Part shown: positions 1-42,020 of the stretch, piece by piece
How the letters are laid out: the number at the start of each line of letters is the position of its first letter
Numbering within the stretch: position 1 is the first letter of the stretch
From: a virus
IMG/VR virus record: IMGVR_UViG_3300005613_003622
Coordinates: 1 to 42,020 of that record
DNA: 42,020 bases
Reading direction: 5' to 3' (one strand)
The notes under the pieces: model-generated
Databases searched by the model: none
The model's input: the letters and a program-made list of their open reading frames with translations, nothing else
What the model was told of the DNA's origin: nothing
Program-made: the position numbers and the translations under genes

Positions 1-103
1 TAACATTACAATTTTTCATAATAGTTTTAGTTAAAACTTTTCCAAGACTACCTGTTCCTCCTGTTATTAATATTTCTTTATTAGACCAAAATGAATTATT
101 CAT
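1..103 (-). CDS. NAD(P)-dependent nucleotide-sugar dehydratase/epimerase, N-terminal 34 residues only (PseB-like)
   Basis: The gene starts at 103 and runs off the left edge. The visible residues begin MNNSFWSNKEILITGGTGSL, followed by GKVLTKTI. The GGTGSLG glycine-rich turn is the NAD(P)-binding motif of extended short-chain dehydrogenases, and the ITGGTGSxGK form is typical of UDP-GlcNAc 4,6-dehydratases (PseB/FlaA1, first step of pseudaminic acid synthesis). The start overlaps the acetyltransferase stop as ATGA, so the two are translationally coupled. Its place beside a GNAT and a NeuB-type synthase supports a nonulosonate role. With only the N-terminus visible, other sugar epimerases remain possible. 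Confidence 0.7.
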   Translation of the reverse strand, partial: MNNSFWSNKEILITGGTGSLGKVLTKTIMKNCNV

Positions 104-630
104 AATTTTATCCCTTTACTTTTATAATATTCACACCTTAACATAGAAGCTATGATAGAATCATAATATTTTCCATTCCAATATTTTCGCTGTCTTAAAA
201 CACCTTCCTTCATAAATCCTAATTTATTCCAAAATCCTTCAAATTTATTTGTAGTTTCATAAACTTCAATAAACAAACAATTCAATTTAAGGATGGTAAA
301 TGCATAATATAATAATTTTTTCACAGCAGCTTTTCCATATCCTTTTTCATAATAAGGAATTCCTATCAATAGACTTATTTCAGCAGAATTATTACTATAA
401 CAGATTTTATCAAGTCCACAATATCCAATAAATTCATTAGTTGTAGAATCATATATAAAAAAATATTTATCTTGCATTCCCATATTCTCAACCCATTTAC
501 TTTGATGATAAAAGCTTACTGGAGTATAAGATGTACTACGTAAAGATTCCATACATTTATTTCGCCATTTTGCTATTTCTAATAATTCTTCTCTTTTCTT
601 AGAAATAAGTTCTAATTTTATGTTATTCAT
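100..630 (-). CDS. GNAT-family N-acetyltransferase, PseH/RimJ-like
   Basis: 176 residues with the GNAT layout: an N-terminal strand and helix, the acetyl-CoA pyrophosphate loop around YYEKGYGKAAVKKLL (about 94-108), and the C-terminal FWNKLGFMKEGVLRQRKYWNGKYYDS block typical of RimJ/RimL-like and PseH-like enzymes. In pseudaminic/legionaminic pathways a GNAT acetylates the 4-amino group of the UDP-amino-sugar. It sits between the dehydratase (ATGA overlap) and the sigma factor gene (8-nt overlap), in the same block as a NeuB-type synthase. The function as a sugar N-acetyltransferase is inferred from context; a protein or small-molecule acetyltransferase is the alternative. Confidence 0.75.
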   Translation of the reverse strand: MNNIKLELISKKREELLEIAKWRNKCMESLRSTSYTPVSFYHQSKWVENMGMQDKYFFIYDSTTNEFIGYCGLDKICYSNNSAEISLLIGIPYYEKGYGKAAVKKLLYYAFTILKLNCLFIEVYETTNKFEGFWNKLGFMKEGVLRQRKYWNGKYYDSIIASMLRCEYYKSKGIKL

Positions 631-1375
631 TTAATAATATTTTCCCTTGTAATAATTTTCTTAATTTTGCTAAAGCATTTCTTTCTATTCTTAATATATC
701 TGTTATAGTTAAATTTAAAATTGTACTTATTACTGATAATGAATATGCAATAGTTTCATATAATCCATATTTCATAGTTATTATTGCATGTTCTTGATCA
801 TCCAATTTTTTTAGTGCGTCATATAATAATTGTTTATTTTTTTTGTCCATGATTTTATTTTCTATAAATTGTATAAAATTATCCTTTTCTTTATGTTTGA
901 TTAAATGTGTATTATGTATTATAGAATGATCTAAAAATTCTAATGATACTATTGGATTTTCTATTATATAATTAATACTACGTGCTTCATATATATCTTC
1001 TGTAATTTTATTCTTTAAAATTTCTTTTACAGAATATTTTTTTAATCTTTTAGCTCTATTAGCTTTACTAATTATATTTATAGGAATATGTACTTTGTAT
1101 TGTTCTTGTTTTAGAAATTTAAGAATTTTTTGTCTTATCCAATATACAGCACAATTAATAAAAAAAGTTCCTTTATTCATATCAAATTTTGCAATACTTT
1201 CTATTAATCCTAAATTTCCTTCTTGAATTAAATCATCATCAATATAAGAATTTTTTTTATATTGATTTACAATACCAATAACTAAATACATATAATGTTT
1301 TACAATTTTATCCCTAGATTCTATATTTCCAATTTGGGCTTGTTTTATATATTTATATAGTTCTTCCTCTTTCAT
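623..1375 (-). CDS. sigma-70 family RNA polymerase sigma factor
   Basis: 250 residues. Region 2 is clear at about 28-95: YKKNSYIDDDLIQEGNLGLI (core binding), then IAKFDMNKGTFFINCAVYWI (-10 recognition) and RQKILKFLKQ. Region 4 is at the C-terminus: ALKKLDDQEHAIITMKYGL, a helix-turn-helix, and IERNALAKLRKLLQ, the usual -35-binding end. Region 1.1 is absent, as in small alternative and phage sigmas. It probably redirects host RNA polymerase to phage promoters. It lies oddly inside the sugar gene block, overlapping the GNAT gene. No anti-sigma is seen nearby. Confidence 0.9.
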   Translation of the reverse strand: MKEEELYKYIKQAQIGNIESRDKIVKHYMYLVIGIVNQYKKNSYIDDDLIQEGNLGLIESIAKFDMNKGTFFINCAVYWIRQKILKFLKQEQYKVHIPINIISKANRAKRLKKYSVKEILKNKITEDIYEARSINYIIENPIVSLEFLDHSIIHNTHLIKHKEKDNFIQFIENKIMDKKNKQLLYDALKKLDDQEHAIITMKYGLYETIAYSLSVISTILNLTITDILRIERNALAKLRKLLQGKILLNE

Positions 1376-1394
1376 CCATTTTCACTCTCCTTTC

Positions 1395-2213
1395 TTAATA
1401 ATCTCTTAATCCTGAAGCACTTGCTCTTAATACCCTTTTCAATTCTGCGTCTTTTTTAAAAAAGTCATTATATTCTTTACCTTCACTTTTTTTCATTACT
1501 TTTACTGTTTCTATTACAGGTTTTATAATATTAATATTCCAACAATGACCAGAACCACTTTCCCATCCTTGATAATACACATCATCTAAATGAAATTCTA
1601 TATATTCAGCTCCATTTGCAACAGCTTGATATATTACACCAGGTTCAACAGTATGATCTGACCATCCTATATACCTTCCATAACAATGTTTCATCCATTT
1701 TATTGTCATTAGATTTACATCTTGATATCTAGTAGGATATTTAGATACACAATGAAATAATATTGTATTAAAAGGTAATTTAGAAATTAAATTTTTAACT
1801 TCATTCTCATTTGATACACAACCTAAAGATATCATCATAGGTAACTTAGTATTTACACATTTTTGTATTAAATCTTTTCTCATAATGTCAAAACTACTTA
1901 TTTTTAAAAAATCAACATAATTTTTTAAAACATCAACAGCTTCTAAATAAAAAGGAGAACATCCAAATTTAATTTTTAATTTATTACATTCTTTTTTTAT
2001 TTCAGGAATCCAATCAATAGGTAATTCCCTTTCTATTAGATTTTTTACAATTTCTTCAGGAGCATTTCTATATAATTGATTCCCTTTAAATAATTGAAAT
2101 TTAACTCCCCAACATCCGGCATTTTTTGCCGAACGAATTAAAGATAAACATTTTGTCAAATTTCCATTGTGATTAGAACCTATATCTGCAATAAATCTGA
2201 CATCATTATTCAT
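1395..2213 (-). CDS. NeuB/PseI-family nonulosonate synthase, lacking the SAF domain
   Basis: 272 residues matching the NeuB TIM barrel: IADIGSNHNG near the start, VKFQLFK, KISSFDI, ISLGC, HCVSKYPT, IGWSDHT and AEYIEFHLDD in order. The family condenses a 6-carbon N-acyl amino sugar with phosphoenolpyruvate to form sialic, pseudaminic or legionaminic acid. Cellular enzymes are about 340-350 residues and end in an antifreeze-like (SAF) domain that helps cap the partner active site. This one stops after the barrel, so it is a short form and may use a different or smaller acceptor. It overlaps the start of the downstream sugar genes' neighbour (membrane ORF) by 8 nt. Acceptor identity cannot be read from sequence. 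Confidence 0.85.
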   Translation of the reverse strand: MNNDVRFIADIGSNHNGNLTKCLSLIRSAKNAGCWGVKFQLFKGNQLYRNAPEEIVKNLIERELPIDWIPEIKKECNKLKIKFGCSPFYLEAVDVLKNYVDFLKISSFDIMRKDLIQKCVNTKLPMMISLGCVSNENEVKNLISKLPFNTILFHCVSKYPTRYQDVNLMTIKWMKHCYGRYIGWSDHTVEPGVIYQAVANGAEYIEFHLDDVYYQGWESGSGHCWNINIIKPVIETVKVMKKSEGKEYNDFFKKDAELKRVLRASASGLRDY

Positions 2214-2394
2214 TTATAAACTCCTTATCTGGTTTTAAAATTACTAATTTATAAACTTTAGCTTTATATTCTACATAATAGTTATCTTTAGAGCCCTTTA
2301 CTAATACTACATTATCTGGAGCAATTACTATAGATACTCCCATAATAAATCCTATTATAATAACCAAAATATAAACAGCAATATCTCCTATCAT
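2206..2394 (-). CDS. small single-pass membrane protein
   Basis: 62 residues. Residues 4-26 (DIAVYILVIIIGFIMGVSIV) form one strong membrane segment; the remaining 35 residues are charged and mildly beta-rich (VVLVKGSKDNYYVEYKAKVY). The stop overlaps the NeuB-type gene start by 8 nt, so translation is probably coupled. Not recognised as a family. Likely an inner-membrane phage accessory protein. Confidence 0.6.
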   Translation of the reverse strand: MIGDIAVYILVIIIGFIMGVSIVIAPDNVVLVKGSKDNYYVEYKAKVYKLVILKPDKEFINE

Positions 2395-2409
2395 TTTTCT
2401 TTCCTCATT

Positions 2410-2826
2410 CTATATTGTTTCAAAAACATTGAGAATATTATCTAAACGTAATTCTCTTTTCTTTTTATTATATGTATTTTCAACTAAAAAAGATCTTTCT
2501 TCTATGTCTATTTCTAAAATTTTACCCCATCCATAAGTTATTCCATCATCATATTTAACATAATGTCCAATTTGAAAATTATTCATATAAGAATCAAGCA
2601 TTTTATTATTTTCTTTATTATCAGGATCACACTCCCAAGTAGATATTATACCAAAGAATTCAGCATTAACATCCTCTGCTTGTTTCTCACACATATCACA
2701 AGCAATTTTTTCATTTGTAACATAAGCAATAGGACTTCTTGCTCCTTGAACATAGGGGTATATTACGGCAGTACCAAAAAGCAATACTTCATTTTTCATT
2801 TCTTCCCATACCCAAAATTTTATCAT
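2410..2826 (-). CDS. hypothetical protein with possible C-terminal SH3/Tudor-like segment
   Basis: 138 residues, not recognised. It has a CDMC cysteine pair in the N-terminal half (about 48-51) and a C-terminal block, IGHYVKYDDGITYGWGKILE then IDIEERSFLVE, that resembles a small SH3/Tudor-like beta barrel of the kind that binds proteins or nucleic acids. A second ATG nine codons in (MKNEVLLFG) has a GGGAAG just upstream and could be the true start. It lies between RNA ligase and the small membrane protein. Confidence 0.55.
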   Translation of the reverse strand: MIKFWVWEEMKNEVLLFGTAVIYPYVQGARSPIAYVTNEKIACDMCEKQAEDVNAEFFGIISTWECDPDNKENNKMLDSYMNNFQIGHYVKYDDGITYGWGKILEIDIEERSFLVENTYNKKKRELRLDNILNVFETI

Positions 2827-2850
2827 CTTATTAATCTTTCATGTATTTCA

Positions 2851-3777
2851 TTAAATTGTCTCTATATTATCCATAGCCTTTTTTAATAATTGATCTTTAT
2901 ACCATTCTGGTAATCCTCTTGTAGAGTTTCTTAAAATATCTTTTCCAAATTCTTTCCATAACCATTCTTTTATTTCTTCTTTACATTCCTCAGCTAAATC
3001 TATATTTACTTCTTTCATTAATTTTCCAATATCACGTGGATCTTCTTCTAATTCTTCTCTATCTCGTAAATGTTGAACAGCTTTGTTCCATCTAGCTTCT
3101 GTTCTATATTTATCTTTATATATTTCAAATCTACCTTTTCTAGTATGATCTTTTTTCCAATTCTTGTCATGTACTTCTTTATAAGCTTCAGATACATATT
3201 TTGCACATACAATAGGAAAATGTTTTCCTCCGATTAGTAATTGTTTTTCATAATTTTTTACTACTATCCCTTCTATTTTTTGACCACCCAATATACTAAC
3301 TGATTCTAATAGTTCTCTTAATTTTTCTTTATCTTCTAATCTTCCTTGAAATAATAATGGAACAGCTTCAAATTCTAATTTTTCAGCATATTCTAGAATA
3401 CTATTATAGTTCATAAAAGTATCAGTTTGTTTGTCTTTTACACCGAATAATATTATATTATTTTTTGGAGTTCTGTCATATGCTAAAACATTATGTTTTG
3501 GCTTTTGCAAATACTCTCCATAAAAATATATATTATTTGGTAACAAATTTCTTGAAAATAATCCTATTACATATGATACAGCATTTCGAAACATCTTATC
3601 ATGTTTTTCTACATAAATCTCATGTCCACTACTTCCTGTATGCATTGTTAATATATTATCTATATATCCAAATCCAAACTGAGATCCATCAACTTTTTCT
3701 GTAATTTCAACTTCATCTTCAAATATATTTAATACATTTTTATTACCTAAAGCAAATATTTTCGGAAAACAACCCAT
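2851..3777 (-). CDS. RNA ligase (ATP-dependent, Rnl-type nucleotidyltransferase)
   Basis: 308 residues with the covalent nucleotidyltransferase motifs in order: motif I EKVDG at 27-31 (adenylated lysine K28), a motif III-like segment around NNIYFYGEYL, motif IV IEGIVVKNY, and motif V VCAKYVSEAYKE. The family seals RNA nicks using ATP; in phages it counters host tRNA-cutting defences or repairs mRNA. Length and motif spacing suit Rnl2-like enzymes. A separate NAD-dependent DNA ligase is present at 5600-7372, so this is not the replicative ligase. It has a strong AAGGAGAG site before ATG. No polynucleotide kinase is seen nearby. Confidence 0.85.
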   Translation of the reverse strand: MGCFPKIFALGNKNVLNIFEDEVEITEKVDGSQFGFGYIDNILTMHTGSSGHEIYVEKHDKMFRNAVSYVIGLFSRNLLPNNIYFYGEYLQKPKHNVLAYDRTPKNNIILFGVKDKQTDTFMNYNSILEYAEKLEFEAVPLLFQGRLEDKEKLRELLESVSILGGQKIEGIVVKNYEKQLLIGGKHFPIVCAKYVSEAYKEVHDKNWKKDHTRKGRFEIYKDKYRTEARWNKAVQHLRDREELEEDPRDIGKLMKEVNIDLAEECKEEIKEWLWKEFGKDILRNSTRGLPEWYKDQLLKKAMDNIETI

Positions 3778-3860
3778 TTTATCTCTCCTTTTAAAAATTA
3801 GGATATTAACTTTCTAGTTATAATATTAGATATATCTTGATATTTATTCATAATATATTT

Positions 3861-4082
3861 TTATCCATTTATTAATGGGGGATTAGGAATAGGTATCCAA
3901 TGCGTCGGTGTCATAAAAGAATATCTATTATGAATATCCATCCATAAATCATTATCCATGTATGTGCAATATACTATGTCATATTCCCATGGAACATTTG
4001 AATATTTATGCAAAATAGCAATTAATACTCGTTGTCCTTTTTGTGGTGTCTCTTCTGTTACTTTTTTCCATATATTATTCAT
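3861..4082 (-). CDS. DUF551-like phage protein
   Basis: 73 residues: WKKVTEETPQKGQRVLIAIL at the N-terminus and THWIPIPNPP at the C-terminus are the two hallmarks of the DUF551 family, common short phage and prophage proteins of unknown function. It overlaps the upstream PRTase-like gene by 8 nt. No function is assigned. Confidence 0.8.
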   Translation of the reverse strand: MNNIWKKVTEETPQKGQRVLIAILHKYSNVPWEYDIVYCTYMDNDLWMDIHNRYSFMTPTHWIPIPNPPLING

Positions 4083-4647
4083 TCTTCAATTTCCTTTTAA
4101 AATCATTTATAGTATAAATTGATATAGGTTGGTAAGCTTTTTCAATTAATTTTTCTTTACTACCATCTAAAGGATCAATTAATGAAATAATTTCTATAAC
4201 ATTTGTTTTTTGTTTAATTAACGAATCAATACCTTTTAGAACTAAATCTCCATTTAATACAGCATTTAAAATTATTACATTATCTTTTTTTCTTAAGTTC
4301 CCATATGTTCTCATTGTAATTTTTTTTGAATCTATAATAGAAGTAATTTTAGACATTAAAATAGGTTTTAAATTCCATTGTTTATAATAAGCAAAAGAAA
4401 CAAATGACATAATTGAAGCAAAAGATAAAACATCCATCCCTACTATACTATCTATTGATAATATTTCTGGAATTTGACCTTTTAATGTTTCTATTATTGT
4501 TTCTGATATAATATCATTAAATAATTTAATAGTATTTGTATCAATTATTGAATGTCTTATAATTAATTCTAGATAATTTTTAGAATCAAAAAAAATTTCA
4601 TTCTTTAATCTTAGTATATCTAATAATTGTTGTTTTTTATTATTCAT
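4075..4647 (-). CDS. phosphoribosyltransferase-fold protein (orotate PRTase-like), degenerate PRPP loop
   Basis: 190 residues. The layout resembles orotate phosphoribosyltransferase: IVGMDVLSFASIMSFVSFAY corresponds to the first substrate loop, and VIILNAVLNGDLVLKGIDSL followed by VIEIISLIDPLDGSKEKL corresponds to the PRPP-binding strand-loop-helix. In active enzymes that segment reads close to VLIVDDVxTTGGS with two acidic residues and TTG. Here the acidic pair is replaced by NA and the glycine-threonine loop is altered, so catalysis is doubtful. It may be a binding or regulatory relative. Ends with YTINDFKRKL, like the OPRTase tail. It overlaps its neighbours by a few bases. Confidence 0.5.
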   Translation of the reverse strand: MNNKKQQLLDILRLKNEIFFDSKNYLELIIRHSIIDTNTIKLFNDIISETIIETLKGQIPEILSIDSIVGMDVLSFASIMSFVSFAYYKQWNLKPILMSKITSIIDSKKITMRTYGNLRKKDNVIILNAVLNGDLVLKGIDSLIKQKTNVIEIISLIDPLDGSKEKLIEKAYQPISIYTINDFKRKLKNE

Positions 4648-5003
4648 AATTTTTCCATATTTTGTATTAATTCTTCAACTATTGTTTCATGCATGTCATT
4701 TGCAATATTATCAGAATTATCTGAGAATTCTGAAATTGACCAAGGTGATTTAAAAGATATTTCTTTAGTAACATCTGCATCCATATAGTTACTGTCTAAT
4801 TTAGCTTGAAAAGCTCTCGTTTCATAATACATTTGATAACCTATTGTCTCGAATTCCCCTTCCTTATTACGATGTTCCATTAATCCTACAGTAGATACTA
4901 CTATTTTATCCTTTCCGTTTTCTATTAATGTATTTCGTCTAAACCTACATCTATTAGAATAAACATAATGTCCTCCCCATCCTCTTTCCGTTCGTTTAAC
5001 CAT
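4644..5003 (-). CDS. hypothetical phage protein
   Basis: 119 residues, not recognised. It starts MVKRTERGWGGHYVYSNRCR, with repeated aromatic and arginine residues, and a middle that looks like beta strands (IVVSTVGLM, IGYQMYYETRAFQAKLD), then an acidic C-terminal helix. Soluble, no signal or membrane segment. It overlaps both neighbours by 4-8 nt, so it is part of one translationally coupled chain. Confidence 0.55.
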   Translation of the reverse strand: MVKRTERGWGGHYVYSNRCRFRRNTLIENGKDKIVVSTVGLMEHRNKEGEFETIGYQMYYETRAFQAKLDSNYMDADVTKEISFKSPWSISEFSDNSDNIANDMHETIVEELIQNMEKL

Positions 5004-5229
5004 TGTTCTTCTTTCTCATCTTTTCTTTATTTTTTATTTTAGATTGTATATAATTTGGTTTATGCTTGATTAACCATTCTAAGAGATCTGCTATAGAAAT
5101 AAATGTCCAATTGTAACCTGCTTCATTATATGCTTTTGCCCAAAGAGTCCCATCCTTATCCTCTTCTATCTCTACAGATGGATCTATGCCTTTTATACCA
5201 CAATTAATTGTTGTTTTATGTACAATCAT
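4996..5229 (-). CDS. hypothetical small protein
   Basis: 77 residues, not recognised. The N-terminal half is acidic (GIKGIDPSVEIEEDKDGTLW), the C-terminal end is strongly basic (KIKNKEKMRKKNNG). It is the first gene after the repeated spacer at 5241-5316, and an AAAGGTAAATAAAA ribosome site precedes ATG. Confidence 0.5.
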   Translation of the reverse strand: MIVHKTTINCGIKGIDPSVEIEEDKDGTLWAKAYNEAGYNWTFISIADLLEWLIKHKPNYIQSKIKNKEKMRKKNNG

Positions 5230-5240
5230 TTTTATTTACC

Positions 5241-5316
5241 TTTTTTTAAAAAATTAATTATTTAATTGCCTTATATTATCTTATCGGTTAAAAAAAATTT
5301 TACAACGGTTTTATTT
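5241..5316 (-). repeat. 76-bp direct repeat, copy 1 (gene end plus leader)
   Basis: Near-identical to 18149-18226 in the same orientation. On the minus strand both copies read AAAATAAAACCGTTGTAAAA, an A/T stretch, AACC, then ATAAGATAATATAAGGC. Each copy covers the last codons (KIKPL and stop) of one gene and the spacer before the next small gene. The genes on either side are otherwise unrelated, so the block behaves like a mobile or gene-converted regulatory segment. Confidence 0.75.
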
Positions 5317-5542
5317 TTTTTTCTGTAATGTATTTATTTGTTAGGGGATAATTAAACCATGCCCTAATTGTTTCATATGAATAGGGATAATTAATTGCTA
5401 TATTATGACATTCCCTGTCTGTTAAACGGGGATAACTAGTATTTATAACAAATCCAGCAAGTATCATGGCTCTTCTTATATCAATGTGTTGTATTATAGA
5501 TATATTAATTATTTTTCTAGCATTTTTTTCCATTAATGTCAT
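5300..5542 (-). CDS. hypothetical small protein
   Basis: 80 residues, basic, not recognised. Predicted mostly helical: RKIINISIIQHIDIRRAMIL, then a segment resembling a helix-turn-helix (LTDRECHNIAINYPYSYETI) which could bind DNA, though this is weak. Its last codons, KIKPL and stop, lie inside the direct repeat also found at the end of the GT9 gene at 18209. Confidence 0.5.
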   Translation of the reverse strand: MTLMEKNARKIINISIIQHIDIRRAMILAGFVINTSYPRLTDRECHNIAINYPYSYETIRAWFNYPLTNKYITEKKIKPL

Positions 5543-5599
5543 TATATCTTTTTTTTTCTCTCCTTCCTCTCTTTCTTATAATACTAAGCTAATCTTTAT

Positions 5600-7372
5600 T
5601 TATATCATTGAACGAATTTCTATTTTTAATTTTTTAGCTTTTTTTATTTTTGAAGAATTACTATTCATATCACTACAAATTAAAACTGTTAAATCTTTTG
5701 TAACATTTTTTACAATTTCATATCCACAACTTCTAGCCATTGCTTCATAATAAGATCTTTTTTCTTTTAATTTTCCAGTAAAACAAATTGTTTTTGATTT
5801 TTTAGTTTTCTTTTCTTTTATTTTTAAAGTAGATAATAAATTACTAATATAATTTCTTTTTTCTGCAATACTTTGATAAATCCTAATAGCTATCTTATAT
5901 CCAATACCTTCAATAGATTCGAATTCATTAACAGTCATATTTTGGATTTGATTAAAACTTTTATTTGTTAATAAAATCTTACTCATTCTAACTCCGACAC
6001 CTTCAATATTAAGAGAAGCAAGTATTTGCCAATCATATACACCTTCTTTTATTATTTTTTGTATCTCATTATATAAATTTCTTGAAGAAATTTCAGCAAA
6101 ACCTTCTAATTTTATTATATCATCTATTGTTAATTTTAATATATCAATTATATTACAAACACCCAAATCAATAAGCTTTTTTATAGTAGGCTTACCCAAA
6201 TTTTCTATTCCTAATCTAATAACAGAATCATATAATGATATTAATAATTTCCCTTCACAACTTCCATTAGTACAATATAATTCTGGTTTTCTATAATCAA
6301 TAGGACAATTGCATATAGGGCAATAATCTAATTTTATTTCTTTTCTATCCCTTGTTGCATATATTACTTTTTGCACATTAGGGATCACATCTCCAGATCT
6401 TTCAATTACTAACATATCATTTATATGGATATCTTTATCTAAAATATATTTATAATTATGAAGATTTACATTAGAAATAAGTACCCCACCAATCATAACT
6501 GGATCAATTTTTCCAACAGGTGTTAATTTTCTTTTTCCAACTTGCCAAATTACTTCCCTTAAAATACTTTTTTCTGTAGGATTTGTAAATTTTAAAGCCA
6601 TTTGTCCATGTGGATGATGAGAGGTATTTCCCAAAGAATTAGAATATCCTGTATCTACTAACTTGAAAACTATACCATCAGCAGGAAATTCTGAATTTTG
6701 AAATACTTCAATTAATTCTTTCCAATTTGATTCTGTAAATTTTTCAAGTTCATTTAATTTTACTCTCTTAGATATGAAATTAAAAGGAACTAAAGTTAAA
6801 ATTTTTCCAAATGAGGTATCAATATCGTTTCTATGTAATATTCCAGAACATGTATTCCTAGATGTTTTTACTTTTTCATTTTTCTTTAATATTTTATATT
6901 TATCAAATTCTGATTTAGTAAATACTATCTCACCTCTGATATTATCATTTTTTGATAAAATTTTTATAATAGGTAATTTATTTGTAATATTTTCTCCAAC
7001 ATGACCATCACCCCTAGTAGAAAGGATCCCATTACTATAATCAGCACCACAACCATCTAATTTTAATTGAATTAAAAATTCCTCATTTTTATCCCTAGCT
7101 ACCTTTCTACACCATTCTAATATTTTTTCAATAGAATATACCTTATTTAAAGATAACATAGGAATTTTATGTTTTATTTTTAATGAGGTATTAATAGTAA
7201 ATTCATCTAATAATTTATTATTAGGAGATAATTTTCTTAATTTTTCAATTAATTTATCATATTCTATATCTGAAATTTCTGAATTATTTTGATTCCAATA
7301 TAAATCATTATGATATTTTATTGTATTTATTAATTCTTTTATTCGAATTTTTTTGTTTTCCATTTTACACAT
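5600..7372 (-). CDS. ligA: NAD-dependent DNA ligase LigA
   Basis: 590 residues. Domains in order: Ia-type N-terminal helices (YHNDLYWNQNNSEISDIEYD), adenylation domain with KLDG motif (K104 nucleophile), downstream STRGDGHVGENIT, and MALKF, OB fold around IGGVLISNVNLHN and VIERSGDVIPNV, a four-cysteine zinc finger (CPIC...CTNGSCEG), helix-hairpin-helix repeats (LEGFAEISSRNLY; IEGIGYKIAIRIY), and a C-terminal BRCT domain (KTICFTGKLKEKRSYYEA). Cellular LigA is about 670 residues, so this is a compact but complete enzyme. It seals nicks during replication. Two ATGs, three codons apart, are both possible starts; the gene follows the aminotransferase stop by 6 nt. Confidence 0.95.
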   Translation of the reverse strand: MCKMENKKIRIKELINTIKYHNDLYWNQNNSEISDIEYDKLIEKLRKLSPNNKLLDEFTINTSLKIKHKIPMLSLNKVYSIEKILEWCRKVARDKNEEFLIQLKLDGCGADYSNGILSTRGDGHVGENITNKLPIIKILSKNDNIRGEIVFTKSEFDKYKILKKNEKVKTSRNTCSGILHRNDIDTSFGKILTLVPFNFISKRVKLNELEKFTESNWKELIEVFQNSEFPADGIVFKLVDTGYSNSLGNTSHHPHGQMALKFTNPTEKSILREVIWQVGKRKLTPVGKIDPVMIGGVLISNVNLHNYKYILDKDIHINDMLVIERSGDVIPNVQKVIYATRDRKEIKLDYCPICNCPIDYRKPELYCTNGSCEGKLLISLYDSVIRLGIENLGKPTIKKLIDLGVCNIIDILKLTIDDIIKLEGFAEISSRNLYNEIQKIIKEGVYDWQILASLNIEGVGVRMSKILLTNKSFNQIQNMTVNEFESIEGIGYKIAIRIYQSIAEKRNYISNLLSTLKIKEKKTKKSKTICFTGKLKEKRSYYEAMARSCGYEIVKNVTKDLTVLICSDMNSNSSKIKKAKKLKIEIRSMI

Positions 7373-7378
7373 TATTTT

Positions 7379-8716
7379 CTATTTCAATTCCTCTATATTA
7401 TTATACACTTTCCAAAATGCATCAATTATATATTGAATTTGCAAATCATCTAATGGTAAACTATGATACATATTAGTAAAAAGAGTATTTTTCCATAAAT
7501 TTTCAGTTACAGGACATATCCCTTTTCTATATATTCTTTTACTATCTTTCCATGGATAAAATGTTTGGCCATATAATAATGTATGATCAAACAATGGAAA
7601 TAAATACAATGGTTTAATATATCCACATCCTAACATAGGTTTATCGGGTCTTCCTTTTTCTCCTGGTAATTCTGCTGCAACAGCTTTTATGAATAAATCT
7701 CTATGAATTCTAGATTCTTCTTGAATATATCTCATTGTATGGACATAATAACTATGTGTATTATCAGGGGGAATAAAAGTTCCTAAAAGTAATGGAATAC
7801 GTTTTATCCCTTCCCATATTTTTTCAACATTAATTATTCTACGATATATAAAATCTTTTAATTTATCTAATTGATAATATAAAATAGCAGCTTGAATTTC
7901 AGTCATTCTCATGTTAAAACCTAACATATTATTATGAGGACTAAATCCAAAATCTAGATTATATCTATCACTTCCCATATCATTATTTACAGCTTCTGCA
8001 TGATTTCTAATCATCTGACATCTAAGAGCTAATACTTCATTATCTGTAACAATCATTCCACCTTCACCAGCAGTAAGATGTTTCCCTTGTGTAAAAGAAA
8101 AACAACCAATATCTCCTAAAGTACCTGTATATTTATCTTTATATTTTGATCCAATTGCTTGAGCAGCATCTTCAATAATATATAAACCATAATCATTAGC
8201 AATTTCTTTTATTTTATCATAATCAGCAGGTTGTCCAAATAAATCAACTACAATAATTGCTTTTGTTTTTTTTGTTATTTTTTCTTTTATACTATCAGGA
8301 TCTAAGCAATAAGTAACTGGATTAATATCTGCAAATATTGGAATAGCATTCCATAATAGAGGAGCTGTTGCTGAACAAGACATAGACCAAGGAGTTACTA
8401 TCACTTCATCTCCAGGAGCCAAACCTATAGCACCACATGCTATTTGTAATGCACTTGTACAACTATTAACTGAAATAGCTTTTTTAATATTAAAATACTT
8501 TTCCCATTTTCTTTCTAATTTTTGTACCCATTCTCCGCCATAAAATCCAGGTGATTCTTGACTCCAATTACCACGAAAACTGGAAAGATTAACCTCACCT
8601 AATGCTGCTTTTTCCATTAATTGTTTAACTACATCAATTTCTTGCCAATTTATACTTAATTGATGAGGGAATGGATTTGTTGTAACCATTTTCCCGCCAT
8701 TAATTGCTAATTTCAT
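7379..8716 (-). CDS. DegT/DnrJ/EryC1/StrS-family PLP-dependent sugar aminotransferase
   Basis: 445 residues. SCTSALQIACGAIGLAPGDE and VIVTPWSM form the PLP phosphate site; VDLFGQPADYDKI, IIEDAAQAIGSKYK and FSFTQGKHLTAGEGGM follow, with K212 as the Schiff-base lysine. The family transfers an amino group from glutamate or glutamine to a keto-sugar nucleotide, as PseC/LegC do after PseB/LegB. At 445 residues it is longer than PseC (about 380), with an N-terminal extension and an insert more like the AHBA/scyllo-inosose branch, so the exact substrate is open. A good AAAGGAAAG site precedes ATG, with a TATAAT about 50 nt upstream. Confidence 0.88.
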   Translation of the reverse strand: MKLAINGGKMVTTNPFPHQLSINWQEIDVVKQLMEKAALGEVNLSSFRGNWSQESPGFYGGEWVQKLERKWEKYFNIKKAISVNSCTSALQIACGAIGLAPGDEVIVTPWSMSCSATAPLLWNAIPIFADINPVTYCLDPDSIKEKITKKTKAIIVVDLFGQPADYDKIKEIANDYGLYIIEDAAQAIGSKYKDKYTGTLGDIGCFSFTQGKHLTAGEGGMIVTDNEVLALRCQMIRNHAEAVNNDMGSDRYNLDFGFSPHNNMLGFNMRMTEIQAAILYYQLDKLKDFIYRRIINVEKIWEGIKRIPLLLGTFIPPDNTHSYYVHTMRYIQEESRIHRDLFIKAVAAELPGEKGRPDKPMLGCGYIKPLYLFPLFDHTLLYGQTFYPWKDSKRIYRKGICPVTENLWKNTLFTNMYHSLPLDDLQIQYIIDAFWKVYNNIEELK

Positions 8717-8764
8717 TTTTCTTTCCTTTTTATTACACTAGTTTTTGTTGGGTGACATAATGAT

Positions 8765-8784
8765 ATTATAATTTGTCAACAAAT
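8765..8784 (-). promoter_or_regulatory. candidate -10 box with flanking operator-like palindrome
   Basis: On the minus strand ATTTGTTGACAAATTATAAT contains a TATAAT hexamer (8765-8770), about 50 nt before the aminotransferase start, just after ATTTGT-TG-ACAAAT, a 6-bp-arm dyad that could bind a dimeric repressor. No good -35 at 16-18 bp spacing is seen, so this is tentative. Confidence 0.3.
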
Positions 8785-8810
8785 ATATAATATTTCAATT
8801 ATCTTTTTCA

Positions 8811-8915
8811 TTAGTGGGGTATTCCATTATAAATTAAATAAAATGCAAATAAATAAATAATAAAAACTAATATTATCCAAAATTTATCTTTTATTTCTTT
8901 CCATATTTTTTTCAT
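8811..8915 (-). CDS. 34-residue single-pass membrane peptide
   Basis: A short frame starts at ATG 8913-8915 behind AAAGGAAT at good spacing and encodes MKKIWKEIKDKFWIILVFII and YLFAFYLIYNGIPH. A basic N-terminus precedes about 18 hydrophobic residues, giving an N-in membrane topology. It lies in the gap between the aminotransferase and oxidoreductase genes. Function unknown; similar tiny hydrophobic peptides are common in phages. Confidence 0.5.
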   Translation of the reverse strand: MKKIWKEIKDKFWIILVFIIYLFAFYLIYNGIPH

Positions 8916-8937
8916 AATATTCCTTTTTATTTAGTTT

Positions 8938-9044
8938 ATTGGTTATCTTATGCAGATATATAGGTCTTTAACCTATGACCAAAACATTATTACTTTCTAT
9001 ATAAATGCATTTATTTATAATTTTATTTTGTTAAGATAACCAAT
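8938..9044. other. structured intergenic element closed by a perfect 13-bp inverted repeat
   Basis: ATTGGTTATCTTA at 8938-8950 is exactly repeated in inverse at 9032-9044. Inside are ATAGGT-CTTTA-ACCTAT, paired arms CAAAA/TTTTG with ATTAT/ATAAT, and a 14-bp palindrome ATAAATGCATTTAT. Together they can fold into a closed multi-branch structure of about 107 nt on either strand. It lies directly downstream of the oxidoreductase stop, so it could be a transcript end, a processing signal or a small RNA. Confidence 0.55.
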
Positions 9045-9049
9045 TTTTT

Positions 9050-10069
9050 TTAAATCCCTAATTTTTTAAATACTTCATGAACATTTATAGCATTTCTATC
9101 AGTACATAATAATTTACTTCCTTTATGAATAAAATCAAATGCATTCTTTGTTAATAATGATAAAGAAGATGTTAAGGATGTCTCTTCTGTATATATAGGT
9201 TCTGTAGACATTGAATCATAATTTCCATATGTTAATTCTGGTCTTGCCAGATAAGACATATATCTTTTTCCATGATCTGTAAATACATGTTTAGATTTCT
9301 TAGCATATATAGTTAAATCAAATATATCATAATCTCTCCCATCTACCGGAACTAGAAATACATGAGGACATTGTTCATATGAAAGATAAGCAGCATAAGT
9401 AGGATCTTCTTTGGAAAAATCACAGAAAGAATTATTTTTATTTAATAATTGACCCCCCAAACATTTCCCAAATAAATAATTAAAAAGATCTATTCCATGA
9501 CTAGCATCTCTTTTAAACCCTCTAGTATAAGTTAAAACAGCATTATATATAGGATCTAAATCTCTATTGAATATTTTTCTTTGTAATTTTTGAATAGTAG
9601 GATCAAATCTCCTAGAATAATCAATCATAATAGGAACATTAATTGATTCAAAATTAATACTAATATTCAAAGCTTCTTCATAATTAGTTGTAAAAGGTTT
9701 CTCTACAATCATTAATTGAGGTTTATATGAATTATTTGTTTTTGTATTTAAAATACATTCATTTAATAATTTATAAATTTCCCATAAAACTTCCTCATGA
9801 TATTTAGTATTAACTGCTATAACTATTATTTCTGGAAAAAAATCTGTAATAGCAAATTTTAAATTTGTACAATAAAATCCATTCCATTTTATAGCAGCTT
9901 GTTTTGCTTTATTAATATTTTTGTCATAAAATATTAATTTATTTGTATTAGAATTGTTATAAAAAGCATGAGCTAAAGTTAAAATATTTTTTCCATTTGG
10001 TCTATCATATTTATCTTCCTTTAACCCACCTATACTTCCACATCCTATTATCAGAATATCATTTGACAT
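9050..10069 (-). CDS. Gfo/Idh/MocA-family NAD(P)-dependent oxidoreductase
   Basis: About 339 residues from the chosen start. The N-terminus DILIIGCGSIGG is the dinucleotide-binding turn; IIVIAVNTKYHEEVLWEIY and MIVEKPFTTNYEEALNI give the conserved EKP motif, and IDYSRRFDPT and GIDLFNYLFGKCLGGQ the substrate domain. Members oxidise or reduce sugars and sugar nucleotides. Start ATG 10067-10069 is preferred because AGGGGGAG lies 6 nt upstream; a longer reading from 10111 has no such site and would overlap the gene upstream. Placement between the aminotransferase and cytidylyltransferase suggests a sugar-nucleotide step; the exact substrate is unknown. Confidence 0.82.
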   Translation of the reverse strand: MSNDILIIGCGSIGGLKEDKYDRPNGKNILTLAHAFYNNSNTNKLIFYDKNINKAKQAAIKWNGFYCTNLKFAITDFFPEIIVIAVNTKYHEEVLWEIYKLLNECILNTKTNNSYKPQLMIVEKPFTTNYEEALNISINFESINVPIMIDYSRRFDPTIQKLQRKIFNRDLDPIYNAVLTYTRGFKRDASHGIDLFNYLFGKCLGGQLLNKNNSFCDFSKEDPTYAAYLSYEQCPHVFLVPVDGRDYDIFDLTIYAKKSKHVFTDHGKRYMSYLARPELTYGNYDSMSTEPIYTEETSLTSSLSLLTKNAFDFIHKGSKLLCTDRNAINVHEVFKKLGI

Positions 10070-10088
10070 CTTTATTCTCCCCCTTCTC

Positions 10089-10319
10089 TTATGTTGAATT
10101 ACATTCTCCACCCAAAGCCTCTACCAACATATCCACTATCTCTGGCAAATATCTTTCATCCCCCTTATTAGAAAATTCGATTAATTCAGCATCTATATCT
10201 AATTCATCAGGCTCTAAATGACCTTTCCAAACTCCTCCTTCTTGATGGTTATAATAACATATTGTAAAATTACCTGTTTTCATTAATTTAATTATTTCTT
10301 TTCTCTGTAAAGCATCCAT
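10089..10319 (-). CDS. hypothetical small acidic protein
   Basis: 76 residues, acidic, not recognised: FTICYYNHQEGGVWKGHLEP then an acidic run and a helix (YLPEIVDMLVEALGGE). Its ATG overlaps the preceding stop by one base (TAATG), so it is coupled to the gene upstream. Soluble, no membrane or signal segment. Confidence 0.5.
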   Translation of the reverse strand: MDALQRKEIIKLMKTGNFTICYYNHQEGGVWKGHLEPDELDIDAELIEFSNKGDERYLPEIVDMLVEALGGECNST

Positions 10320-10600
10320 TATTTCTTTTTTCCTTTTACATTTAAATCCTCTAAAGAGAATTGTTCTCTAATCATTTCTTTAAAATTATCAATACTTTTT
10401 TTAATACCTTCTAAAGTCGAAATTGGTAAAGTTCTTAAATGAAAATGTAATAACTCTTCGAATAAACAATTCATATTATTATAATAACCTAAAACTAAAA
10501 GTGTTTCTTCTTTTGTTTTTTTATTATATGTTATTTTATTCAGAATATAATTATGTGAATCATTAGTAATTATAAATTTTTTTCCAATTTTTATTTTCAT
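10319..10600 (-). CDS. hypothetical small basic protein
   Basis: 93 residues, lysine-rich, not recognised. N-terminus looks beta-rich (MKIKIGKKFIITNDSHNYIL), C-terminus is helical and ends GKKK. It overlaps the DUF3310 gene by ATGA and the next gene by one base. Confidence 0.5.
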   Translation of the reverse strand: MKIKIGKKFIITNDSHNYILNKITYNKKTKEETLLVLGYYNNMNCLFEELLHFHLRTLPISTLEGIKKSIDNFKEMIREQFSLEDLNVKGKKK

Positions 10601-10902
10601 TTATTATTCCTTTTCTTACTTTTTATTTCTCTATTTATATACCAAATTGCTTTTTTTAAATCTTCTATTTTATCATTCTTTAAATCTGCCCTCCAAATAT
10701 ATTTAATAGCATTTCCTAAACAGAAGCTCATATGTTCTGTAATCTGAATACATTCTATCCCACTAGGATGATTATTGTAATGTTTAGGGTGATTCACATT
10801 GTCATATATAATTTTTCCAGTATTAAAATCCAAATAATCTGGTATTAGTTTACCATTCCCATCTTTTGTTGGCCGATTTAAATTATTTTTTATTTTTTCC
10901 AT
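10597..10902 (-). CDS. DUF3310-family protein (phage nucleotide kinase-like annotation)
   Basis: 101 residues carrying the DUF3310 signature: VNHPKHYNNHPSGIECIQIT, LGNAIKYIWRADLKND and IEDLKKAIWYINREI. The family is widespread in tailed phages and often labelled nucleotide kinase after T7 gp1.7, though that activity is not shown for most members. This copy has about 35 extra N-terminal residues before the domain. Confidence 0.85.
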   Translation of the reverse strand: MEKIKNNLNRPTKDGNGKLIPDYLDFNTGKIIYDNVNHPKHYNNHPSGIECIQITEHMSFCLGNAIKYIWRADLKNDKIEDLKKAIWYINREIKSKKRNNK

Positions 10903-11174
10903 TTTTTATCACCCTTTTTAAATTCAAATAAAGTCATTTTCTCTTCATCTTTTTCCATAGGTATAAATTGACAATATACTCCTTTATTAGTAAATGTAAA
11001 ACCAATACCTTTATTAATATCTTTTGAAATACATTTTATAGTATATTCTTGTCCATCTACAAAATTTAATGTATCTGTTTCTATAAAACCTCTTGCCCCA
11101 TCTTTTCTACCTGTCTTATAAAAATAATAACATAAATATGTAATAAATATTAATCGAATAATTATTGAAATCAT
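10890..11174 (-). CDS. membrane-anchored hypothetical protein
   Basis: 94 residues. Residues 2-18 (ISIIIRLIFITYLCYYF) form an N-terminal membrane anchor followed by a positive patch (KTGRKDGARG), then a soluble beta-rich part. AGGAGAAGG lies just before ATG, inside the end of the upstream cytidylyltransferase gene. Not recognised. Confidence 0.55.
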   Translation of the reverse strand: MISIIIRLIFITYLCYYFYKTGRKDGARGFIETDTLNFVDGQEYTIKCISKDINKGIGFTFTNKGVYCQFIPMEKDEEKMTLFEFKKGDKKWKK

Positions 11175-11951
11175 TTATCCTTCTCCTGCTATTTTAGCTT
11201 TGATATTTGAATTAATTTTTTGTAAATTAGGATTTACTCTTATAAATTGAATAACATCTTTTATAGAAAAATTATTAAAGTTTTTAAATTCTTCAAAAAT
11301 AATTTGTAATAATTCATAATCCTCCTTAGTATCTAGTGTGATTCTCATTTCTGGATAATTAAATATTTTTGGAGCAGGATAATTACCTATTTTATAATCA
11401 TTTGGAAATTGCAAAATATTCCATCCTGTATGTTGTTTATGTTTTTCATTAGTTATTTTATGATAAACACTAGATAAAGCATCCAATGTATATACTTGTA
11501 TATCACATCCATCCGGCCATGTTCTTTTTACTATATTTGAATAATAATCTAAATTATTATCAACTAATTTTTCTATAAATAAATCTATGTAATAAGAATC
11601 AACTAAAGGACAATCTGCTGTAATATCTATAATGATATCTGGAAGATTTTTATCTATTTTTATTGTATATGCAGCATTTAATACTCTAAATATTACATCA
11701 TTCATACTTCCTTGAAAAATAAGAGCATAATCTTTCCATATTCGCTGTCTCCAATTCATAATAATATCTTTATTTTGTAGTGTCTTTGGAATAGCAATGA
11801 CTGTTTTATCTACATATTTTGAATTAGAAATTCTTTCAATTATCCATTGAAGTACAGGTTTTCCAGCTAAATCTAATAAAACTTTTCCAGGTAATCTAGT
11901 ACTTTCCATACGAGCTTGAACAATTACCAAAATACGTTTCTTTTTATACAT
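11175..11951 (-). CDS. SpsF/acylneuraminate-type cytidylyltransferase
   Basis: 258 residues. The N-terminus IVQARMESTRLPGKVLLDLA and GKPVLQWIIERI is the nucleotidyltransferase signature of the SpsF/CMP-sugar synthase group; DIIIDITADCPLVDSYYID carries the metal-binding acidic residues, and MRITLDTKEDYELLQIIFEE the C-terminal block. The family activates sugars, including nonulosonates, with CTP. With the NeuB-type synthase it would complete a route to an activated nine-carbon sugar. AAGGAAAT precedes ATG. It is the first gene after the inverted repeat at 11971-12140. Confidence 0.85.
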   Translation of the reverse strand: MYKKKRILVIVQARMESTRLPGKVLLDLAGKPVLQWIIERISNSKYVDKTVIAIPKTLQNKDIIMNWRQRIWKDYALIFQGSMNDVIFRVLNAAYTIKIDKNLPDIIIDITADCPLVDSYYIDLFIEKLVDNNLDYYSNIVKRTWPDGCDIQVYTLDALSSVYHKITNEKHKQHTGWNILQFPNDYKIGNYPAPKIFNYPEMRITLDTKEDYELLQIIFEEFKNFNNFSIKDVIQFIRVNPNLQKINSNIKAKIAGEG

Positions 11952-11970
11952 ATATTAATTTCCTTCTTTC

Positions 11971-12140
11971 TAACATTATAATATTCAATTTAAAGCATGT
12001 GACAAATCGCTGACAGCAATGAAATTATATTTCATGTATAAATGGGTTATATTACACTTCATGATCGTCAGCATCCTTATTTTAGAAGTTTTTTATTTTT
12101 TAGATATAATTATTAATATTTTCAATGATTTATGTTAGTT
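11971..12140 (-). repeat. 170-bp inverted repeat, left copy
   Basis: The minus strand of this block matches the plus strand of 40361-40530 at about 155 of 170 positions without gaps. Shared landmarks are AACTAACATAAA, AATATTAATAATTATATCTA, AAAAAATAAAAAAC, ATAAGGATGCTGAC, AATATAACCCATTTATACAT, and GTCACATGCTTTAAATTG. A palindromic core (GCTGAC...GTCAGC, about 64 bp) lies in the middle. Here it sits between the rad50 C-half stop and the cytidylyltransferase start. Confidence 0.92.
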
Positions 12141-12145
12141 TTTTT

Positions 12146-12748
12146 TTATTCTACAATACTTATTTCATTTTTTTTCTCTACTTTATATATTTTATCCGCT
12201 GCTTCCATTAATCTTTCATTATGTGTAATCATTATAATTTGAATATTATTGTTAACCGCTAAATCTTGTAATAATTGACAAACTAATGTTTGTACTTTAA
12301 TATCTATTGAAGGGAAAGGTTCATCTAATAATAATATATTTCTTAACTTTGGTTTTTTTAATTTATAAATAACTAATCTTAATGCTAAAGTAGCTATGTC
12401 AACTGGACCATATCCTGTTCTTTTTCCTGGTTTAAATTCTATACCATTTTTTTCAAATATTAAATCAGCTTCAGTTTTTCCTCTTCTTGGTAAAAATTTA
12501 ACTTTAAAAGTGTAAGGAATTGTATAAACAAAAGATAATGCATTAGAAGGTAATGATGATAAACCAAATTCTAATTTTTGTTGAGTTTGTTTTGCCACAG
12601 TTTGTATTATAAAATCAGATTCTTTAATTATATCATTTTTTTCTATAGAATTAGTAATTTCTTTTTTTAAATCTTCTATTTGTTGAATTAATTTTGATTT
12701 GTCTTTTTTTAACTGTTCTATAGCATATCTAAAATATTTTAATTCCAT
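12146..12748 (-). CDS. sbcC: Rad50/SbcC (T4 gp46-like) C-terminal ATPase half as a separate protein
   Basis: 200 residues. Residues 5-45 form a short coiled coil; then come the ABC signature region (KRTGYGPVDIATLALRLVIY, 109-128), Walker B ILLLDEPFPSID (138-149) and the switch histidine IIMITHN. This is the C-terminal lobe of a Rad50-type ATPase; the Walker A lobe is encoded separately at 13911-15014, with mre11 and a coiled-coil gene between. The two lobes would have to assemble from separate chains to bind ATP. Length is far below whole SbcC (about 1000) or T4 gp46 (about 560). No frameshift links the pieces: intact genes of other function separate them. Confidence 0.88.
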   Translation of the reverse strand: MELKYFRYAIEQLKKDKSKLIQQIEDLKKEITNSIEKNDIIKESDFIIQTVAKQTQQKLEFGLSSLPSNALSFVYTIPYTFKVKFLPRRGKTEADLIFEKNGIEFKPGKRTGYGPVDIATLALRLVIYKLKKPKLRNILLLDEPFPSIDIKVQTLVCQLLQDLAVNNNIQIIMITHNERLMEAADKIYKVEKKNEISIVE

Positions 12749-12753
12749 AATAA

Positions 12754-13011
12754 TTAATCCTCAAAATATTCTTTAAATATAGAATATTCTTCTAATTCTT
12801 CCATTCCTTTTTCTATTTTATTATCTATAGAAGAAAGATTTTCTTTTAATTGTTTTAATTTATTTTCTATTTCATCTAAATTAGAACATCCTAATAATCT
12901 TTTACGCTGGTCATTTAAGCTATTTATTTCTCCTTTTAAAATATTTTCTTGTTTTTCTGCTTCATCTATTTTATTCTTTAATTCCATTAAAATTTTAAGA
13001 TTTTTTTTCAT
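12754..13011 (-). CDS. small coiled-coil protein within the rad50/mre11 cluster
   Basis: About 85 residues, almost wholly heptad-like (ILMELKNKIDEAEKQENILK ... LKENLSSIDNKIEKGMEELE). ATG at 13009-13011 is preferred because AAGGA lies upstream; a TTG at 13029 is the alternative. A single cysteine (GCSN) lies mid-chain, but there is no CxxC. It may supply the descending coiled-coil arm of the split Rad50, between the hook half and the C-terminal ATPase half. It overlaps the mre11 end. Confidence 0.6.
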   Translation of the reverse strand: MKKNLKILMELKNKIDEAEKQENILKGEINSLNDQRKRLLGCSNLDEIENKLKQLKENLSSIDNKIEKGMEELEEYSIFKEYFED

Positions 13012-13942
13012 TGCAAAATCCTTTGTCAATAAAATCTATTATTTCTTCTCTTGTATTATTTCTATTATAATAAAATTGTAAATTTTTTTTAAATAATAAT
13101 TCTATATCTTCACTTATTATATCTTCTTCAGTTTTTAATTCTTCAGAAAAAGAATTTATTTTAATTATTTCTTTTTCTATAGTATTTTCTTCAATAGGTA
13201 AATAAATTGGTTCTATAGAATTATTTTCATCATACCATAAAAATACAGCTGGTTTATAATCAATTTGTGTAATTCTTGATCTCATCATAGATCCCGGATT
13301 AACTACCAGACTATTTTTATTAACAAAATTAAAACTTAAATGATTATGTCCTGTAACTATTAAATCAAATTGAGGAGCTAATCTACGAACAGCATTTATT
13401 TTAACAGCATCTTTTGACATCCATTCAGAATATTTTGTATATACATACATATGAGCAACAGCTATTTTTAAACCATTACAATCTTTATACTTTTCTGGAA
13501 TTTCTAATGTAGCTTTCTTATTAAATACAGATCCATAATGAAATCCAAATACAAGATGATAATTATATCTCTTACTAGTACTAGGAATTGGTACTGGATT
13601 TTTATATCCATCTTTTAATAAAGTTATAGATTCTGCTGCTTCTAATACAGATAAACTAGATCTATCCAATTTATCAGTATTATGGTCTGGTATTTCATGA
13701 TTTCCCGGAACTGTAATAATAGAATTATTTATATTACGAATTAACCATCCTTCTAAAAATGGAGATGATTTCCAAGTATTAAAAAAGTCTCCAGCATCTA
13801 AACAAGGAATTTTATATTTTTTCTGTAAATTATCTATAAATAAATGTTTTCTACATTGAGCTTCCCAATAATCATCAGTTCTGGCTCTAGGTTTATTATC
13901 TCTGTAATGTCTATCTGCTGATAGAATTAATGTTGGTTTCAT
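12995..13942 (-). CDS. sbcD: Mre11/SbcD-like nuclease (T4 gp47-like)
   Basis: 315 residues with the calcineurin-like metallophosphoesterase motifs in order: SADRHYRD (usually DxH; here D-R-H), LDAGDFF, VPGNHEIP, VAHMYVY and VTGHNHLSF. This is the nuclease partner of Rad50 in recombination, end processing and replication restart. It overlaps the Rad50 N-half gene by 32 nt upstream and the coiled-coil gene downstream, so the cluster is translationally coupled. The C-terminal 70 residues, acidic and helical, probably form the Rad50-binding region. Confidence 0.9.
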   Translation of the reverse strand: MKPTLILSADRHYRDNKPRARTDDYWEAQCRKHLFIDNLQKKYKIPCLDAGDFFNTWKSSPFLEGWLIRNINNSIITVPGNHEIPDHNTDKLDRSSLSVLEAAESITLLKDGYKNPVPIPSTSKRYNYHLVFGFHYGSVFNKKATLEIPEKYKDCNGLKIAVAHMYVYTKYSEWMSKDAVKINAVRRLAPQFDLIVTGHNHLSFNFVNKNSLVVNPGSMMRSRITQIDYKPAVFLWYDENNSIEPIYLPIEENTIEKEIIKINSFSEELKTEEDIISEDIELLFKKNLQFYYNRNNTREEIIDFIDKGFCNEKKS

Positions 13943-15014
13943 TTATTTTTGCTCCACATAATATACATTCTTTCCCCATTTTATTTTTATATTCTTTTCC
14001 ATATTTTAATAAGTTATTTTTAATTGATTTTAATATTTCTTTTTTGTATAACAAAAGTTTTTTTGTATTTTCAATTTCATTATATCGTTCTTGAACATTT
14101 TCTTTTTTTAACAATAATTCCGAATATCCATCAGATAATTCTATTAATCTATTAATTTTTTCTTTTGTTTTAAAGAAGTCTTTATACTCATCTAATTTAA
14201 ATAATATATGATTTATTTTTTCTACTAATATATCATATTCTTCTAAAAGTCGTATTCGTTTTTCTTTACTAATTAAAAATTTTTCTAGTTTTTTTATTTT
14301 ATCTTTATGTTTTAAAATTTCTTTATGTTTTTTTAAATCTATTTCTTTATTATGTAAAGAAATATTAATATCATTAATCTGTCTTAGTATATTTCTACCT
14401 TGATTTCTTTTTTTCTCTAAATTTTCTAATTTAATGACTTTTTCTTCTAAAGAATCTATATCATTATATTCTTCTAATTGTAATTCCAATGATTTTAATT
14501 CATGATTCTGATTAGATAAATAATTATTAATTTGTTCTTTTTCTCTTTTTATATAGGATTGAGCAATATCTATATCATCTAAATTAGTTATATTATTCAA
14601 ATATCTTGCTACTTCACCAGAAGTATTAGATAGTAAAAATATAGATGACATTTGTGGTTGTATATTTATATTATCCATATTTAACAATGTTTGAACATCT
14701 TGAGGAACATTTTGTTTAAATGCAGTAAACTTATCATTCCCTATTATATATCTATTCACAGAATCAGATCGTTCTCTAATGATTTTTTTTCCTTCTATCA
14801 ATTCTAATATTACTTTAGTTATTTCATTAGGTTTGATCCAATAAGGTCTATAATCATTATCTAGAGGTCTATTTTTCCAAATCCATTCTATTGCTCTAAA
14901 TAAAGAACTTTTCCCTTGATCATTTTCTCCAAGAATAATATTAACTCCTGGATGAAAATTTAATATAGTATTTTTATGTCCTTCATAATTAATTAATTGT
15001 AAAGATTTAAACAT
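13911..15014 (-). CDS. sbcC: Rad50/SbcC N-terminal ATPase half with terminal zinc hook
   Basis: About 367 residues from ATG 15012-15014 (GAGG site upstream; a TTG four codons earlier is the alternative). FKSLQLINYEGHKNTILNF and the Walker A loop GENDQGKSS (29-37) start the ABC lobe; ITKVILELIEGKKIIRERS follows. From about 165 to 340 it is heptad-rich coiled coil, and 15 residues before the end lies CILC, the CxxC zinc hook. The protein stops just past the hook, exactly half a Rad50. The Walker B half is at 12146-12748. The sequence next to the hook (MGKECILCGAKI) is canonical. Confidence 0.9.
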   Translation of the reverse strand: MFKSLQLINYEGHKNTILNFHPGVNIILGENDQGKSSLFRAIEWIWKNRPLDNDYRPYWIKPNEITKVILELIEGKKIIRERSDSVNRYIIGNDKFTAFKQNVPQDVQTLLNMDNINIQPQMSSIFLLSNTSGEVARYLNNITNLDDIDIAQSYIKREKEQINNYLSNQNHELKSLELQLEEYNDIDSLEEKVIKLENLEKKRNQGRNILRQINDINISLHNKEIDLKKHKEILKHKDKIKKLEKFLISKEKRIRLLEEYDILVEKINHILFKLDEYKDFFKTKEKINRLIELSDGYSELLLKKENVQERYNEIENTKKLLLYKKEILKSIKNNLLKYGKEYKNKMGKECILCGAKINETNINSISR

Positions 15015-15022
15015 TATATGCC

Positions 15023-15223
15023 TCAATAGTTATATAGTTTTTCAAATAAAAATATTGTTATTCCTATCCAACAAAGTATGGGAATTGTTATAATTCCTAT
15101 AATAGTAGAAATTACACACAATAAAGCAATTAAAAATCCTATTAATAAACTAGGAATGAGAGACAATATAGCACATATTATACCTAGAAAAATTTGAGAA
15201 GCTACATCCATTATTCTTTTCAT
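15023..15223 (-). CDS. small two-segment membrane protein
   Basis: 66 residues. Two long hydrophobic stretches, FLGIICAILSLIPSLLIGFL and IALLCVISTIIGIITIPILC plus WIGITIFLF, fill most of the chain, with a basic N-terminus (MKRIMD). It ends at the Rad50 N-half start. Inner-membrane location is likely. Function unknown; a holin-like or superinfection role would be speculation. Confidence 0.55.
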   Translation of the reverse strand: MKRIMDVASQIFLGIICAILSLIPSLLIGFLIALLCVISTIIGIITIPILCWIGITIFLFEKLYNY

Positions 15224-15233
15224 TTTTTATTCC

Positions 15234-15440
15234 TTAATATAAAATTCTACAACACATTATCCCTTTTACATAATAAAGATGTTCGCAATTTTTTCCTTTT
15301 GCTTTCCATAATGAACAATATTCTTCTCTACATTCTCGATCAGTAGAAACTTTTATTTTTTTTCTAAATATTTTATCAAAATTTTCTTTACCCTGTTTAC
15401 TATAAGTTTTCAATCCTGGACAAATTAAATTCTCACTCAT
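15234..15440 (-). CDS. small cysteine-rich protein
   Basis: 68 residues with seven cysteines (LICPG, RECREEYC, GKNCEHLY, IMCCRIL), suggesting a bound metal or Fe-S site. Not recognised as a known family. Its ATGA start overlaps the end of the metallophosphoesterase gene. Confidence 0.5.
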   Translation of the reverse strand: MSENLICPGLKTYSKQGKENFDKIFRKKIKVSTDRECREEYCSLWKAKGKNCEHLYYVKGIMCCRILY

Positions 15441-15964
15441 TTTATTATTCCTTTTCTATTATTTTCTAATTCTTCTTGTATTTGATCTAAAGATACTGGA
15501 AAATAATTCCAAACATCTATTCCAACATTTATTACTTTTTTATAAGATCTAAATAAAGTATGAACATGACCACACAGTAATATCCAATCATTAATAGCAC
15601 AATAAGCAGCAGGATCATGATTTAATACACATCTTCCTATTTCTGGTAAATATAATTCAAAACTAGTATGAACACTTTCAAATCCTATATTTAGATAATC
15701 TATAGGATATAATCTATCATGATTTCCTAGGATTAAATGTTTATGTCCATTCATTTTTTTAACTATATGCTCTAAATAATCTTTATATAAAGAACCTCTC
15801 AAACTTAAATCACCAAGAAAATAAACCATGTCTTCTTTACTAACAACTGAATTATAGTTTTTTATTAGTATAGAATCCATTTTATTTGTATTTTTAAAAG
15901 GTCTATTACAATATTTTATTGCATTTTCATGACCAAAATGCAAATCTGCTGTAAAATAAATCAT
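15437..15964 (-). CDS. calcineurin-like metallophosphoesterase
   Basis: 175 residues with all the metal motifs: FTADLHFGHENAI (DxH), VYFLGDLSLRG (GDxxxRG), LILGNHDRL (GNHD), VLNHDPA and LLCGHVHTLF (GHxH). The form TADxHFGHxNxI with KMNGHKHLILGNHD is that of the small phage/bacterial phosphoesterases of unknown substrate; some act on 2',3'-cyclic phosphates, which would fit an RNA-repair role next to an RNA ligase in the same genome (inference). It overlaps the Ntn-hydrolase gene by one base. Confidence 0.85.
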   Translation of the reverse strand: MIYFTADLHFGHENAIKYCNRPFKNTNKMDSILIKNYNSVVSKEDMVYFLGDLSLRGSLYKDYLEHIVKKMNGHKHLILGNHDRLYPIDYLNIGFESVHTSFELYLPEIGRCVLNHDPAAYCAINDWILLCGHVHTLFRSYKKVINVGIDVWNYFPVSLDQIQEELENNRKGIIK

Positions 15965-16515
15965 TATTTTTCCTCATGTTTTACTTTTGTAATTTGATAA
16001 GTTTTTTTATTTATAATATATTCCACAATTGGTAATGAACAATATATAGATAATTCACAAGCAGTTTCTACTGCTTTATCAACATCTTTTCCTAAATATA
16101 AAGAAGCTAGAGCATAGTCCATTCCTGCTCCTATAGCTTCATAATCTAAAATTTCTTCTACTAAAAATCCTTCTATATGAAATATCTGATTTCCATATAT
16201 AAGAATATAAACATTTTTAATATCAAACTTATCAGTTCGTTGTTTTTTCCATTTTGCAAATTCAGTTATATAATTTAACATTTCTATTTGATTTATTTTT
16301 CTTTTATAATTATCATTAATAGAATGAGTTGAACAATATGATTGAAATAAAGTACTTTCTTCAGTGAATCCACAACTTCCAATAATCATTCTTCCAATTC
16401 TATCTAATTTTGAATGAGAATTTATGCTTTTTGTTTGAGTATATCCTCTTACTGATATAGAATCAGATGCAATATGAATAAAACCTTCTGTTACTTTACA
16501 ACATACTATACTCAT
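15964..16515 (-). CDS. proteasome/HslV-like Ntn-hydrolase
   Basis: 183 residues. The N-terminus MSIVCCKVTEGFIHIASDSI matches the first two strands of HslV/20S beta subunits (T-TIV...G...AADxx). The block RIGRMIIGSCGF, and YEAIGAGMDYALASLYLGKD plus AVETACELSIYCSLPI match the conserved C-terminal half (AIGSGxxYALAA...). HslV uses Thr1 as nucleophile; here, after Met removal, Ser2 would be first. Such proteins occur in several large phages, but their targets are unknown. No HslU-like ATPase is in the window, so it would act alone or with a host unfoldase. Confidence 0.75.
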   Translation of the reverse strand: MSIVCCKVTEGFIHIASDSISVRGYTQTKSINSHSKLDRIGRMIIGSCGFTEESTLFQSYCSTHSINDNYKRKINQIEMLNYITEFAKWKKQRTDKFDIKNVYILIYGNQIFHIEGFLVEEILDYEAIGAGMDYALASLYLGKDVDKAVETACELSIYCSLPIVEYIINKKTYQITKVKHEEK

Positions 16516-16541
16516 AAATTTTCCTTTTTATTATTAAATTG

Positions 16542-16805
16542 TTATCTATTTTTAAAATAATCATTATCAGGATCGATTTTCTTTAGAGCAGCTTCACATT
16601 TATAAAGAAATTTACTAGCATTATCGCCAATTTTTATTCTATTTGCTGCCCAATATGGTTCGCGTTCAATCATTTGAATAAGTGTACATTGTTTTCCTTC
16701 AGAATCGTGATATTTTTTTATTTCTGTATCTGATTTAACCTTTATTGTATCATCTAATGGTTTTAATGGTGGACTAATACCATATTTCATTTTGGGTATA
16801 TTCAT
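16542..16805 (-). CDS. hypothetical phage protein
   Basis: 87 residues, not recognised. Contains LIQMIEREPYWAANRIKIGD, a pattern seen in small phage proteins of unknown role, followed by a short helix with one cysteine. Proline-rich N-terminus (ISPPLKPLDD). AAAGGAAAATTT precedes ATG. Confidence 0.55.
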   Translation of the reverse strand: MNIPKMKYGISPPLKPLDDTIKVKSDTEIKKYHDSEGKQCTLIQMIEREPYWAANRIKIGDNASKFLYKCEAALKKIDPDNDYFKNR

Positions 16806-16841
16806 AAATTTTCCTTTCTATTATTTGTTCTTTTAATATAT

Positions 16842-17657
16842 TTATTTTCCTAATCTTTGCTTCACCACATCTAATTCAAAATCATAACAATGCAAACTTT
16901 TACAAGAAAATGATACTGGTCCAGGTTTTACATTTGGTAATTGATCTGCTATATATTCATTTAATAAGATGAATCCTCCCATATTAACTGGAAATCCACT
17001 ATACAAATCCCAACTTCTATATATTACATTAGTAATTAAATAATGATTTACTACTCTAAAATCTAATAATCTTAAACAAGGGGTAGTTCCTCTTTTTGTT
17101 TCATCTGTTTGTAATTGTATTACAATACCTTTTTCTCTAAAACATTTAGGACATATAGCCCTTCTATATATTCTAGAATATTCACCACATTCAGGACATT
17201 TCATATATTTTGTATCATAAGCAAGACAAGAATCTGAATCACCCACCATTATAGCACAATGTTCATTTCCATATCCATTAGTTTTGAAATGATTAATAAT
17301 CCATTCTAATTGATTAGTTGGACATATATCATTTTTTCCAACTATCCAACTAGCATATTTATAATGTTCATTTTTACTTAATATATTATTCATTAGATAA
17401 TCCGAAAAATAAAAATCTATATCTTCGTCAGTAGTAGGTCTTGGTAAACTAGATCCTTCTGGCATTAAAGGTGCTAAGGGTCGAGTATGTGGTTGGGAAA
17501 TGAATCCAGAAACAAAATCAAAAGCTACTCTATCATGTCCCATAAAACTACCTGACGAAATTTTATATTTTCTTCCATTTTTATATAGTTGATATAAAAG
17601 TTGATACCAAGTATCATCAAGAGTTGTAGTATGTATAAATACTGGTTTAAACTTCAT
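16842..17657 (-). CDS. thymidylate synthase-family protein with inserted zinc ribbon
   Basis: 271 residues. The C-terminal part matches ThyA-fold enzymes: TTPCLRLLDFRVVNHYLITN, VIYRSWDLYSGFPVNMGGFI, LLNEYIADQL and a final helix. C194 aligns with the catalytic cysteine, but the usual following histidine is leucine and the Q of QFR is D. A four-cysteine zinc ribbon (CPEC at 154-157, CPKC at 169-172) is inserted just before the catalytic strand, which is unusual. Family members methylate or hydroxymethylate dUMP or dCMP with folate. It could make normal dTMP or a modified pyrimidine; the altered residues leave this open. Confidence 0.75.
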   Translation of the reverse strand: MKFKPVFIHTTTLDDTWYQLLYQLYKNGRKYKISSGSFMGHDRVAFDFVSGFISQPHTRPLAPLMPEGSSLPRPTTDEDIDFYFSDYLMNNILSKNEHYKYASWIVGKNDICPTNQLEWIINHFKTNGYGNEHCAIMVGDSDSCLAYDTKYMKCPECGEYSRIYRRAICPKCFREKGIVIQLQTDETKRGTTPCLRLLDFRVVNHYLITNVIYRSWDLYSGFPVNMGGFILLNEYIADQLPNVKPGPVSFSCKSLHCYDFELDVVKQRLGK

Positions 17658-17658
17658 A

Positions 17659-17910
17659 CTAATCCTCCTCTATTATTATATTATCTTCTAATTTATCTTT
17701 TTTTCCTTCTAATTCTTTTAATTCTTTATATAAATCTTTTACTCGTTTATTATAATCTTTCCAATCATGAATAGTGCCCAACTTAGCTTCCATCTTATTT
17801 GCCATAGATTGTACTTCTTCTATAAGTCCTTCTATATATGAAAAATTAAGAGTTTTATAACATGATCTCATTTCTTCAAGAACATCACACATACATCTTC
17901 GTAAATACAT
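17659..17910 (-). CDS. hypothetical coiled-coil protein
   Basis: 83 residues, helical: IEGLIEEVQSMANKMEAKLG, then DYNKRVKDLYKELKELEGKK. Three cysteines lie near the N-terminus (RRCMCDVLEEMRSC). AAGGAG precedes ATG. Two nucleotides separate its stop from the ThyA-like gene. Not recognised. Confidence 0.5.
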   Translation of the reverse strand: MYLRRCMCDVLEEMRSCYKTLNFSYIEGLIEEVQSMANKMEAKLGTIHDWKDYNKRVKDLYKELKELEGKKDKLEDNIIIEED

Positions 17911-17924
17911 TATTCTTTTTCTCC

Positions 17925-18027
17925 TTATAATTCAAATCCTTCTATATATTGATCTAATTTTTCATTTAAAATTGTCAAAACCTTTTTTGGTATTTTTTGT
18001 ACTTGTTCATTCTTTGTAAGCCAAGGC
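17925..18027 (-). pseudogene. startless C-terminal coding remnant
   Basis: After the stop of the 43-residue membrane peptide, another frame encodes PWLTKNEQVQKIPKKVLTIL followed by NEKLDQYIEGFEL and stop, with normal-looking composition and an in-frame stop just upstream but no start codon. It looks like the tail of a gene whose beginning has been lost or shifted out of frame by fusion with the peptide frame. Alternatively it is chance coding. Confidence 0.35.
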
Positions 18028-18138
18028 TATGGATAATATAGAGATAATTAATGAAAAATAAAGAACAATTAGAAATATTAAATAAATTATTATATTTAGC
18101 ACAAGTAATAATCCCATAAAATAAATTATCCATTCCAT
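18007..18138 (-). CDS. 43-residue membrane peptide
   Basis: ATG 18136-18138 follows an AGAGAATAAAA site; the frame encodes MEWIIYFMGLLLVLNIIIYL then a further 17 hydrophobic residues and AYKE, almost entirely membrane-embedded. It lies directly behind the second copy of the 76-bp repeat, which supplies its leader. Function unknown. Confidence 0.45.
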   Translation of the reverse strand: MEWIIYFMGLLLVLNIIIYLIFLIVLYFSLIISILSIALAYKE

Positions 18139-18148
18139 TTTTATTCTC

Positions 18149-18226
18149 TTTTTAAAAAAATTATTTAATTAACTGCCTTATATTATCTTATAGGTTAAAA
18201 AGAAAATTTTACAACGGTTTTATTTT
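18149..18226 (-). repeat. 76-bp direct repeat, copy 2 (gene end plus leader)
   Basis: Same sequence and orientation as 5241-5316, differing at a handful of bases and small A/T-run indels. It covers the last codons (KIKPL, stop) of the GT9 gene and the spacer up to the 43-residue peptide gene. Shared core on the minus strand: AACC(G/T)ATAAGATAATATAAGGCA. Confidence 0.75.
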
Positions 18227-19438
18227 ACATTCTTCCAAAATATTATTTACTAATTTGTTTATATTAATTTTATCATAACATATAGGATATCCTCTAATAG
18301 CATGTTTACAAGATGAATAACTATGAGACATACATGGAGCACAATCACAAGGAGCATCTATCCAATTACATTTATCATATGTTTCTAATCTTATTTTTCC
18401 TGGAAACGGTCCATATATTCCATAGGTTGGTTTACCTATAGCACTTGCAATATGAATTAGTCCTGTATCTATTGAAACTACTAATTTAGAGAGAAATATC
18501 ATTGCCATAGCATCTCCCATATCTTTTGAATATGGTGAAAAATTATAAACTAAATCCGGTCTATTACATTTTTTAATTAAAGCATCTATCGTAAATGATT
18601 CTTTAGGTTGATCTACAAATACTACTGATATCCCTTTATTAACTAAACCATTCAATAAATTCAACCAAAATTCAGGACGAGGGGTTCTATGAATAGTACT
18701 GGCTCTTAATTGTAAAATAAGAAATGGAACATTTAAATTCCAACCATGTAAAATTTTTTTACATTTTTCAACTCTATTCATATCTATTTTTTGTAATGGT
18801 TTTAATTCTTTATTCGGAATATCTAAATTTACCCATTTAGCTAATATTTTATAAACATTGATTTTTTCTGATTCTACACATTTATTAATAATTCCATCAA
18901 AATGTAAATGATAATCTGAAGACATAAATGGGATATCAGATACAGGAGAAGAATATAATTCATCTATAAAATCCCAATGCTTTGTAAATATACTATGTCT
19001 AGCAGGGTAAACTAATGCAATAATAGATTTAGGATATTTCTTTTTTATATATCTTAAAACAGGTTGTACAAAAAAAAGATCTCCTATTCCTCCTCCATAT
19101 ACCCAACATAATATTTTTTTATTATTTAAATTTTCTCCTTTCCAAAATTTAAAATATTTTATGAATCTATTAGTAGGTTTAAATAATTTAGCATGATAAC
19201 CATCGATAAAAAGTAAGAGATCTAAAAGATATCTTTTTCCTTTTTTTATCTTTAATGTATATCCATCAGTAAATCTAATAGTATTAGTCATTCTAGATTC
19301 TGCTATAACCATTTCTGGTGGTTTAGATCTAAATTCTTTCAAAGTATTAGTATGAGTATTTCTTATTTTCTTAATATCTTCTAATTTATAACCTAATTTT
19401 GAAATTATATTATCTGATAATACTTTTGGATTTTTCAT
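18209..19438 (-). CDS. glycosyltransferase family 9 (ADP-heptose:LPS heptosyltransferase-like)
   Basis: About 409 residues. ILCWVYGGGIGDLFFVQPVL is the family N-terminal glycine motif; LILQLRAS, GISVVFVDQPKE, VVSIDTGLIHIASAIGKPTY and GIYGPFPGKIRL give the nucleotide-sugar domain (DTG..H.A...GKP). The tail has clustered cysteines (PCDCAPC), as in some anaerobe members. GT9 enzymes add heptose or related sugars to lipopolysaccharide core. In a phage it might alter the host surface or decorate virions, perhaps with the nonulosonate genes. The ATG at 19436-19438 is preferred to a TTG four codons earlier. Confidence 0.82.
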   Translation of the reverse strand: MKNPKVLSDNIISKLGYKLEDIKKIRNTHTNTLKEFRSKPPEMVIAESRMTNTIRFTDGYTLKIKKGKRYLLDLLLFIDGYHAKLFKPTNRFIKYFKFWKGENLNNKKILCWVYGGGIGDLFFVQPVLRYIKKKYPKSIIALVYPARHSIFTKHWDFIDELYSSPVSDIPFMSSDYHLHFDGIINKCVESEKINVYKILAKWVNLDIPNKELKPLQKIDMNRVEKCKKILHGWNLNVPFLILQLRASTIHRTPRPEFWLNLLNGLVNKGISVVFVDQPKESFTIDALIKKCNRPDLVYNFSPYSKDMGDAMAMIFLSKLVVSIDTGLIHIASAIGKPTYGIYGPFPGKIRLETYDKCNWIDAPCDCAPCMSHSYSSCKHAIRGYPICYDKININKLVNNILEECKIKPL

Positions 19439-19450
19439 TTTTTTTACCAA

Positions 19451-19954
19451 CTATTCAAATACTATATAAAAATATTTATTAATATTTACATCACTTCTAT
19501 CAATTTCCAATCCTTTTATTTTATGAGGAATATTTACTGGAATGAAGGATACAAAAGAAGGTTCACTACAAACATTATCATCACAAGCTCTTACTAATAA
19601 AGAATAATTAATATCAGAAGAAACATCATGTAAATTTAATTTTAAACTCCCATCTATTATAGCTTTAGAATAAAAATTAGGATCAGTAAAACCATCTTTT
19701 ATTATTATGGTTTTATTCGGATCTATTGCCGTATAAATATAATATCTATCATTTGGATTTATATTATATATATTTGGATCATTAGCACAACACTTAATAT
19801 AATATTGGGTTACACTATTTACTATTGATGGAGGATCACATATTAAATAAGGCTGAGAAAATCCTTTTTTTATTGTTAATATCAATATAATTCCTACTAA
19901 TGTAAATAATAAAATACATAGAATTATTCCTATTTTATCAATAAAGTTTTTCAT
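19451..19954 (-). CDS. membrane-anchored protein with Ig/fibronectin-like exterior
   Basis: 167 residues. Residues 8-29 (IGIILCILLFTLVGIILILT) are a single membrane anchor, with an extracytoplasmic beta-rich part (YYIYTAIDPNKT, INYSLLVRACDDNVCSEPSF) resembling a fibronectin III/Ig-like domain with paired cysteines (CDP, CCAN, CDDNVC). It overlaps the PLA2-like gene by ATGA. Probably faces the periplasm or surface; exact role unknown. Confidence 0.55.
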   Translation of the reverse strand: MKNFIDKIGIILCILLFTLVGIILILTIKKGFSQPYLICDPPSIVNSVTQYYIKCCANDPNIYNINPNDRYYIYTAIDPNKTIIIKDGFTDPNFYSKAIIDGSLKLNLHDVSSDINYSLLVRACDDNVCSEPSFVSFIPVNIPHKIKGLEIDRSDVNINKYFYIVFE

Positions 19955-20340
19955 TTTTTTTCCTTTACTATTAAATGATTTTTGTTATTTTTATTTGTCC
20001 AAAATGCTGGTCCACCAAAATATTTTACTGCTTTATAATATTTATAAGCTCTTTTTTTTCTTAATTTTTTTAACCATTTCCATTTGGTTTTATTTTCTAT
20101 TAATCGTAATAAATTATTTAAAAATATCCTATCAGCTTTTTCTTTATCTTCTATCGTTTTTCCTATGTAATATAAATAATCATGTATATTACAAATTTCA
20201 GTTATTTTTAATCCCCATATAGTATCAGGAACAAAATCAAATTTAGATTTTGGACCGCATCCATTACAAATTTGTTTTTTTAATTGAGGTCTTAATAATT
20301 TATATTCATAGGGACAATATAATTTTAAAATTTTATCCAT
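19951..20340 (-). CDS. phospholipase A2-like protein
   Basis: 129 residues. CNGCGPKSKFDFVPDTIWGL and ITEICNIHDYLYYIG carry the PLA2-type arrangement: a cysteine/glycine-rich calcium-loop-like segment followed by the C-x-x-HD active-site pair (H53, D54). DKEKADRIFLNNLLRLIE and YKYYKAVKYFGGPAFW are conserved in phage and bacterial proteins of this type. The family cleaves phospholipids at sn-2; in a phage this may aid lysis or entry, but catalysis is not shown. AGGAGGGAAAATAAAATG is a strong start. Confidence 0.65.
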   Translation of the reverse strand: MDKILKLYCPYEYKLLRPQLKKQICNGCGPKSKFDFVPDTIWGLKITEICNIHDYLYYIGKTIEDKEKADRIFLNNLLRLIENKTKWKWLKKLRKKRAYKYYKAVKYFGGPAFWTNKNNKNHLIVKEKK

Positions 20341-20368
20341 TTTATTTTCCCTCCTATCTATTTCTTCA

Positions 20369-20779
20369 TTAATATATATTATTTTTATTATCTTCTAATA
20401 TTTGAAAAAATCTATTAGCATCTATAACTACTACAGGATTTTTAAATTCTTTTCTTTTTAAAACTAACAACCAATCAGTATTTTCTTTTGTATTTTTTTT
20501 AGCTTGTCTTATAAAACTAGGTAAACTCCAAGCTTCACATGATTTACATTCTACTGAATATGGAAATCTTTTTAAAGCTTCTTGATGCAAAACTACATCA
20601 GTTCCTGATTGTCCCATCAGTCTAGGTTGAATTAATTTTTCATCTTCATAACCATATTCAATATTTAATAGTTCTGATATTTTTTTACAAACCCATTTTT
20701 GTAAATTTCTTCCTTTGTCTTTTGCAGAAGCAATTGTTATTCGTTTTTTCTTTGGTTTTTTCTTAATTTCTTTTTTCAT
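20369..20779 (-). CDS. PD-(D/E)XK-like nuclease, possible Holliday-junction resolvase type
   Basis: About 136 residues from ATG 20777-20779 (AAGGGG upstream; a longer reading from 20815 overlaps the split gene and is less likely). Basic N-terminus (KKKPKKKRITIASAK), then GRNLQKWVCKKISELL, SGTDVVLHQEALKRFPYSVE and CKSCEAW. The pattern GTD ... VECKS is the PD-(D/E)XK metal and lysine signature. WLLVLKRKEFKNPVVVIDAN follows, as in small phage nucleases of this group. Its position near the recombination module suits a junction-processing or DNA-repair role (inference). Confidence 0.65.
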   Translation of the reverse strand: MKKEIKKKPKKKRITIASAKDKGRNLQKWVCKKISELLNIEYGYEDEKLIQPRLMGQSGTDVVLHQEALKRFPYSVECKSCEAWSLPSFIRQAKKNTKENTDWLLVLKRKEFKNPVVVIDANRFFQILEDNKNNIY

Positions 20780-20781
20780 TT

Positions 20782-20882
20782 CTACCCCTTTATATGTCCA
20801 TTTTCTTCTGCCCAATCTTCCAACTCAATTTGACTATATACTTCATCTACTGTAAAATTATTTTTAACATAATCTTGTATAA
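20782..20882 (-). pseudogene. 3' part of a repeat gene interrupted by an integron-type cassette
   Basis: This segment encodes VIQDYVKNNFTVDEVY followed by SQIELEDWAEENGHIKG and a TAG stop at 20782-20784, with no usable start. It is the missing end of the gene that begins at 21760: deleting 20883-21600 joins AATG to TTATACAAGATT in frame and gives a continuous protein of 86 residues with three tandem repeats. It overlaps the nuclease gene leader. Confidence 0.85.
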
Positions 20883-20974
20883 CACCATGATCAGTGGTCG
20901 GAACGATGTATTAAGTAATCAATATCTTAACTACAATAAGTTGAGTTTCGATCCACTGCATTTATTAGTTATGT
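20877..20974 (-). repeat. attC-type recombination site (98 bp)
   Basis: Minus strand: R'' box ACATAAC (20968-20974), L''-type arm CAGTGGATCGAAAC, a long loop, L' arm GTTCCGACCACTG, then R' box GTTATAC (20877-20883). The arms pair as CAGTGG-TCGRAAC with one extrahelical A, the asymmetric bulge that integron integrases use for strand choice. Size is within the range of known attC sites. Cross-over is expected between G20883 and T20882. Confidence 0.8.
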
Positions 20975-21600
20975 GAAGTATTTGTTATTTTAATTCTTTT
21001 TTGTATAAATCTTTAATAAAATTAAATACCTTTGGATCATAATCATCGTTTGTAATTTTCTCTATATCTTTTTCTATAGGTTCAAATATGTTTAATAATA
21101 TTTTTGCTCTGTTCTTTGGAATAAGTAATTTTACTTCTTCTAGTGAAATGAGACGAGAATCAGAATTTTGTTGTACATTTTGATAGTGTTCTATAATATC
21201 ACGTCTATCATTATGCAATTGCCGAAGTTCTGGATAATTTGTTGGATCATTATATTGTCTTACATATTCTCCTTCTTCTGGAAATTTCTTTTTCCAGTCA
21301 CATACTTTTGTAATTTTTTTTATTATTTTTTTATTTGCAAATTCTTTTTCTATTTCTTTATATTCTTTGCTTCTTTCTTTCCTATTCCAATCTAAAATAA
21401 CAAGAATTATTAAGAAAATAGCCACAAAATTAAGAGTAAGTTTTAATCCATTAGGGACACTTATACATAGCATATCTTGTAAAATTTGTATGTTTGATAT
21501 GAATATTAATGGGGCAATTGCTATTAAAAAATACATTTGTCTCCTTTTTGATAAATTCAATATTTCTATTGGGTTAAATTCCATTTCTTTTCTCACATAA
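20883..21600 (-). mobile_element. 718-bp integron-type gene cassette inserted in a phage gene
   Basis: Bounded by G^TTATGT at 21601/21600 and G^TTATAC at 20883/20882. It holds one gene (20985-21596) starting a few bases inside the left edge, followed by an attC-like site at its 3' end: the standard cassette layout. Excision restores an open reading frame across the junction. In the circular form the site would have R'' ACATAAC and R' GTTATGT, which are perfectly complementary, as expected for a genuine cassette, while the inserted form shows the target's TTATAC instead. No integrase gene is present in the window. Confidence 0.85.
20985..21596 (-). CDS. cassette-borne membrane protein of unknown function
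   Basis: Up to 203 residues from GTG 21594-21596, or 199 from ATG 21582-21584. Two membrane segments: MYFLIAIAPLIFISNIQIL (about 22-40) and LTLNFVAIFLIILVILD (about 53-69), then a charged cytoplasmic tail of 130 residues, largely helical (ERSKEYKEIEKEFANKKIIK, LHNDRRDIIEHYQNVQQNSD). Not recognised. It begins 4-5 nt inside the cassette boundary and ends 10 nt before the attC R'' box, so it is the cassette's only cargo. Expression presumably depends on read-through from the disrupted host gene. Confidence 0.75.
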   Translation of the reverse strand: MRKEMEFNPIEILNLSKRRQMYFLIAIAPLIFISNIQILQDMLCISVPNGLKLTLNFVAIFLIILVILDWNRKERSKEYKEIEKEFANKKIIKKITKVCDWKKKFPEEGEYVRQYNDPTNYPELRQLHNDRRDIIEHYQNVQQNSDSRLISLEEVKLLIPKNRAKILLNIFEPIEKDIEKITNDDYDPKVFNFIKDLYKKELK

Positions 21601-21760
21601 CATTATCATCATATACATCATCTACTGTAAAATTATTTTTAACATAATCTTGTATATCATCATCATCATATACATCATCTACTGTAAAATTATTTTTAAC
21701 ATAATCTTGTATATCATCATCGTCTATTAAACATAATAAATCATTAGAATCTATTCTCAT
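21593..21760 (-). pseudogene. 5' part of the interrupted tandem-repeat gene
   Basis: From ATG 21758-21760 the frame encodes 55 residues: MRIDSNDLLCLI, two copies of DDDDIQDYVKNNFTVDDVY, then DDNVM and a TGA that lies inside the cassette. The third repeat and the natural end are at 20782-20882. The two intact repeat units are also nearly identical at DNA level (57-bp period), indicating recent duplication. AAGGAAAAATTAAA precedes ATG. The repeats are acidic and helical; function unknown. The truncated protein may still be made. Confidence 0.85.
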
Positions 21761-21784
21761 TTTAATTTTTCCTTATATTATTTA

Positions 21785-22088
21785 TTACTTTTTACATATT
21801 GATAAAAAACAATCTAATTCAATATCACTTAAATTTCTATAATGATAGTTTTGATTTTCTAAATGATAAGTCATTAATTTATCTTCTCTCCAAAGACGTA
21901 GATATACCCTCATATCTGTTACATCTAATAAATCTATATTATGTGAATTACTTGTAAAACAAGAAAAACTAAGTTTTTTTTCGTTTATTGTCTAAAATCC
22001 CTATATATAAATTATTATCTATACAAACAATACTTAAATTTGTTAAATCTAAATCTTTTCGTTCTATTTTTATTGTATATTTATTCAT
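21785..22088 (-). pseudogene. frameshifted small gene (A8 tract)
   Basis: ATG 22086-22088 opens a frame encoding MNKYTIKIERKDLDLTNLSI ... GILDNKRKKT and stop. Beyond it, another frame continues smoothly as LSFSCFTSNSHNIDLLDVTD ... DIELDCFLSICKK, ending at 21785. Removing one A from the run of eight at 21974-21981 fuses them into one protein of about 100 residues. This is a true frameshift mutation, a sequencing or assembly error in a homopolymer, or slippage-dependent expression. Not recognised. Confidence 0.6.
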
Positions 22089-22109
22089 TTTAATTTCCCC
22101 TTATACTAT

Positions 22110-23156
22110 TTAATACTTCTTTTTTCTATTTTTTTGAGAAATTAATTCCTCTACTTCATCCCAATCATTATTAACTCGTTTAATCAGTTCATCTTCTAAA
22201 TCATTTGATTCTATATATTCTATTAACTTATCTCGCATATACTCTTTACCATCCCATTCTAGTTTTCTTTTAGATTTTTCATTCATTTTTCCTGAATCTG
22301 TTTTTAATCTGTATAAATAATCAATATTTGTAGTAATATTATCTACTCCATAAGGATTTTCAAATGTAATATTTATAAAACACTCTCTGAATGGTTTTCC
22401 CACACTATTTTTTGTAATTCTTGCTTTAGTAGTTATTCCTGTTACTTTTTTTAATCCTCTAACTATTTTAGAAATCTTTTCTGCTTCTGCTAACCAAATA
22501 ATTTGAGAAGCAAAGTGATCTAATGCTTTACCACCAGTTCTATAATATTTAGCTCCAAATGTAATTCCTATATTTTGCCTAACTTGTGAAATTATTATTA
22601 ATATAATATTTTTATCTCTTATTATCTTCTTTTTTATTCTAAAAAATTCACCGAATTCAGTAGTTTTTTCTAATTTAAATGATCCATTTTCTGTAATTCC
22701 TTTTTCAGTAGCTTTTAATCGTTTTTCATATCTTTCTTTTGCTGCTCTAGAAGATAAAGAATCAAAAGAATCTAAAATATAAACTAGAGTTTCATCATCT
22801 TTTAAATTATTAACTTTCTTTTGAAAATTTAATTCAAATTCTTCTATTGTATCAGAACTTTTTTCTCTATCATTTTTGGATAAAATATCAAATCCATACA
22901 TTTCCTTAGTATTATAATCAAATCGAGATTCAACATCATCAAAAAACCATTTTAATTTTTTTCCTAACAATTTTTTACATGCTGCTATAAATTCAATAGC
23001 TACAAGTGTTTTTCCAGTACTAGAATCTCCTACTAAGTTAATTATATGCCCTTTTTTAAATCCATTACCTAAAGCATTATCAAATACTGTACATCCAGAA
23101 GATATAATAGGTGCCATTATTATTTCTTTTTTATTTTTTATTTTTTCTCTTGTCAT
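22110..23156 (-). CDS. uvsX: RecA/UvsX-like recombinase
   Basis: 348 residues. Walker A GDSSTGKT (43-50), Walker B LVYILDSFDSL, the glutamine switch region IIISQVRQNIG and the DNA-binding loop YRTGGKALDHFASQIIWL are all present. It polymerises on ssDNA and drives strand exchange. The phage-type short C-terminal extension, neighbouring gp32-like and UvsY-like genes, and the size point to a UvsX-type role. AAGGAAATAT before ATG supports this start. The chain is basic overall, ending RKKKY. Confidence 0.9.
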   Translation of the reverse strand: MTREKIKNKKEIIMAPIISSGCTVFDNALGNGFKKGHIINLVGDSSTGKTLVAIEFIAACKKLLGKKLKWFFDDVESRFDYNTKEMYGFDILSKNDREKSSDTIEEFELNFQKKVNNLKDDETLVYILDSFDSLSSRAAKERYEKRLKATEKGITENGSFKLEKTTEFGEFFRIKKKIIRDKNIILIIISQVRQNIGITFGAKYYRTGGKALDHFASQIIWLAEAEKISKIVRGLKKVTGITTKARITKNSVGKPFRECFINITFENPYGVDNITTNIDYLYRLKTDSGKMNEKSKRKLEWDGKEYMRDKLIEYIESNDLEDELIKRVNNDWDEVEELISQKNRKKKY

Positions 23157-23169
23157 ATATTTCCTTAAA

Positions 23170-23242
23170 AAGGCTGAGTAGGATTTGAACCTACAACTTC
23201 TGGAGTCAAATTCCAGTGTTCTACCAATTGAACTATCAGCCT
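23170..23242 (-). tRNA. tRNA-Gln (anticodon UUG)
   Basis: Clean cloverleaf: acceptor AGGCTGA/TCAGCCT, D arm GTTC-AATTGGTA-GAAC, anticodon stem CTGGA/TCCAG around loop ATTTGAC with anticodon TTG, T arm GTAGG-TTCAAAT-CCTAC. CCA is not encoded. It lies between the uvsX and ssDNA-binding protein genes, in the same direction. It may raise supply for CAA codons, which the AT-rich genes favour. Confidence 0.95.
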
Positions 23243-23259
23243 CTAAATTTTAGTAGTTT

Positions 23260-24426
23260 TTAAAATGCTTCAGAACATTCATCATATTTTTTACAAGTAT
23301 AACATTCATCATAATCATCAAGATCTTCTCCAAAAATATGACCATGAGGACATTCATTAGAATCAGATTTTTCTTTTTCATTAGTATTTTTTATTAAAGA
23401 AATTATATCATCTTTAGACATTTCCTTAGTAATTTTTATATTAAGATTATTATCTTTAATATGTTTTCTTAATTCTTTTTTATTCATATTATTTATCATA
23501 TCTACTTCTTCATCTTCATCTACTTCTACTTCTTCTCCATCTACCTCTTCTTCATTCTTATCTGCATCAAAAGGAACATCTTCATTATCTTCTCTATTAG
23601 ATGTAGTATTTCTCTTTTTTCTATTATTTGTTATTTTTTCTTCCACTTCTTCTTTTTTTTCTTCTTCTTCTTCCATCTCATTTGTTGAAATATTTAGAAA
23701 ATCAGCTTTGACTTCTTCATATGTAGGTATATGTAGAATTTTATATAATGGAATTGCTTCATTCAATATATCAGAATCATACTCATCTCTTTCTAAAAAT
23801 GAAAATGATTTATATTCAAAATAAGGTTTAAAACCACCTCTCTGAACCTCATTAGCTCTAAATCTAATAGAACGACCTACCTTTAAATCAGAAAAAACTA
23901 TAATTTCTTCTTCTGCTGTTTCTGCCTCTTCGACCAATTCTTTTTCAAAATTCCAATGAGATACATTAAATAATTGAATTCCTTTATTTTCATTACTTAA
24001 ATCGATTAAATTATAAACAGCTCTGTGTTTTGGTTTTAAATCATTAATTTGTTTTTCAGTAGCATTTTCATCTTCTTTAAGAGCCTTCATTTCTTCACAA
24101 ATAGGACAGGGTTTTCCAAAAGTACGTTCTAAGCAAACATATCTACTTTCCATAGCACCAACATTATAATGAACCCAAATATCCAAAATATAATCTTCTA
24201 AACCAGCTGACATTCCCGCAGGATGATTATTAGTTTGAATAATCCATGGAATAATATCTATTATATTTTTTCCTTCTTTTGGCTTAAAATAAGAAACATC
24301 TGGATAATCATCCAAATTTAAAAGTCTTTTACCTGTAATTCCCATCTTTTCCTTATTTTTAGCATTTGTTTGAGTTCTTGCCTTTAATGCTTCTCTTCTT
24401 TCTTTTTCTGATTTTCTTTTTATCAT
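23260..24426 (-). CDS. single-stranded DNA-binding protein, T4 gp32-like
   Basis: 388 residues. The N-terminal basic tail is followed by the OB-fold core: NIIDIIPWIIQ, DIWVHYNVGAMESRYVCLER, TFGKPCPICEEMKALKED, KPKHRAVYNLIDL, the gp32-like pattern with a metal-binding CPIC. Residues about 250-310 are a very acidic linker (EEEEEKKEEVEEK ... VDGEEVEVDEDEEVDM), then a SAP/Rho-N-like helical piece (NKKELRKHIKDNNL) and a C-terminal cysteine cluster (CPHGH ... CYTCKKYDEC) not found in T4 gp32. The acidic tail typically contacts replication partners. AGGAGAAAAA precedes ATG. Confidence 0.82.
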   Translation of the reverse strand: MIKRKSEKERREALKARTQTNAKNKEKMGITGKRLLNLDDYPDVSYFKPKEGKNIIDIIPWIIQTNNHPAGMSAGLEDYILDIWVHYNVGAMESRYVCLERTFGKPCPICEEMKALKEDENATEKQINDLKPKHRAVYNLIDLSNENKGIQLFNVSHWNFEKELVEEAETAEEEIIVFSDLKVGRSIRFRANEVQRGGFKPYFEYKSFSFLERDEYDSDILNEAIPLYKILHIPTYEEVKADFLNISTNEMEEEEEKKEEVEEKITNNRKKRNTTSNREDNEDVPFDADKNEEEVDGEEVEVDEDEEVDMINNMNKKELRKHIKDNNLNIKITKEMSKDDIISLIKNTNEKEKSDSNECPHGHIFGEDLDDYDECYTCKKYDECSEAF

Positions 24427-24434
24427 TTTTTCTC

Positions 24435-24935
24435 CTATTTTTTGTTTAATAATATTCTTTGTTTATTTTGTTTTTCTTTTATTATTTCATTTTTTAATTC
24501 TATAGATGCTTTACTCTCTTTAGGAGTTGAAAAATATCCTCCTCTATATAATTGTACTTCATTTTCTAATGCTTTCTTTTTTTGATCTAATGATTTTACC
24601 GCACTATTTAACCTACCAACTATTTTACTAATTTCAAAATACATATCCCATTTTTTAATATAATATTTATCATTTTCTATCGAAGAACGAACTTCACTTT
24701 CTACAAATTTTTCATTGTTTTTTCTTTTTTTTCTTCTAAAATCTAAATCTAATTTTGCGTATAATCTATCTATTTCTTTTTTTATCATGTCTTTTTCTAT
24801 AGATAGATCGGATAAAACATCTGAATATTCACCATAATATATTGATTGTTTTTCCCATTCTCGATGCAAATCTAATAGATCTATTTTTCTTTTTTCATTT
24901 ATATCTTTTAATAATTCTTTTATTTTTTCATTCAT
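24435..24935 (-). CDS. uvsY: UvsY-like recombination mediator
   Basis: 166 residues, helical and basic. The segment ESEVRSSIENDKYYIKKWDM then YFEISKIVGRLNSAVKSLDQ and KKKALENEVQLYRGG follows the same pattern as the UvsY core, which loads UvsX onto gp32-coated ssDNA. It lies directly between the ssDNA-binding protein and the clamp loader and near uvsX, as expected of such a factor. Sequence identity is low, so the call rests on pattern and context. Confidence 0.6.
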   Translation of the reverse strand: MNEKIKELLKDINEKRKIDLLDLHREWEKQSIYYGEYSDVLSDLSIEKDMIKKEIDRLYAKLDLDFRRKKRKNNEKFVESEVRSSIENDKYYIKKWDMYFEISKIVGRLNSAVKSLDQKKKALENEVQLYRGGYFSTPKESKASIELKNEIIKEKQNKQRILLNKK

Positions 24936-24942
24936 AATAAAC

Positions 24943-25851
24943 CTATTCAGAAATAATATTATAACATGCTAATGTTAATAGAGCTTTTCCAGCAGAATAA
25001 AAAGGATCTTTAAAATAATCCATAATTAAAGCAATTTTAGGATCGTTTTTTCCATTTAATAAAATAGCATTACAATACATTAAAATACTCATTCTAATCT
25101 TTTCTGGATCTTCTTTTAAACCTTTCAATACTTTAGCAACATCTTTCCAATTAGAATTTGTTAATAATAATTTTATTAATTTTTTTATTTCCTCCTTTTC
25201 TATTTTGGATGATTTAACTATTTTTAGTCTATAAGATGGTTCTACCAAAATAACTTGATCCAATATTACTAATGCTTGTCTTGGACATCCCTCAGATACT
25301 ATAGCTATTTCTTTTAGAACATCATCTTGTATTTGAATATTTTCTTTTTTACATATTTTACTAAGTAATTTATAAATATTTATATTATTTAAAGCACTAA
25401 CTTCATATGTAGAACATCTTGTTTTTACTGTCTTTTTTATTTTTTGTGGATCTGTAGTACATAATATAAAATATATATGTTTTGGAGTATCTTCTAAAGT
25501 TTTTAATAGAGCTTCTTGAAATTTAGCACTAGTAGCTTGAATTTCATCAATTATATATACTTTTATAGATCCATATATAGGTGTATATAATATCGATTCT
25601 CTAAGATTATCAGCAGTTTCTACTCCCCTTTCAGAACCAGCATCGATTTCAATTATACTTTTTTCATGACATCCTAACTTATTAGCAAAAATTCTAGCAA
25701 TAGTAGTTTTTCCACAACCACTCGGACCTATAAGTAAATAAGAATGTGAATGATCTTCTTTTTTTAATTCAGCTTCTAAACTAAGAACAGTGCCTTTGTT
25801 ACTTATAATTTCTGTAAAATCTTTTGGTCTATGTTTTATATATAATGCCAT
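24943..25851 (-). CDS. AAA+ clamp loader subunit
   Basis: 302 residues. KHRPKDFTEII, Walker A GPSGCGKT (42-49), Walker B VYIIDEIQATSAKFQEALLK and the SRC-like sensor TVKTRCSTYEV are the clamp-loader/RFC/DnaX pattern. It opens the sliding clamp at 32731-33465. Only one loader subunit is seen here, so it may form a homo-oligomer or use a small partner outside the window. AAAGGATAATAAAATG overlaps the end of the polymerase leader region. Confidence 0.92.
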   Translation of the reverse strand: MALYIKHRPKDFTEIISNKGTVLSLEAELKKEDHSHSYLLIGPSGCGKTTIARIFANKLGCHEKSIIEIDAGSERGVETADNLRESILYTPIYGSIKVYIIDEIQATSAKFQEALLKTLEDTPKHIYFILCTTDPQKIKKTVKTRCSTYEVSALNNINIYKLLSKICKKENIQIQDDVLKEIAIVSEGCPRQALVILDQVILVEPSYRLKIVKSSKIEKEEIKKLIKLLLTNSNWKDVAKVLKGLKEDPEKIRMSILMYCNAILLNGKNDPKIALIMDYFKDPFYSAGKALLTLACYNIISE

Positions 25852-25855
25852 TTTA

Positions 25856-28462
25856 TTATCCTTTATATTCTTTCATTTCATACCAATTTCCATTTATCTC
25901 TGATATTTCAATATCTACATTTAAAGGAATATTTATCCATTTCCATTTTTTTCTTATATCTTCACACATAGTTTTCTTTATAATAGGAACAATATATTCT
26001 AATTCATTCGGATCAACATCCATATTCATAGCATCATGAATCTGCCCTATAATTTTACTTTTCCATTTTTCTTTTTTTGCTCTTTTATTCACTTGAATAA
26101 GTGACCATAATAGACAATGAAAAGCAGTTCCCTGAATTTTGTAATTTAAAACTTCATTTTTTTTCATTAATCCAGAACATCTAAATCCTGTAAGAAAATC
26201 AAAATATCCTTTTTCTTGATAATCATTCCATACTTTTTCCTTCCATTTTCCATAAATTTTAAATTTATTATGCCAAAAATCATATTGACATGTTCTTAAA
26301 TAATTTTCGTAGCTATGAAAAGATTTTATTCCATTTTTTTTAAGATGATCTATAAGTAATATATTATCTTTTGTTTTTTTTTGTAATATAATATTCCATA
26401 ATGCTGGGGCACAATCTTTATAATAAGATCCGTAAAATTGAGCAAATACCCATTTATTTTTTGCCTCATATCTTATTTCTTTAGTAATTTGATTTGGTTT
26501 TAATTTAAATAATAGACACGCTTGATCTCTATGCATATCTGTAGTAGAATCATTTAAATATTTAACCATTACAGGATCCTTATGATAACAAGTACTGATA
26601 TGAACTTCTAATCCTGAATAATCTACTTCTAGTAATAAATTACCTTTTCTAGGGATTAACCCTTTTCTTACTATTTTTTGAGCTTCCATATTTCTCTTGG
26701 GAATGTTTTGGAAATTTGGATTTGAGCTACTAGATCTGAAAGTACGAACAGTATTAAGTAAAAATCCTGGATGTATAAAACTATTAGCTGAATTTTTTAA
26801 AAATCCTTTTAAATATGTATTTCTTATTCTATACAATTTTCTATATTGTAAAATGGTATTAGTAAATGGTATATTTATTTGTGATAATGCATTTGCATTT
26901 ACTGATCCGATAGATTCTTCTTCAGCTTCTTCTACATCAAATATCTGATTTTTTTTTATTTTCAAATATCTGTATAATAAATCTTGCATATGAAGATTAG
27001 ATCTCGGATTAAATTTTTTTCGATTATTTTCTTTCCATATATTTTTTATTTCATTATAATTATATATCCTTTTTTCTAATTTTGTTAATCTTTTTTGTAA
27101 ATTATTACTTTGTAATTCATAATATTTTTTATCTATTAGTATACCATCATTCTCTATTTTGCTAAATTCTAATGCACCATTATGTAATAATTTATAACCT
27201 TTATATAAAGAAGTTTTAACAATATATTTTTGTTTTAACCATAATTTATATGTATATTTAGAATCGATACCACAATATAATAAAACTTTATTAAATATAA
27301 ATGAATTATTTTTTATTTCTTCTAATTTATTTTTTCCAAATATACCATCATTTGATTTTAAATATGGAGAAACTTCATTTTCATAACCAAATATACCAAA
27401 TTCTTTATAAATTTGAAATTTTAATCCAGTAATTCCAGGTCTATTATCTATACAATGAGCAGCTAGCATAGTATCCCAATACCATCCACAAATATCACAA
27501 TTAAAAATTGCTCTAGTCCAACTATCTTCATATTTAAAATTATGGGCTATTTTTTTAATATTAGAATTTGTTAGTATAGATTTTAACAAACGCATAAGTA
27601 TTATATTATCTTCAAAAATAGGAAATACTATTGTTTTTACATCCGATTCATTATTTTTACAATAAGCAATAGACATACAAATAATTTTATGTTTATTTAC
27701 GAATGGTATTAAACCAGTAGTTTCATAATCAAAAGCTATAGGAGAATATTTCATTTCTGATATTTCTTTTAAATGAAAAATAACTTCTTTTGGATCTGTA
27801 ATTAAAAGTATATTATCTTTTTCATTATCTATCATAAAAGGTTCATTCCAATTAATAGCTTTTTCTAAATGATTTGAAAATAAATTTGATAATACTTTTT
27901 TTAATGCTGGATTATTTTCATTTCTTTGAATATAAGATGGATGATATGTAGGAAATACCCAACATCCTATCTCTTGATCCGGTATCCTAAATCCTACCCA
28001 TTTTCCCATACTATTTATAGTCATTCTATCTCCTATTAAAGAAGATAAAGCTGTTAATCCTAATGTAATAATTTTTTTAGGCTTATATTTAATTATATTT
28101 TTGAAAATATGGGATGAACAATATTTAATTTCTGTATTTGTTGGTTTTCTATTATGAGGTGGTCTACAAATCACACTATTATCTTTCCAACAATCCCCAT
28201 CTAAATCTATATTTAATTTTTCTAAAGTATTTCTAAGTAATTGACCTGCTTTTCCAATTAATTGAATTCCTCTTTTATCCTCACTTTCTCCAGGAGCTTC
28301 TGCTATAAACATAATTTTTTTCTTACCTTCACCTGAACATGACATTTTTGGAGATATACATTTTTTATATAGTCCACATTTTATACAATTATTACCATCC
28401 CCAATAGATTTTAATTGATTTTTATTCATTTGTTTCGGCCAAAAATATTTATTATTTTTCAT
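25856..28462 (-). CDS. uracil-DNA glycosylase / family A DNA polymerase fusion
   Basis: 868 residues. Residues 1-210 are a family 4/5-type uracil-DNA glycosylase: CIKCGLYKKC, IMFIAEAPGESEDKRGIQLI plus GKAGQLL (54-76), CRPPHNRKPTNTE, LGLTALSSLIG and a TYHPS motif. Then a 3'-5' exonuclease domain (AFDYETTGLIPF; IAHNFKYEDSW; YCGIDSKYTYKLW). The polymerase domain has motif A LLEVDYSGLEVHISTC, motif B in KNKWVFAQFYGSYY, IQGTAFHCLLWSLI and motif C IGQIHDAMN. This is the replicative polymerase. A UDG-Pol A fusion is known from SPO1-like phages. ATGA overlap couples it to the radical SAM gene upstream. Confidence 0.93.
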   Translation of the reverse strand: MKNNKYFWPKQMNKNQLKSIGDGNNCIKCGLYKKCISPKMSCSGEGKKKIMFIAEAPGESEDKRGIQLIGKAGQLLRNTLEKLNIDLDGDCWKDNSVICRPPHNRKPTNTEIKYCSSHIFKNIIKYKPKKIITLGLTALSSLIGDRMTINSMGKWVGFRIPDQEIGCWVFPTYHPSYIQRNENNPALKKVLSNLFSNHLEKAINWNEPFMIDNEKDNILLITDPKEVIFHLKEISEMKYSPIAFDYETTGLIPFVNKHKIICMSIAYCKNNESDVKTIVFPIFEDNIILMRLLKSILTNSNIKKIAHNFKYEDSWTRAIFNCDICGWYWDTMLAAHCIDNRPGITGLKFQIYKEFGIFGYENEVSPYLKSNDGIFGKNKLEEIKNNSFIFNKVLLYCGIDSKYTYKLWLKQKYIVKTSLYKGYKLLHNGALEFSKIENDGILIDKKYYELQSNNLQKRLTKLEKRIYNYNEIKNIWKENNRKKFNPRSNLHMQDLLYRYLKIKKNQIFDVEEAEEESIGSVNANALSQINIPFTNTILQYRKLYRIRNTYLKGFLKNSANSFIHPGFLLNTVRTFRSSSSNPNFQNIPKRNMEAQKIVRKGLIPRKGNLLLEVDYSGLEVHISTCYHKDPVMVKYLNDSTTDMHRDQACLLFKLKPNQITKEIRYEAKNKWVFAQFYGSYYKDCAPALWNIILQKKTKDNILLIDHLKKNGIKSFHSYENYLRTCQYDFWHNKFKIYGKWKEKVWNDYQEKGYFDFLTGFRCSGLMKKNEVLNYKIQGTAFHCLLWSLIQVNKRAKKEKWKSKIIGQIHDAMNMDVDPNELEYIVPIIKKTMCEDIRKKWKWINIPLNVDIEISEINGNWYEMKEYKG

Positions 28463-29490
28463 ATATAGTTTCTAATTCCGATATTCTTATTATTATAAAA
28501 TAATGATTCATTTTTTGCATTTTTATGTTCATATTTTTTATATTTTTTTAAATGGATTTTTAATTTTAAAAAAGCATCTTCTTTAGAAGAATTTAATTTT
28601 ATTTTTGAAAGAAGTCCTTGTCTAAATCCCCCAAAAAAATTACATTTATAACAAGGACGCATAATTCTATTTTTGTTTAATAGAAAATATCTAGCTATAT
28701 TAAATATCTCACTATTCCATATATCTTTTAAACTACCATCTTCAGGAAATTTACCAATAATAAATTCATGTCTCCAATCTACACAACATATTGGAATTGT
28801 TCCATCATGATGAAAAACTAATTCTCTAAATGGTCTTACACATTTTTTAATTAAAGAACTTCTTAATGGTAAGATTCCATATTTTAATAAATTCTTTTCA
28901 TTACTATTTCCTGCATGATTTTCAATAGTTCTTTGTATTTTTTTAGCTAACATATTAGATAAATCATCTGTATCTAATATTATTTTTATTTTATTTCCAT
29001 TTTTATTATAAGAATATGGATGATAATTACAATTTTTATCATAATAATAAAAATATTTAGCTGATTTATTATTTTTACAAAGTTTTAGTAATTCTTTTCG
29101 TTTAGTATAAGTATCTACTACCAAAATATTTAAACCATACTTAAACATTTCATCTAAAATAGATGGATATTTTAATAAATGTAATCCATTTGTAGCTAAT
29201 TGTATTTGAGCTCTTGGAATATTTTTTCTTAATAATTTTATAATAGTTAATAATTTTGGATGTAAAGTAGGTTCCCCATGCATAGCTAATTCTATTCTAC
29301 CTTTGTTTATCCAATTATTAAATTCTATAGATAATTTTTCTATTAATATTGGATCAATAAATTTTATATTTCTATCTTTTTTATTTTTCCAAATGCTATT
29401 TATCCCACAAAAATCACACATCCTATTACAACCTTCTACTAATTCTAATTGTAATGCATGAGGATTTTTAATTTTATTTATAATATTCAT
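28459..29490 (-). CDS. radical SAM/SPASM-type enzyme
   Basis: 343 residues. CNRMCDFCG (C21, C25, C28) is the SAM-binding [4Fe-4S] motif; GRIELAMHGEPTLHPKLLTI and IQLATNGLHLLKY are typical barrel segments. C-terminal CVRPFRELVFHHDGTIPICC and CYKCNFFGGF give the auxiliary cluster region of SPASM/twitch enzymes. Substrate unknown. It sits in a row with a glycosyltransferase and a second radical SAM gene, beside the polymerase, so a nucleic-acid modifying role is a reasonable inference. AAAGGAT precedes ATG. Confidence 0.85.
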   Translation of the reverse strand: MNIINKIKNPHALQLELVEGCNRMCDFCGINSIWKNKKDRNIKFIDPILIEKLSIEFNNWINKGRIELAMHGEPTLHPKLLTIIKLLRKNIPRAQIQLATNGLHLLKYPSILDEMFKYGLNILVVDTYTKRKELLKLCKNNKSAKYFYYYDKNCNYHPYSYNKNGNKIKIILDTDDLSNMLAKKIQRTIENHAGNSNEKNLLKYGILPLRSSLIKKCVRPFRELVFHHDGTIPICCVDWRHEFIIGKFPEDGSLKDIWNSEIFNIARYFLLNKNRIMRPCYKCNFFGGFRQGLLSKIKLNSSKEDAFLKLKIHLKKYKKYEHKNAKNESLFYNNKNIGIRNYI

Positions 29491-29501
29491 TAATAATTAA
29501 T

Positions 29502-30320
29502 TTATCCTTTCTTTAGAAAATCTAATATATTTCCTTTTTTTTCACTATAAGCTTTTTTCCATGATATATTAACATCTATTCTTTGATTATTATTTATCCC
29601 ATTCCATATAGATTTACTATTTTTTATTTTTATTTTTACAAAATTAGGATGTAATTTTTTTAATTCATAAGCAGCATTTGATTGAATTTCTTTTGTTCTA
29701 TATATAGAACATCCCCCTTTAGCACCACTAGCACCTTGTCCCCATGCATATTTATATGTAACTCTATTATTATAACCTAATTCTAATAAAGATAAAGTAA
29801 CATCAAAATCTTCCATCACCTGTAATCTATCAAATCTAATTTTTGATTTTAAAAATTTTTCTACATTATAAGCATAAGCATTATTCATTCTAGTTGTTTC
29901 AGCAAAATCATTTTTTTCACAAAAGTTATGTTGTCTTGCACTTATACCAACATGAATAAAATCTTTTTTTAACCAGTTATGTAATAATAAAAACATATCA
30001 TTAATTTCATTTTCATTACATTTAATTAATTTTTTATTTTTTCTTATATTAAAATTCATATCATCATCTAAAAATAATGAATATTTACTATAAGAATTTT
30101 CCATTATCCATTGACGTATTTTTGATATACCTTTTAATGGGGAAATCATAACTCTATCTTTTCCATATAATTTAATATGAGAATCAGCTTCTTCCTTACC
30201 TACAACTAATTTTGTATATGGTATTATATTTTTTGGTATATTTTTTAATGTTTTTTGTTTTATTAATCTTCCTCTAGTAGGAATATATATCCATAATTTA
30301 TTTTTCATATTATTTTTCAT
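29502..30320 (-). CDS. TET-associated-type (TAGT-like) GT-A glycosyltransferase
   Basis: 272 residues. IYIPTRGR (11-18) starts the nucleotide-sugar fold; ISKIRQWIMENS and YSLFLDDDMNF (DDD at 85-87) give the metal site, followed by AYAYNVEKF, VMEDFDVTLSLLELGYN and an end like other phage members (WGQGASGAKGGCSIYRTKEI). This pattern matches the glycosyltransferases that computational work links to modified bases in phage DNA. No TET/JBP hydroxylase is in the window. The target could be DNA base, protein or glycan; the setting next to the polymerase favours DNA. Confidence 0.65.
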   Translation of the reverse strand: MKNNMKNKLWIYIPTRGRLIKQKTLKNIPKNIIPYTKLVVGKEEADSHIKLYGKDRVMISPLKGISKIRQWIMENSYSKYSLFLDDDMNFNIRKNKKLIKCNENEINDMFLLLHNWLKKDFIHVGISARQHNFCEKNDFAETTRMNNAYAYNVEKFLKSKIRFDRLQVMEDFDVTLSLLELGYNNRVTYKYAWGQGASGAKGGCSIYRTKEIQSNAAYELKKLHPNFVKIKIKNSKSIWNGINNNQRIDVNISWKKAYSEKKGNILDFLKKG

Positions 30321-30445
30321 ATTATCTTTTTATAAATTTACTAATACCCATATTTTTTCTTAAGGATTGTTTTAAATGATATATATATATATAAGACACC
30401 CTCCTATATTATGTCATAATAGACTTAATAATAGTATTTTCATAA

Positions 30446-30961
30446 TTACTTTTTCCATCCTAATAAAGCCACATGTCTATTTATTTTCATTTTATTATTT
30501 ATTTTTTCTAAAATTAATCCTGAATGCTTACATGTTCTATAAACTTGAACTCCACTAGCATGTGGCATTAATGTAAATATATTTGTTCTTAATAATAACA
30601 TAGCTTTTTCTACACGTTTCTTTAATTGTTTTCTAGATGTGCCTTGCCAATATAGACAATTTCTTAATTGCCGTTCTGTCCAATCTGGATGTTTAATTTT
30701 CATTTTATTTACATGTTTTTCTAAATCAAATTCCGAATGCACAATATACATATTTTTTTCTATATCAAATATATCAGTTATATAAGGAGCTGCTGGAGGA
30801 CACTTATCACGAATTCCATACATAGGGCATCCCTTTTGATGTCCCGGATATTTAAGATTACACCAATATAATACTTTCTTAGAATAGAAAAGTTTCTTTA
30901 CTTTAATTATCCAATTTGGTATTATATTTAATTTTTTTTTAGGCCAATAAAAATTATTCAT
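30446..30961 (-). CDS. cysteine-rich DUF2284-like metal-binding protein
   Basis: About 171 residues from ATG 30959-30961 (overlaps the radical SAM stop as ATGA; GAAGGAA upstream), longer reading from 30991 less likely. Cysteines in CNLKYPGHQKGCPMYGIRDK and CPPAAPY resemble the CPxY...CPP cores of DUF2284-like putative metal-binding proteins; later YWQGTSRKQLKKRVEKAMLL and YRTCKHSGL. It is coupled to the SplB-like radical SAM gene, so the two probably act together. Function unknown. Confidence 0.55.
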   Translation of the reverse strand: MNNFYWPKKKLNIIPNWIIKVKKLFYSKKVLYWCNLKYPGHQKGCPMYGIRDKCPPAAPYITDIFDIEKNMYIVHSEFDLEKHVNKMKIKHPDWTERQLRNCLYWQGTSRKQLKKRVEKAMLLLRTNIFTLMPHASGVQVYRTCKHSGLILEKINNKMKINRHVALLGWKK

Positions 30962-32403
30962 CGTGTTAAATCTATTCCTTCTTCTGCCCATTCTTTTTCA
31001 TAGTCATGAGGATTATATCTATAAACTAGATTCTTATTTTCATCTATTCCTATTGGAATTAATTTGTTATGAAGATAATTTCTAGGATTACTAAAACTCC
31101 TTAAATTATTCCAATGCTTTTCTAAAAATGTTCTATGTGTCATATTATTTCTATCAGATGAATTTAGACCAATTACACCAACATGGTCATTTGTTAAGGT
31201 CTTACTATCTAAAAACTTTGTTTTTTCTTTTGGATAAATATCATCTATTGTAAATTCTGTCTTAATTCCAGTAGTATGATATATTCTTCGAGCTTCTTTA
31301 ATAGCATAGGTTAATTGAGCTTTACTCCAATTTTCTAATAATTTATTATCAGGAAAATTATCTGGCATTCCACAACAACTTCCACTCATATTTAATTCTT
31401 TAAAGTCAGGATCACTACAACTAAATACTAAATTATTTTTTAAACAAAACTTATACATCTTTTTAATATATCGTTCCTTTACTAATCTATTTAAACGTCG
31501 ATATCCACCTCTTTCTCTAGGACTCAAAATACTGAAATATTTTTTTAAATCAGAAACACCAATCATACTAGCTAACCATTCATATCTTTTTGTCATACTT
31601 GTATTACATCTCGCATCCATGGCAAAAAATTCTGTACTAATTGCCCTTACTCCGGCAGCTAATGCATCATCTAATAATTTATCTAAAGAAAGATCAGTTA
31701 TACCTATAATAAAAGGACGTAATCTTAATATAGTCCAATATCCTAGATCACTCAACATTTTCAATATATTTAATCTCTTTGTAGGTGATTGCACTCCAAC
31801 TTCTACATACTTAGCTAAATCATCATCTCTAGTAATAATACTAACTTGAAAAGCAAAATTCTTTTGATTTTTATATTTTTCAAATAAATCTCTATATTCT
31901 TTTTTTAAGATTGCATCACCTTTAAAACTAAACAATGTAGGATAATTCATAGCACCTAATTCTTGAATTAGTGGATATCCTACCATATTAGTTTTTTCAA
32001 AATTGCAAAATGGATCAGCTAATCCTCCCCAATGTAATAGAAATTTCTTTTTATAAAATTGTTCATAAAGAACTTTTCCCTTTTCACCTTTTACTTCACC
32101 TTTCATATTTTTAATCATATTTTCAATATTAACAGCTCTCAGACTTAAATTAGTAATGGCAGGATTGTTAACTTTAAACACATAAGCAAAACAATACATA
32201 CATCCAAGACTACAAAAGTTATAATGATCAAAAGTTAGTGGCATAGAACAATCTGGAAATTCAGAACTAATACGAGGACTTCCATAACCACCTTTTGTTA
32301 ATTTAGTACCTTTGTTTTTACGTACCCAAATCAAACCCTCGTCTATCAATTCTTTAGGAATATTTTTCCCCATTAATTGACAACTTTTTATTTTTTTTGT
32401 CAT
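30958..32403 (-). CDS. radical SAM enzyme, SplB-like
   Basis: 481 residues. FDHYNFCSLGCMYCFAYVF has C64, C68, C71 (CxxxCxxC). LLHWGGLADPFCNFEKTN, LFSFKGDAIL, FQVSIITRDDDLAKYVEVGV and SPTKRLNILKMLSDLGY follow the spore-photoproduct-lyase-like barrel pattern. A later C-rich stretch (SGSCCGMPDN) may hold a second cluster. SPL repairs a thymine dimer; this sequence is longer and divergent, so a base-modifying or other reaction is equally possible. It overlaps the upstream gene by 50 nt, and TGGAGAT supports this start. Confidence 0.8.
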   Translation of the reverse strand: MTKKIKSCQLMGKNIPKELIDEGLIWVRKNKGTKLTKGGYGSPRISSEFPDCSMPLTFDHYNFCSLGCMYCFAYVFKVNNPAITNLSLRAVNIENMIKNMKGEVKGEKGKVLYEQFYKKKFLLHWGGLADPFCNFEKTNMVGYPLIQELGAMNYPTLFSFKGDAILKKEYRDLFEKYKNQKNFAFQVSIITRDDDLAKYVEVGVQSPTKRLNILKMLSDLGYWTILRLRPFIIGITDLSLDKLLDDALAAGVRAISTEFFAMDARCNTSMTKRYEWLASMIGVSDLKKYFSILSPRERGGYRRLNRLVKERYIKKMYKFCLKNNLVFSCSDPDFKELNMSGSCCGMPDNFPDNKLLENWSKAQLTYAIKEARRIYHTTGIKTEFTIDDIYPKEKTKFLDSKTLTNDHVGVIGLNSSDRNNMTHRTFLEKHWNNLRSFSNPRNYLHNKLIPIGIDENKNLVYRYNPHDYEKEWAEEGIDLTR

Positions 32404-32719
32404 AAATTAAATCTCCATTTTCTAACATTCTTAAAAAACTTATAAGCAAACTAATATCTACTATATTATTTCCGCAATAAGTAGCTATCTTAAAATATTT
32501 ATTCATAAGATCAAATAATTTCTTATTAGGAAATATTAAACTTATTTTTAATATATCTATAGATGATATAGTTGGAAGTGGTCCAATATAATCTGTACAT
32601 CTTTCAGGTATTAATAGTTTAGTTTCTAATTCTCTTATTTCTTCTTTAGTCTTATCTTTTATTCTTTTATTAAATTCTTTTATTTTATTTTTTGTTTTAA
32701 CAAAATTTTTTATATCCAT
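32354..32719 (-). CDS. hypothetical helical protein
   Basis: 121 residues, basic and helical at the start (VKTKNKIKEFNKRIKDKTKE), with a more hydrophobic middle (TISSIDILKISLIFPNKKLF). Not recognised. AAGGAGATAATTT gives a strong start; it is followed by the radical SAM gene with a 50-nt overlap and preceded by the sliding clamp. Confidence 0.5.
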   Translation of the reverse strand: MDIKNFVKTKNKIKEFNKRIKDKTKEEIRELETKLLIPERCTDYIGPLPTISSIDILKISLIFPNKKLFDLMNKYFKIATYCGNNIVDISLLISFLRMLENGDLIYDKKNKKLSINGEKYS

Positions 32720-32730
32720 AAATTATCTCC

Positions 32731-33465
32731 TTATATTGATGATATAGGAGATAATGCCCATAAATAATTATTATCATCTATAACAGAATCTATTAATACA
32801 GGTGAATTTTCTTTTATATGAATATTAGAATCGGCTGTATTATGTAAGGCTGATATTATAGTTAAAAAATAAGTTCCATTTACATCAATAGAAATATCTT
32901 CAGATTCCACTTTTCCTAACGATATATTAAATTGATGTATTTCATTTTCATGACTTTGTAAAAATAATTTACCTTTTATGACTTTAAAAGTTACAACTTT
33001 ACTTTTAAACATCTGTAAAAAATATAAAATATCAGTTTTAATTTTTTCAGTTATTTTAATCTGAAATGATACATTTTCTAATAATTGAGAAACAACATCA
33101 TCATCAGAAACTGCTGTTACTAAATCTTCAGGTTTTATTGTTAATAACTTTACTTTTCCTTTACCCTTTATATTAAGTATTAACCATTTTTCATCTTTAC
33201 TAATTTCATATTTGATATCTTTACTATCATTAATATTAGATAGAATTCTATGTAATATTGATAATTCTCTTAAACCAATCTGTAATTCAAATTTTTCATC
33301 ATCTGTAATAATAGTATTATTACTAACAAAGAGACAATTTAATGTATCAATAGATTGAATAATACCTTTTTTTTCTTTAATTTCTAATACACATTCATTA
33401 ATTATCCCATTCAAATGTACTGATTCTATTAGATTTTTAAAATTTATTGAATTTAAATTAAACAT
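32731..33465 (-). CDS. DNA sliding clamp (PCNA/gp45-like)
   Basis: About 244 residues from ATG 33463-33465, with AAAGGAG 6 nt upstream. Two similar beta-rich halves are visible; the end (DVNGTYFLTIISALHNTADS, SPVLIDSVIDDNNYLWALSP) fits a clamp: a YLxxI-type strand followed by a PVLI...YxxxP tail. Context is strong: helicase upstream, loader and polymerase in the same module. Sequence similarity to any one family is low, so gp45-type versus beta-type cannot be settled. Confidence 0.65.
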   Translation of the reverse strand: MFNLNSINFKNLIESVHLNGIINECVLEIKEKKGIIQSIDTLNCLFVSNNTIITDDEKFELQIGLRELSILHRILSNINDSKDIKYEISKDEKWLILNIKGKGKVKLLTIKPEDLVTAVSDDDVVSQLLENVSFQIKITEKIKTDILYFLQMFKSKVVTFKVIKGKLFLQSHENEIHQFNISLGKVESEDISIDVNGTYFLTIISALHNTADSNIHIKENSPVLIDSVIDDNNYLWALSPISSI

Positions 33466-34948
33466 TCTTTTCTCCTTTGTTAACATTATATCCTGCAAAA
33501 TAACTATCTAAATAAGGTTTACTGATATCCAATGATTGTAATACTATTATTTCTCGTTTTATATTACTTTTACCTTCCCTTCTTTTTAGAATATTAATGT
33601 TCATTATACCTTTTTCTTCTTCATCAGGTGTCTGATTCAGAGCTATAGCATGAGTTAGATGATTCATTTTTCTTCCATCTTCTGATGGATCGCTTTTCTT
33701 AATTTTTCTTTCAAGTGTTTCTTTATGACTATGACTGCCAGTAACTACAACACAATGCCTTTCCTGAGCTATACCTCTATGATATTCCCATGTAGCATTT
33801 ATTTGATGTCTATATTCACTAATCCCTCTAACTGGTGCCATAAAATCAGCATAATCTGTTATAATGATATCTGGAATATAATGTTCATAATATTCCAAAT
33901 TATCTAAATAATTTTTTATATCTAAAATACTTTTAGATTTTGCTGGAAAACAAATTAATTTAAAAGCACCTGTTCGGATTAATTTTTTAATAGATTTTGT
34001 TTTTTTAGCAGCCATTCTCCAAGAAGCTATTTTCTTTTTAACACTTTTATGTTTTATTGTTATTTCATATTTAGAATCAGTAATATTTTTGCATAATTTA
34101 CATGCTTTAAATCTGCCTTCTGGACTTCTTTTATCACAAAGACTTTTTTTATTATATATACAATCAAAATACGGAATTATAATATTATCTATACTTTTAC
34201 TACTAGATTTACCTAATATCATTCTATGAATTCTGGTTATAATCTGGTTTTGCGGCATTTCCATACTCACAAATAAAACTTTCAATCCGGACAATAAACC
34301 ACGTATACCAATTTCTAATAACCACCATGATTTTCCTCGTCCCATTGGTCCGATAACACCTATAAAATCTCCTCTTGAAAATCCTCCAATAGCTTTTCCT
34401 AAATCTCCTGGTAATTGAAATAAAATATTTTCTTCATTTTCAAATGCTTCTATAATAGCAGATCTATCATTTATAACATCAATTCCTACAGATTGTGGTC
34501 TTTCTGGACGTCTAAACTTTGCAATCAATGATTCAGCTTGTTCTATATTTCCTAAATTAGCTTCTGTTTTTATATCTTGACTGATTATTTCTAATGATCT
34601 CTTTCTTAAATAGAATTCTGCCTGATCTAAAGCATAATCTGAATTAAATTTTTCATCTATATCTGGCAAATCATTTAGAAATTTAGATATTAATTCTATT
34701 TTAGTACTATCCAAATCTTGTCTAGATTTAGTTTCAAAAATTTCTTGTATTAATTTTTTGGGAGCATTTTCATATATTTTATAGTATTCCAAACACCATG
34801 AAGCTATAATTTTAATATAAACAGATACAAGTAAATCAATTCTTAATATAACAGAAATACCTTTTAAAAATTTAGTATTATTTATCATTCCTATTGCTAT
34901 ATTTTTTTCAGCTTGATTATCAATAGGTGTTCTTTTCCATCTACTCAC
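33458..34948 (-). CDS. dnaB: replicative DNA helicase, DnaB-like
   Basis: About 495 residues from GTG 34946-34948 (GGAGGAG upstream; an ATG seven codons earlier would swallow that site). The N-terminal helical domain (to about 145) resembles DnaB-N. GDFIGVIGPMGRGKSWWLLE holds Walker A (200-207), LKVLFVSMEMPQNQIITRIH motif 1a, DIIITDYADFMAP Walker B, and CVVVTGSHSHKET the H3/switch part. A cysteine cluster (CDKRSPEGRFKACKLC) is inserted between 1a and B, probably a small zinc site. It overlaps the clamp gene by 8 nt. Confidence 0.85.
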   Translation of the reverse strand: MSRWKRTPIDNQAEKNIAIGMINNTKFLKGISVILRIDLLVSVYIKIIASWCLEYYKIYENAPKKLIQEIFETKSRQDLDSTKIELISKFLNDLPDIDEKFNSDYALDQAEFYLRKRSLEIISQDIKTEANLGNIEQAESLIAKFRRPERPQSVGIDVINDRSAIIEAFENEENILFQLPGDLGKAIGGFSRGDFIGVIGPMGRGKSWWLLEIGIRGLLSGLKVLFVSMEMPQNQIITRIHRMILGKSSSKSIDNIIIPYFDCIYNKKSLCDKRSPEGRFKACKLCKNITDSKYEITIKHKSVKKKIASWRMAAKKTKSIKKLIRTGAFKLICFPAKSKSILDIKNYLDNLEYYEHYIPDIIITDYADFMAPVRGISEYRHQINATWEYHRGIAQERHCVVVTGSHSHKETLERKIKKSDPSEDGRKMNHLTHAIALNQTPDEEEKGIMNINILKRREGKSNIKREIIVLQSLDISKPYLDSYFAGYNVNKGEKNV

Positions 34949-35057
34949 TATATACTCTCCTCCATCCATAAGGATCTGTCATAATCACTTCATATAAAAT
35001 ATAACATGAAAACATACAAATAAAACATTTAATCATAGATTTTAAATAATCAAACAT
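34941..35057 (-). CDS. 38-residue membrane peptide
   Basis: ATG 35055-35057 follows AGAGGAGAA at ideal spacing and encodes MFDYLKSMIKCFICMFSCYI then LYEVIMTDPYGWRRVYSE. The middle is hydrophobic with three cysteines. It overlaps the helicase start by 8 nt and its end contains the helicase GGAGGAG site. Unknown function. Confidence 0.5.
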   Translation of the reverse strand: MFDYLKSMIKCFICMFSCYILYEVIMTDPYGWRRVYSE

Positions 35058-35066
35058 TTCTCCTCT

Positions 35067-35195
35067 CTAGTCCCTTCCTACTCCTGGTCGATTGGCTCGT
35101 CTCATCTGTCCACCACACTTAGGACATTTAATATTAGCGCAATGCTGATTTGAAGTTGTTTGAAAATCACATTTGATACATTCACATTTAAACAT
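35067..35195 (-). CDS. 42-residue zinc-ribbon protein
   Basis: ATG 35193-35195 behind AAGGAG. Two CxxC-type pairs, CECIKC and CPKCGG, plus CDF and HC, then a basic tail (MRRANRPGVGRD), form a small zinc ribbon. Such mini ribbons in phages often bind nucleic acid or RNA polymerase. Unknown function, but the composition and start signal are strong. Confidence 0.6.
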   Translation of the reverse strand: MFKCECIKCDFQTTSNQHCANIKCPKCGGQMRRANRPGVGRD

Positions 35196-35237
35196 AATTT
35201 TACTCCTTATACATTCATTGTTTAAAAAAATTAATTG

Positions 35238-35402
35238 TTATCGATCTGATTGCATATAACTAATCTCGTTATCTGCTTGACTAATAGGATCGTCATTATA
35301 ATCATGAGTACCTACTTTATAATTTTCCAAAGCTTCTTTTAAAGACAAACCCCAATTTATTAATCTTGAAATATATATAATTTTCCATGTTTTTTTATTC
35401 AT
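35238..35402 (-). CDS. hypothetical 54-residue protein
   Basis: ATG 35400-35402 encodes MNKKTWKIIYISRLINWGLS, then LKEALENYKVGTHDYNDDPI and an acidic end. The start lacks a clear Shine-Dalgarno (AAAAGAAA only). Helical N-terminal half; not recognised. Confidence 0.4.
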   Translation of the reverse strand: MNKKTWKIIYISRLINWGLSLKEALENYKVGTHDYNDDPISQADNEISYMQSDR

Positions 35403-35436
35403 TTTCTTTTAAATATTTACCTTTTTTATTATAAAT

Positions 35437-35625
35437 GCCCCTGCAATGGTTTATTTAAATATTAGTTTCACCATTGCTTTAACTGACTGGCCGTCAGAGC
35501 TTTTGTCTCCCAGAGTTACTTATAGATTATTGTCTATAAGACATATCATAAAGAATCGAACTTTACTCCCGTCTCGCCAAACCTCAGCTACCGATGCAGA
35601 ATCGAACTGCCCTTATCTATATGTC
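35437..35625 (-). ncRNA. candidate structured RNA with tandem T-arm-like hairpins
   Basis: A GC-richer, gene-free stretch. On the minus strand GACATAT (35619-35625) pairs with ATATGTC (35540-35546), enclosing 86 nt with two hairpins whose loops are both TTCGATT: GCAG...CTGC (35596-35610) and TAAAG...CTTTA (35549-35565), both like tRNA T arms. Downstream follow CTTATAGA/TCTATAAG, CTGAC/GTCAG (35483-35497) and GCAATGGT/ACCATTGC (35443-35477). No canonical D or anticodon arm can be made, so it is not an ordinary tRNA. A tRNA relic, tRNA mimic or other RNA is possible. Confidence 0.45.
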
Positions 35626-35674
35626 TAGATTAAAGTATAATTAATAACTAGACAAAATTATTTATAATATTAAA

Positions 35675-35721
35675 ATTAAACCACTAGTGCTTTTTCGGTT
35701 GACTTTAATGCCTTGTTAGAT
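35675..35721 (-). repeat. attC-like site, degenerate (array site 4)
   Basis: R''-type ATCTAAC at 35715-35721 followed by AAGGC, as in site 2 (36299-36359), and a GTTTAAT near 35675-35681 that is a poor R' match; an alternative R' is GTTATTA at 35642-35648. The arms pair weakly. It coincides with the end of the 81-residue cassette-like gene, whose last codons run through it. Confidence 0.4.
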
Positions 35722-35921
35722 CGTTGTTTTAAAAATCTTTCTCTGTCAAAACCATCTTTATTTTGTTTTTCAGCTTCTTTAATTTGCAATTCATAAAAAG
35801 TTATATAATCCTTCTCTTCTGTGATTTTAACAGTCAATCTATTAATTTCTATCTTAAGACGTTGCATAAATACTTTTTTGTTTTGAAGGCAATCTTTATG
35901 CCAAGCTATTGATTTTTTCAT
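35676..35921 (-). CDS. cassette-type small helical protein
   Basis: 81 residues: MKKSIAWHKDCLQNKKVFMQ, IEINRLTVKITEEKDYITFY and ELQIKEAEKQNKDGFDRERF, almost wholly helical with a coiled-coil pattern. Its start lies 6 nt after the R' box of the upstream attC-like site and its end overlaps the next one, the placement of an integron cassette gene. It resembles small coiled proteins often found in cassettes, from memory; function unknown. Confidence 0.65.
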   Translation of the reverse strand: MKKSIAWHKDCLQNKKVFMQRLKIEINRLTVKITEEKDYITFYELQIKEAEKQNKDGFDRERFLKQRSNKALKSTEKALVV

Positions 35922-35927
35922 ATAAAT

Positions 35928-35978
35928 ACCTAACTAAAAATTGGTTGAGTTTCGATCTGGTGCATGTGCTTGTTAGAA
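35928..35978 (-). repeat. attC-like site (array site 3)
   Basis: R'' TTCTAAC (35972-35978), AAGCACATGCACCAGATCGA, AACTCAACC, and R' GTTAGGT (35928-35934, matches GTTRRRY). It shares GATCGAAACTCAAC with the site at 20877-20974. The L' arm is short or lost, so it may be decayed. The stop of the 118-residue gene lies in the R' box. Confidence 0.55.
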
Positions 35979-36286
35979 GATTTTATTCTAAAAATATGTC
36001 CTCCATAACCTGAAAAAGTTAACCAATCACTTTCGCTCTTACATATACCACCATATCCAACATCAAAACCACAACTAAAATCTTTACCTTTTATAGAGAA
36101 AAAAGCACTGTCATTGCCGTTTGGTTCAAGAATAATATCAGTTATTATAGTTTTTAAGTTATTATCCATTAATCCTAAATCATGATCCATGCTATCTCCA
36201 AAATCTTCTAAGATCCCACCTATCCAATCTTTTTTCTTTTCTACAAATTGAGACCAGAGAGGATATTTTTTACCATTTACTATCAT
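35930..36286 (-). CDS. cassette-type protein of unknown function
   Basis: 118 residues: MIVNGKKYPLWSQFVEKKKD, WIGGILEDFGDSMDHD, TDIILEPNGNDSAFFSIKGK, FSCGFDVGYGGICKSESDWL and FSGYGGHIFRIK. It starts 13 nt after the R' box of a canonical attC-like site with GGAG just before ATG, and its stop falls in the next R' box. Base composition is richer in G and C than the neighbouring phage genes. The pattern is that of integron cassette hypothetical proteins. Soluble beta-rich fold likely; function unknown. Confidence 0.75.
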   Translation of the reverse strand: MIVNGKKYPLWSQFVEKKKDWIGGILEDFGDSMDHDLGLMDNNLKTIITDIILEPNGNDSAFFSIKGKDFSCGFDVGYGGICKSESDWLTFSGYGGHIFRIKSSNKHMHQIETQPIFS

Positions 36287-36298
36287 ATTATTTTCTCC

Positions 36299-36359
36299 AC
36301 ATAACGCTGCTGGTCACTGGCGGGTGCTTTTCCCGTCCAGTGCAGCAGCCTTGTTAGAT
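36299..36359 (-). repeat. attC site, canonical (array site 2)
   Basis: 61 bp. R'' ATCTAAC (36353-36359), AAGGCTGCTGCACTGGACGG, loop GAAAAGCAC, CCGCCAGTGACCAGCAGC, R' GTTATGT (36299-36305). The arms pair over about 17 bp with one extrahelical A on one side and a two-base bulge, the asymmetric attC signature. It is the most GC-rich patch of the whole window. Confidence 0.85.
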
Positions 36360-36531
36360 AAAAACTAATTGTAACCCATGCAACTAGCCGACTCCCTCAC
36401 AGTTATCATTGCACGCTTATATGGACTGCACCGCTTGACGGAATAACGCCATATTGTCAGCTTATCTTTTTTTACCTAACATATTAAACTCTCTGGTTTT
36501 ATACAAAATATTTTTTCTTATTTTTCTCTAA
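36305..36531 (-). mobile_element. cassette-like unit without a sizeable gene
   Basis: Spans from the GTTAGAG box of site 1 to the GTTATGT box of site 2. R'' of site 2 (ATCTAAC) and the unit's own left end (G+TTAGAG) are complementary at 6 of 7 positions, as expected for one cassette. The longest frames are peptides such as MITVREPSASCMG-like (actual MITVRESASCMGYN) and MALFRQAVQSI. It may be a non-coding or promoter-bearing cassette. Confidence 0.5.
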
Positions 36532-36605
36532 CATCCATAATCAATGGTCAGAACTTATAATTAAGTTTCGATCCACTAAAAAAGCTGATTTCTATATAAT
36601 TTATT
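36526..36605 (-). repeat. attC-like site (array site 1), partly decayed
   Basis: R' GTTAGAG (36526-36532) preceded by GTTCTGACCATTGATTATGG, nearly identical to the L'/spacer half of the site at 20877-20974 (GTTCCGACCACTGATCATGG). The opposite arm AGTGGATCGAAACTT is also shared, with the same single extrahelical A. The R'' box is not recognisable. It lies just after the 134-residue gene. Confidence 0.6.
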
Positions 36606-36614
36606 TTATTTTGT

Positions 36615-37019
36615 TTATTTTATTCTACCAAATTCTTGAGCTTTGATCATATGCAACTCTTCTGGTTTTCTTTTTTTTATATTTTTTATAAATTCTTTTT
36701 CACTATTGATATATTCTTCAGTTAAATTTTCTTGTGAATATTTTAAAATTTGTATTAGTTTAAATTTTATATAAAGTAATTCTTTTTTTGCTTTATGAAA
36801 GTGTATTTTATCCATTACATAAGGTCCAATATTTTCTCTAATAAACACGATAGAGCTTAAAAGTTCTATCTCTTCGATCAGTGGCAATACTCTTATTAAT
36901 GCTTCATATAATATTTTCCTATTATTCGTATTCATCAACAAACTTTTATCTCTATAATTGGTATCTTTTTTGCCTTTTAACATTTGTTTAATTCTTTTAA
37001 TATTACTTTCTAAATTCAT
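36615..37019 (-). CDS. hypothetical helical protein, possibly cassette-borne
   Basis: 134 residues, mostly helical and charged: IKRIKQMLKGKKDTNYRDKS, LPLIEEIELLSSIVFIRENI, FHKAKKELLYIKFKLIQILK. AAAGGAAATAAAA precedes ATG. Its stop is 10 nt before attC-like site 1, so it may be the first cargo of the array. No left cassette boundary was found, so this is uncertain. Not recognised. Confidence 0.5.
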   Translation of the reverse strand: MNLESNIKRIKQMLKGKKDTNYRDKSLLMNTNNRKILYEALIRVLPLIEEIELLSSIVFIRENIGPYVMDKIHFHKAKKELLYIKFKLIQILKYSQENLTEEYINSEKEFIKNIKKRKPEELHMIKAQEFGRIK

Positions 37020-37034
37020 ATTTTTATTTCCTTT

Positions 37035-37137
37035 AATAATTTGTCTTTTTTTTGTTATAAATTAGTTTTAATTATTGTATATGCACAATTATTAAATTTA
37101 TTTGTCCGATCAAAAGCTAATACTTTAGCTTCTTTTT
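37035..37137 (-). pseudogene. startless coding remnant
   Basis: In a frame one base off from the 96-residue gene, the sequence continues as KTYKEIEKEAKVLAFDRTNK then FNNCAYTIIKTNL and stop, preceded by an in-frame TAA and no start. Codon pattern looks real. It could be a displaced gene end or the product of a +1 shift at CAAAAAGAC near 37144. Confidence 0.3.
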
Positions 37138-37427
37138 CAATTTCTTTGTATGTCTTTTTGATTTACCTTATAATATGGACAAGATTCGTCACATTCTTCT
37201 CGTTCATTTTCACAGTTGCCACAAGGGAATTTCCCGTCAGCTAAAATAGGACAATTACAATAAAATAATTCTTCATCCATAAAATACTGATTTTGGATTT
37301 TATTAAGAGCATCTGTTAATTCTATGGTAATATCACACAATGCTTGAAATGCTTCCTTAAGGTTTTTTAAAGTCAAGTCCATCCTCTTAGATTGATCTTT
37401 TAAATTTTTTATTCGTTGAATATCCAT
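37137..37427 (-). CDS. hypothetical cysteine-rich protein
   Basis: 96 residues. N-terminal coiled coil (IQRIKNLKDQSKRMDLTLKN ... ITIELTDALNKIQNQYF), then a six-cysteine module FYCNCPILADGKFPCGNCEN plus CDESCPYYK, likely metal-binding. TAGGAAAAATGG start. It lies immediately downstream of the ribonucleotide reductase gene. Not recognised. Confidence 0.55.
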   Translation of the reverse strand: MDIQRIKNLKDQSKRMDLTLKNLKEAFQALCDITIELTDALNKIQNQYFMDEELFYCNCPILADGKFPCGNCENEREECDESCPYYKVNQKDIQRN

Positions 37428-37445
37428 TTTTCCTATTTTATCCCT

Positions 37446-40124
37446 CTATCCACAAACTCCAGTACTATTACCACATATCTGACAAGTAAAACATGATCCT
37501 ATTCTAAACATAATAGAACCGCATCTATCACAAAATGGATTAGAACTGTCTTGTTTTGGTTTATTTTCTTGCATTTTTTCTTTTTTCTTTTCTGTTTTTA
37601 TTTTTAATCCCAATTCATCTAATTTTTCTTTTGTTAAATATTCATAAGCTAAGAATTTAAACACATAATCAAGAATAGATTTTGCAAATCTAATATCTTT
37701 ATTTCTTGTTATACCGGAAGGATCAAATCTAGTATCTTTCATTTTTCTTACCATATGAAACAAAGGAACACCATATTGTATACCCATACTAGTTATAATA
37801 GCAACAGAATCTAGTAATCCGGATAAAGTACTACCTTGTTTAGAGACGCTTAAAAATACTTCTCCAAGTGTTCCATCATTATATTCTCCTGTTTTTATAT
37901 ATCCACTAACAGTTCCTATAGTAAATTTATGGTTTTTACCTTTTCTGGTAACTGGTAATTTTCTTCTAACAGGTTTATTATTTGTAGATTTATTTTTAAT
38001 TATATCACCCATTATTTTTTGATCTACCTGTTTTACATTTAAAGGTTGACTATTTTTAGAATTATCTCTATAGATTGTAATCCCTTTTAATCCTTTTTTA
38101 TAAGCTTCTAAATATAAATTATACACATCTTCAACTGTAGATTCTTCCGGTAAATTAATTGTTTTGGAAATAGCACCTGAAATAAAAGGTTGAACAGCTG
38201 CCATCATATTTATATGAGCCAAAGAAGATAATTGTCTAGTTCCATTTTTCATAGCAGTATCAAATATAGGTAAATGCTCTTTGTTTAAAATTGTTTCTTC
38301 TAAATTATCCATATTAACTAGAATATCAGCACATTGTGTATCACTATAACCCAAATTTAATATAGCATCTCTTATAACTATATTTTCTAATTTTAATTCA
38401 GCTTCACCAGAACCTGCTAATGTTTTATATTTTACTAATGAAAATTCTGGTTCAATTCCAAACGTATCACACCCCATTAAAAACGAAATAGTGCCAGTAG
38501 GAGCAATTAGAGTAACCTGAGAATTTCTCATATGAATTGTATCTTTTAGAATCAACCAATTCGCACTAGTTTGACTTATCAAATTAGTAAGCCATAATGG
38601 TATAAATCTATTTCTTTTTTCTTTTATTTTTTCTATATGCATTTTTTGATGTAATTCTAATATTTCATGCATTCTATCTTTATTTTGATTCCATCTAGCA
38701 AAATTAGTATATGATAAATCTCGTGATATTTTAGAACTCTGTAAATAAGCAATAGAAGTCATTGAAGATGTAATCATACTAGCTATATATCTTCCTTTTT
38801 CAGAATCATAAGGAACACCTAAATACATTAAAGTAGCTCCTAAATTAGAAAATCCTAATCCCAATGCTCTATAATCTCTTGTATTTTTTTCTATTTCTTT
38901 AGTAGGATAAGATGCTTTGTCTATAATAATATCTTGAGCTGTTATCATAGTTTGAATTACTTTTTCGTAAGTTTTAAAATCAAAATTTACTTTATTTTCA
39001 TACCCAATTTCAGCTCCATGATAATCAGTTCCAGTTTCTAATCCTTTAGAAAAAAACTTTAATAAATTGATAGAAGCCAAGTTACATGATGTATTATTTG
39101 GTCCTACATATTCACCACAAGGATTAGTTGATTCAAATACAGAAGTATTCGAACATGTATTCCATTTTTGCATAGTATCTAAAAATAATAAACCAGGACA
39201 ACCATCTGTCCATGCTTGTTTTGCTATTTCCATTAATAATTCTTTTGCATACATACGTTTATAATGTGAATTATCTAAACGATTCATTAAGAAAAAATCT
39301 CTTTTCATTTCAGAATAATCTTTTATTTGAACCATCTCCATAAACCAATCAAAAATACCAACACTTAAATTAGTATTTTGAAAAAATACATGATCAGTCA
39401 TGTCATAACCAAGATAAGGTTTTATTCCTGCTTGAGCTAATATTTTTAATTTCTTTTCTTCTATGTTTTTACATGAAATAAAATTTTCAATATCAGGATG
39501 ATCTATATTTACACAAGCTAATTTTGCTGACCTTCTTAAAGTACCACCCGATCTTATAACCCCAGCATTCACATCTTGTGATTTGAGAAATGATACCGGT
39601 CCAGATGCTGTACCTCCTCCATTTACTTTTTCATTTGATCCTCTTAAGTTAGAAAGATTCATTCCACTACCAGATCCATTCTTAAAAATTAATGATTCTG
39701 TTTTCAATGTTTCTGTTATAGATTCCATATCATCATTAATTTCTAATATAAAACAAGCACTCAATTGAGGATTATTAGATAAACCTATATTAAAATAAAC
39801 TGGGGAATTAAAAGCACAATATTGATGAATCTGAAAATACTTTAGATAGTATAAAAATTCATCATATTCATTTTTATCTTTAAAATAATTTTGCTCTTTT
39901 CCCCAGTCTGCTATTGTTTCAGATACTCTATCTATCATTTCTGTTAGTTTAGTTTCTTCTTTTTTTGCTGAATTACATAGATATTTATCCGTTACAATAT
40001 TAACAGAATTATCAGAAAAATAATCAGGAAAAATCACTTCTTTTTCTAGGAGAATTTTTCCTTTCTTACTTACTATTTTTGCAATACGTTTTGTAAAATT
40101 AATCCCATCATAAGGAGACTTCAT
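37446..40124 (-). CDS. nrdJ: class II (B12-dependent) ribonucleotide reductase
   Basis: 892 residues. LSACFILEINDDMESI, FKNGSGSGMNLSNLRGSNEK, SRGG-like VIRSGGTLRRSAKL, FESTNPCGEYVGPNNTSCNL and IAPTGTISFLMGCDTFGIEP are the NrdJ/NrdA barrel motifs, including the NPCGE catalytic cysteine site. No oxygen-dependent R2 partner is seen. The C-terminus has a six-cysteine tail (CDRCGSIM ... CQICGNSTGVCG), typical of NrdJ thioredoxin-accepting or zinc ends. It makes dNTP precursors with adenosylcobalamin and works with or without oxygen. AAGGAATTTTCC precedes ATG. It is a single, full-length enzyme. Confidence 0.93.
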   Translation of the reverse strand: MKSPYDGINFTKRIAKIVSKKGKILLEKEVIFPDYFSDNSVNIVTDKYLCNSAKKEETKLTEMIDRVSETIADWGKEQNYFKDKNEYDEFLYYLKYFQIHQYCAFNSPVYFNIGLSNNPQLSACFILEINDDMESITETLKTESLIFKNGSGSGMNLSNLRGSNEKVNGGGTASGPVSFLKSQDVNAGVIRSGGTLRRSAKLACVNIDHPDIENFISCKNIEEKKLKILAQAGIKPYLGYDMTDHVFFQNTNLSVGIFDWFMEMVQIKDYSEMKRDFFLMNRLDNSHYKRMYAKELLMEIAKQAWTDGCPGLLFLDTMQKWNTCSNTSVFESTNPCGEYVGPNNTSCNLASINLLKFFSKGLETGTDYHGAEIGYENKVNFDFKTYEKVIQTMITAQDIIIDKASYPTKEIEKNTRDYRALGLGFSNLGATLMYLGVPYDSEKGRYIASMITSSMTSIAYLQSSKISRDLSYTNFARWNQNKDRMHEILELHQKMHIEKIKEKRNRFIPLWLTNLISQTSANWLILKDTIHMRNSQVTLIAPTGTISFLMGCDTFGIEPEFSLVKYKTLAGSGEAELKLENIVIRDAILNLGYSDTQCADILVNMDNLEETILNKEHLPIFDTAMKNGTRQLSSLAHINMMAAVQPFISGAISKTINLPEESTVEDVYNLYLEAYKKGLKGITIYRDNSKNSQPLNVKQVDQKIMGDIIKNKSTNNKPVRRKLPVTRKGKNHKFTIGTVSGYIKTGEYNDGTLGEVFLSVSKQGSTLSGLLDSVAIITSMGIQYGVPLFHMVRKMKDTRFDPSGITRNKDIRFAKSILDYVFKFLAYEYLTKEKLDELGLKIKTEKKKEKMQENKPKQDSSNPFCDRCGSIMFRIGSCFTCQICGNSTGVCG

Positions 40125-40158
40125 GGAAAATTCCTTTCATTATATATTTTTTATTTTT

Positions 40159-40193
40159 ACGGCTCAAAATAGCCACTAACTATTTTGAGCCGT
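40159..40193. terminator. perfect 14-bp hairpin in the nrdJ leader (plus-strand terminator or 5' stem)
   Basis: ACGGCTCAAAATAG (40159-40172), loop CCACTAA, and the exact inverse CTATTTTGAGCCGT (40180-40193), then TTTATTTT on the plus strand. On the plus strand it is a textbook intrinsic terminator, though no plus-strand gene leads to it. On the minus strand it would sit at the very 5' end of the nrdJ mRNA, where stems often protect RNA. Confidence 0.7.
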
Positions 40194-40196
40194 TTT

Positions 40197-40226
40197 ATTT
40201 TAACATATACTTGAAAGTATTTTCAA
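40197..40226 (-). promoter_or_regulatory. candidate promoter for nrdJ
   Basis: On the minus strand TTGAAA (40221-40226), an 18-bp spacer and TAAAAT (40197-40202). The start of transcription would fall at the right edge of the hairpin, making that stem the first structure of the transcript. The spacer also holds TTGAAA-GTAT/ATAC-TTTCAA-type dyad symmetry. Confidence 0.4.
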
Positions 40227-40360
40227 ATATATGAAAGGAAAGAGACACAAATTATTGAATAATGTATCAAATTATTTTTTTTATTTTTTTTTTATGTCCC
40301 TATATATATTATCAAAAAAAAAGGCAAATGTTTAAGGTTTTTTTTTATTTTTTTTTTCAA

Positions 40361-40530
40361 AACTAACATAAACTATTGAAAATATTAATAATTATATCTA
40401 AAAAATAAAAAACTTTTAAAATAAGGATGCTGACGACAATGAAATATAATATAACCCATTTATACATGGAATGTAATTTCATGATCGTCAGCGATCTGTC
40501 ACATGCTTTAAATTGGATATTATAATGTTA
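40361..40530 (+). repeat. 170-bp inverted repeat, right copy
   Basis: Matches the left copy (11971-12140) in inverted orientation without gaps, about 91% identical. The outer end includes the stop codon of the winged-helix gene. Core palindrome: GCTGACGACAATGAAAT ... ATTTCATGATCGTCAGC. Preceded by long T runs (40337-40357). Confidence 0.92.
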
Positions 40531-41880
40531 TCTCAAATCATATCCATATGTTTCAAAAATAAATTTATAAAATTCTTTCCAATTATTTGAATCTGGTCCA
40601 ATCATTTTTATAGATATAGGGAAATCTATATATCTTATATTTTGTATCCAATCTATATATTTTATTATAAATAACGTAGGATCTCCAACTATAGTATGTC
40701 CAAATGAAGCTTCAGCAACAGATGGAGATCCCAAAATCATATGCATAGTAGTATTTTTTATTTTTATTTTTTCAAACATGTTTATAATATTTATTATTCT
40801 AATATAAAGATCTTTTTTATCATAAGATGTTAATTTAGGAAATAAATTATCAAATAATTTTGCATATTTAAAAAAATTATATGAATATTTTTTTATAATA
40901 TTATTTTTATCATTTATAGTATATTTATTTGAATTTTTATCAGATTTAGAAAGTTTGAAATTATTTTTAAATAAAGATTCTATATCTAATTTTGTTTCAT
41001 AAGTTTCTATTTTTAAATCATTAAAACATACTAATAAAAACATACTTCTATTAGTTCTAGTATTATAAATCAAATTACTTAAATTTTTAGGTATTTTATT
41101 TTTATTTACAGGCCAATAACCTTTTGTAAATATTTTAGAAAGTTTTAATAGATTTTCTTTTATTTCTTTATCTGACCATTTTTTCATTAATTTAGTTATA
41201 GGTATGTTATTCTTTTTAAGATATTCTTTATTTAATCTTATTTTTTTTAATACAGTTCCATTTTTGAAATATTTAAAATAGGTTACAATATCTTTATATA
41301 CTTTTGTGTTAGGTAATTTATGTTTTGGAGTATTATTCAAACTATTCCAATATTCTATTAAATCATTTTTTTTCTCTTTTTTAATTTCTTTTTTTATTTC
41401 TTCTTTAATTTCTTTTTTTATGTCTTCTTTATATTCCTTATTTATTTCTTTTTTTATGTCTTCTTTATATTCCTTATTTATTTCTTTTTTTGTTTCTTCT
41501 TTAATTTCTTTATTGATCTTATTTTGATTTAATCTATAATATACTTTTCCTAATGAACCAATACGTTTTGTTTTTATATAATTAAGATCATTTAATCTTT
41601 TGATTATAGATTGTAATTGTGTTTTTCCTATAGGAATATCTTTTAATATACTTTCTCTAGTTTTTGAAAACCATTCATTATCAATTAATTTATTATGTAT
41701 TTCCGCATAATTTCCTGTATCTATTAAAATTGATAAGATACCTGCAGTTGTCCATCCTAATTTTTTTGTTAGATTTTTATTTAAACAATAATGAGAATTT
41801 TCTCTTGTTTGATTATAAGAATTATTAGTTTTTTCTCTTGTTTGATTATAAGAATTATTAGTTTTTTCTTTTTTTGTCAT
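40528..41880 (-). CDS. winged-helix protein with internal tandem repeats, possible replication initiator
   Basis: 450 residues. N-terminus has two copies of KTNNSYNQTRE (2 x 11 residues), then a winged-helix segment (AGILSILIDTGNYAEI ... IPIGKTQLQSIIKRLNDLNY, IKTKRIGSLGKVYYRL). Residues about 125-175 are a charged repeat (INKEYKEDIKKE twice, then KEEIKKEIKKE), like a long helix or linker. The C-terminal half is helical and basic. The wing-helix plus flexible linker plus C-terminal domain layout resembles phage replication initiator or DnaD-like proteins, but no family is identified. It ends within the 170-bp repeat. Confidence 0.5.
   Translation of the reverse strand: MTKKEKTNNSYNQTREKTNNSYNQTRENSHYCLNKNLTKKLGWTTAGILSILIDTGNYAEIHNKLIDNEWFSKTRESILKDIPIGKTQLQSIIKRLNDLNYIKTKRIGSLGKVYYRLNQNKINKEIKEETKKEINKEYKEDIKKEINKEYKEDIKKEIKEEIKKEIKKEKKNDLIEYWNSLNNTPKHKLPNTKVYKDIVTYFKYFKNGTVLKKIRLNKEYLKKNNIPITKLMKKWSDKEIKENLLKLSKIFTKGYWPVNKNKIPKNLSNLIYNTRTNRSMFLLVCFNDLKIETYETKLDIESLFKNNFKLSKSDKNSNKYTINDKNNIIKKYSYNFFKYAKLFDNLFPKLTSYDKKDLYIRIINIINMFEKIKIKNTTMHMILGSPSVAEASFGHTIVGDPTLFIIKYIDWIQNIRYIDFPISIKMIGPDSNNWKEFYKFIFETYGYDLR
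41377..41505 (-). repeat. tandem repeat encoding charged helix
   Basis: A 36-bp unit (plus strand TCCTTATTTATTTCTTTTTT and ATGTCTTCTTTATAT) is present twice nearly exactly, with further degraded units around it, encoding KEINKEYKEDIKK repeats. Length variation between isolates would be expected. Confidence 0.7.
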
Positions 41881-41885
41881 TTTAA

Positions 41886-42020
41886 TTTTCCTTTTAAAAT
41901 CGTTTAATTATTTAAATCCCAGTAACCGCATTCCGGTTAAGCTTATATATATATTATATAAATATAATATATATTTTATATATATATATATATTATATAT
42001 AATATAATATAATATAATAT
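41886..42020. other. gene-free, very AT-rich end region with a small hairpin
   Basis: TAACCG-CATTC-CGGTTA (about 41921-41940) is a 6-bp stem. From 41943 on, the sequence is only A and T in short TATATA and TATAATA repeats to the window edge. No gene is seen. It may be a promoter region for the winged-helix gene, an easily melted origin-like stretch, or the unresolved end of an assembly. Confidence 0.5.

Follow-up and report, generated by a model that had tools for sequence, protein, structure and literature searches.

Sugar-pathway genes in the window

The window (IMGVR_UViG_3300005613_003622, positions 1 to 42,020, the whole 42,020-nucleotide stretch analysed) belongs to an uncultured phage. 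An earlier note had described the start of a dehydratase gene, a GNAT, a NeuB-type synthase, an aminotransferase, a Gfo/Idh oxidoreductase and an SpsF-type enzyme spread among phage genes. All were found, intact apart from the dehydratase gene, which is cut by the window edge, and all lie on the minus strand:

11175-11951, minus: SpsF-type/CTP_transf_3 cytidylyltransferase, 258 aa (Pfam PF02348, E 9e-24)
9050-10111, minus: Gfo/Idh/MocA-family NAD-dependent dehydrogenase (Pfam E 1e-4)
7379-8716, minus: DegT/DnrJ aminotransferase, 445 aa, N-terminus MKLAINGG (E 2.6e-83)
5600-7372: NAD-dependent DNA ligase
2851-3777: RNA ligase
1395-2213, minus: NeuB-family synthase, 272 aa (NeuB E 1.1e-42)
623-1375, minus: sigma-70-family protein (Pfam Sigma70_r2 E 5e-12, r4 E 3e-6)
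100-630, minus: GNAT N-acetyltransferase, 176 aa (E 6e-12)
103-1, minus: start of a PseB-like SDR, 34 aa, MNNSFWSNKEILITGGTGSLGKVLTK... (best NCBIfam match PseB, E 1.4e-5)

The ligase genes are unrelated phage genes lying between pathway genes, and the sigma-70-family gene, found between those for NeuB and GNAT, is also outside the sugar pathway. A 244-aa ORF that resembles the sigma type by sequence alone precedes GNAT in the relative 3300013120_000602 (L090). The window GNAT is the counterpart of the extra GNAT located after that ORF; its best NCBIfam match is PseH (E 3e-13), with 50 bits, below the cut-off of 93.

The match of the truncated dehydratase to the PseB model rests on 34 aa. A full-length PseB-type protein in a relative matches PF02719 with E 2e-92, and the catalytic residues D138, K139, Y147 and K151 are invariant in relatives. 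The SpsF-type enzyme scores 21 bits with the PseF model, against a cut-off of 206, and 58 bits with KdsB subfamily models; it is predicted to activate a sugar acid with CMP.

The aminotransferase reaches 203 bits with the PseC model, whose cut-off is 423, and in phage contigs this model gives one match per contig, never above the cut-off. In the DegT tree the protein groups with the second DegT type (DegT-II) of flagellar islands, split from bacterial PseC with 100% SH-aLRT. In profile comparisons it scores clearly higher with 2c7t and 5k8b than with PseC (2fn6), scyllo-inosose aminotransferases being closest, and its close bacterial kin belong to flagellin islands that have a distinct PseC in addition. 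On these comparisons it is classified as a DegT of the second type and not as PseC. Of the pseudaminic/legionaminic-type route proposed earlier, the nonulosonic-acid character is supported, but a PseC-type aminotransferase is not. The PLP lysine, in FTQGKHLT-GEGG, is invariant.

Gfo/Idh always accompanies DegT. The window copy of Gfo/Idh, which may start at GTG 10111 or, more probably, at ATG 10069, gives a Pfam E value of 1e-4, compared with 7e-13 in the relative L003. Its closest solved profile match is inositol 2-dehydrogenase, and the Rossmann glycines, EKP (with the catalytic Lys) and HxxD are all invariant. In PseB, DegT and Gfo/Idh alike, active-site Lys/His/Asp residues are retained.

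The synthase had been described as devoid of a SAF domain; this was confirmed, a domain search of the 272-aa protein giving no SAF match. Its structure model is a complete TIM barrel (pLDDT 92.2, pTM 0.89), with Z scores of 32.0 to 6ncs, 30.3 to PseI and 29 to NmNeuB. When the active site is considered without SAF, as the earlier note had suggested, catalytic residues are kept or conservatively replaced (K38, Q40, K104, Y159, S185, D186, H187, E206, H208 and E218; equivalences E25→D10, K53→K38, Q55→Q40, K129→K104, E134→D109, N184→S157, Y186→Y159, S213→S185, H215→H187, E234→E206, H236→H208 and D247→E218). With the PseI model the protein scores 124 bits, against a cut-off of 340. It falls in the same tree clade as bacterial SfmA, apart from the PseI/NeuB equivalog groups; support for the SAF-less group is 92% SH-aLRT in a quick tree, below the 95 star level. 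The proposed tree and active-site checks both favour a nonulosonic route, the tree placing the synthase in a SAF-less SfmA-type clade instead of among PseI/NeuB equivalogs. We assign the synthase to the SAF-less SfmA type of the NeuB superfamily, and it is predicted to condense PEP with a 6-deoxy-hexosamine.

The NeuB position is variable in relatives: some carry a mini NeuB of about 215 residues, in L117 the position is occupied by PseI (473 bits, curated cut-off 340), and in L090 by another full-length NeuB. A Foldseek search against viral models retrieved only distant barrels and one NeuB-like protein from an uncultured Caudovirales. In the meningococcal NeuB enzyme, Arg314 of the SAF domain is essential; if our reading is true, naturally trimmed enzymes of 272 aa, and of about 215 aa in relatives, put the need for this arginine in question.

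A recurrent module with Maf in viral contigs

The gene set of the window is not a chance assembly: dozens of other viral contigs carry these genes in compact form and with a largely constant order. The module, with Maf, occurs in at least 46 other non-duplicate contigs, with all seven components in 26 of the 46 and identical order and strand in 17. The usual order is SpsF–Gfo/Idh–DegT–NeuB–PseB–GNAT–Maf, SpsF orthologues standing first, and in most phage contigs the seven genes stand together as a unit in which SpsF and Maf are present once each. Among the recurrent inserts, a formyltransferase-like protein is encoded in 8 contigs and a BNR-repeat protein in 6; the others are small proteins. 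Phages with the module show at least two different genome layouts, and an N-formyltransferase-like protein is present in the second lineage.

All six Maf proteins scanned in relatives match MptE-like (E ~1e-42), and five of the six match Maf_flag10_N (E 3e-11 to 0.009, with 1e-7 and 3e-11 in two), none being listed in L003. A match to 5mu5 (E 5e-10) and a C-terminal TPR were also detected. According to literature cited in PMC13317340, the TPR of Maf-1 is the domain that recognizes the flagellin acceptor. By these matches, the seventh gene belongs to the Maf family of flagellin O-nonulosonate transferases. The boundary of the window is reached before Maf and before all virion genes; given the arrangement in relatives, we infer that the window phage has Maf just left of base 1, and a second GNAT (GNAT2) is also expected beyond the edge. 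The transferase that the earlier note sought outside the window would thus be a Maf protein.

Maf had zero matches in 50,697 deposited phages, and NeuB and DegT gave distant matches only; none of the NeuB, Gfo/Idh, SpsF and Maf proteins is represented by a PHROGs family. The open-licence literature (CC0, CC BY, CC BY-SA) yielded no description of a Maf or a nonulosonic module in phages.

The missing hydrolase and related bacterial systems

PseG was not found in the window, as the earlier note had stated, and it is also lacking in the genuine phage relatives tested. A search with TIGR03590 detected the hydrolase neither in the window nor in 46 of the 47 other viral records, which are often fragments. 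The exception, L116, carries a complete Pse set, Maf and flagellin; with these genes it resembles a flagellar island of a bacterium recorded as a virus, and it was rejected as a phage with PseG. The hydrolysing epimerases NeuC and LegG (PF02350, Epimerase_2) were not detected in 30 records. The recurrent inserts were considered as replacement hydrolases and discarded, as none of the inserted genes could be one. One possible host MAG, of uncertain binning and completeness, is also without PseG. The lack of PseG characterizes the module in general and does not stem from the position of the window edge. With neither PseG nor Epimerase_2 in the genuine phage contigs tested, the pathway as encoded has a gap at the removal of UDP before the NeuB step, PseG, NeuC and LegG all being absent.

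The closest comparison is with bacterial islands for Maf and Pse/Leg modification of flagellin (Campylobacter, Aeromonas caviae maf1, Clostridium; PMC13317340), where a PseB-type dehydratase, DegT, GNAT, a NeuB-family synthase, a cytidylyltransferase and Maf also lie in one cluster. Two bacterial genomes detected here have a flagellin-Maf-SpsF-Gfo/Idh-DegT-II-GNAT block, including the phage-type Gfo/Idh-DegT-II pair, with PseG, PseI, PseB and PseC in the same flagellar island. The phage module differs in having tail, terminase or capsid genes nearby, in lacking flagellin, PseC and PseG, in its SAF-less or mini NeuB, and in not having been seen in deposited phages.

Shewanella oneidensis SfmA (SO_3261, sfmABCDE; PMC3765264), a SAF-less NeuB-family protein of 270-290 aa encoded near maf, falls in the same clade as the window synthase, and its deletion abolishes nonulosonic modification of flagellin (PMC3765264). 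However, the bacterial sfm operon includes genes for a TPP enzyme, an SDR, a methyltransferase and an ATP-grasp protein, and none of these is conserved in the phage module. SfmA-bearing bacteria were rejected as the immediate source of the complete module, since phage-type Gfo/Idh is absent from 43 of 43 genomes tested. The Bacillus subtilis sps route to CMP-legionaminic acid (PMC7439481) is likewise UDP-linked, with PseB-like SpsM, the DegT SpsC, the GNAT SpsD, the NeuB SpsE and SpsF; unlike the phage module, it has the SpsG hydrolase and a full-length SpsE, and neither Gfo/Idh nor Maf.

Proposed route and candidate acceptors

The substrates, product and acceptor given here are inferred from the genes present, their order, and the folds and catalytic residues of the encoded proteins. 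PseB would yield a UDP-4-keto-6-deoxy-hexosamine; DegT, its partner Gfo/Idh and GNAT would add and acylate amino groups, a step that the N-formyltransferase-like protein may join in the second lineage. The free sugar would be condensed with PEP into a nonulosonic-type (sialic-acid-like) acid by a NeuB whose SAF domain has been lost, and the SpsF enzyme would form the CMP-sugar. Maf would transfer its sugar residue onto protein Ser/Thr residues, the likeliest acceptor being a tail fibre or some other virion protein. We consider it probable (roughly 0.6) that the window shows part of a protein O-glycosylation module encoded by the phage, in which Maf attaches a CMP-activated nonulosonic-type sugar, likeliest to a virion protein. 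Maf in relatives is the reason for preferring protein O-glycosylation to the host surface glycan mimicry or DNA sugar once suggested.

About 21 contigs have a hypervariable tail-fibre-like gene (N-terminus MHRTEG...DGPPGT) convergent with Maf, and the tail-fibre-like protein of L005 matches Tail Collar (E 3e-20). In lineage 1, Maf usually converges with a tail-fibre gene; in the second lineage, Maf precedes terminase/portal and does not adjoin tail fibres.

A first alternative, which we consider unlikely, is that the module makes a CMP-sugar but Maf modifies the flagellin of the host, which would change motility or prevent flagellotropic phages from superinfecting. To our knowledge, Maf has so far been a flagellin transferase, the nearest bacterial kin of Gfo and DegT-II lie in flagellin islands, and flagellin is encoded in the MAG to which contig L007 is assigned. 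Against this, Maf adjoins tail-fibre-like genes in lineage 1, and Maf proteins leave non-cognate flagellins unglycosylated (PMC11339370), which makes a broad host-flagellin role demanding. Flagellin_N is absent from 30 phage records, window included; a phage-encoded flagellin as acceptor was rejected on this result, which is neutral regarding that of the host. A virion protein such as the tail fibre seems a likelier acceptor than host flagellin.

Equally doubtful is that the phage supplies bottleneck enzymes only, with host PseC and PseG completing a pseudaminic/legionaminic pathway whose product goes to host surface glycans. These two steps are indeed missing in the phage, and the bacterial islands with the shared module do have them, but phage relatives have Maf as a transferase of their own, DegT-II is a regular module part, and the only candidate host MAG is the one without PseG, with the uncertainty mentioned above. 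An auxiliary pathway of this kind is also compatible with a virion or flagellin acceptor.

Less probable still is a split arrangement, in which only NeuB and PseB serve a nonulosonic route while Gfo/Idh, DegT, GNAT and SpsF lead to a separate activated product with no relation to it, either an amino sugar or an inosamine-like amino cyclitol. The inositol-related profiles of DegT and Gfo/Idh would fit, as would the PseC beside DegT-II in bacterial islands and the two SpsF genes of one island. KdnA/KdnB and the scyllo-inosose aminotransferase/inositol dehydrogenase pairs likewise combine a dehydrogenase with a DegT transaminase that turns a hydroxyl into an amine. Unlike them, however, the phage pair is linked to NeuB and PseB genes, and the seven genes form one unit in most phage contigs, as described above.

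Two further features of the window concern DNA:

29502-30320: TAGT (TET-associated glycosyltransferase, E 2e-15)
16842-17657: Thymidylat_synt (thymidylate-synthase-like, E 2e-6)

They might suggest that the sugar decorates modified bases of the phage genome, but this is very improbable, as base-modification genes are not co-distributed with the module (TAGT in 3/30 and thymidylate synthase in 2/30 module-bearing contigs) and Maf is a protein transferase.

Extending the O-glycosylation reading, one may tentatively propose, at somewhat under even odds, a widespread undescribed class of uncultivated phages that make their own nonulosonic sugar by a shortened route without UDP-hydrolase, with a SAF-less or ~215-residue NeuB, and whose Maf O-glycosylates their own tail fibres, so that phages would have a system of their own resembling protein sialylation. 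If true, machinery until now tied to bacterial flagella is encoded by phages of at least two genome layouts, Maf has its first non-flagellar acceptors, and receptor-binding proteins can be shielded or tuned in a new way. In mycobacteriophages, phage-encoded glycosyltransferases glycosylate virion proteins with common sugars; here, in contrast, the sugar would be a nonulosonic-type one of the phage's own making, attached by an enzyme of the Maf family.

Sugar genes of the window and their counterparts in other viral contigs

The sugar genes of this 42,020-base fragment of an uncultivated virus form a module rather than a scatter. Read from right to left, they are:

11951-11175, minus strand: SpsF-type cytidylyltransferase
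10111-9050, minus strand: Gfo/Idh dehydrogenase
8716-7379, minus strand: DegT aminotransferase
2213-1395, minus strand: NeuB-family synthase
1375-623, minus strand: phage sigma-70-family protein, flanked by NeuB and GNAT
630-100, minus strand: GNAT
left edge, minus strand: first 34 codons of a PseB-like dehydratase, which runs past the edge

The gap between DegT and NeuB holds a DNA ligase, an RNA ligase and small phage genes, and no virion gene was recognised within the window. The survey therefore bears out the gene list of an earlier note, which had proposed a phage-borne nonulosonic acid pathway here, including the absence of the hydrolase and of the SAF domain of the synthase.

When the window NeuB was used as sole query, six viral loci (37-46% identity) were found to carry the same genes contiguously, one of them (L006) being a near-duplicate of another (L005); a small fragment, L008, was a further match. 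Scans with DegT, Maf and Gfo/Idh alignments yielded 46 non-duplicate viral contigs with a gene for Maf, the flagellin O-nonulosonate transferase family. All seven module components are present in 26 of the 46, and 17 show the exact one-strand order SpsF–Gfo/Idh–DegT–NeuB–PseB–GNAT–Maf; these counts are based on profiles built in the present analysis, and many of the contigs are fragments. The arrangement nearest to that of the window (DegT, sigma-like protein, GNAT, PseB, second GNAT, Maf) is found in 3300013120_000602, where GNAT is preceded by a 244-aa ORF whose sequence is of a similar type to the window sigma-70-family protein.

The module-bearing contigs are phage. In lineage 1, sequence and synteny with the window place SbcCD-, RecA- and SSB-like genes upstream of the module, and genes of PHROG baseplate families and tail genes lie downstream on the opposite strand. 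In a second lineage of about 10 contigs, predicted terminase-, portal- and capsid-like genes follow Maf; these contigs also carry an N-formyltransferase-like gene, and their NeuB proteins are ~215 residues long. The Formyl_trans_N protein lies within the module (14308-14868 in contig L122, and in about eight other second-lineage contigs), which suggests a sugar N-formyl group replacing or beside N-acetyl.

Individual variants were also detected. Six contigs, L005 (at 10848-11951) among them, have a BNR-repeat (sialidase-like) protein inserted between NeuB and PseB. L137, L138 and L140, viral contigs that hardly differ from one another, each carry a tandem pair of full-length NeuB genes (346 and 359 aa) plus a PseC-like DegT, and represent a different phage nonulosonic cluster. 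In L134 (IMGVR 3300038608_000027), terminase- and portal-resembling ORFs lie close to a legionaminic-type set: full-length NeuB, PtmE-like CBS/nucleotidyltransferase, Gfo/Idh, DegT-II, a second DegT, GNAT and a WbpG-like amidotransferase. L116 (IMGVR 3300038724_000006) combines the whole Pse pathway with Maf and flagellin in one IMG/VR record, and looks more like a bacterial flagellar island than a virus.

Every enzyme family of the module is already known. As far as can be told, what is new is that they are combined in phages, with trimmed synthases and without PseC or PseG. Among 50,697 deposited phage records, no Maf-like protein was found and the window NeuB had just two distant matches; four module proteins have no family in PHROGs, and no report of a phage Maf or nonulosonic module was found among openly licensed papers.

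Synthase, aminotransferase and proposed route

The predicted model of the window NeuB is a complete TIM barrel (pLDDT 92.2, pTM 0.89). Its best structural matches are 6ncs (Z 32.0, rmsd 3.1 over 262), a Leptospira NeuB-family structure of 290 residues, then PseI 8h2c (Z 30.3, rmsd 2.0 over 243) and meningococcal NeuB at Z ~29; all three score above DAHP synthases (Z 24) and KDO8P synthases (22.6). The earlier note had proposed modelling the active site without the SAF domain. Alignment and model place meningococcal K53, E134, H236 and D247, which we take to be active-site residues, at K38, D109, H208 and E218. E25, Q55, K129, N184, Y186, S213, H215 and E234 correspond to D10, Q40, K104, S157, Y159, S185, H187 and E206, and the only listed meningococcal active-site residue (list from PMC6795526) lacking a counterpart is Arg314 of the SAF domain. 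Near the C-terminus, Gly268 and Arg270 are invariant, with DGLRP in most members, and are candidate substitutes for Arg314.

Structure and tree agree with the NeuB-type assignment of the earlier note, but the enzyme does not fall among full-length NeuB/PseI: it clusters with viral and bacterial SAF-less proteins, a split with 92 and 91% SH-aLRT, under the 95 star level, in trees made by a quick method with SH-aLRT as sole support. Bacterial members of the SAF-less group include SfmA-type Shewanella proteins. S. oneidensis flagellin bears nonulosonic acid in the absence of clear PseG, PseH, PseI and PseF orthologues, and deletion of SfmA returns it to its unmodified mass; the SfmA product may be either the inner sugar or an outer residue (PMC3765264).

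Still shorter synthases (~200-230 aa) occur at 17 viral loci (L104 11272-11928, L122 15269-15916 and 15 others). Modelling predicts a NeuB barrel for these mini NeuB proteins (pLDDT 92.9), closer to meningococcal NeuB (Z 22.5) than to KDO8P synthase (Z 16.6), with retention of the catalytic Lys/Gln, Lys, Tyr, Ser-Asp-His, Glu/His and Asp. They may be the smallest enzymes of the NeuB family. The NeuB slot of contig L117 is filled by a PseI scoring above the curated cut-off.

Against the PseC model (cut-off 423), the phage DegT reaches 203 bits, and together with DegT of bacterial flagellar islands it splits from all PseC with 100% SH-aLRT. Among solved profiles, it lies nearest to scyllo-inosose aminotransferases, perosamine synthase and KdnA rather than to PseC, and the phage Gfo/Idh lies nearest to inositol 2-dehydrogenase. 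Two bacterial genomes harbor the same Gfo/Idh–DegT-II pair inside a flagellar island ordered flagellin, Maf, SpsF, Gfo/Idh, DegT-II, GNAT, then PseG, PseI, PseB and a separate PseC. The profile matches and this context indicate that oxidation and transamination by the pair probably install an amino group, and that the phage module resembles such an island minus PseC and PseG. DegT-II may also perform the PseC step in phages.

Most likely, the module works as follows. PseB, DegT with Gfo/Idh, and GNAT would produce an amino-deoxy sugar, joined in the second lineage by the formyltransferase-like protein; NeuB would add PEP; SpsF would yield the CMP-sugar; and Maf would move the activated sugar onto Ser/Thr of an acceptor protein.

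Maf, its probable acceptor and the missing hydrolase

In the relatives, the last module gene encodes a Maf protein with an MptE-like domain (E ~1e-42), a Maf N-terminal domain (E 3e-11 to 0.009, not detected in one protein) and a profile match to solved chain 5mu5, presumably the Magnetospirillum Maf. By analogy with these relatives, the Maf of the window phage would lie off the left edge.

The main rival for the acceptor is host flagellin. Lineage 1 Maf carries C-terminal TPR repeats, and work cited in PMC13317340 assigns the choice of flagellin acceptor by bacterial Maf-1 to its TPR domain. PMC11339370 reports that one Maf enzyme uses several CMP-sugars and that non-cognate flagellins are not glycosylated by Mafs. 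No flagellin gene was found in the phage contigs examined, and in about 21 lineage 1 contigs a gene convergent with Maf begins MHRTEG...DGPPGT and is hypervariable in the remainder, with a Tail Collar domain in L005. Because flagellin is missing and a variable tail-fibre-like gene lies against Maf in lineage 1, a virion protein appears the likelier acceptor.

None of the genuine phage records examined yielded PseG, no hydrolysing 2-epimerase turned up in the phage records, and no other recurrent module gene is suited to opening a UDP-sugar. Unless the host provides both PseG and PseC, the route must differ. The sole host hint is a Desulforudis metagenome bin containing contig L007: flagellin is present in it and PseG was not found, but the hint is weak because binning and completeness are uncertain.

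Other genes of the window

Two genes possibly involved in DNA hypermodification lie on the minus strand: a TAGT (TET-associated glycosyltransferase; 29502-30320, E 2e-15) and a thymidylate-synthase-like protein (16842-17657) whose match is restricted to the C-terminal part. Both are rare among module-bearing contigs and missing from most of them, so a link between the module and DNA modification appears weak. A glycosyltransferase of family 9 (heptosyltransferase-like; 18209-19450, minus, E 1e-12) is an additional sugar gene outside the module. Motifs recognised by eye suggest that 25856-28462 (minus) encodes a candidate fusion of a uracil-DNA-glycosylase-like N-terminus with a family A DNA polymerase. 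Two radical SAM proteins (28459-29490 and 30958-32403, both minus), one with a SPASM domain, are also encoded, the second adjoined by a DUF2284 protein, together with a Class II (B12-dependent) ribonucleotide reductase (37446-40124, minus; Pfam barrel domain E 6e-116).

Follow-up and report, generated by a model that had tools for sequence, protein, structure and literature searches.

The window analysed here is a 42,020-base virus record in which four genes, all on the minus strand and surrounded by replication genes, encode the putative parts of a split Rad50 together with an Mre11-type partner (Table 1). The N-half comprises the N-lobe of an ABC head, including a Q-loop, followed by a helical arm and a terminal CxxC hook. 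Its residues G29, G34 and K35 are invariant across 33 aligned N-halves, as are both hook cysteines among the aligned relatives. The Mre11/SbcD-type protein keeps the metal-binding motifs of calcineurin-like phosphoesterases. The small coiled-coil protein, here termed s, most likely starts at the ATG at 13011, with an alternative TTG 18 nt further upstream. In addition to the motifs listed in the table, the C-half contains a D-loop and a conserved H-loop histidine (H176). The genes for the N-half and Mre11 overlap by 32 nt and those for Mre11 and s by 17 nt, and a gap of 5 nt separates s from the C-half. The first-pass annotation had described an N-terminal gene with Walker A, a coiled coil and a CxxC zinc hook followed by 14 residues, as well as mre11 and a small coiled-coil gene between the two halves, and the open reading frames bear this out. 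It had also ascribed an ABC signature and Walker B to the C-terminal gene; Walker B is present, whereas the signature does not take the form LSGGE/Q but reads TGYGPVD.

Table 1. Genes and sequence motifs of the split Rad50 cassette in the window.
Feature	Position	Strand	Basis or remark
Rad50 N-half, 367 aa	13911..15014	-	ATG at 15014; ORF, AAA_23, profile matches, predicted fold
Walker A GENDQGKS, N-half residues 29-36	14907..14930	-	sequence
Zinc-hook motif CILC, N-half residues 350-353	13956..13967	-	exactly 14 residues before the stop
Mre11/SbcD-type phosphoesterase, 315 aa	12995..13942	-	Metallophos (Pfam) 5.5e-8, above cut-off
Small coiled-coil protein s, 85 aa	12754..13011	-	directly upstream of the C-half; conserved s profile
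Rad50 C-half, 200 aa: short coil stub and C-lobe of ABC head	12146..12748	-	ORF; profile match
Variant ABC signature TGYGPVD, C-half residues 111-117	12398..12418	-	G112, G114 and D117 conserved
Walker B NILLLDEP, C-half residues 137-144	12317..12340	-	D142 and E143 invariant (32 C-halves)

Elsewhere in the window, also on the minus strand, a single 868-aa protein joins a uracil-DNA glycosylase domain, a 3'-5' exonuclease and a family A DNA polymerase (25856-28462). Other genes encode an NAD-dependent DNA ligase with OB-fold, HhH and BRCT domains (5600-7372), a vitamin B12-dependent ribonucleotide reductase with a TSCPD domain (37446-40124) and a radical SAM protein judged by eye to be similar to spore photoproduct lyase, with a Pfam match just under the cut-off (30958-32403). 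The replication region contains sugar genes for a NeuB-type synthase, a DegT-type aminotransferase and, by eye, a CMP-sugar synthase (1395-2213, 7379-8716 and 11175-11951). A second, unrelated small phosphoesterase (phrog_547; 15437-15964) lies upstream of the N-half at a distance of a few hundred bases.

In profile comparisons with solved structures, the N-half matched archaeal Rad50 best (5f3w, 1.6e-19; 3aux, 9.5e-19), and the C-half matched the separately expressed C-chains of Pyrococcus Rad50 (3qkr_B, 3e-16; 1ii8_B, 1.3e-15). None of the four window proteins reached the cut-off of any NCBIfam model; the curated SbcC model TIGR00618 was absent among the NCBIfam matches of the halves, and no Rad50 model scored above cut-off. 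Of the hallmarks of Rad50/SbcC, the N-lobe with Walker A and Q-loop and the C-lobe with Walker B, D-loop and H-loop are present, and no polypeptide that combines both lobes and both arms was found in the window or in any relative examined. The predicted structure of the window N-half (pLDDT 83, pTM 0.38) shows a Rad50-type N-lobe followed by near-continuous helices from residue 145 to 345, leading to the hook. RecF and SMC heads match this predicted N-lobe as well, which reflects the shared head fold; the sequence profiles place archaeal Rad50 first.

A joint head was modelled from Peptoniphilus DNA (L079), with N and C read in one frame and the out-of-frame s region serving as linker (730 residues, alignment A12). 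Both lobes were predicted at high confidence, and residues 2-725 of the model superpose on the Pyrococcus Rad50 head 4ncj_A with a Z score of 27.8 over 295/311 residues at 3.3 A. SMC heads score equal to Rad50 heads against this model, as expected of a shared fold. Because the chain was linked and the predictor was trained on Rad50, the model is a consistency check and not proof.

Relatives of the window genes recur with the same cut. The Microcystis phage Mvi-JY20 and one IMG/VR contig have the order N-Mre11-s-C, identical to that of the window, and the Bacillus phage vB_BboS-125 carries N, an AP2-domain gene, s and C, followed by Mre11. Scans of IMG/VR with single window proteins returned one relative or none, and a scan with an N-half alignment returned 60 loci. 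When earlier loci are counted in, 58/58 phage N-halves with a complete 3' end stop 2-22 residues past the CxxC, and none of these 58 is fused to a C-half. Two gene orders dominate the phage loci, namely N-Mre11-s-C, as in the window, and N-s-C-Mre11; the first-pass picture of mre11 lying between the halves thus holds for the window subgroup and not for relatives with other orders. In the 95 loci where both the N and the C gene are complete, every N-half contains CxxC, which in 94 of them lies no more than 45 residues from the C-terminus, and an s gene was detected in 94. The earlier proposal of a tidy split and not a frameshift is upheld: since Mre11 separates the two genes and about 95 loci, isolate phage genomes included, show this same cut, frameshift, misassembly and pseudogene formation can be discarded. 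The Microbacterium phage Magritte is a possible case of a hookless split Rad50; its halves are separated by about 93 kb of the record (N-half, L071 3001-4053; C-half, L005 284-934), the N-half lacks CxxC, and no s gene was recognised beside either.

In two loci the pieces are naturally fused. In one (L123), Mre11 is joined to the N-half in a 937-aa protein, with s and C coming next. In another (L141, 2652-4754, minus strand), Mre11, the N-lobe and the C-lobe form one 700-aa chain that has neither coil nor hook, and no s lies nearby. The latter is the only N-C fusion found among the relatives examined, and this apparently minimal MR complex is worth a study of its own; the fused gene adjoins a probable addB. 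As encoded, the Mre11-N and Mre11-N-C fusions tie the putative pieces into one machine, and the absence of s near the coil-less protein, a single case, suggests that s belongs with the arm. A further example may exist in the Bacillus phage 0305phi8-36. Its protein A7KV18 ranks second among the viral structural matches to the window N-half, and a 2011 description calls it an Mre11/Rad50 fusion with one P-loop segment not observed (PMC3175470). A split Rad50 would explain the missing segment, which is expected of an Mre11-N fusion; in contrast to our reading, the protein was described as a fusion oddity and not as half of a split Rad50 (PMC3175470).

The family is not confined to phages. A scan of bacterial genomes yielded 14 loci, all from Bacillota and all split where the contig has both halves. 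Several of these are not prophages; the genes sit between recA and rny, which encodes RNase Y, in some loci with probable pgsA and cinA upstream, as judged from translations. In an extended set of 47 bacterial loci (13 of the first 14 plus 34 fetched after C-half searches), with recA and rny recognised by short motifs, the order recA-mre11-N-s-C-rny was found in 24, and recA lies upstream of the cassette in 30. The C-half matched in 15/196, 29/200 and 48/299 genomes in samples from two classes and one phylum, and all 37 C-half carriers tested also have the N-half. Because the C-half is carried by about 16% of the sampled Bacillota genomes, usually within this recA-rny arrangement, the split Rad50 is, judged by gene content and position, a chromosomal system as well as a phage one. 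The search of these approximately 695 genomes with the C-half (E<=1e-25) also bears on whether relatives encode a single fused rad50: all matching ORFs are shorter than 300 aa except the coil-less Mre11-N-C fusion (G448/L141), and no intact fused rad50 was found. In three bacterial loci (L092, L093 and L094), the C-half stands alone before rny and after a folD-like gene, and N, s and Mre11 are absent from the fetched stretch.

Canonical SbcC, called by TIGR00618 at E<=1e-10, is rare in genomes that carry the split genes. It was found in 3/44 carriers versus 22/39 non-carriers in a first sample and in 2/40 versus 18/39 in a second (pooled, 5/84 versus 40/78; Fisher p 4e-11, species kinship uncorrected). 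The split system thus appears, from these co-occurrence patterns, to stand in for the one-piece SbcC in many Bacillota. Three of the five SbcC-positive carriers (G009/L085, G399/L123 and G499/L142) have their split genes away from the recA locus, and these might be mobile copies.

In a tree of concatenated N- and C-lobes, 99/99 split members fall into one clade (SH-like support 0.925), with fused Bacillota SbcC, a T4-type gp46 and a T5-type SbcC outside it; by this tree, the split members have a single origin. The clade is marked by the C-half motif xG[GYHKE]GxxD, which is present in 90/95 members, 81 of them in the GGG form. The canonical LSGG(E/Q) signature is thus replaced by the family form xGGGxxD, in which glycine takes the place of the signature serine, whereas nearly all fused Bacillota SbcC compared have LSGGE. 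ATPase activity is therefore not assured.

The lengths of the pieces bear on how the arms are built and on the role of s. The span from head to hook in the N-half is 286-511 residues, whereas s together with the C-half as far as the signature amounts to 166-267 residues, with s staying near 75-130. The two sides are uncorrelated (rho 0.16, p 0.15, n=88), and the s profile, run with filters off, found no match in the coils of fused SbcC. On these grounds, we set aside an equal-arm model for most members, as well as the idea that s is a recognisable piece of the canonical SbcC coil. Since the C side is much shorter and does not covary with the N arm, the C-side arm of most members probably stops short of the hook. 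It is accordingly doubtful that s supplies the absent outer section of the C-terminal arm, an arrangement in which N, s and C would make up two equal arms with the hook at their tip. In its favour, s is a coiled coil encoded immediately ahead of C, no s lies near the coil-less fusion, and the lengths roughly agree in the shortest members; against it, the N arm varies widely while s hardly changes, and no counterpart of s turned up in fused SbcC coils. As a conserved further component of the putative complex, s is most likely a clamp or accessory of the arm. Of the earlier proposal, a multi-chain Rad50 split at the hook is strongly supported by the relatives, the co-occurrence of the genes, the fusions and the predicted joint head, whereas arms joined only through hook and heads do not fit the lengths in most members.

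Taken together, the split genes very probably encode a naturally multi-chain Mre11-Rad50 complex of the SbcCD type. Two other readings fare far worse. The halves could be remnants of a broken rad50 or the product of an assembly rearrangement, with no working enzyme; the interruption of a usually single gene by Mre11 would fit this, but the same cut in isolate phages and bacterial chromosomes, the invariant catalytic motifs and the intact, overlapping ORFs leave it hardly any credence. An ATPase-nuclease for defence, anti-phage or inter-phage, in place of a repair complex is improbable, if somewhat less so. It draws on weak lobe matches to mad3 (7e-15, C-half) and LmuB (4e-10, N-half), but these are matches of generic ABC lobes, the fixed recA-rny position and the rarity of SbcC fit a housekeeping role, and the window cassette lies among replication genes.

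For the multi-chain complex, the partnership of Mre11 with the split Rad50, in which Mre11 would bind at the root of the Rad50 coil, finds support in gene neighbourhood and in the fusions; its assembly, zinc binding and nuclease function and the role of s we infer as follows. The N-half would supply Walker A, the Q-loop, the long helical arm and the terminal zinc hook, and the C-half the variant signature, Walker B, the D-loop and the H-loop. Held together non-covalently, the two would make up a single ABC head to which Mre11 binds; a pair of these heads would close on ATP, as in Rad50, together with an Mre11 dimer. Two N-halves would pair through their terminal CxxC motifs, presumably via zinc, while s would most likely clamp the arm, its partner being either the N arm or the C-half's coil stub. 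Such a complex would process DNA ends for recombination. In phages it would act much like T4 gp46/gp47; in Bacillota, encoded beside recA, it would take the place of SbcCD. The hookless Magritte N-half speaks against this reading. More tentatively, and short of what we would call probable, these proteins could form a distinct Mre11-Rad50 branch with a non-covalent N:C head, a Gly-type signature, a hook on a one-sided arm and a dedicated small clamp subunit. Chains of such a complex could open or exchange not just at the hook but also at the head, and many phages and a sizeable share of Bacillota would depend on it as their main machine for end processing.

Rad50 is usually pictured as a single chain that forms two arms, one leading out to the hook and one returning from it. 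In the widespread natural form described here, the chain stops at the hook, and the other lobe is carried by a short separate chain accompanied by s. This form makes it possible to test whether continuous arms are needed, how the state of the head and the hook communicate and what length of C-side arm is required. It also fills an annotation gap, as many Bacillota seemingly without SbcCD carry the split system, often beside recA. Our literature search, which took in few subscription papers and no preprints, found no description of a natural split Rad50/SbcC; the parts are already known, and nothing in the literature searched describes the natural split, s, the altered signature or the Bacillota site next to recA. 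In PHROGs, the same families are catalogued as unconnected entries, the N-half as 16465 "exonuclease" and the C-half as 15167 "ATPase" (e.g., in Bacillus phage vB_BboS-125), with the split Rad50 unrecognised.

The split proteins share with Rad50/SbcC and Mre11/SbcD (archaeal MR, E. coli SbcCD, T4 gp46/gp47) the ABC lobes, Walker A and B, the CxxC hook and an Mre11-type partner gene alongside. Unlike these systems, they are divided onto two chains cut at the hook, have the extra subunit s and a short C-side arm, and carry xGGGxxD in place of LSGGE. The engineered Pyrococcus Rad50 heads (1f2t, 1ii8, 3qkr) likewise form one head from N- and C-segments on separate chains; those are laboratory-made and lack most of the coil, whereas the split in phages and Bacillota is natural and lies at the hook.

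Follow-up and report, generated by a model that had tools for sequence, protein, structure and literature searches.

Gene cassettes reportedly enter bacterial genomes at attG sites, through the attC × attG reaction that Loot et al. are said to have described in 2024.

The integron integrase IntI1 needs little more than 5'-GNT-3' in its target, extendable to GTTRRRY (PMC10127599). In virulent phages, namely TJE1, P12002L and PH101, clusters of attC sites without an integrase (CALINs) have been described, and IntI1 recombined five of the six phage CALIN sites tested (Qi et al., 2023, PMC9892861). For the borders of these clusters the authors offered off-target homologous or illegitimate recombination. 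Their screen required at least two attCs per cluster, and a lone cassette would be overlooked because of this threshold (PMC9892861). In this regard, the claim of an earlier note on the DNA studied here, that cassettes in phages appear rarely described, has to be divided: phage attC clusters have been published together with experiments, whereas lone cassettes fall outside that screen. Here we analyze a window of 42,020 nucleotides, the whole stretch of the viral record IMGVR_UViG_3300005613_003622, in which a small repeat gene is interrupted by 718 bp.

The interrupted repeat gene

The features of the locus are as follows.

20372..20779, minus strand: flanking phage gene, PD-(D/E)XK / RusA-like resolvase, used as query for finding relatives
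20782..20882, minus strand: 3' part of the interrupted phage gene, with the remainder of the third repeat unit, SQIELEDWAEENGHIKG and the stop
20877..20974, minus strand: attC site, with R'' ACATAAC (20974-20968), L'' CAGTGGATCG (20958-20949), L' CGACCACTG (20900-20892) and R' GTTATAC (20883-20877)
20883..21600, minus strand: inserted cassette, 718 bp, beginning TTATGTGAG and ending ...CATGGTG; its removal restores the frame and the 57-bp period
20985..21566, minus strand: cassette ORF, 193 aa, orphan, with two N-terminal hydrophobic stretches, followed by a tail for which helix is predicted with low confidence
21601..21760, minus strand: 5' part of the interrupted phage gene, with two 57-bp units, the start of the third and G at the left junction
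22110..23156, minus strand: flanking phage gene, RecA/UvsX-like recombinase

Direct translation of the repeat ORF (21760..21593, minus strand) gives MRIDSNDLLCLIDDDDIQDYVKNNFTVDDVYDDDDIQDYVKNNFTVDDVYDDNVM*, truncated within the third unit. Two 19-residue units are followed by an early stop in the third (...DDNVM*), which arises because the inserted piece begins TTATGTGA, with TGA in frame. The missing end, VIQDYVKNNFTVDEVYSQIELEDWAEENGHIKG, is encoded 718 bp downstream at 20882..20782 (minus strand) without a start codon; it comprises what is left of the third unit plus a C-terminal tail. When 20883-21600 is deleted and the flanks are joined at 21601|20882, an open frame of 86 codons results. 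The ATACAAGATTATG marker carried by the three units is then located at 48, 105 and 162, so that its period is exactly 57 bp. The two repeats with a truncated third in frame from 21760, the start-less end and the in-frame rejoining had all been pointed out in the earlier note, and every coordinate was verified on the minus strand.

The recovery of the repeat period upon excision locates the insertion with no appeal to integrons, the uncertainty being a 6-bp microhomology. Since TGTTAT, which contains GTT, is present at both junctions, the crossover could by homology alone lie anywhere in these 6 bp, and the exact G^TT position was adopted from integron biology. The target rebuilt in this way, AAT G^TT ATA CAA, lies within the coding repeat and provides the non-attI site with a GTT core that characterizes attG-type insertion. 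After the insertion, the phage gene remains as 55 codons, devoid of the third repeat and the C-terminus. A search for relatives of the restored 86-aa protein found none, and no empty-site relative was detected. Upstream of the repeat gene, a small gene at 21785-22088 (minus strand) looks frameshifted at an A run around 21973-21981, either by sequencing error or in reality.

The 6-bp direct repeat at the ends is also what a transposon-like element inserted with a 6-bp target duplication would leave. Such an element is nevertheless extremely unlikely, considering that no transposase match was obtained for the single ORF in the 718 bp, that the hairpin stands at one end only, and that inverted ends are limited to the 9-bp pair formed by R'' and the start of the piece. 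The record is metagenomic and the orphan gene lacks support from a second genome, as would be the case for an assembly chimera between an integron contig and a phage contig. Against this reading, which we consider very unlikely, the base composition of the cassette region is that of the phage (~23-25% GC), the two phage flanks come together again in exact period, and the record contains, at a distance of 15 kb, another attC of this family.

The inserted piece and its attC site

The 718-bp piece contains a single ORF (21566..20985) followed downstream, in the same direction and on the minus strand, by an attC-like hairpin (20974..20877), in agreement with the earlier description of one gene and then an attC-like site and with the organization of an integron gene cassette. 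Its boundaries are G^TT, and R'' can pair with the start of its own cassette over 9 of 9 bases (TCACATAAC/GTTATGTGA), a match expected by chance in a 110-nt band with p = 0.0013. A direct comparison of R'' with the R' that adjoins it at present (GTTATAC) gives matches at 5 positions out of 7. The proposal that R'' is not fully complementary to the present R' but pairs perfectly with the R' of a closed circle is hence borne out, over a longer stretch (9 bases) than first reported. The same behavior is seen in most of 17 reference cassettes, taken from three phage records with attCs of Qi et al. (MK672802, MZ568829 and NC_019930) and from a relative of the phage (L029): in 14 of them R'' complements the start of its own cassette at 7/7 positions, and the adjoining R' matches at 4-7 of 7.

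Alternatively, illegitimate or microhomology recombination could have brought in DNA that carried, by chance, an old attC cassette. The TGTTAT at both junctions would suit such an event, and illegitimate recombination at GTTRRRY repeats has been proposed for phage attC clusters (Qi et al., 2023, PMC9892861). It does not predict, however, that both ends fall exactly at cassette boundaries with 9/9 pairing of R'' to the far end, and we regard it as unlikely.

Bottom-strand folding (pfold with DNA parameters, constrained R+L fold) gives 0.69 for the closed circle versus 0.0076 for the integrated site, and in the circular form the bottom strand shows the paired R and L boxes and the extrahelical base in L'' of an attC. 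If the R boxes are kept constant, the R and L arms close at any energy in 18% of random inner sequences, and 0.9% reach the same energy, so that the fold alone is not strong evidence for an attC. The arm hairpin by itself is only modestly unusual: 200 random sequences of 42 kb contained five sites like it, all with imperfect R boxes. Its R-to-L box spacers are longer than those of canonical attCs. For the integrated site, the fold gives a weak z-score of -1.4, as might be expected if an ordinary phage gene and its hairpin terminator simply lay beside a repeat split for other reasons, with no mobile cassette involved. This last account is hardly credible in view of the exact restoration of the period, the closed-circle match and the absence of the gene from related loci. 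The strength of the case for a cassette lies in the hairpin combined with the exact rejoining.

In order to evaluate the site by covariance models, we relied on two home-made ones. R1 was built from the arms of 19 attCs; of the 126-129-bp long-loop sites in L010 on which it was trained, it recovers few, and those as matches that are short and weak. As it cannot see long-loop sites, its silence at 20.9 kb was given no weight and R2 was built. The latter uses 13 attCs over their full length, taken from phages (Vibrio and Shewanella) and plasmids (Shewanella and Aeromonas), with no site of this phage among them. The earlier note had named the lack of an attC-model hit at 20877-20974 as a ground for its own rejection; R2 matches 20974..20877 with a score of 16.3 bits and an E value of 0.029, moderate under a rough calibration, and the ends of the match are exactly the R-box ends implied by the junctions first proposed. 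In 186 kb of control loci, with filters off, one match reached 16.3 bits, in sequence without sign of a cassette. Two clear R2 matches are found in the window, the best at 36359..36299 (21.2 bits) and the second at 20974..20877. The speed filters of Infernal make R2 lose the 36.3-kb site, so that filtered negatives were not relied on, and the filter of the hairpin scanner missed the classic attC there as well. Rfam searches of the window and of 35.4-36.7 kb returned only a tRNA. No bacterial array with the attC family of the 20.9-kb site was detected, motif scans of viral and genome collections giving only unrelated sequence.

As for the cargo, the 193-aa protein has no relative in phages, plasmids, viral contigs or GTDB genomes, and its AlphaFold model is unusable (mean pLDDT 42). 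Judging from cassette biology, it may plausibly serve in counter-defence or superinfection exclusion. Given that the cassette is oriented in the direction of phage transcription and sits between recA and the Holliday-junction-resolvase-like gene, it is probably co-transcribed with the neighbouring phage genes.

Further attC sites in the window and in related viruses

The earlier account of attCs in the window was right about the 20.9-kb site but overlooked a second, partly decayed attC-like cluster at 35675-36577 (minus strand), which includes two short orphan ORFs of 118 and 81 aa.

35675..35721, minus strand: putative attC 5' half, ATCTAACAAGGC..., where the 81-aa ORF ends; 3' half absent
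35921..35676, minus strand: ORF, 81 aa, orphan, after the weak 35978..35928 site
35928..35978, minus strand: putative attC-like site, weak or degenerate, TTCTAAC...GTTAGGT, where the 118-aa ORF ends; R1 9.4 bits
36286..35930, minus strand: ORF, 118 aa, orphan, after the classic attC
36299..36359, minus strand: classic 61-bp attC, 56% GC; R1 23.4 bits, E 0.005; R2 21.2 bits; followed by ORF 36286..35930
36526..36577, minus strand: attC-like site of the same family as the 20.9-kb site, with the exact 13-mer GTGGATCGAAACT and GACCATTGATTATGG; R' GTTAGAG; R'' decayed

Of the sites in the cluster, which has no intI, one is strong (23.4 bits) and the other three are weak or decayed. The strong site, at 36299..36359, stands out by its 56% GC in a 25% GC genome, and the 36577..36526 site has both GTGGATCGAAACT (13/13) and the L' arm GACCAYTGATYATGG in common with the 20.9-kb site. 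We read the cluster as a decaying cassette array, in which only the 36.3-kb site is statistically firm. Between two of the attC-like sites, some 120 bp of higher GC (36365-36487, minus strand) without an obvious ORF or an Rfam match may represent a non-coding cassette. Beside the cluster, 35530-35640 (minus strand) contains tRNA-like pieces (AGTTCGATTC twice) that ARAGORN did not call as a tRNA.

Relatives were found through the flanking resolvase, and the best 80 loci of many were taken. Neither the repeat gene nor the cassette has a convincing counterpart in any of these 80 resolvase-bearing loci; a conserved, non-mobile gene order, which the earlier note had also set against its own reading, was not seen in the related loci fetched. 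Two near-identical relatives (G018/L029 and G019/L030, 99.6% identity over 8.3 kb) carry textbook attCs, with R1 scores of 29.8, 28.9 and 24.5 bits. In L029, cassettes lie between sbcC and sbcD, bounded by three model matches together with an incomplete fourth site upstream. Since sbcC and sbcD are adjacent in L005, L006 and the window, this array is a separate insertion at another place. One of its cargo genes, with an NPPY motif, likely encodes an N6 adenine methyltransferase, its family match being below the Pfam cut-off. In this part of L029 (8167-8800, minus strand, and 8237-9320, plus strand) the cargo ORFs, the likely methyltransferase gene among them, point against the direction of the attCs, an unusual arrangement. 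R1 had no match in forty more distant relatives nor in any of 33 unrelated viral records.

The separate insertions at 20.9 kb, at 35.7-36.6 kb and between sbcC and sbcD of the relative lead us to raise, tentatively and with some doubt, the idea that this virus group habitually recruits integron cassettes via host integrases as a source of accessory genes. If so, phages would constitute a moving reservoir of cassettes outside integrons.

Elsewhere in the window, genes at 100-630, 1395-2213, 7382-8716 and 11175-11951 (minus strand) resemble GNAT, NeuB-type synthase, DegT aminotransferase and cytidylyltransferase genes, and suggest a sialic- or pseudaminic-acid-like sugar pathway on the phage, family matches supporting only the GNAT and the aminotransferase. 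At 25856-28462 (minus strand), a family A DNA polymerase is fused to an N-terminal uracil-DNA glycosylase-type domain.

Proposed route of cassette entry and comparison with known systems

Neither an integron integrase nor any tyrosine recombinase was detected on the 42-kb record (TIGR02249, PF00589), and 33 relatives have no integron integrase above cut-off; we therefore infer an integrase acting in trans. A complete integron (intI plus attI) is absent from the record, which may be a fragment. In two relatives, matches to integrase models lay far below the integron cut-off and were read as generic recombinases. As regards the earlier proposal of integrase-mediated insertion at a non-attI site of a virus, the reading as a cassette is upheld by the scar, the circle match and the attC model, and the action of the integrase is deduced from the scar.

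In our opinion, the best explanation, and a highly probable one, is that an integron-type cassette was put into a non-attI GTT site by an integrase in trans, probably the host's. A promoterless cassette would have been circularised elsewhere, either in a host integron or in the phage's own attC cluster at 35.7-36.6 kb, and the attC bottom strand of the circle would then fold. An integron integrase, most likely from the bacterial host, would recombine the folded attC with a GTT in the coding strand, the target being an attG-type secondary site, G^TTATAC, in a small phage gene. The single cassette would thereby enter in the direction of phage transcription, cutting the gene to its 55-codon remnant, and the 193-aa orphan gene would end up between recA and the resolvase gene, where co-transcription is possible.

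The locus would thus be a natural, base-exact record of the apparent action of an integron integrase on a virus genome at a non-attI site, suggesting that a bacterial gene-collecting enzyme can place cassettes in virus genomes outside its usual docking sites. Single cassettes could in this manner leave integrons and travel in phages, a route missed by two-attC screens. The interrupted repeat gene, together with the relatives, makes the insertion event testable.

With respect to known systems, the locus is like the phage CALINs in bearing attC-containing cassettes in a phage genome with no integrase gene, and the cargo of CALINs is often a DNA methyltransferase (PMC9892861), as is probably the case in the relative L029. 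CALINs have at least two attCs and loosely explained borders (PMC9892861), whereas here a lone cassette lies in a coding gene with a base-exact scar. The Vibrio and Shewanella prophage integrons (MK672802 and MZ568829) have the same arm architecture and an R'' equal to the cassette's own start, but they carry intI and arrays, unlike the lone cassette described here; the Vibrio phage array is a subset of the chromosomal integron of its host. As far as it is portrayed in the papers that cite it, the attC × attG insertion of Loot et al. (2024) likewise uses a non-attI site, here reduced to its GTT core, its target being a bacterial genome and ours a virus genome. The arrangement of one attC and one cassette without an integrase is known as well, and in the present case the empty target can also be rebuilt from an internal repeat, which is direct evidence of insertion. 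What is new is a lone cassette within a coding gene whose target is rebuilt to the base by that repeat, along with indications that one virus group has taken up cassettes repeatedly.

Follow-up and report, generated by a model that had tools for sequence, protein, structure and literature searches.

A candidate oxygen-independent DNA hypermodification cassette around a spore-photoproduct-lyase-like radical SAM enzyme in phages of anaerobes

Described routes to modified pyrimidines and the gene block in the window

Glycosyltransferases of the TAGT type and 5-hmdU kinases both act on hydroxymethyl pyrimidines. TET/JBP enzymes, which accompany TAGT in some phage systems, are O2-dependent and cannot function in strict anaerobes. 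In hydroxymethylase + TAGT systems (T4-like phages, LuckyBarnes, MW202897) a thymidylate synthase (TS)-family enzyme plausibly introduces the handle into the nucleotide, and in LuckyBarnes and MW202897 the TAGT lies next to DNA replication genes. Pseudomonas phage M6 (which makes 5-NedU) and ViI, a Salmonella phage, hypermodify thymidine by a pathway with an amino acid:DNA transferase (ADDT) that acts on activated 5-hmdU. Spore photoproduct lyase (SPL) handles a thymine methyl radical, and its H-donor cysteine is C141 in B. subtilis and C74 in C. acetobutylicum. Gut and rumen phages should meet the same restriction and CRISPR pressure. In our literature search no paper connected phage hypermodification with enzymes of the SplB/SPL type; two papers outside this search, Iyer et al. 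2013 and Lee et al. 2022 ("Pathways of thymidine hypermodification"), may mention such a link.

The window analysed here comprises 42,020 nt of viral DNA (IMGVR_UViG_3300005613_003622, positions 1 to 42,020). A sequence-only reading had proposed four neighbouring, tightly coupled genes next to the polymerase, combining two radical SAM enzymes, a TAGT glycosyltransferase and a Cys-rich partner. An ORF check confirmed the arrangement: the block (28459-32403) consists of four ORFs, all on the minus strand (Table 1), and is placed between a sliding clamp gene and the gene for a PolA polymerase fused to a UDG-like domain. The order is SplB-like radical SAM enzyme, DUF2284 protein, TAGT and SPASM radical SAM enzyme. 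The first two genes overlap by 34 bp, gaps of 125 bp and 11 bp follow, and the SPASM gene overlaps the PolA gene by 4 bp. A start at Met11 of the SplB-like ORF would fit the relatives better and leave a smaller overlap with the upstream gene. Sugar-biosynthesis genes are also present in the window. NeuB-type sugar synthesis was ruled out as a general part of the cassette, NeuB being found in the window alone among 28 records.

Table 1. Position of the block genes and of further genes of interest in the window.
Feature	Position	Strand	Evidence
SplB-like (spore-photoproduct-lyase-like) radical SAM enzyme, 481 aa	30958..32403	-	NF033668 7.6e-15; 29-sequence alignment; model
DUF2284-like metal-binding protein, 181 aa; optional component	30446..30991	-	PF10050
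TAGT-family GT-A glycosyltransferase, 272 aa, DDD motif at 85-87	29502..30320	-	PF20691; PHROG_842
SPASM/twitch radical SAM enzyme, 343 aa	28459..29490	-	PF04055 + PF13186; BtrN
Conserved 121-aa protein, encoded just upstream of the SplB-like gene	32354..32719	-	18 matches in close clade
Sliding clamp-like protein (context)	32731..33498	-	PF02768 0.0066, weak; conserved synteny
PolA with N-terminal UDG-superfamily domain (context)	25856..28462	-	PF00476 5e-48, PF03167 4e-22
Divergent thymidylate synthase-like protein	16842..17657	-	PF00303; TIGR03283

Families and folds of the four proteins

Family profiles agree with two radical SAM enzymes and a TAGT, the SplB-like enzyme lying just below the cut-off of the Radical_SAM profile (1.6e-6). 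Its best NCBIfam match, NF033668 (PA0069 family; 7.6e-15), also stays below cut-off (54.8 versus 360 bits), and the SPL model TIGR04070 was absent from the NCBIfam matches at E<=0.1. The CX3CX2C motif (C64/C68/C71) is invariant in an alignment of 29 relatives, and so are C52, C343 and C344. The structure model (pLDDT 88) has SPL as its best solved match (Foldseek 3e-7; VIA Z 19.4, 274 residues at 3.5 A), which supports chemistry at the thymine methyl group, since SPL handles the radical formed there. The phage enzyme thus has the radical SAM fold and the CX3CX2C motif in common with SPL (e.g., 4FHC), but identity is about 13%, the SPL family model gives no match, the invariant C343-C344 belong to a phage-specific C-terminal region, and the genes are linked to DNA-decorating enzymes, not to spore genes. 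C52, 12 residues ahead of the motif, is close to the position of the extra Cys of a clostridial SPL (L104), a proximity that does not fix equivalence at the residue level. We did not retain the claim that the phage enzyme is without the SPL H-donor Cys, as the position of that Cys differs in clostridial SPL. When SPL lacks this Cys, an added reagent can trap the thymine radical at its methyl group (PMC3742179, PMC5368176).

The DUF2284 protein is marginally over the cut-off of PF10050 (1.4e-5; 25.3 versus 25.0 bits). C44, H51, C55, C64, H101, W104 and a YWQ motif are invariant in 10 relatives; with three invariant cysteines, "Cys-rich" was an overstatement. No solved structure matched its fold significantly (Foldseek E>2; VIA Z<=4.3, rmsd about 5 A). 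DUF2284 occurs in 5 of 53 SplB clusters and is also found in other phages far from any recognised modification gene, near terminases and others. As an optional gene that also occurs in unrelated neighbourhoods it was ruled out as a constant SplB partner, and the neighbourhood analysis across phages did not bear out the proposed SplB-like/DUF2284 pair as a unit.

The TAGT is well over the cut-off of PF20691 (2.1e-15; 57.7 versus 27.5 bits), which was matched by 24/24 aligned members, and also matches PHROG_842 (1.4e-46). In its DxD metal motif D86 and D87 are invariant and D85 nearly so; D171 is invariant as well. The SPASM enzyme is over the cut-offs of Radical_SAM PF04055 (9e-12, 45.9 bits) and SPASM PF13186 (1e-9, 39 bits), and C217, C235, C236, C280 and C283 are invariant in 8 relatives. 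Its nearest solved relative is the SPASM radical SAM dehydrogenase BtrN (4m7s, 2e-9); unlike BtrN it is linked to TAGT, with which it occurs in 9 of 22 clusters, as against none of the 23 kinase clusters.

TAGT and kinase genes alternate beside the SplB-like gene

Viral and prophage loci were gathered via the SplB-like enzyme alone, without reference to TAGT or kinase. Two-sequence alignments opened the families; single-protein near-identity searches from the window gave little. Among the resulting 71 loci (53 clusters), with partner genes scored within 9 kb of the SplB-like gene, 30 have a TAGT, 32 have a P-loop kinase and none has both (Fisher p=2e-7 at cluster level). Hence, a TAGT or 5-hmdU-kinase-like gene accompanies the SplB-like gene in 62 of 71 loci, and six of the other nine are truncated. 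The alternation is old and repeated: along the SplB tree the state changed 14 times or more. In one pair of records (L017/L039) the shared DNA stops at the TAGT/kinase gene and resumes directly behind it, and the SplB-like gene is nearly unchanged; therefore, one gene replaced the other. A second pair (L029/L082) has a similar swap, again beside a nearly unchanged SplB-like gene. This pattern supports a cassette. The position of the SplB-like gene is fixed in the replication operon in one clade and adjoins the terminase in the other, and the named hosts are mostly strict anaerobes of gut or rumen, among them Selenomonas ruminantium S137, whose prophage locus (L078) is of the kinase type.

The nearest annotated phage relatives of the sister-locus kinases are 5-hydroxymethyluracil-DNA-kinase homologues of M6-like phages. 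The best matches of one such kinase (L015) among 50,697 phage records were in M6-like phages, and it is 26% identical to the M6 kinase (E 6e-13). The M6 copy matches PF18748 ('5-hmdU DNA kinase') with 8e-18 and 65 bits, and L015 stays below the cut-off (19.8 versus 27 bits). In an alignment of 25 kinases including M6, PF18748 was found in 4 and PF18751 in 7 (E<=0.01). ADDT was present in 3 of 40 SplB records, all with a kinase (L013, L021, L022), and was not found in any TAGT record searched; the window record has no match to PF18724 (ADDT). The M6-like relatives of the kinase and the ADDT in three kinase records further support the cassette, while the fact that kinases of SplB loci mostly fall under the PF18748 cut-off counts against it.

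Source of the hydroxymethyl handle and order of steps

Both partner types act on a hydroxymethyl pyrimidine, yet a TS-family hydroxymethylase (PF00303) was not found in 38 of 40 SplB records, in a search that was positive for four control phages; this supports a handle made by the SplB-like enzyme, the absences being soft because many records are fragments. TET/JBP (PF12851) matched 0/40 records, but no control genome either. The glycosyltransferases are of the same family (PF20691) as in TET/JBP + TAGT systems and related to those of hydroxymethylase + TAGT systems, where each of the two closest annotated TAGTs has a pyrimidine hydroxymethylase or TS-family gene beside it; in the SplB loci, by contrast, the partner that stays constant is a radical SAM enzyme. 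PF00303 was found in 2 of 40 SplB records, and the TS-like genes of L010 and of the window itself count against this reading. The window gene was correctly placed at 16842 by the sequence-only reading and is over the cut-off (27.8 versus 24.3 bits; TIGR03283 1.7e-14), but aligned with four hydroxymethylase-context relatives it has the canonical synthase signature RSWD..G.P.N and not the RSND..WGAYGAN of M6 gp58, which leaves a role as hydroxymethylase unsupported.

On balance, we lean towards the block being an O2-independent DNA hypermodification cassette, in which the SplB-like enzyme makes a thymine handle, TAGT adds a sugar to this handle and the SPASM enzyme modifies that sugar. The phage probably uses the cassette to put sugar on the bases of its own DNA, and the SplB-like enzyme, a relative of a DNA-repair enzyme, may stand in for the known oxygen-using enzymes in phages whose hosts live without oxygen; the mostly strictly anaerobic hosts support such a route. 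We infer substrate, hydroxylation chemistry and order of steps as follows. In a constant first step the SplB-like enzyme would take a hydrogen from the 5-methyl group of a DNA pyrimidine, most likely thymine, and the methyl radical would be oxidised and captured by water, giving 5-hydroxymethyluracil without O2. An auxiliary Fe-S cluster on C52/C343/C344 perhaps assists oxidation and water capture. TAGT would then glycosylate the hydroxyl, and the SPASM enzyme, which occurs with TAGT and never with the kinase, would alter the sugar. In sister phages a 5-hmdU-DNA-kinase-like enzyme would stand in place of TAGT, and DUF2284 could be an optional metal-binding helper. Considering the alternation, both TAGT and kinase would be expected to accept the SplB-like product. 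Hydroxylation without O2 would be an unusual reaction for a radical SAM enzyme, which counts against this mechanism. The idea of a base modification starting from radical chemistry is supported by context (partner genes and missing hydroxymethylases); a SplB-like/DUF2284 unit and a hydroxymethylase role of the TS-like gene were not supported.

More tentatively, an SPL-fold radical SAM enzyme that hydroxylates (or otherwise opens) the thymine methyl in DNA without oxygen could be a third route besides TET/JBP and TS-type hydroxymethylases, and a fixed base for interchangeable glycosyltransferases or kinases in phages of anaerobes. If true, it would explain DNA modification after replication in such phages, extend radical SAM chemistry by a new reaction and could be of use for placing chemical handles on DNA in the absence of oxygen.

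A different order of steps is suggested by M6, where gp53 adjoins the kinase, with ADDT and the TS-family hydroxymethylase gene gp58 nearby, and is a distant homologue of the SplB-like enzyme (hhalign E 1e-8, the fair comparison, since profile scores are inflated by the entry of gp53 into the profile by iteration). The reaction ascribed to gp53 is the isomerisation of an amino acid once this has been attached; as it occurs in a phage with a TS-family hydroxymethylase, the SplB family need not make 5-hmU. The SplB-like enzyme of a hypermodification island could accordingly act late, as tailoring enzyme or isomerase on a decorated base, with the handle coming from an unrecognised enzyme elsewhere, and the ADDT in three SplB records agrees with this. 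We consider it rather unlikely, since ADDT is missing from all others of the 40 SplB records, so that an amino acid for isomerisation is usually lacking, since one enzyme would need to tailor both sugars and phosphates, and since the hydroxymethylase of M6 has no counterpart in 38 of 40 records. The window differs further from M6 in having no kinase in the block, and TAGT and a SPASM enzyme instead.

It is improbable that the handle is a cytosine, with a host or phage C5-methyltransferase making 5mC and the SplB-like enzyme oxidising it like phage TET. TAGT-type enzymes are named for 5hmC (PHROG_842), and a C5-methyltransferase gene adjoins SplB in one locus (L097, by eye), but such genes are present in only 4 of 40 SplB records, which argues against 5-methylcytosine, and the kinase branch points to uracil chemistry. 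Least probable is a coincidental neighbourhood of a DNA-repair lyase and a glycosyltransferase acting on host or virion surfaces, for which the SPL fold match and the sugar-biosynthesis genes speak, and against which stand the mutually exclusive partners in 62 of 71 loci, the fixed gene positions and the place of the enzyme outside the SPL family by NCBIfam. The 121-aa protein encoded upstream of SplB is probably part of the replication module.

The four-gene block and its relatives

A sequence-only reading had proposed a DNA hypermodification block at 28459-32403, and all four open reading frames with their enzyme types were confirmed. The block is flanked by DnaB-like helicase and sliding clamp genes on one side and a fusion of uracil-DNA glycosylase (UDG) and PolA on the other. 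We consider it very probable that it is a DNA hypermodification cassette; this cassette is a variant, itself new, of hypermodification systems already known. The IMG/VR virus record (42,020 bases, 24.5% G+C) is probably a fragment of a larger genome.

Features of the window
Feature	Position	Strand
SplB-like (spore-photoproduct-lyase-like) radical SAM enzyme	30958-32403	minus
DUF2284 protein	30446-30991	minus
TAGT glycosyltransferase	29502-30320	minus
SPASM radical SAM enzyme	28459-29490	minus
Putative CMP-nonulosonic-acid set incl. GT9 glycosyltransferase	100-630, 1395-2213, 7379-8716, 9050-10111, 11175-11951, 18209-19450	last listed with (-)

PolA (25856-28462) carries an N-terminal UDG-superfamily domain, a notable feature if the phage modifies uracil or thymine. 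A tRNA-Gln gene (TTG anticodon) is located at 23169-23243. The window also holds a putative set for CMP-nonulosonic acid (sialic/legionaminic-like) synthesis (GNAT, NeuB (1e-42), DegT aminotransferase, Gfo/Idh and cytidylyltransferase, plus GT9), which could supply a donor for TAGT or serve surface modification. NeuB had no match in the 27 other SplB records searched.

Single-protein searches returned L001 as the one relative; its gene order is clamp, small protein, SplB-like, zinc-ribbon-like protein (in the DUF2284 slot), TAGT, SPASM, PolA. Alignment searches with the SplB-like enzyme yielded 38 viral loci and those with DUF2284 yielded 16; a further 30 loci came from bacterial genome assemblies. 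The SplB-like relatives fall into two clades. Members of the close clade are 53-58% identical to the window; at those of their loci with both flanks present, the gene and a variable cargo lie between PolA and a small conserved protein. Distant-clade genes, about 31% identical, adjoin ParB-like and terminase genes, and these loci often look like prophages.

Exchange of the decorating enzymes

Loci were gathered via the SplB-like gene, a few also via DUF2284, and never via TAGT or kinase; 71 were counted after leaving out the window duplicate and phage-database outliers. Within 9 kb of the SplB-like gene, 30 loci had a TAGT gene and 32 a P-loop kinase; none of the 71 had both, and nine had neither. 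Six of these nine records end close to the SplB-like gene. Judged by eye, L031 encodes a GT-B-like protein similar to the additional glycosyltransferase-like protein found in L004, L096 glycosyltransferase-like and PIG-L-like proteins (without Pfam match), and L097 a C5-cytosine methyltransferase. Dereplication at 90% identity gave 53 clusters (22 TAGT, 23 kinase, 6 neither, 2 mixed); in the mixed clusters, near-identical SplB-like proteins accompany TAGT in one record and a kinase in another.

At least 14 TAGT/kinase state changes were found on the SplB tree. L017 and L039 match at the DNA level as far as 4369/9486 and from 5148/9957 onwards, and the unshared gap is a TAGT gene (4375-5172) in one and a kinase gene (9496-10002) in the other; L029 and L082 show a comparable exchange. 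Because of these repeated changes and swaps, we regard the SplB-like enzyme as constant and the decorating enzyme as exchanged.

All 24 aligned TAGTs matched PF20691. Most island kinases score under the PF18748 ('5-hmdU DNA kinase') cut-off and are therefore called kinase-like, membership being unproven. Among 50,697 phage records, the L015 kinase best matched M6-like phages; it aligned with the kinase of Pseudomonas phage M6 (E 6e-13), itself a strong PF18748 match. Three kinase-type records contain an amino acid:DNA transferase (ADDT), the enzyme that couples amino acids to activated 5-hmdU in M6-type pathways.

Further genes were seen in individual islands. The island of L013 (11383-15929) lies between the SplB-like gene and PolA. 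It encodes inositol-1-phosphate synthase and ADDT, a methyltransferase judged FkbM-like by eye, and a fusion of a dual-specificity phosphatase with a P-loop kinase. In L011 (11902-13512) and L012, a B12-binding radical SAM protein is encoded in an island that also contains TAGT and SPASM genes, two of each. At L019 (6433-8048), a HAD/APH-like kinase and a cytidylyltransferase adjoin TAGT, which suggests a CDP-activated donor; L020 has genes of similar size.

The SPASM enzyme occurred in 9 of 22 TAGT clusters and in none of the 23 kinase clusters (Fisher p=6e-4). It likely acts on a sugar, since its nearest solved relative, BtrN, is an aminocyclitol dehydrogenase. DUF2284, with three Cys and two His invariant, was present in five SplB clusters, four of kinase type, and its fold had no match among solved structures in a structure search. 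It also adjoins unrelated genes in other phages; DUF2284-like proteins (L003, L041-L051) occur in phages as large as 735 kb, where no modification genes are visible in their vicinity.

Possible source of the hydroxymethyl group

TAGT, 5-hmdU kinase and ADDT are known or thought to require a hydroxymethyl pyrimidine. Of the nearest two annotated TAGTs, the MW202897 copy adjoins a pyrimidine hydroxymethylase gene and the LuckyBarnes copy a thymidylate synthase (TS)-family gene. Among 40 SplB records, the TS family was detected in the window and L010 only (4/4 control phages positive), and both copies carry RSWD..G.P.N, the motif of an ordinary synthase, rather than RSND..WGAYGAN; C5-cytosine methyltransferase genes were present in four. 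TET/JBP gave no match in SplB records, nor in the control. The SplB-like enzyme is the constant candidate for making the hydroxymethyl group, and we put the chance that it does so near even or a little better. It is of interest as a possible oxygen-free substitute for TET/JBP and hydroxymethylases.

The AlphaFold model of this enzyme (pLDDT 88, pTM 0.90) best matched spore photoproduct lyase (SPL; Foldseek 3e-7, Z 19.4 over 274 residues); SuiB scored lower, at Z 16. The invariant cysteines number six. Three (C64/C68/C71) belong to the radical SAM motif; the others are C52 and the C343-C344 pair, which lies in a C-terminal region past the SPL match. The main rival explanation is that the enzyme acts as an isomerase, like the radical SAM enzymes of M6 and Salmonella phage ViI, which we take to be isomerases; M6 gp53 is homologous to it (hhalign 1e-8). 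A role in making the hydroxymethyl group draws on SPL chemistry. In SPL, a cysteine quenches the thymine methyl radical, and without that cysteine dithionite-derived SO2 traps the radical at the methyl group (PMC3742179, PMC5368176). A TpTOH peak is also listed in an HPLC legend. A relative of SPL could therefore in principle functionalise the methyl group; for the SplB-like enzyme itself this chemistry is a hypothesis.

The distant clade has named hosts, largely gut and rumen bacteria, among them Bacteroides fragilis, Prevotella, Selenomonas ruminantium, Lachnospiraceae, Oscillospiraceae and other Clostridia. This is compatible with an O2-independent enzyme; such metagenomes are also heavily sampled. 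L036 and L100 seem to carry the SplB-like gene as two open reading frames, possibly through frameshift, assembly error or decay.
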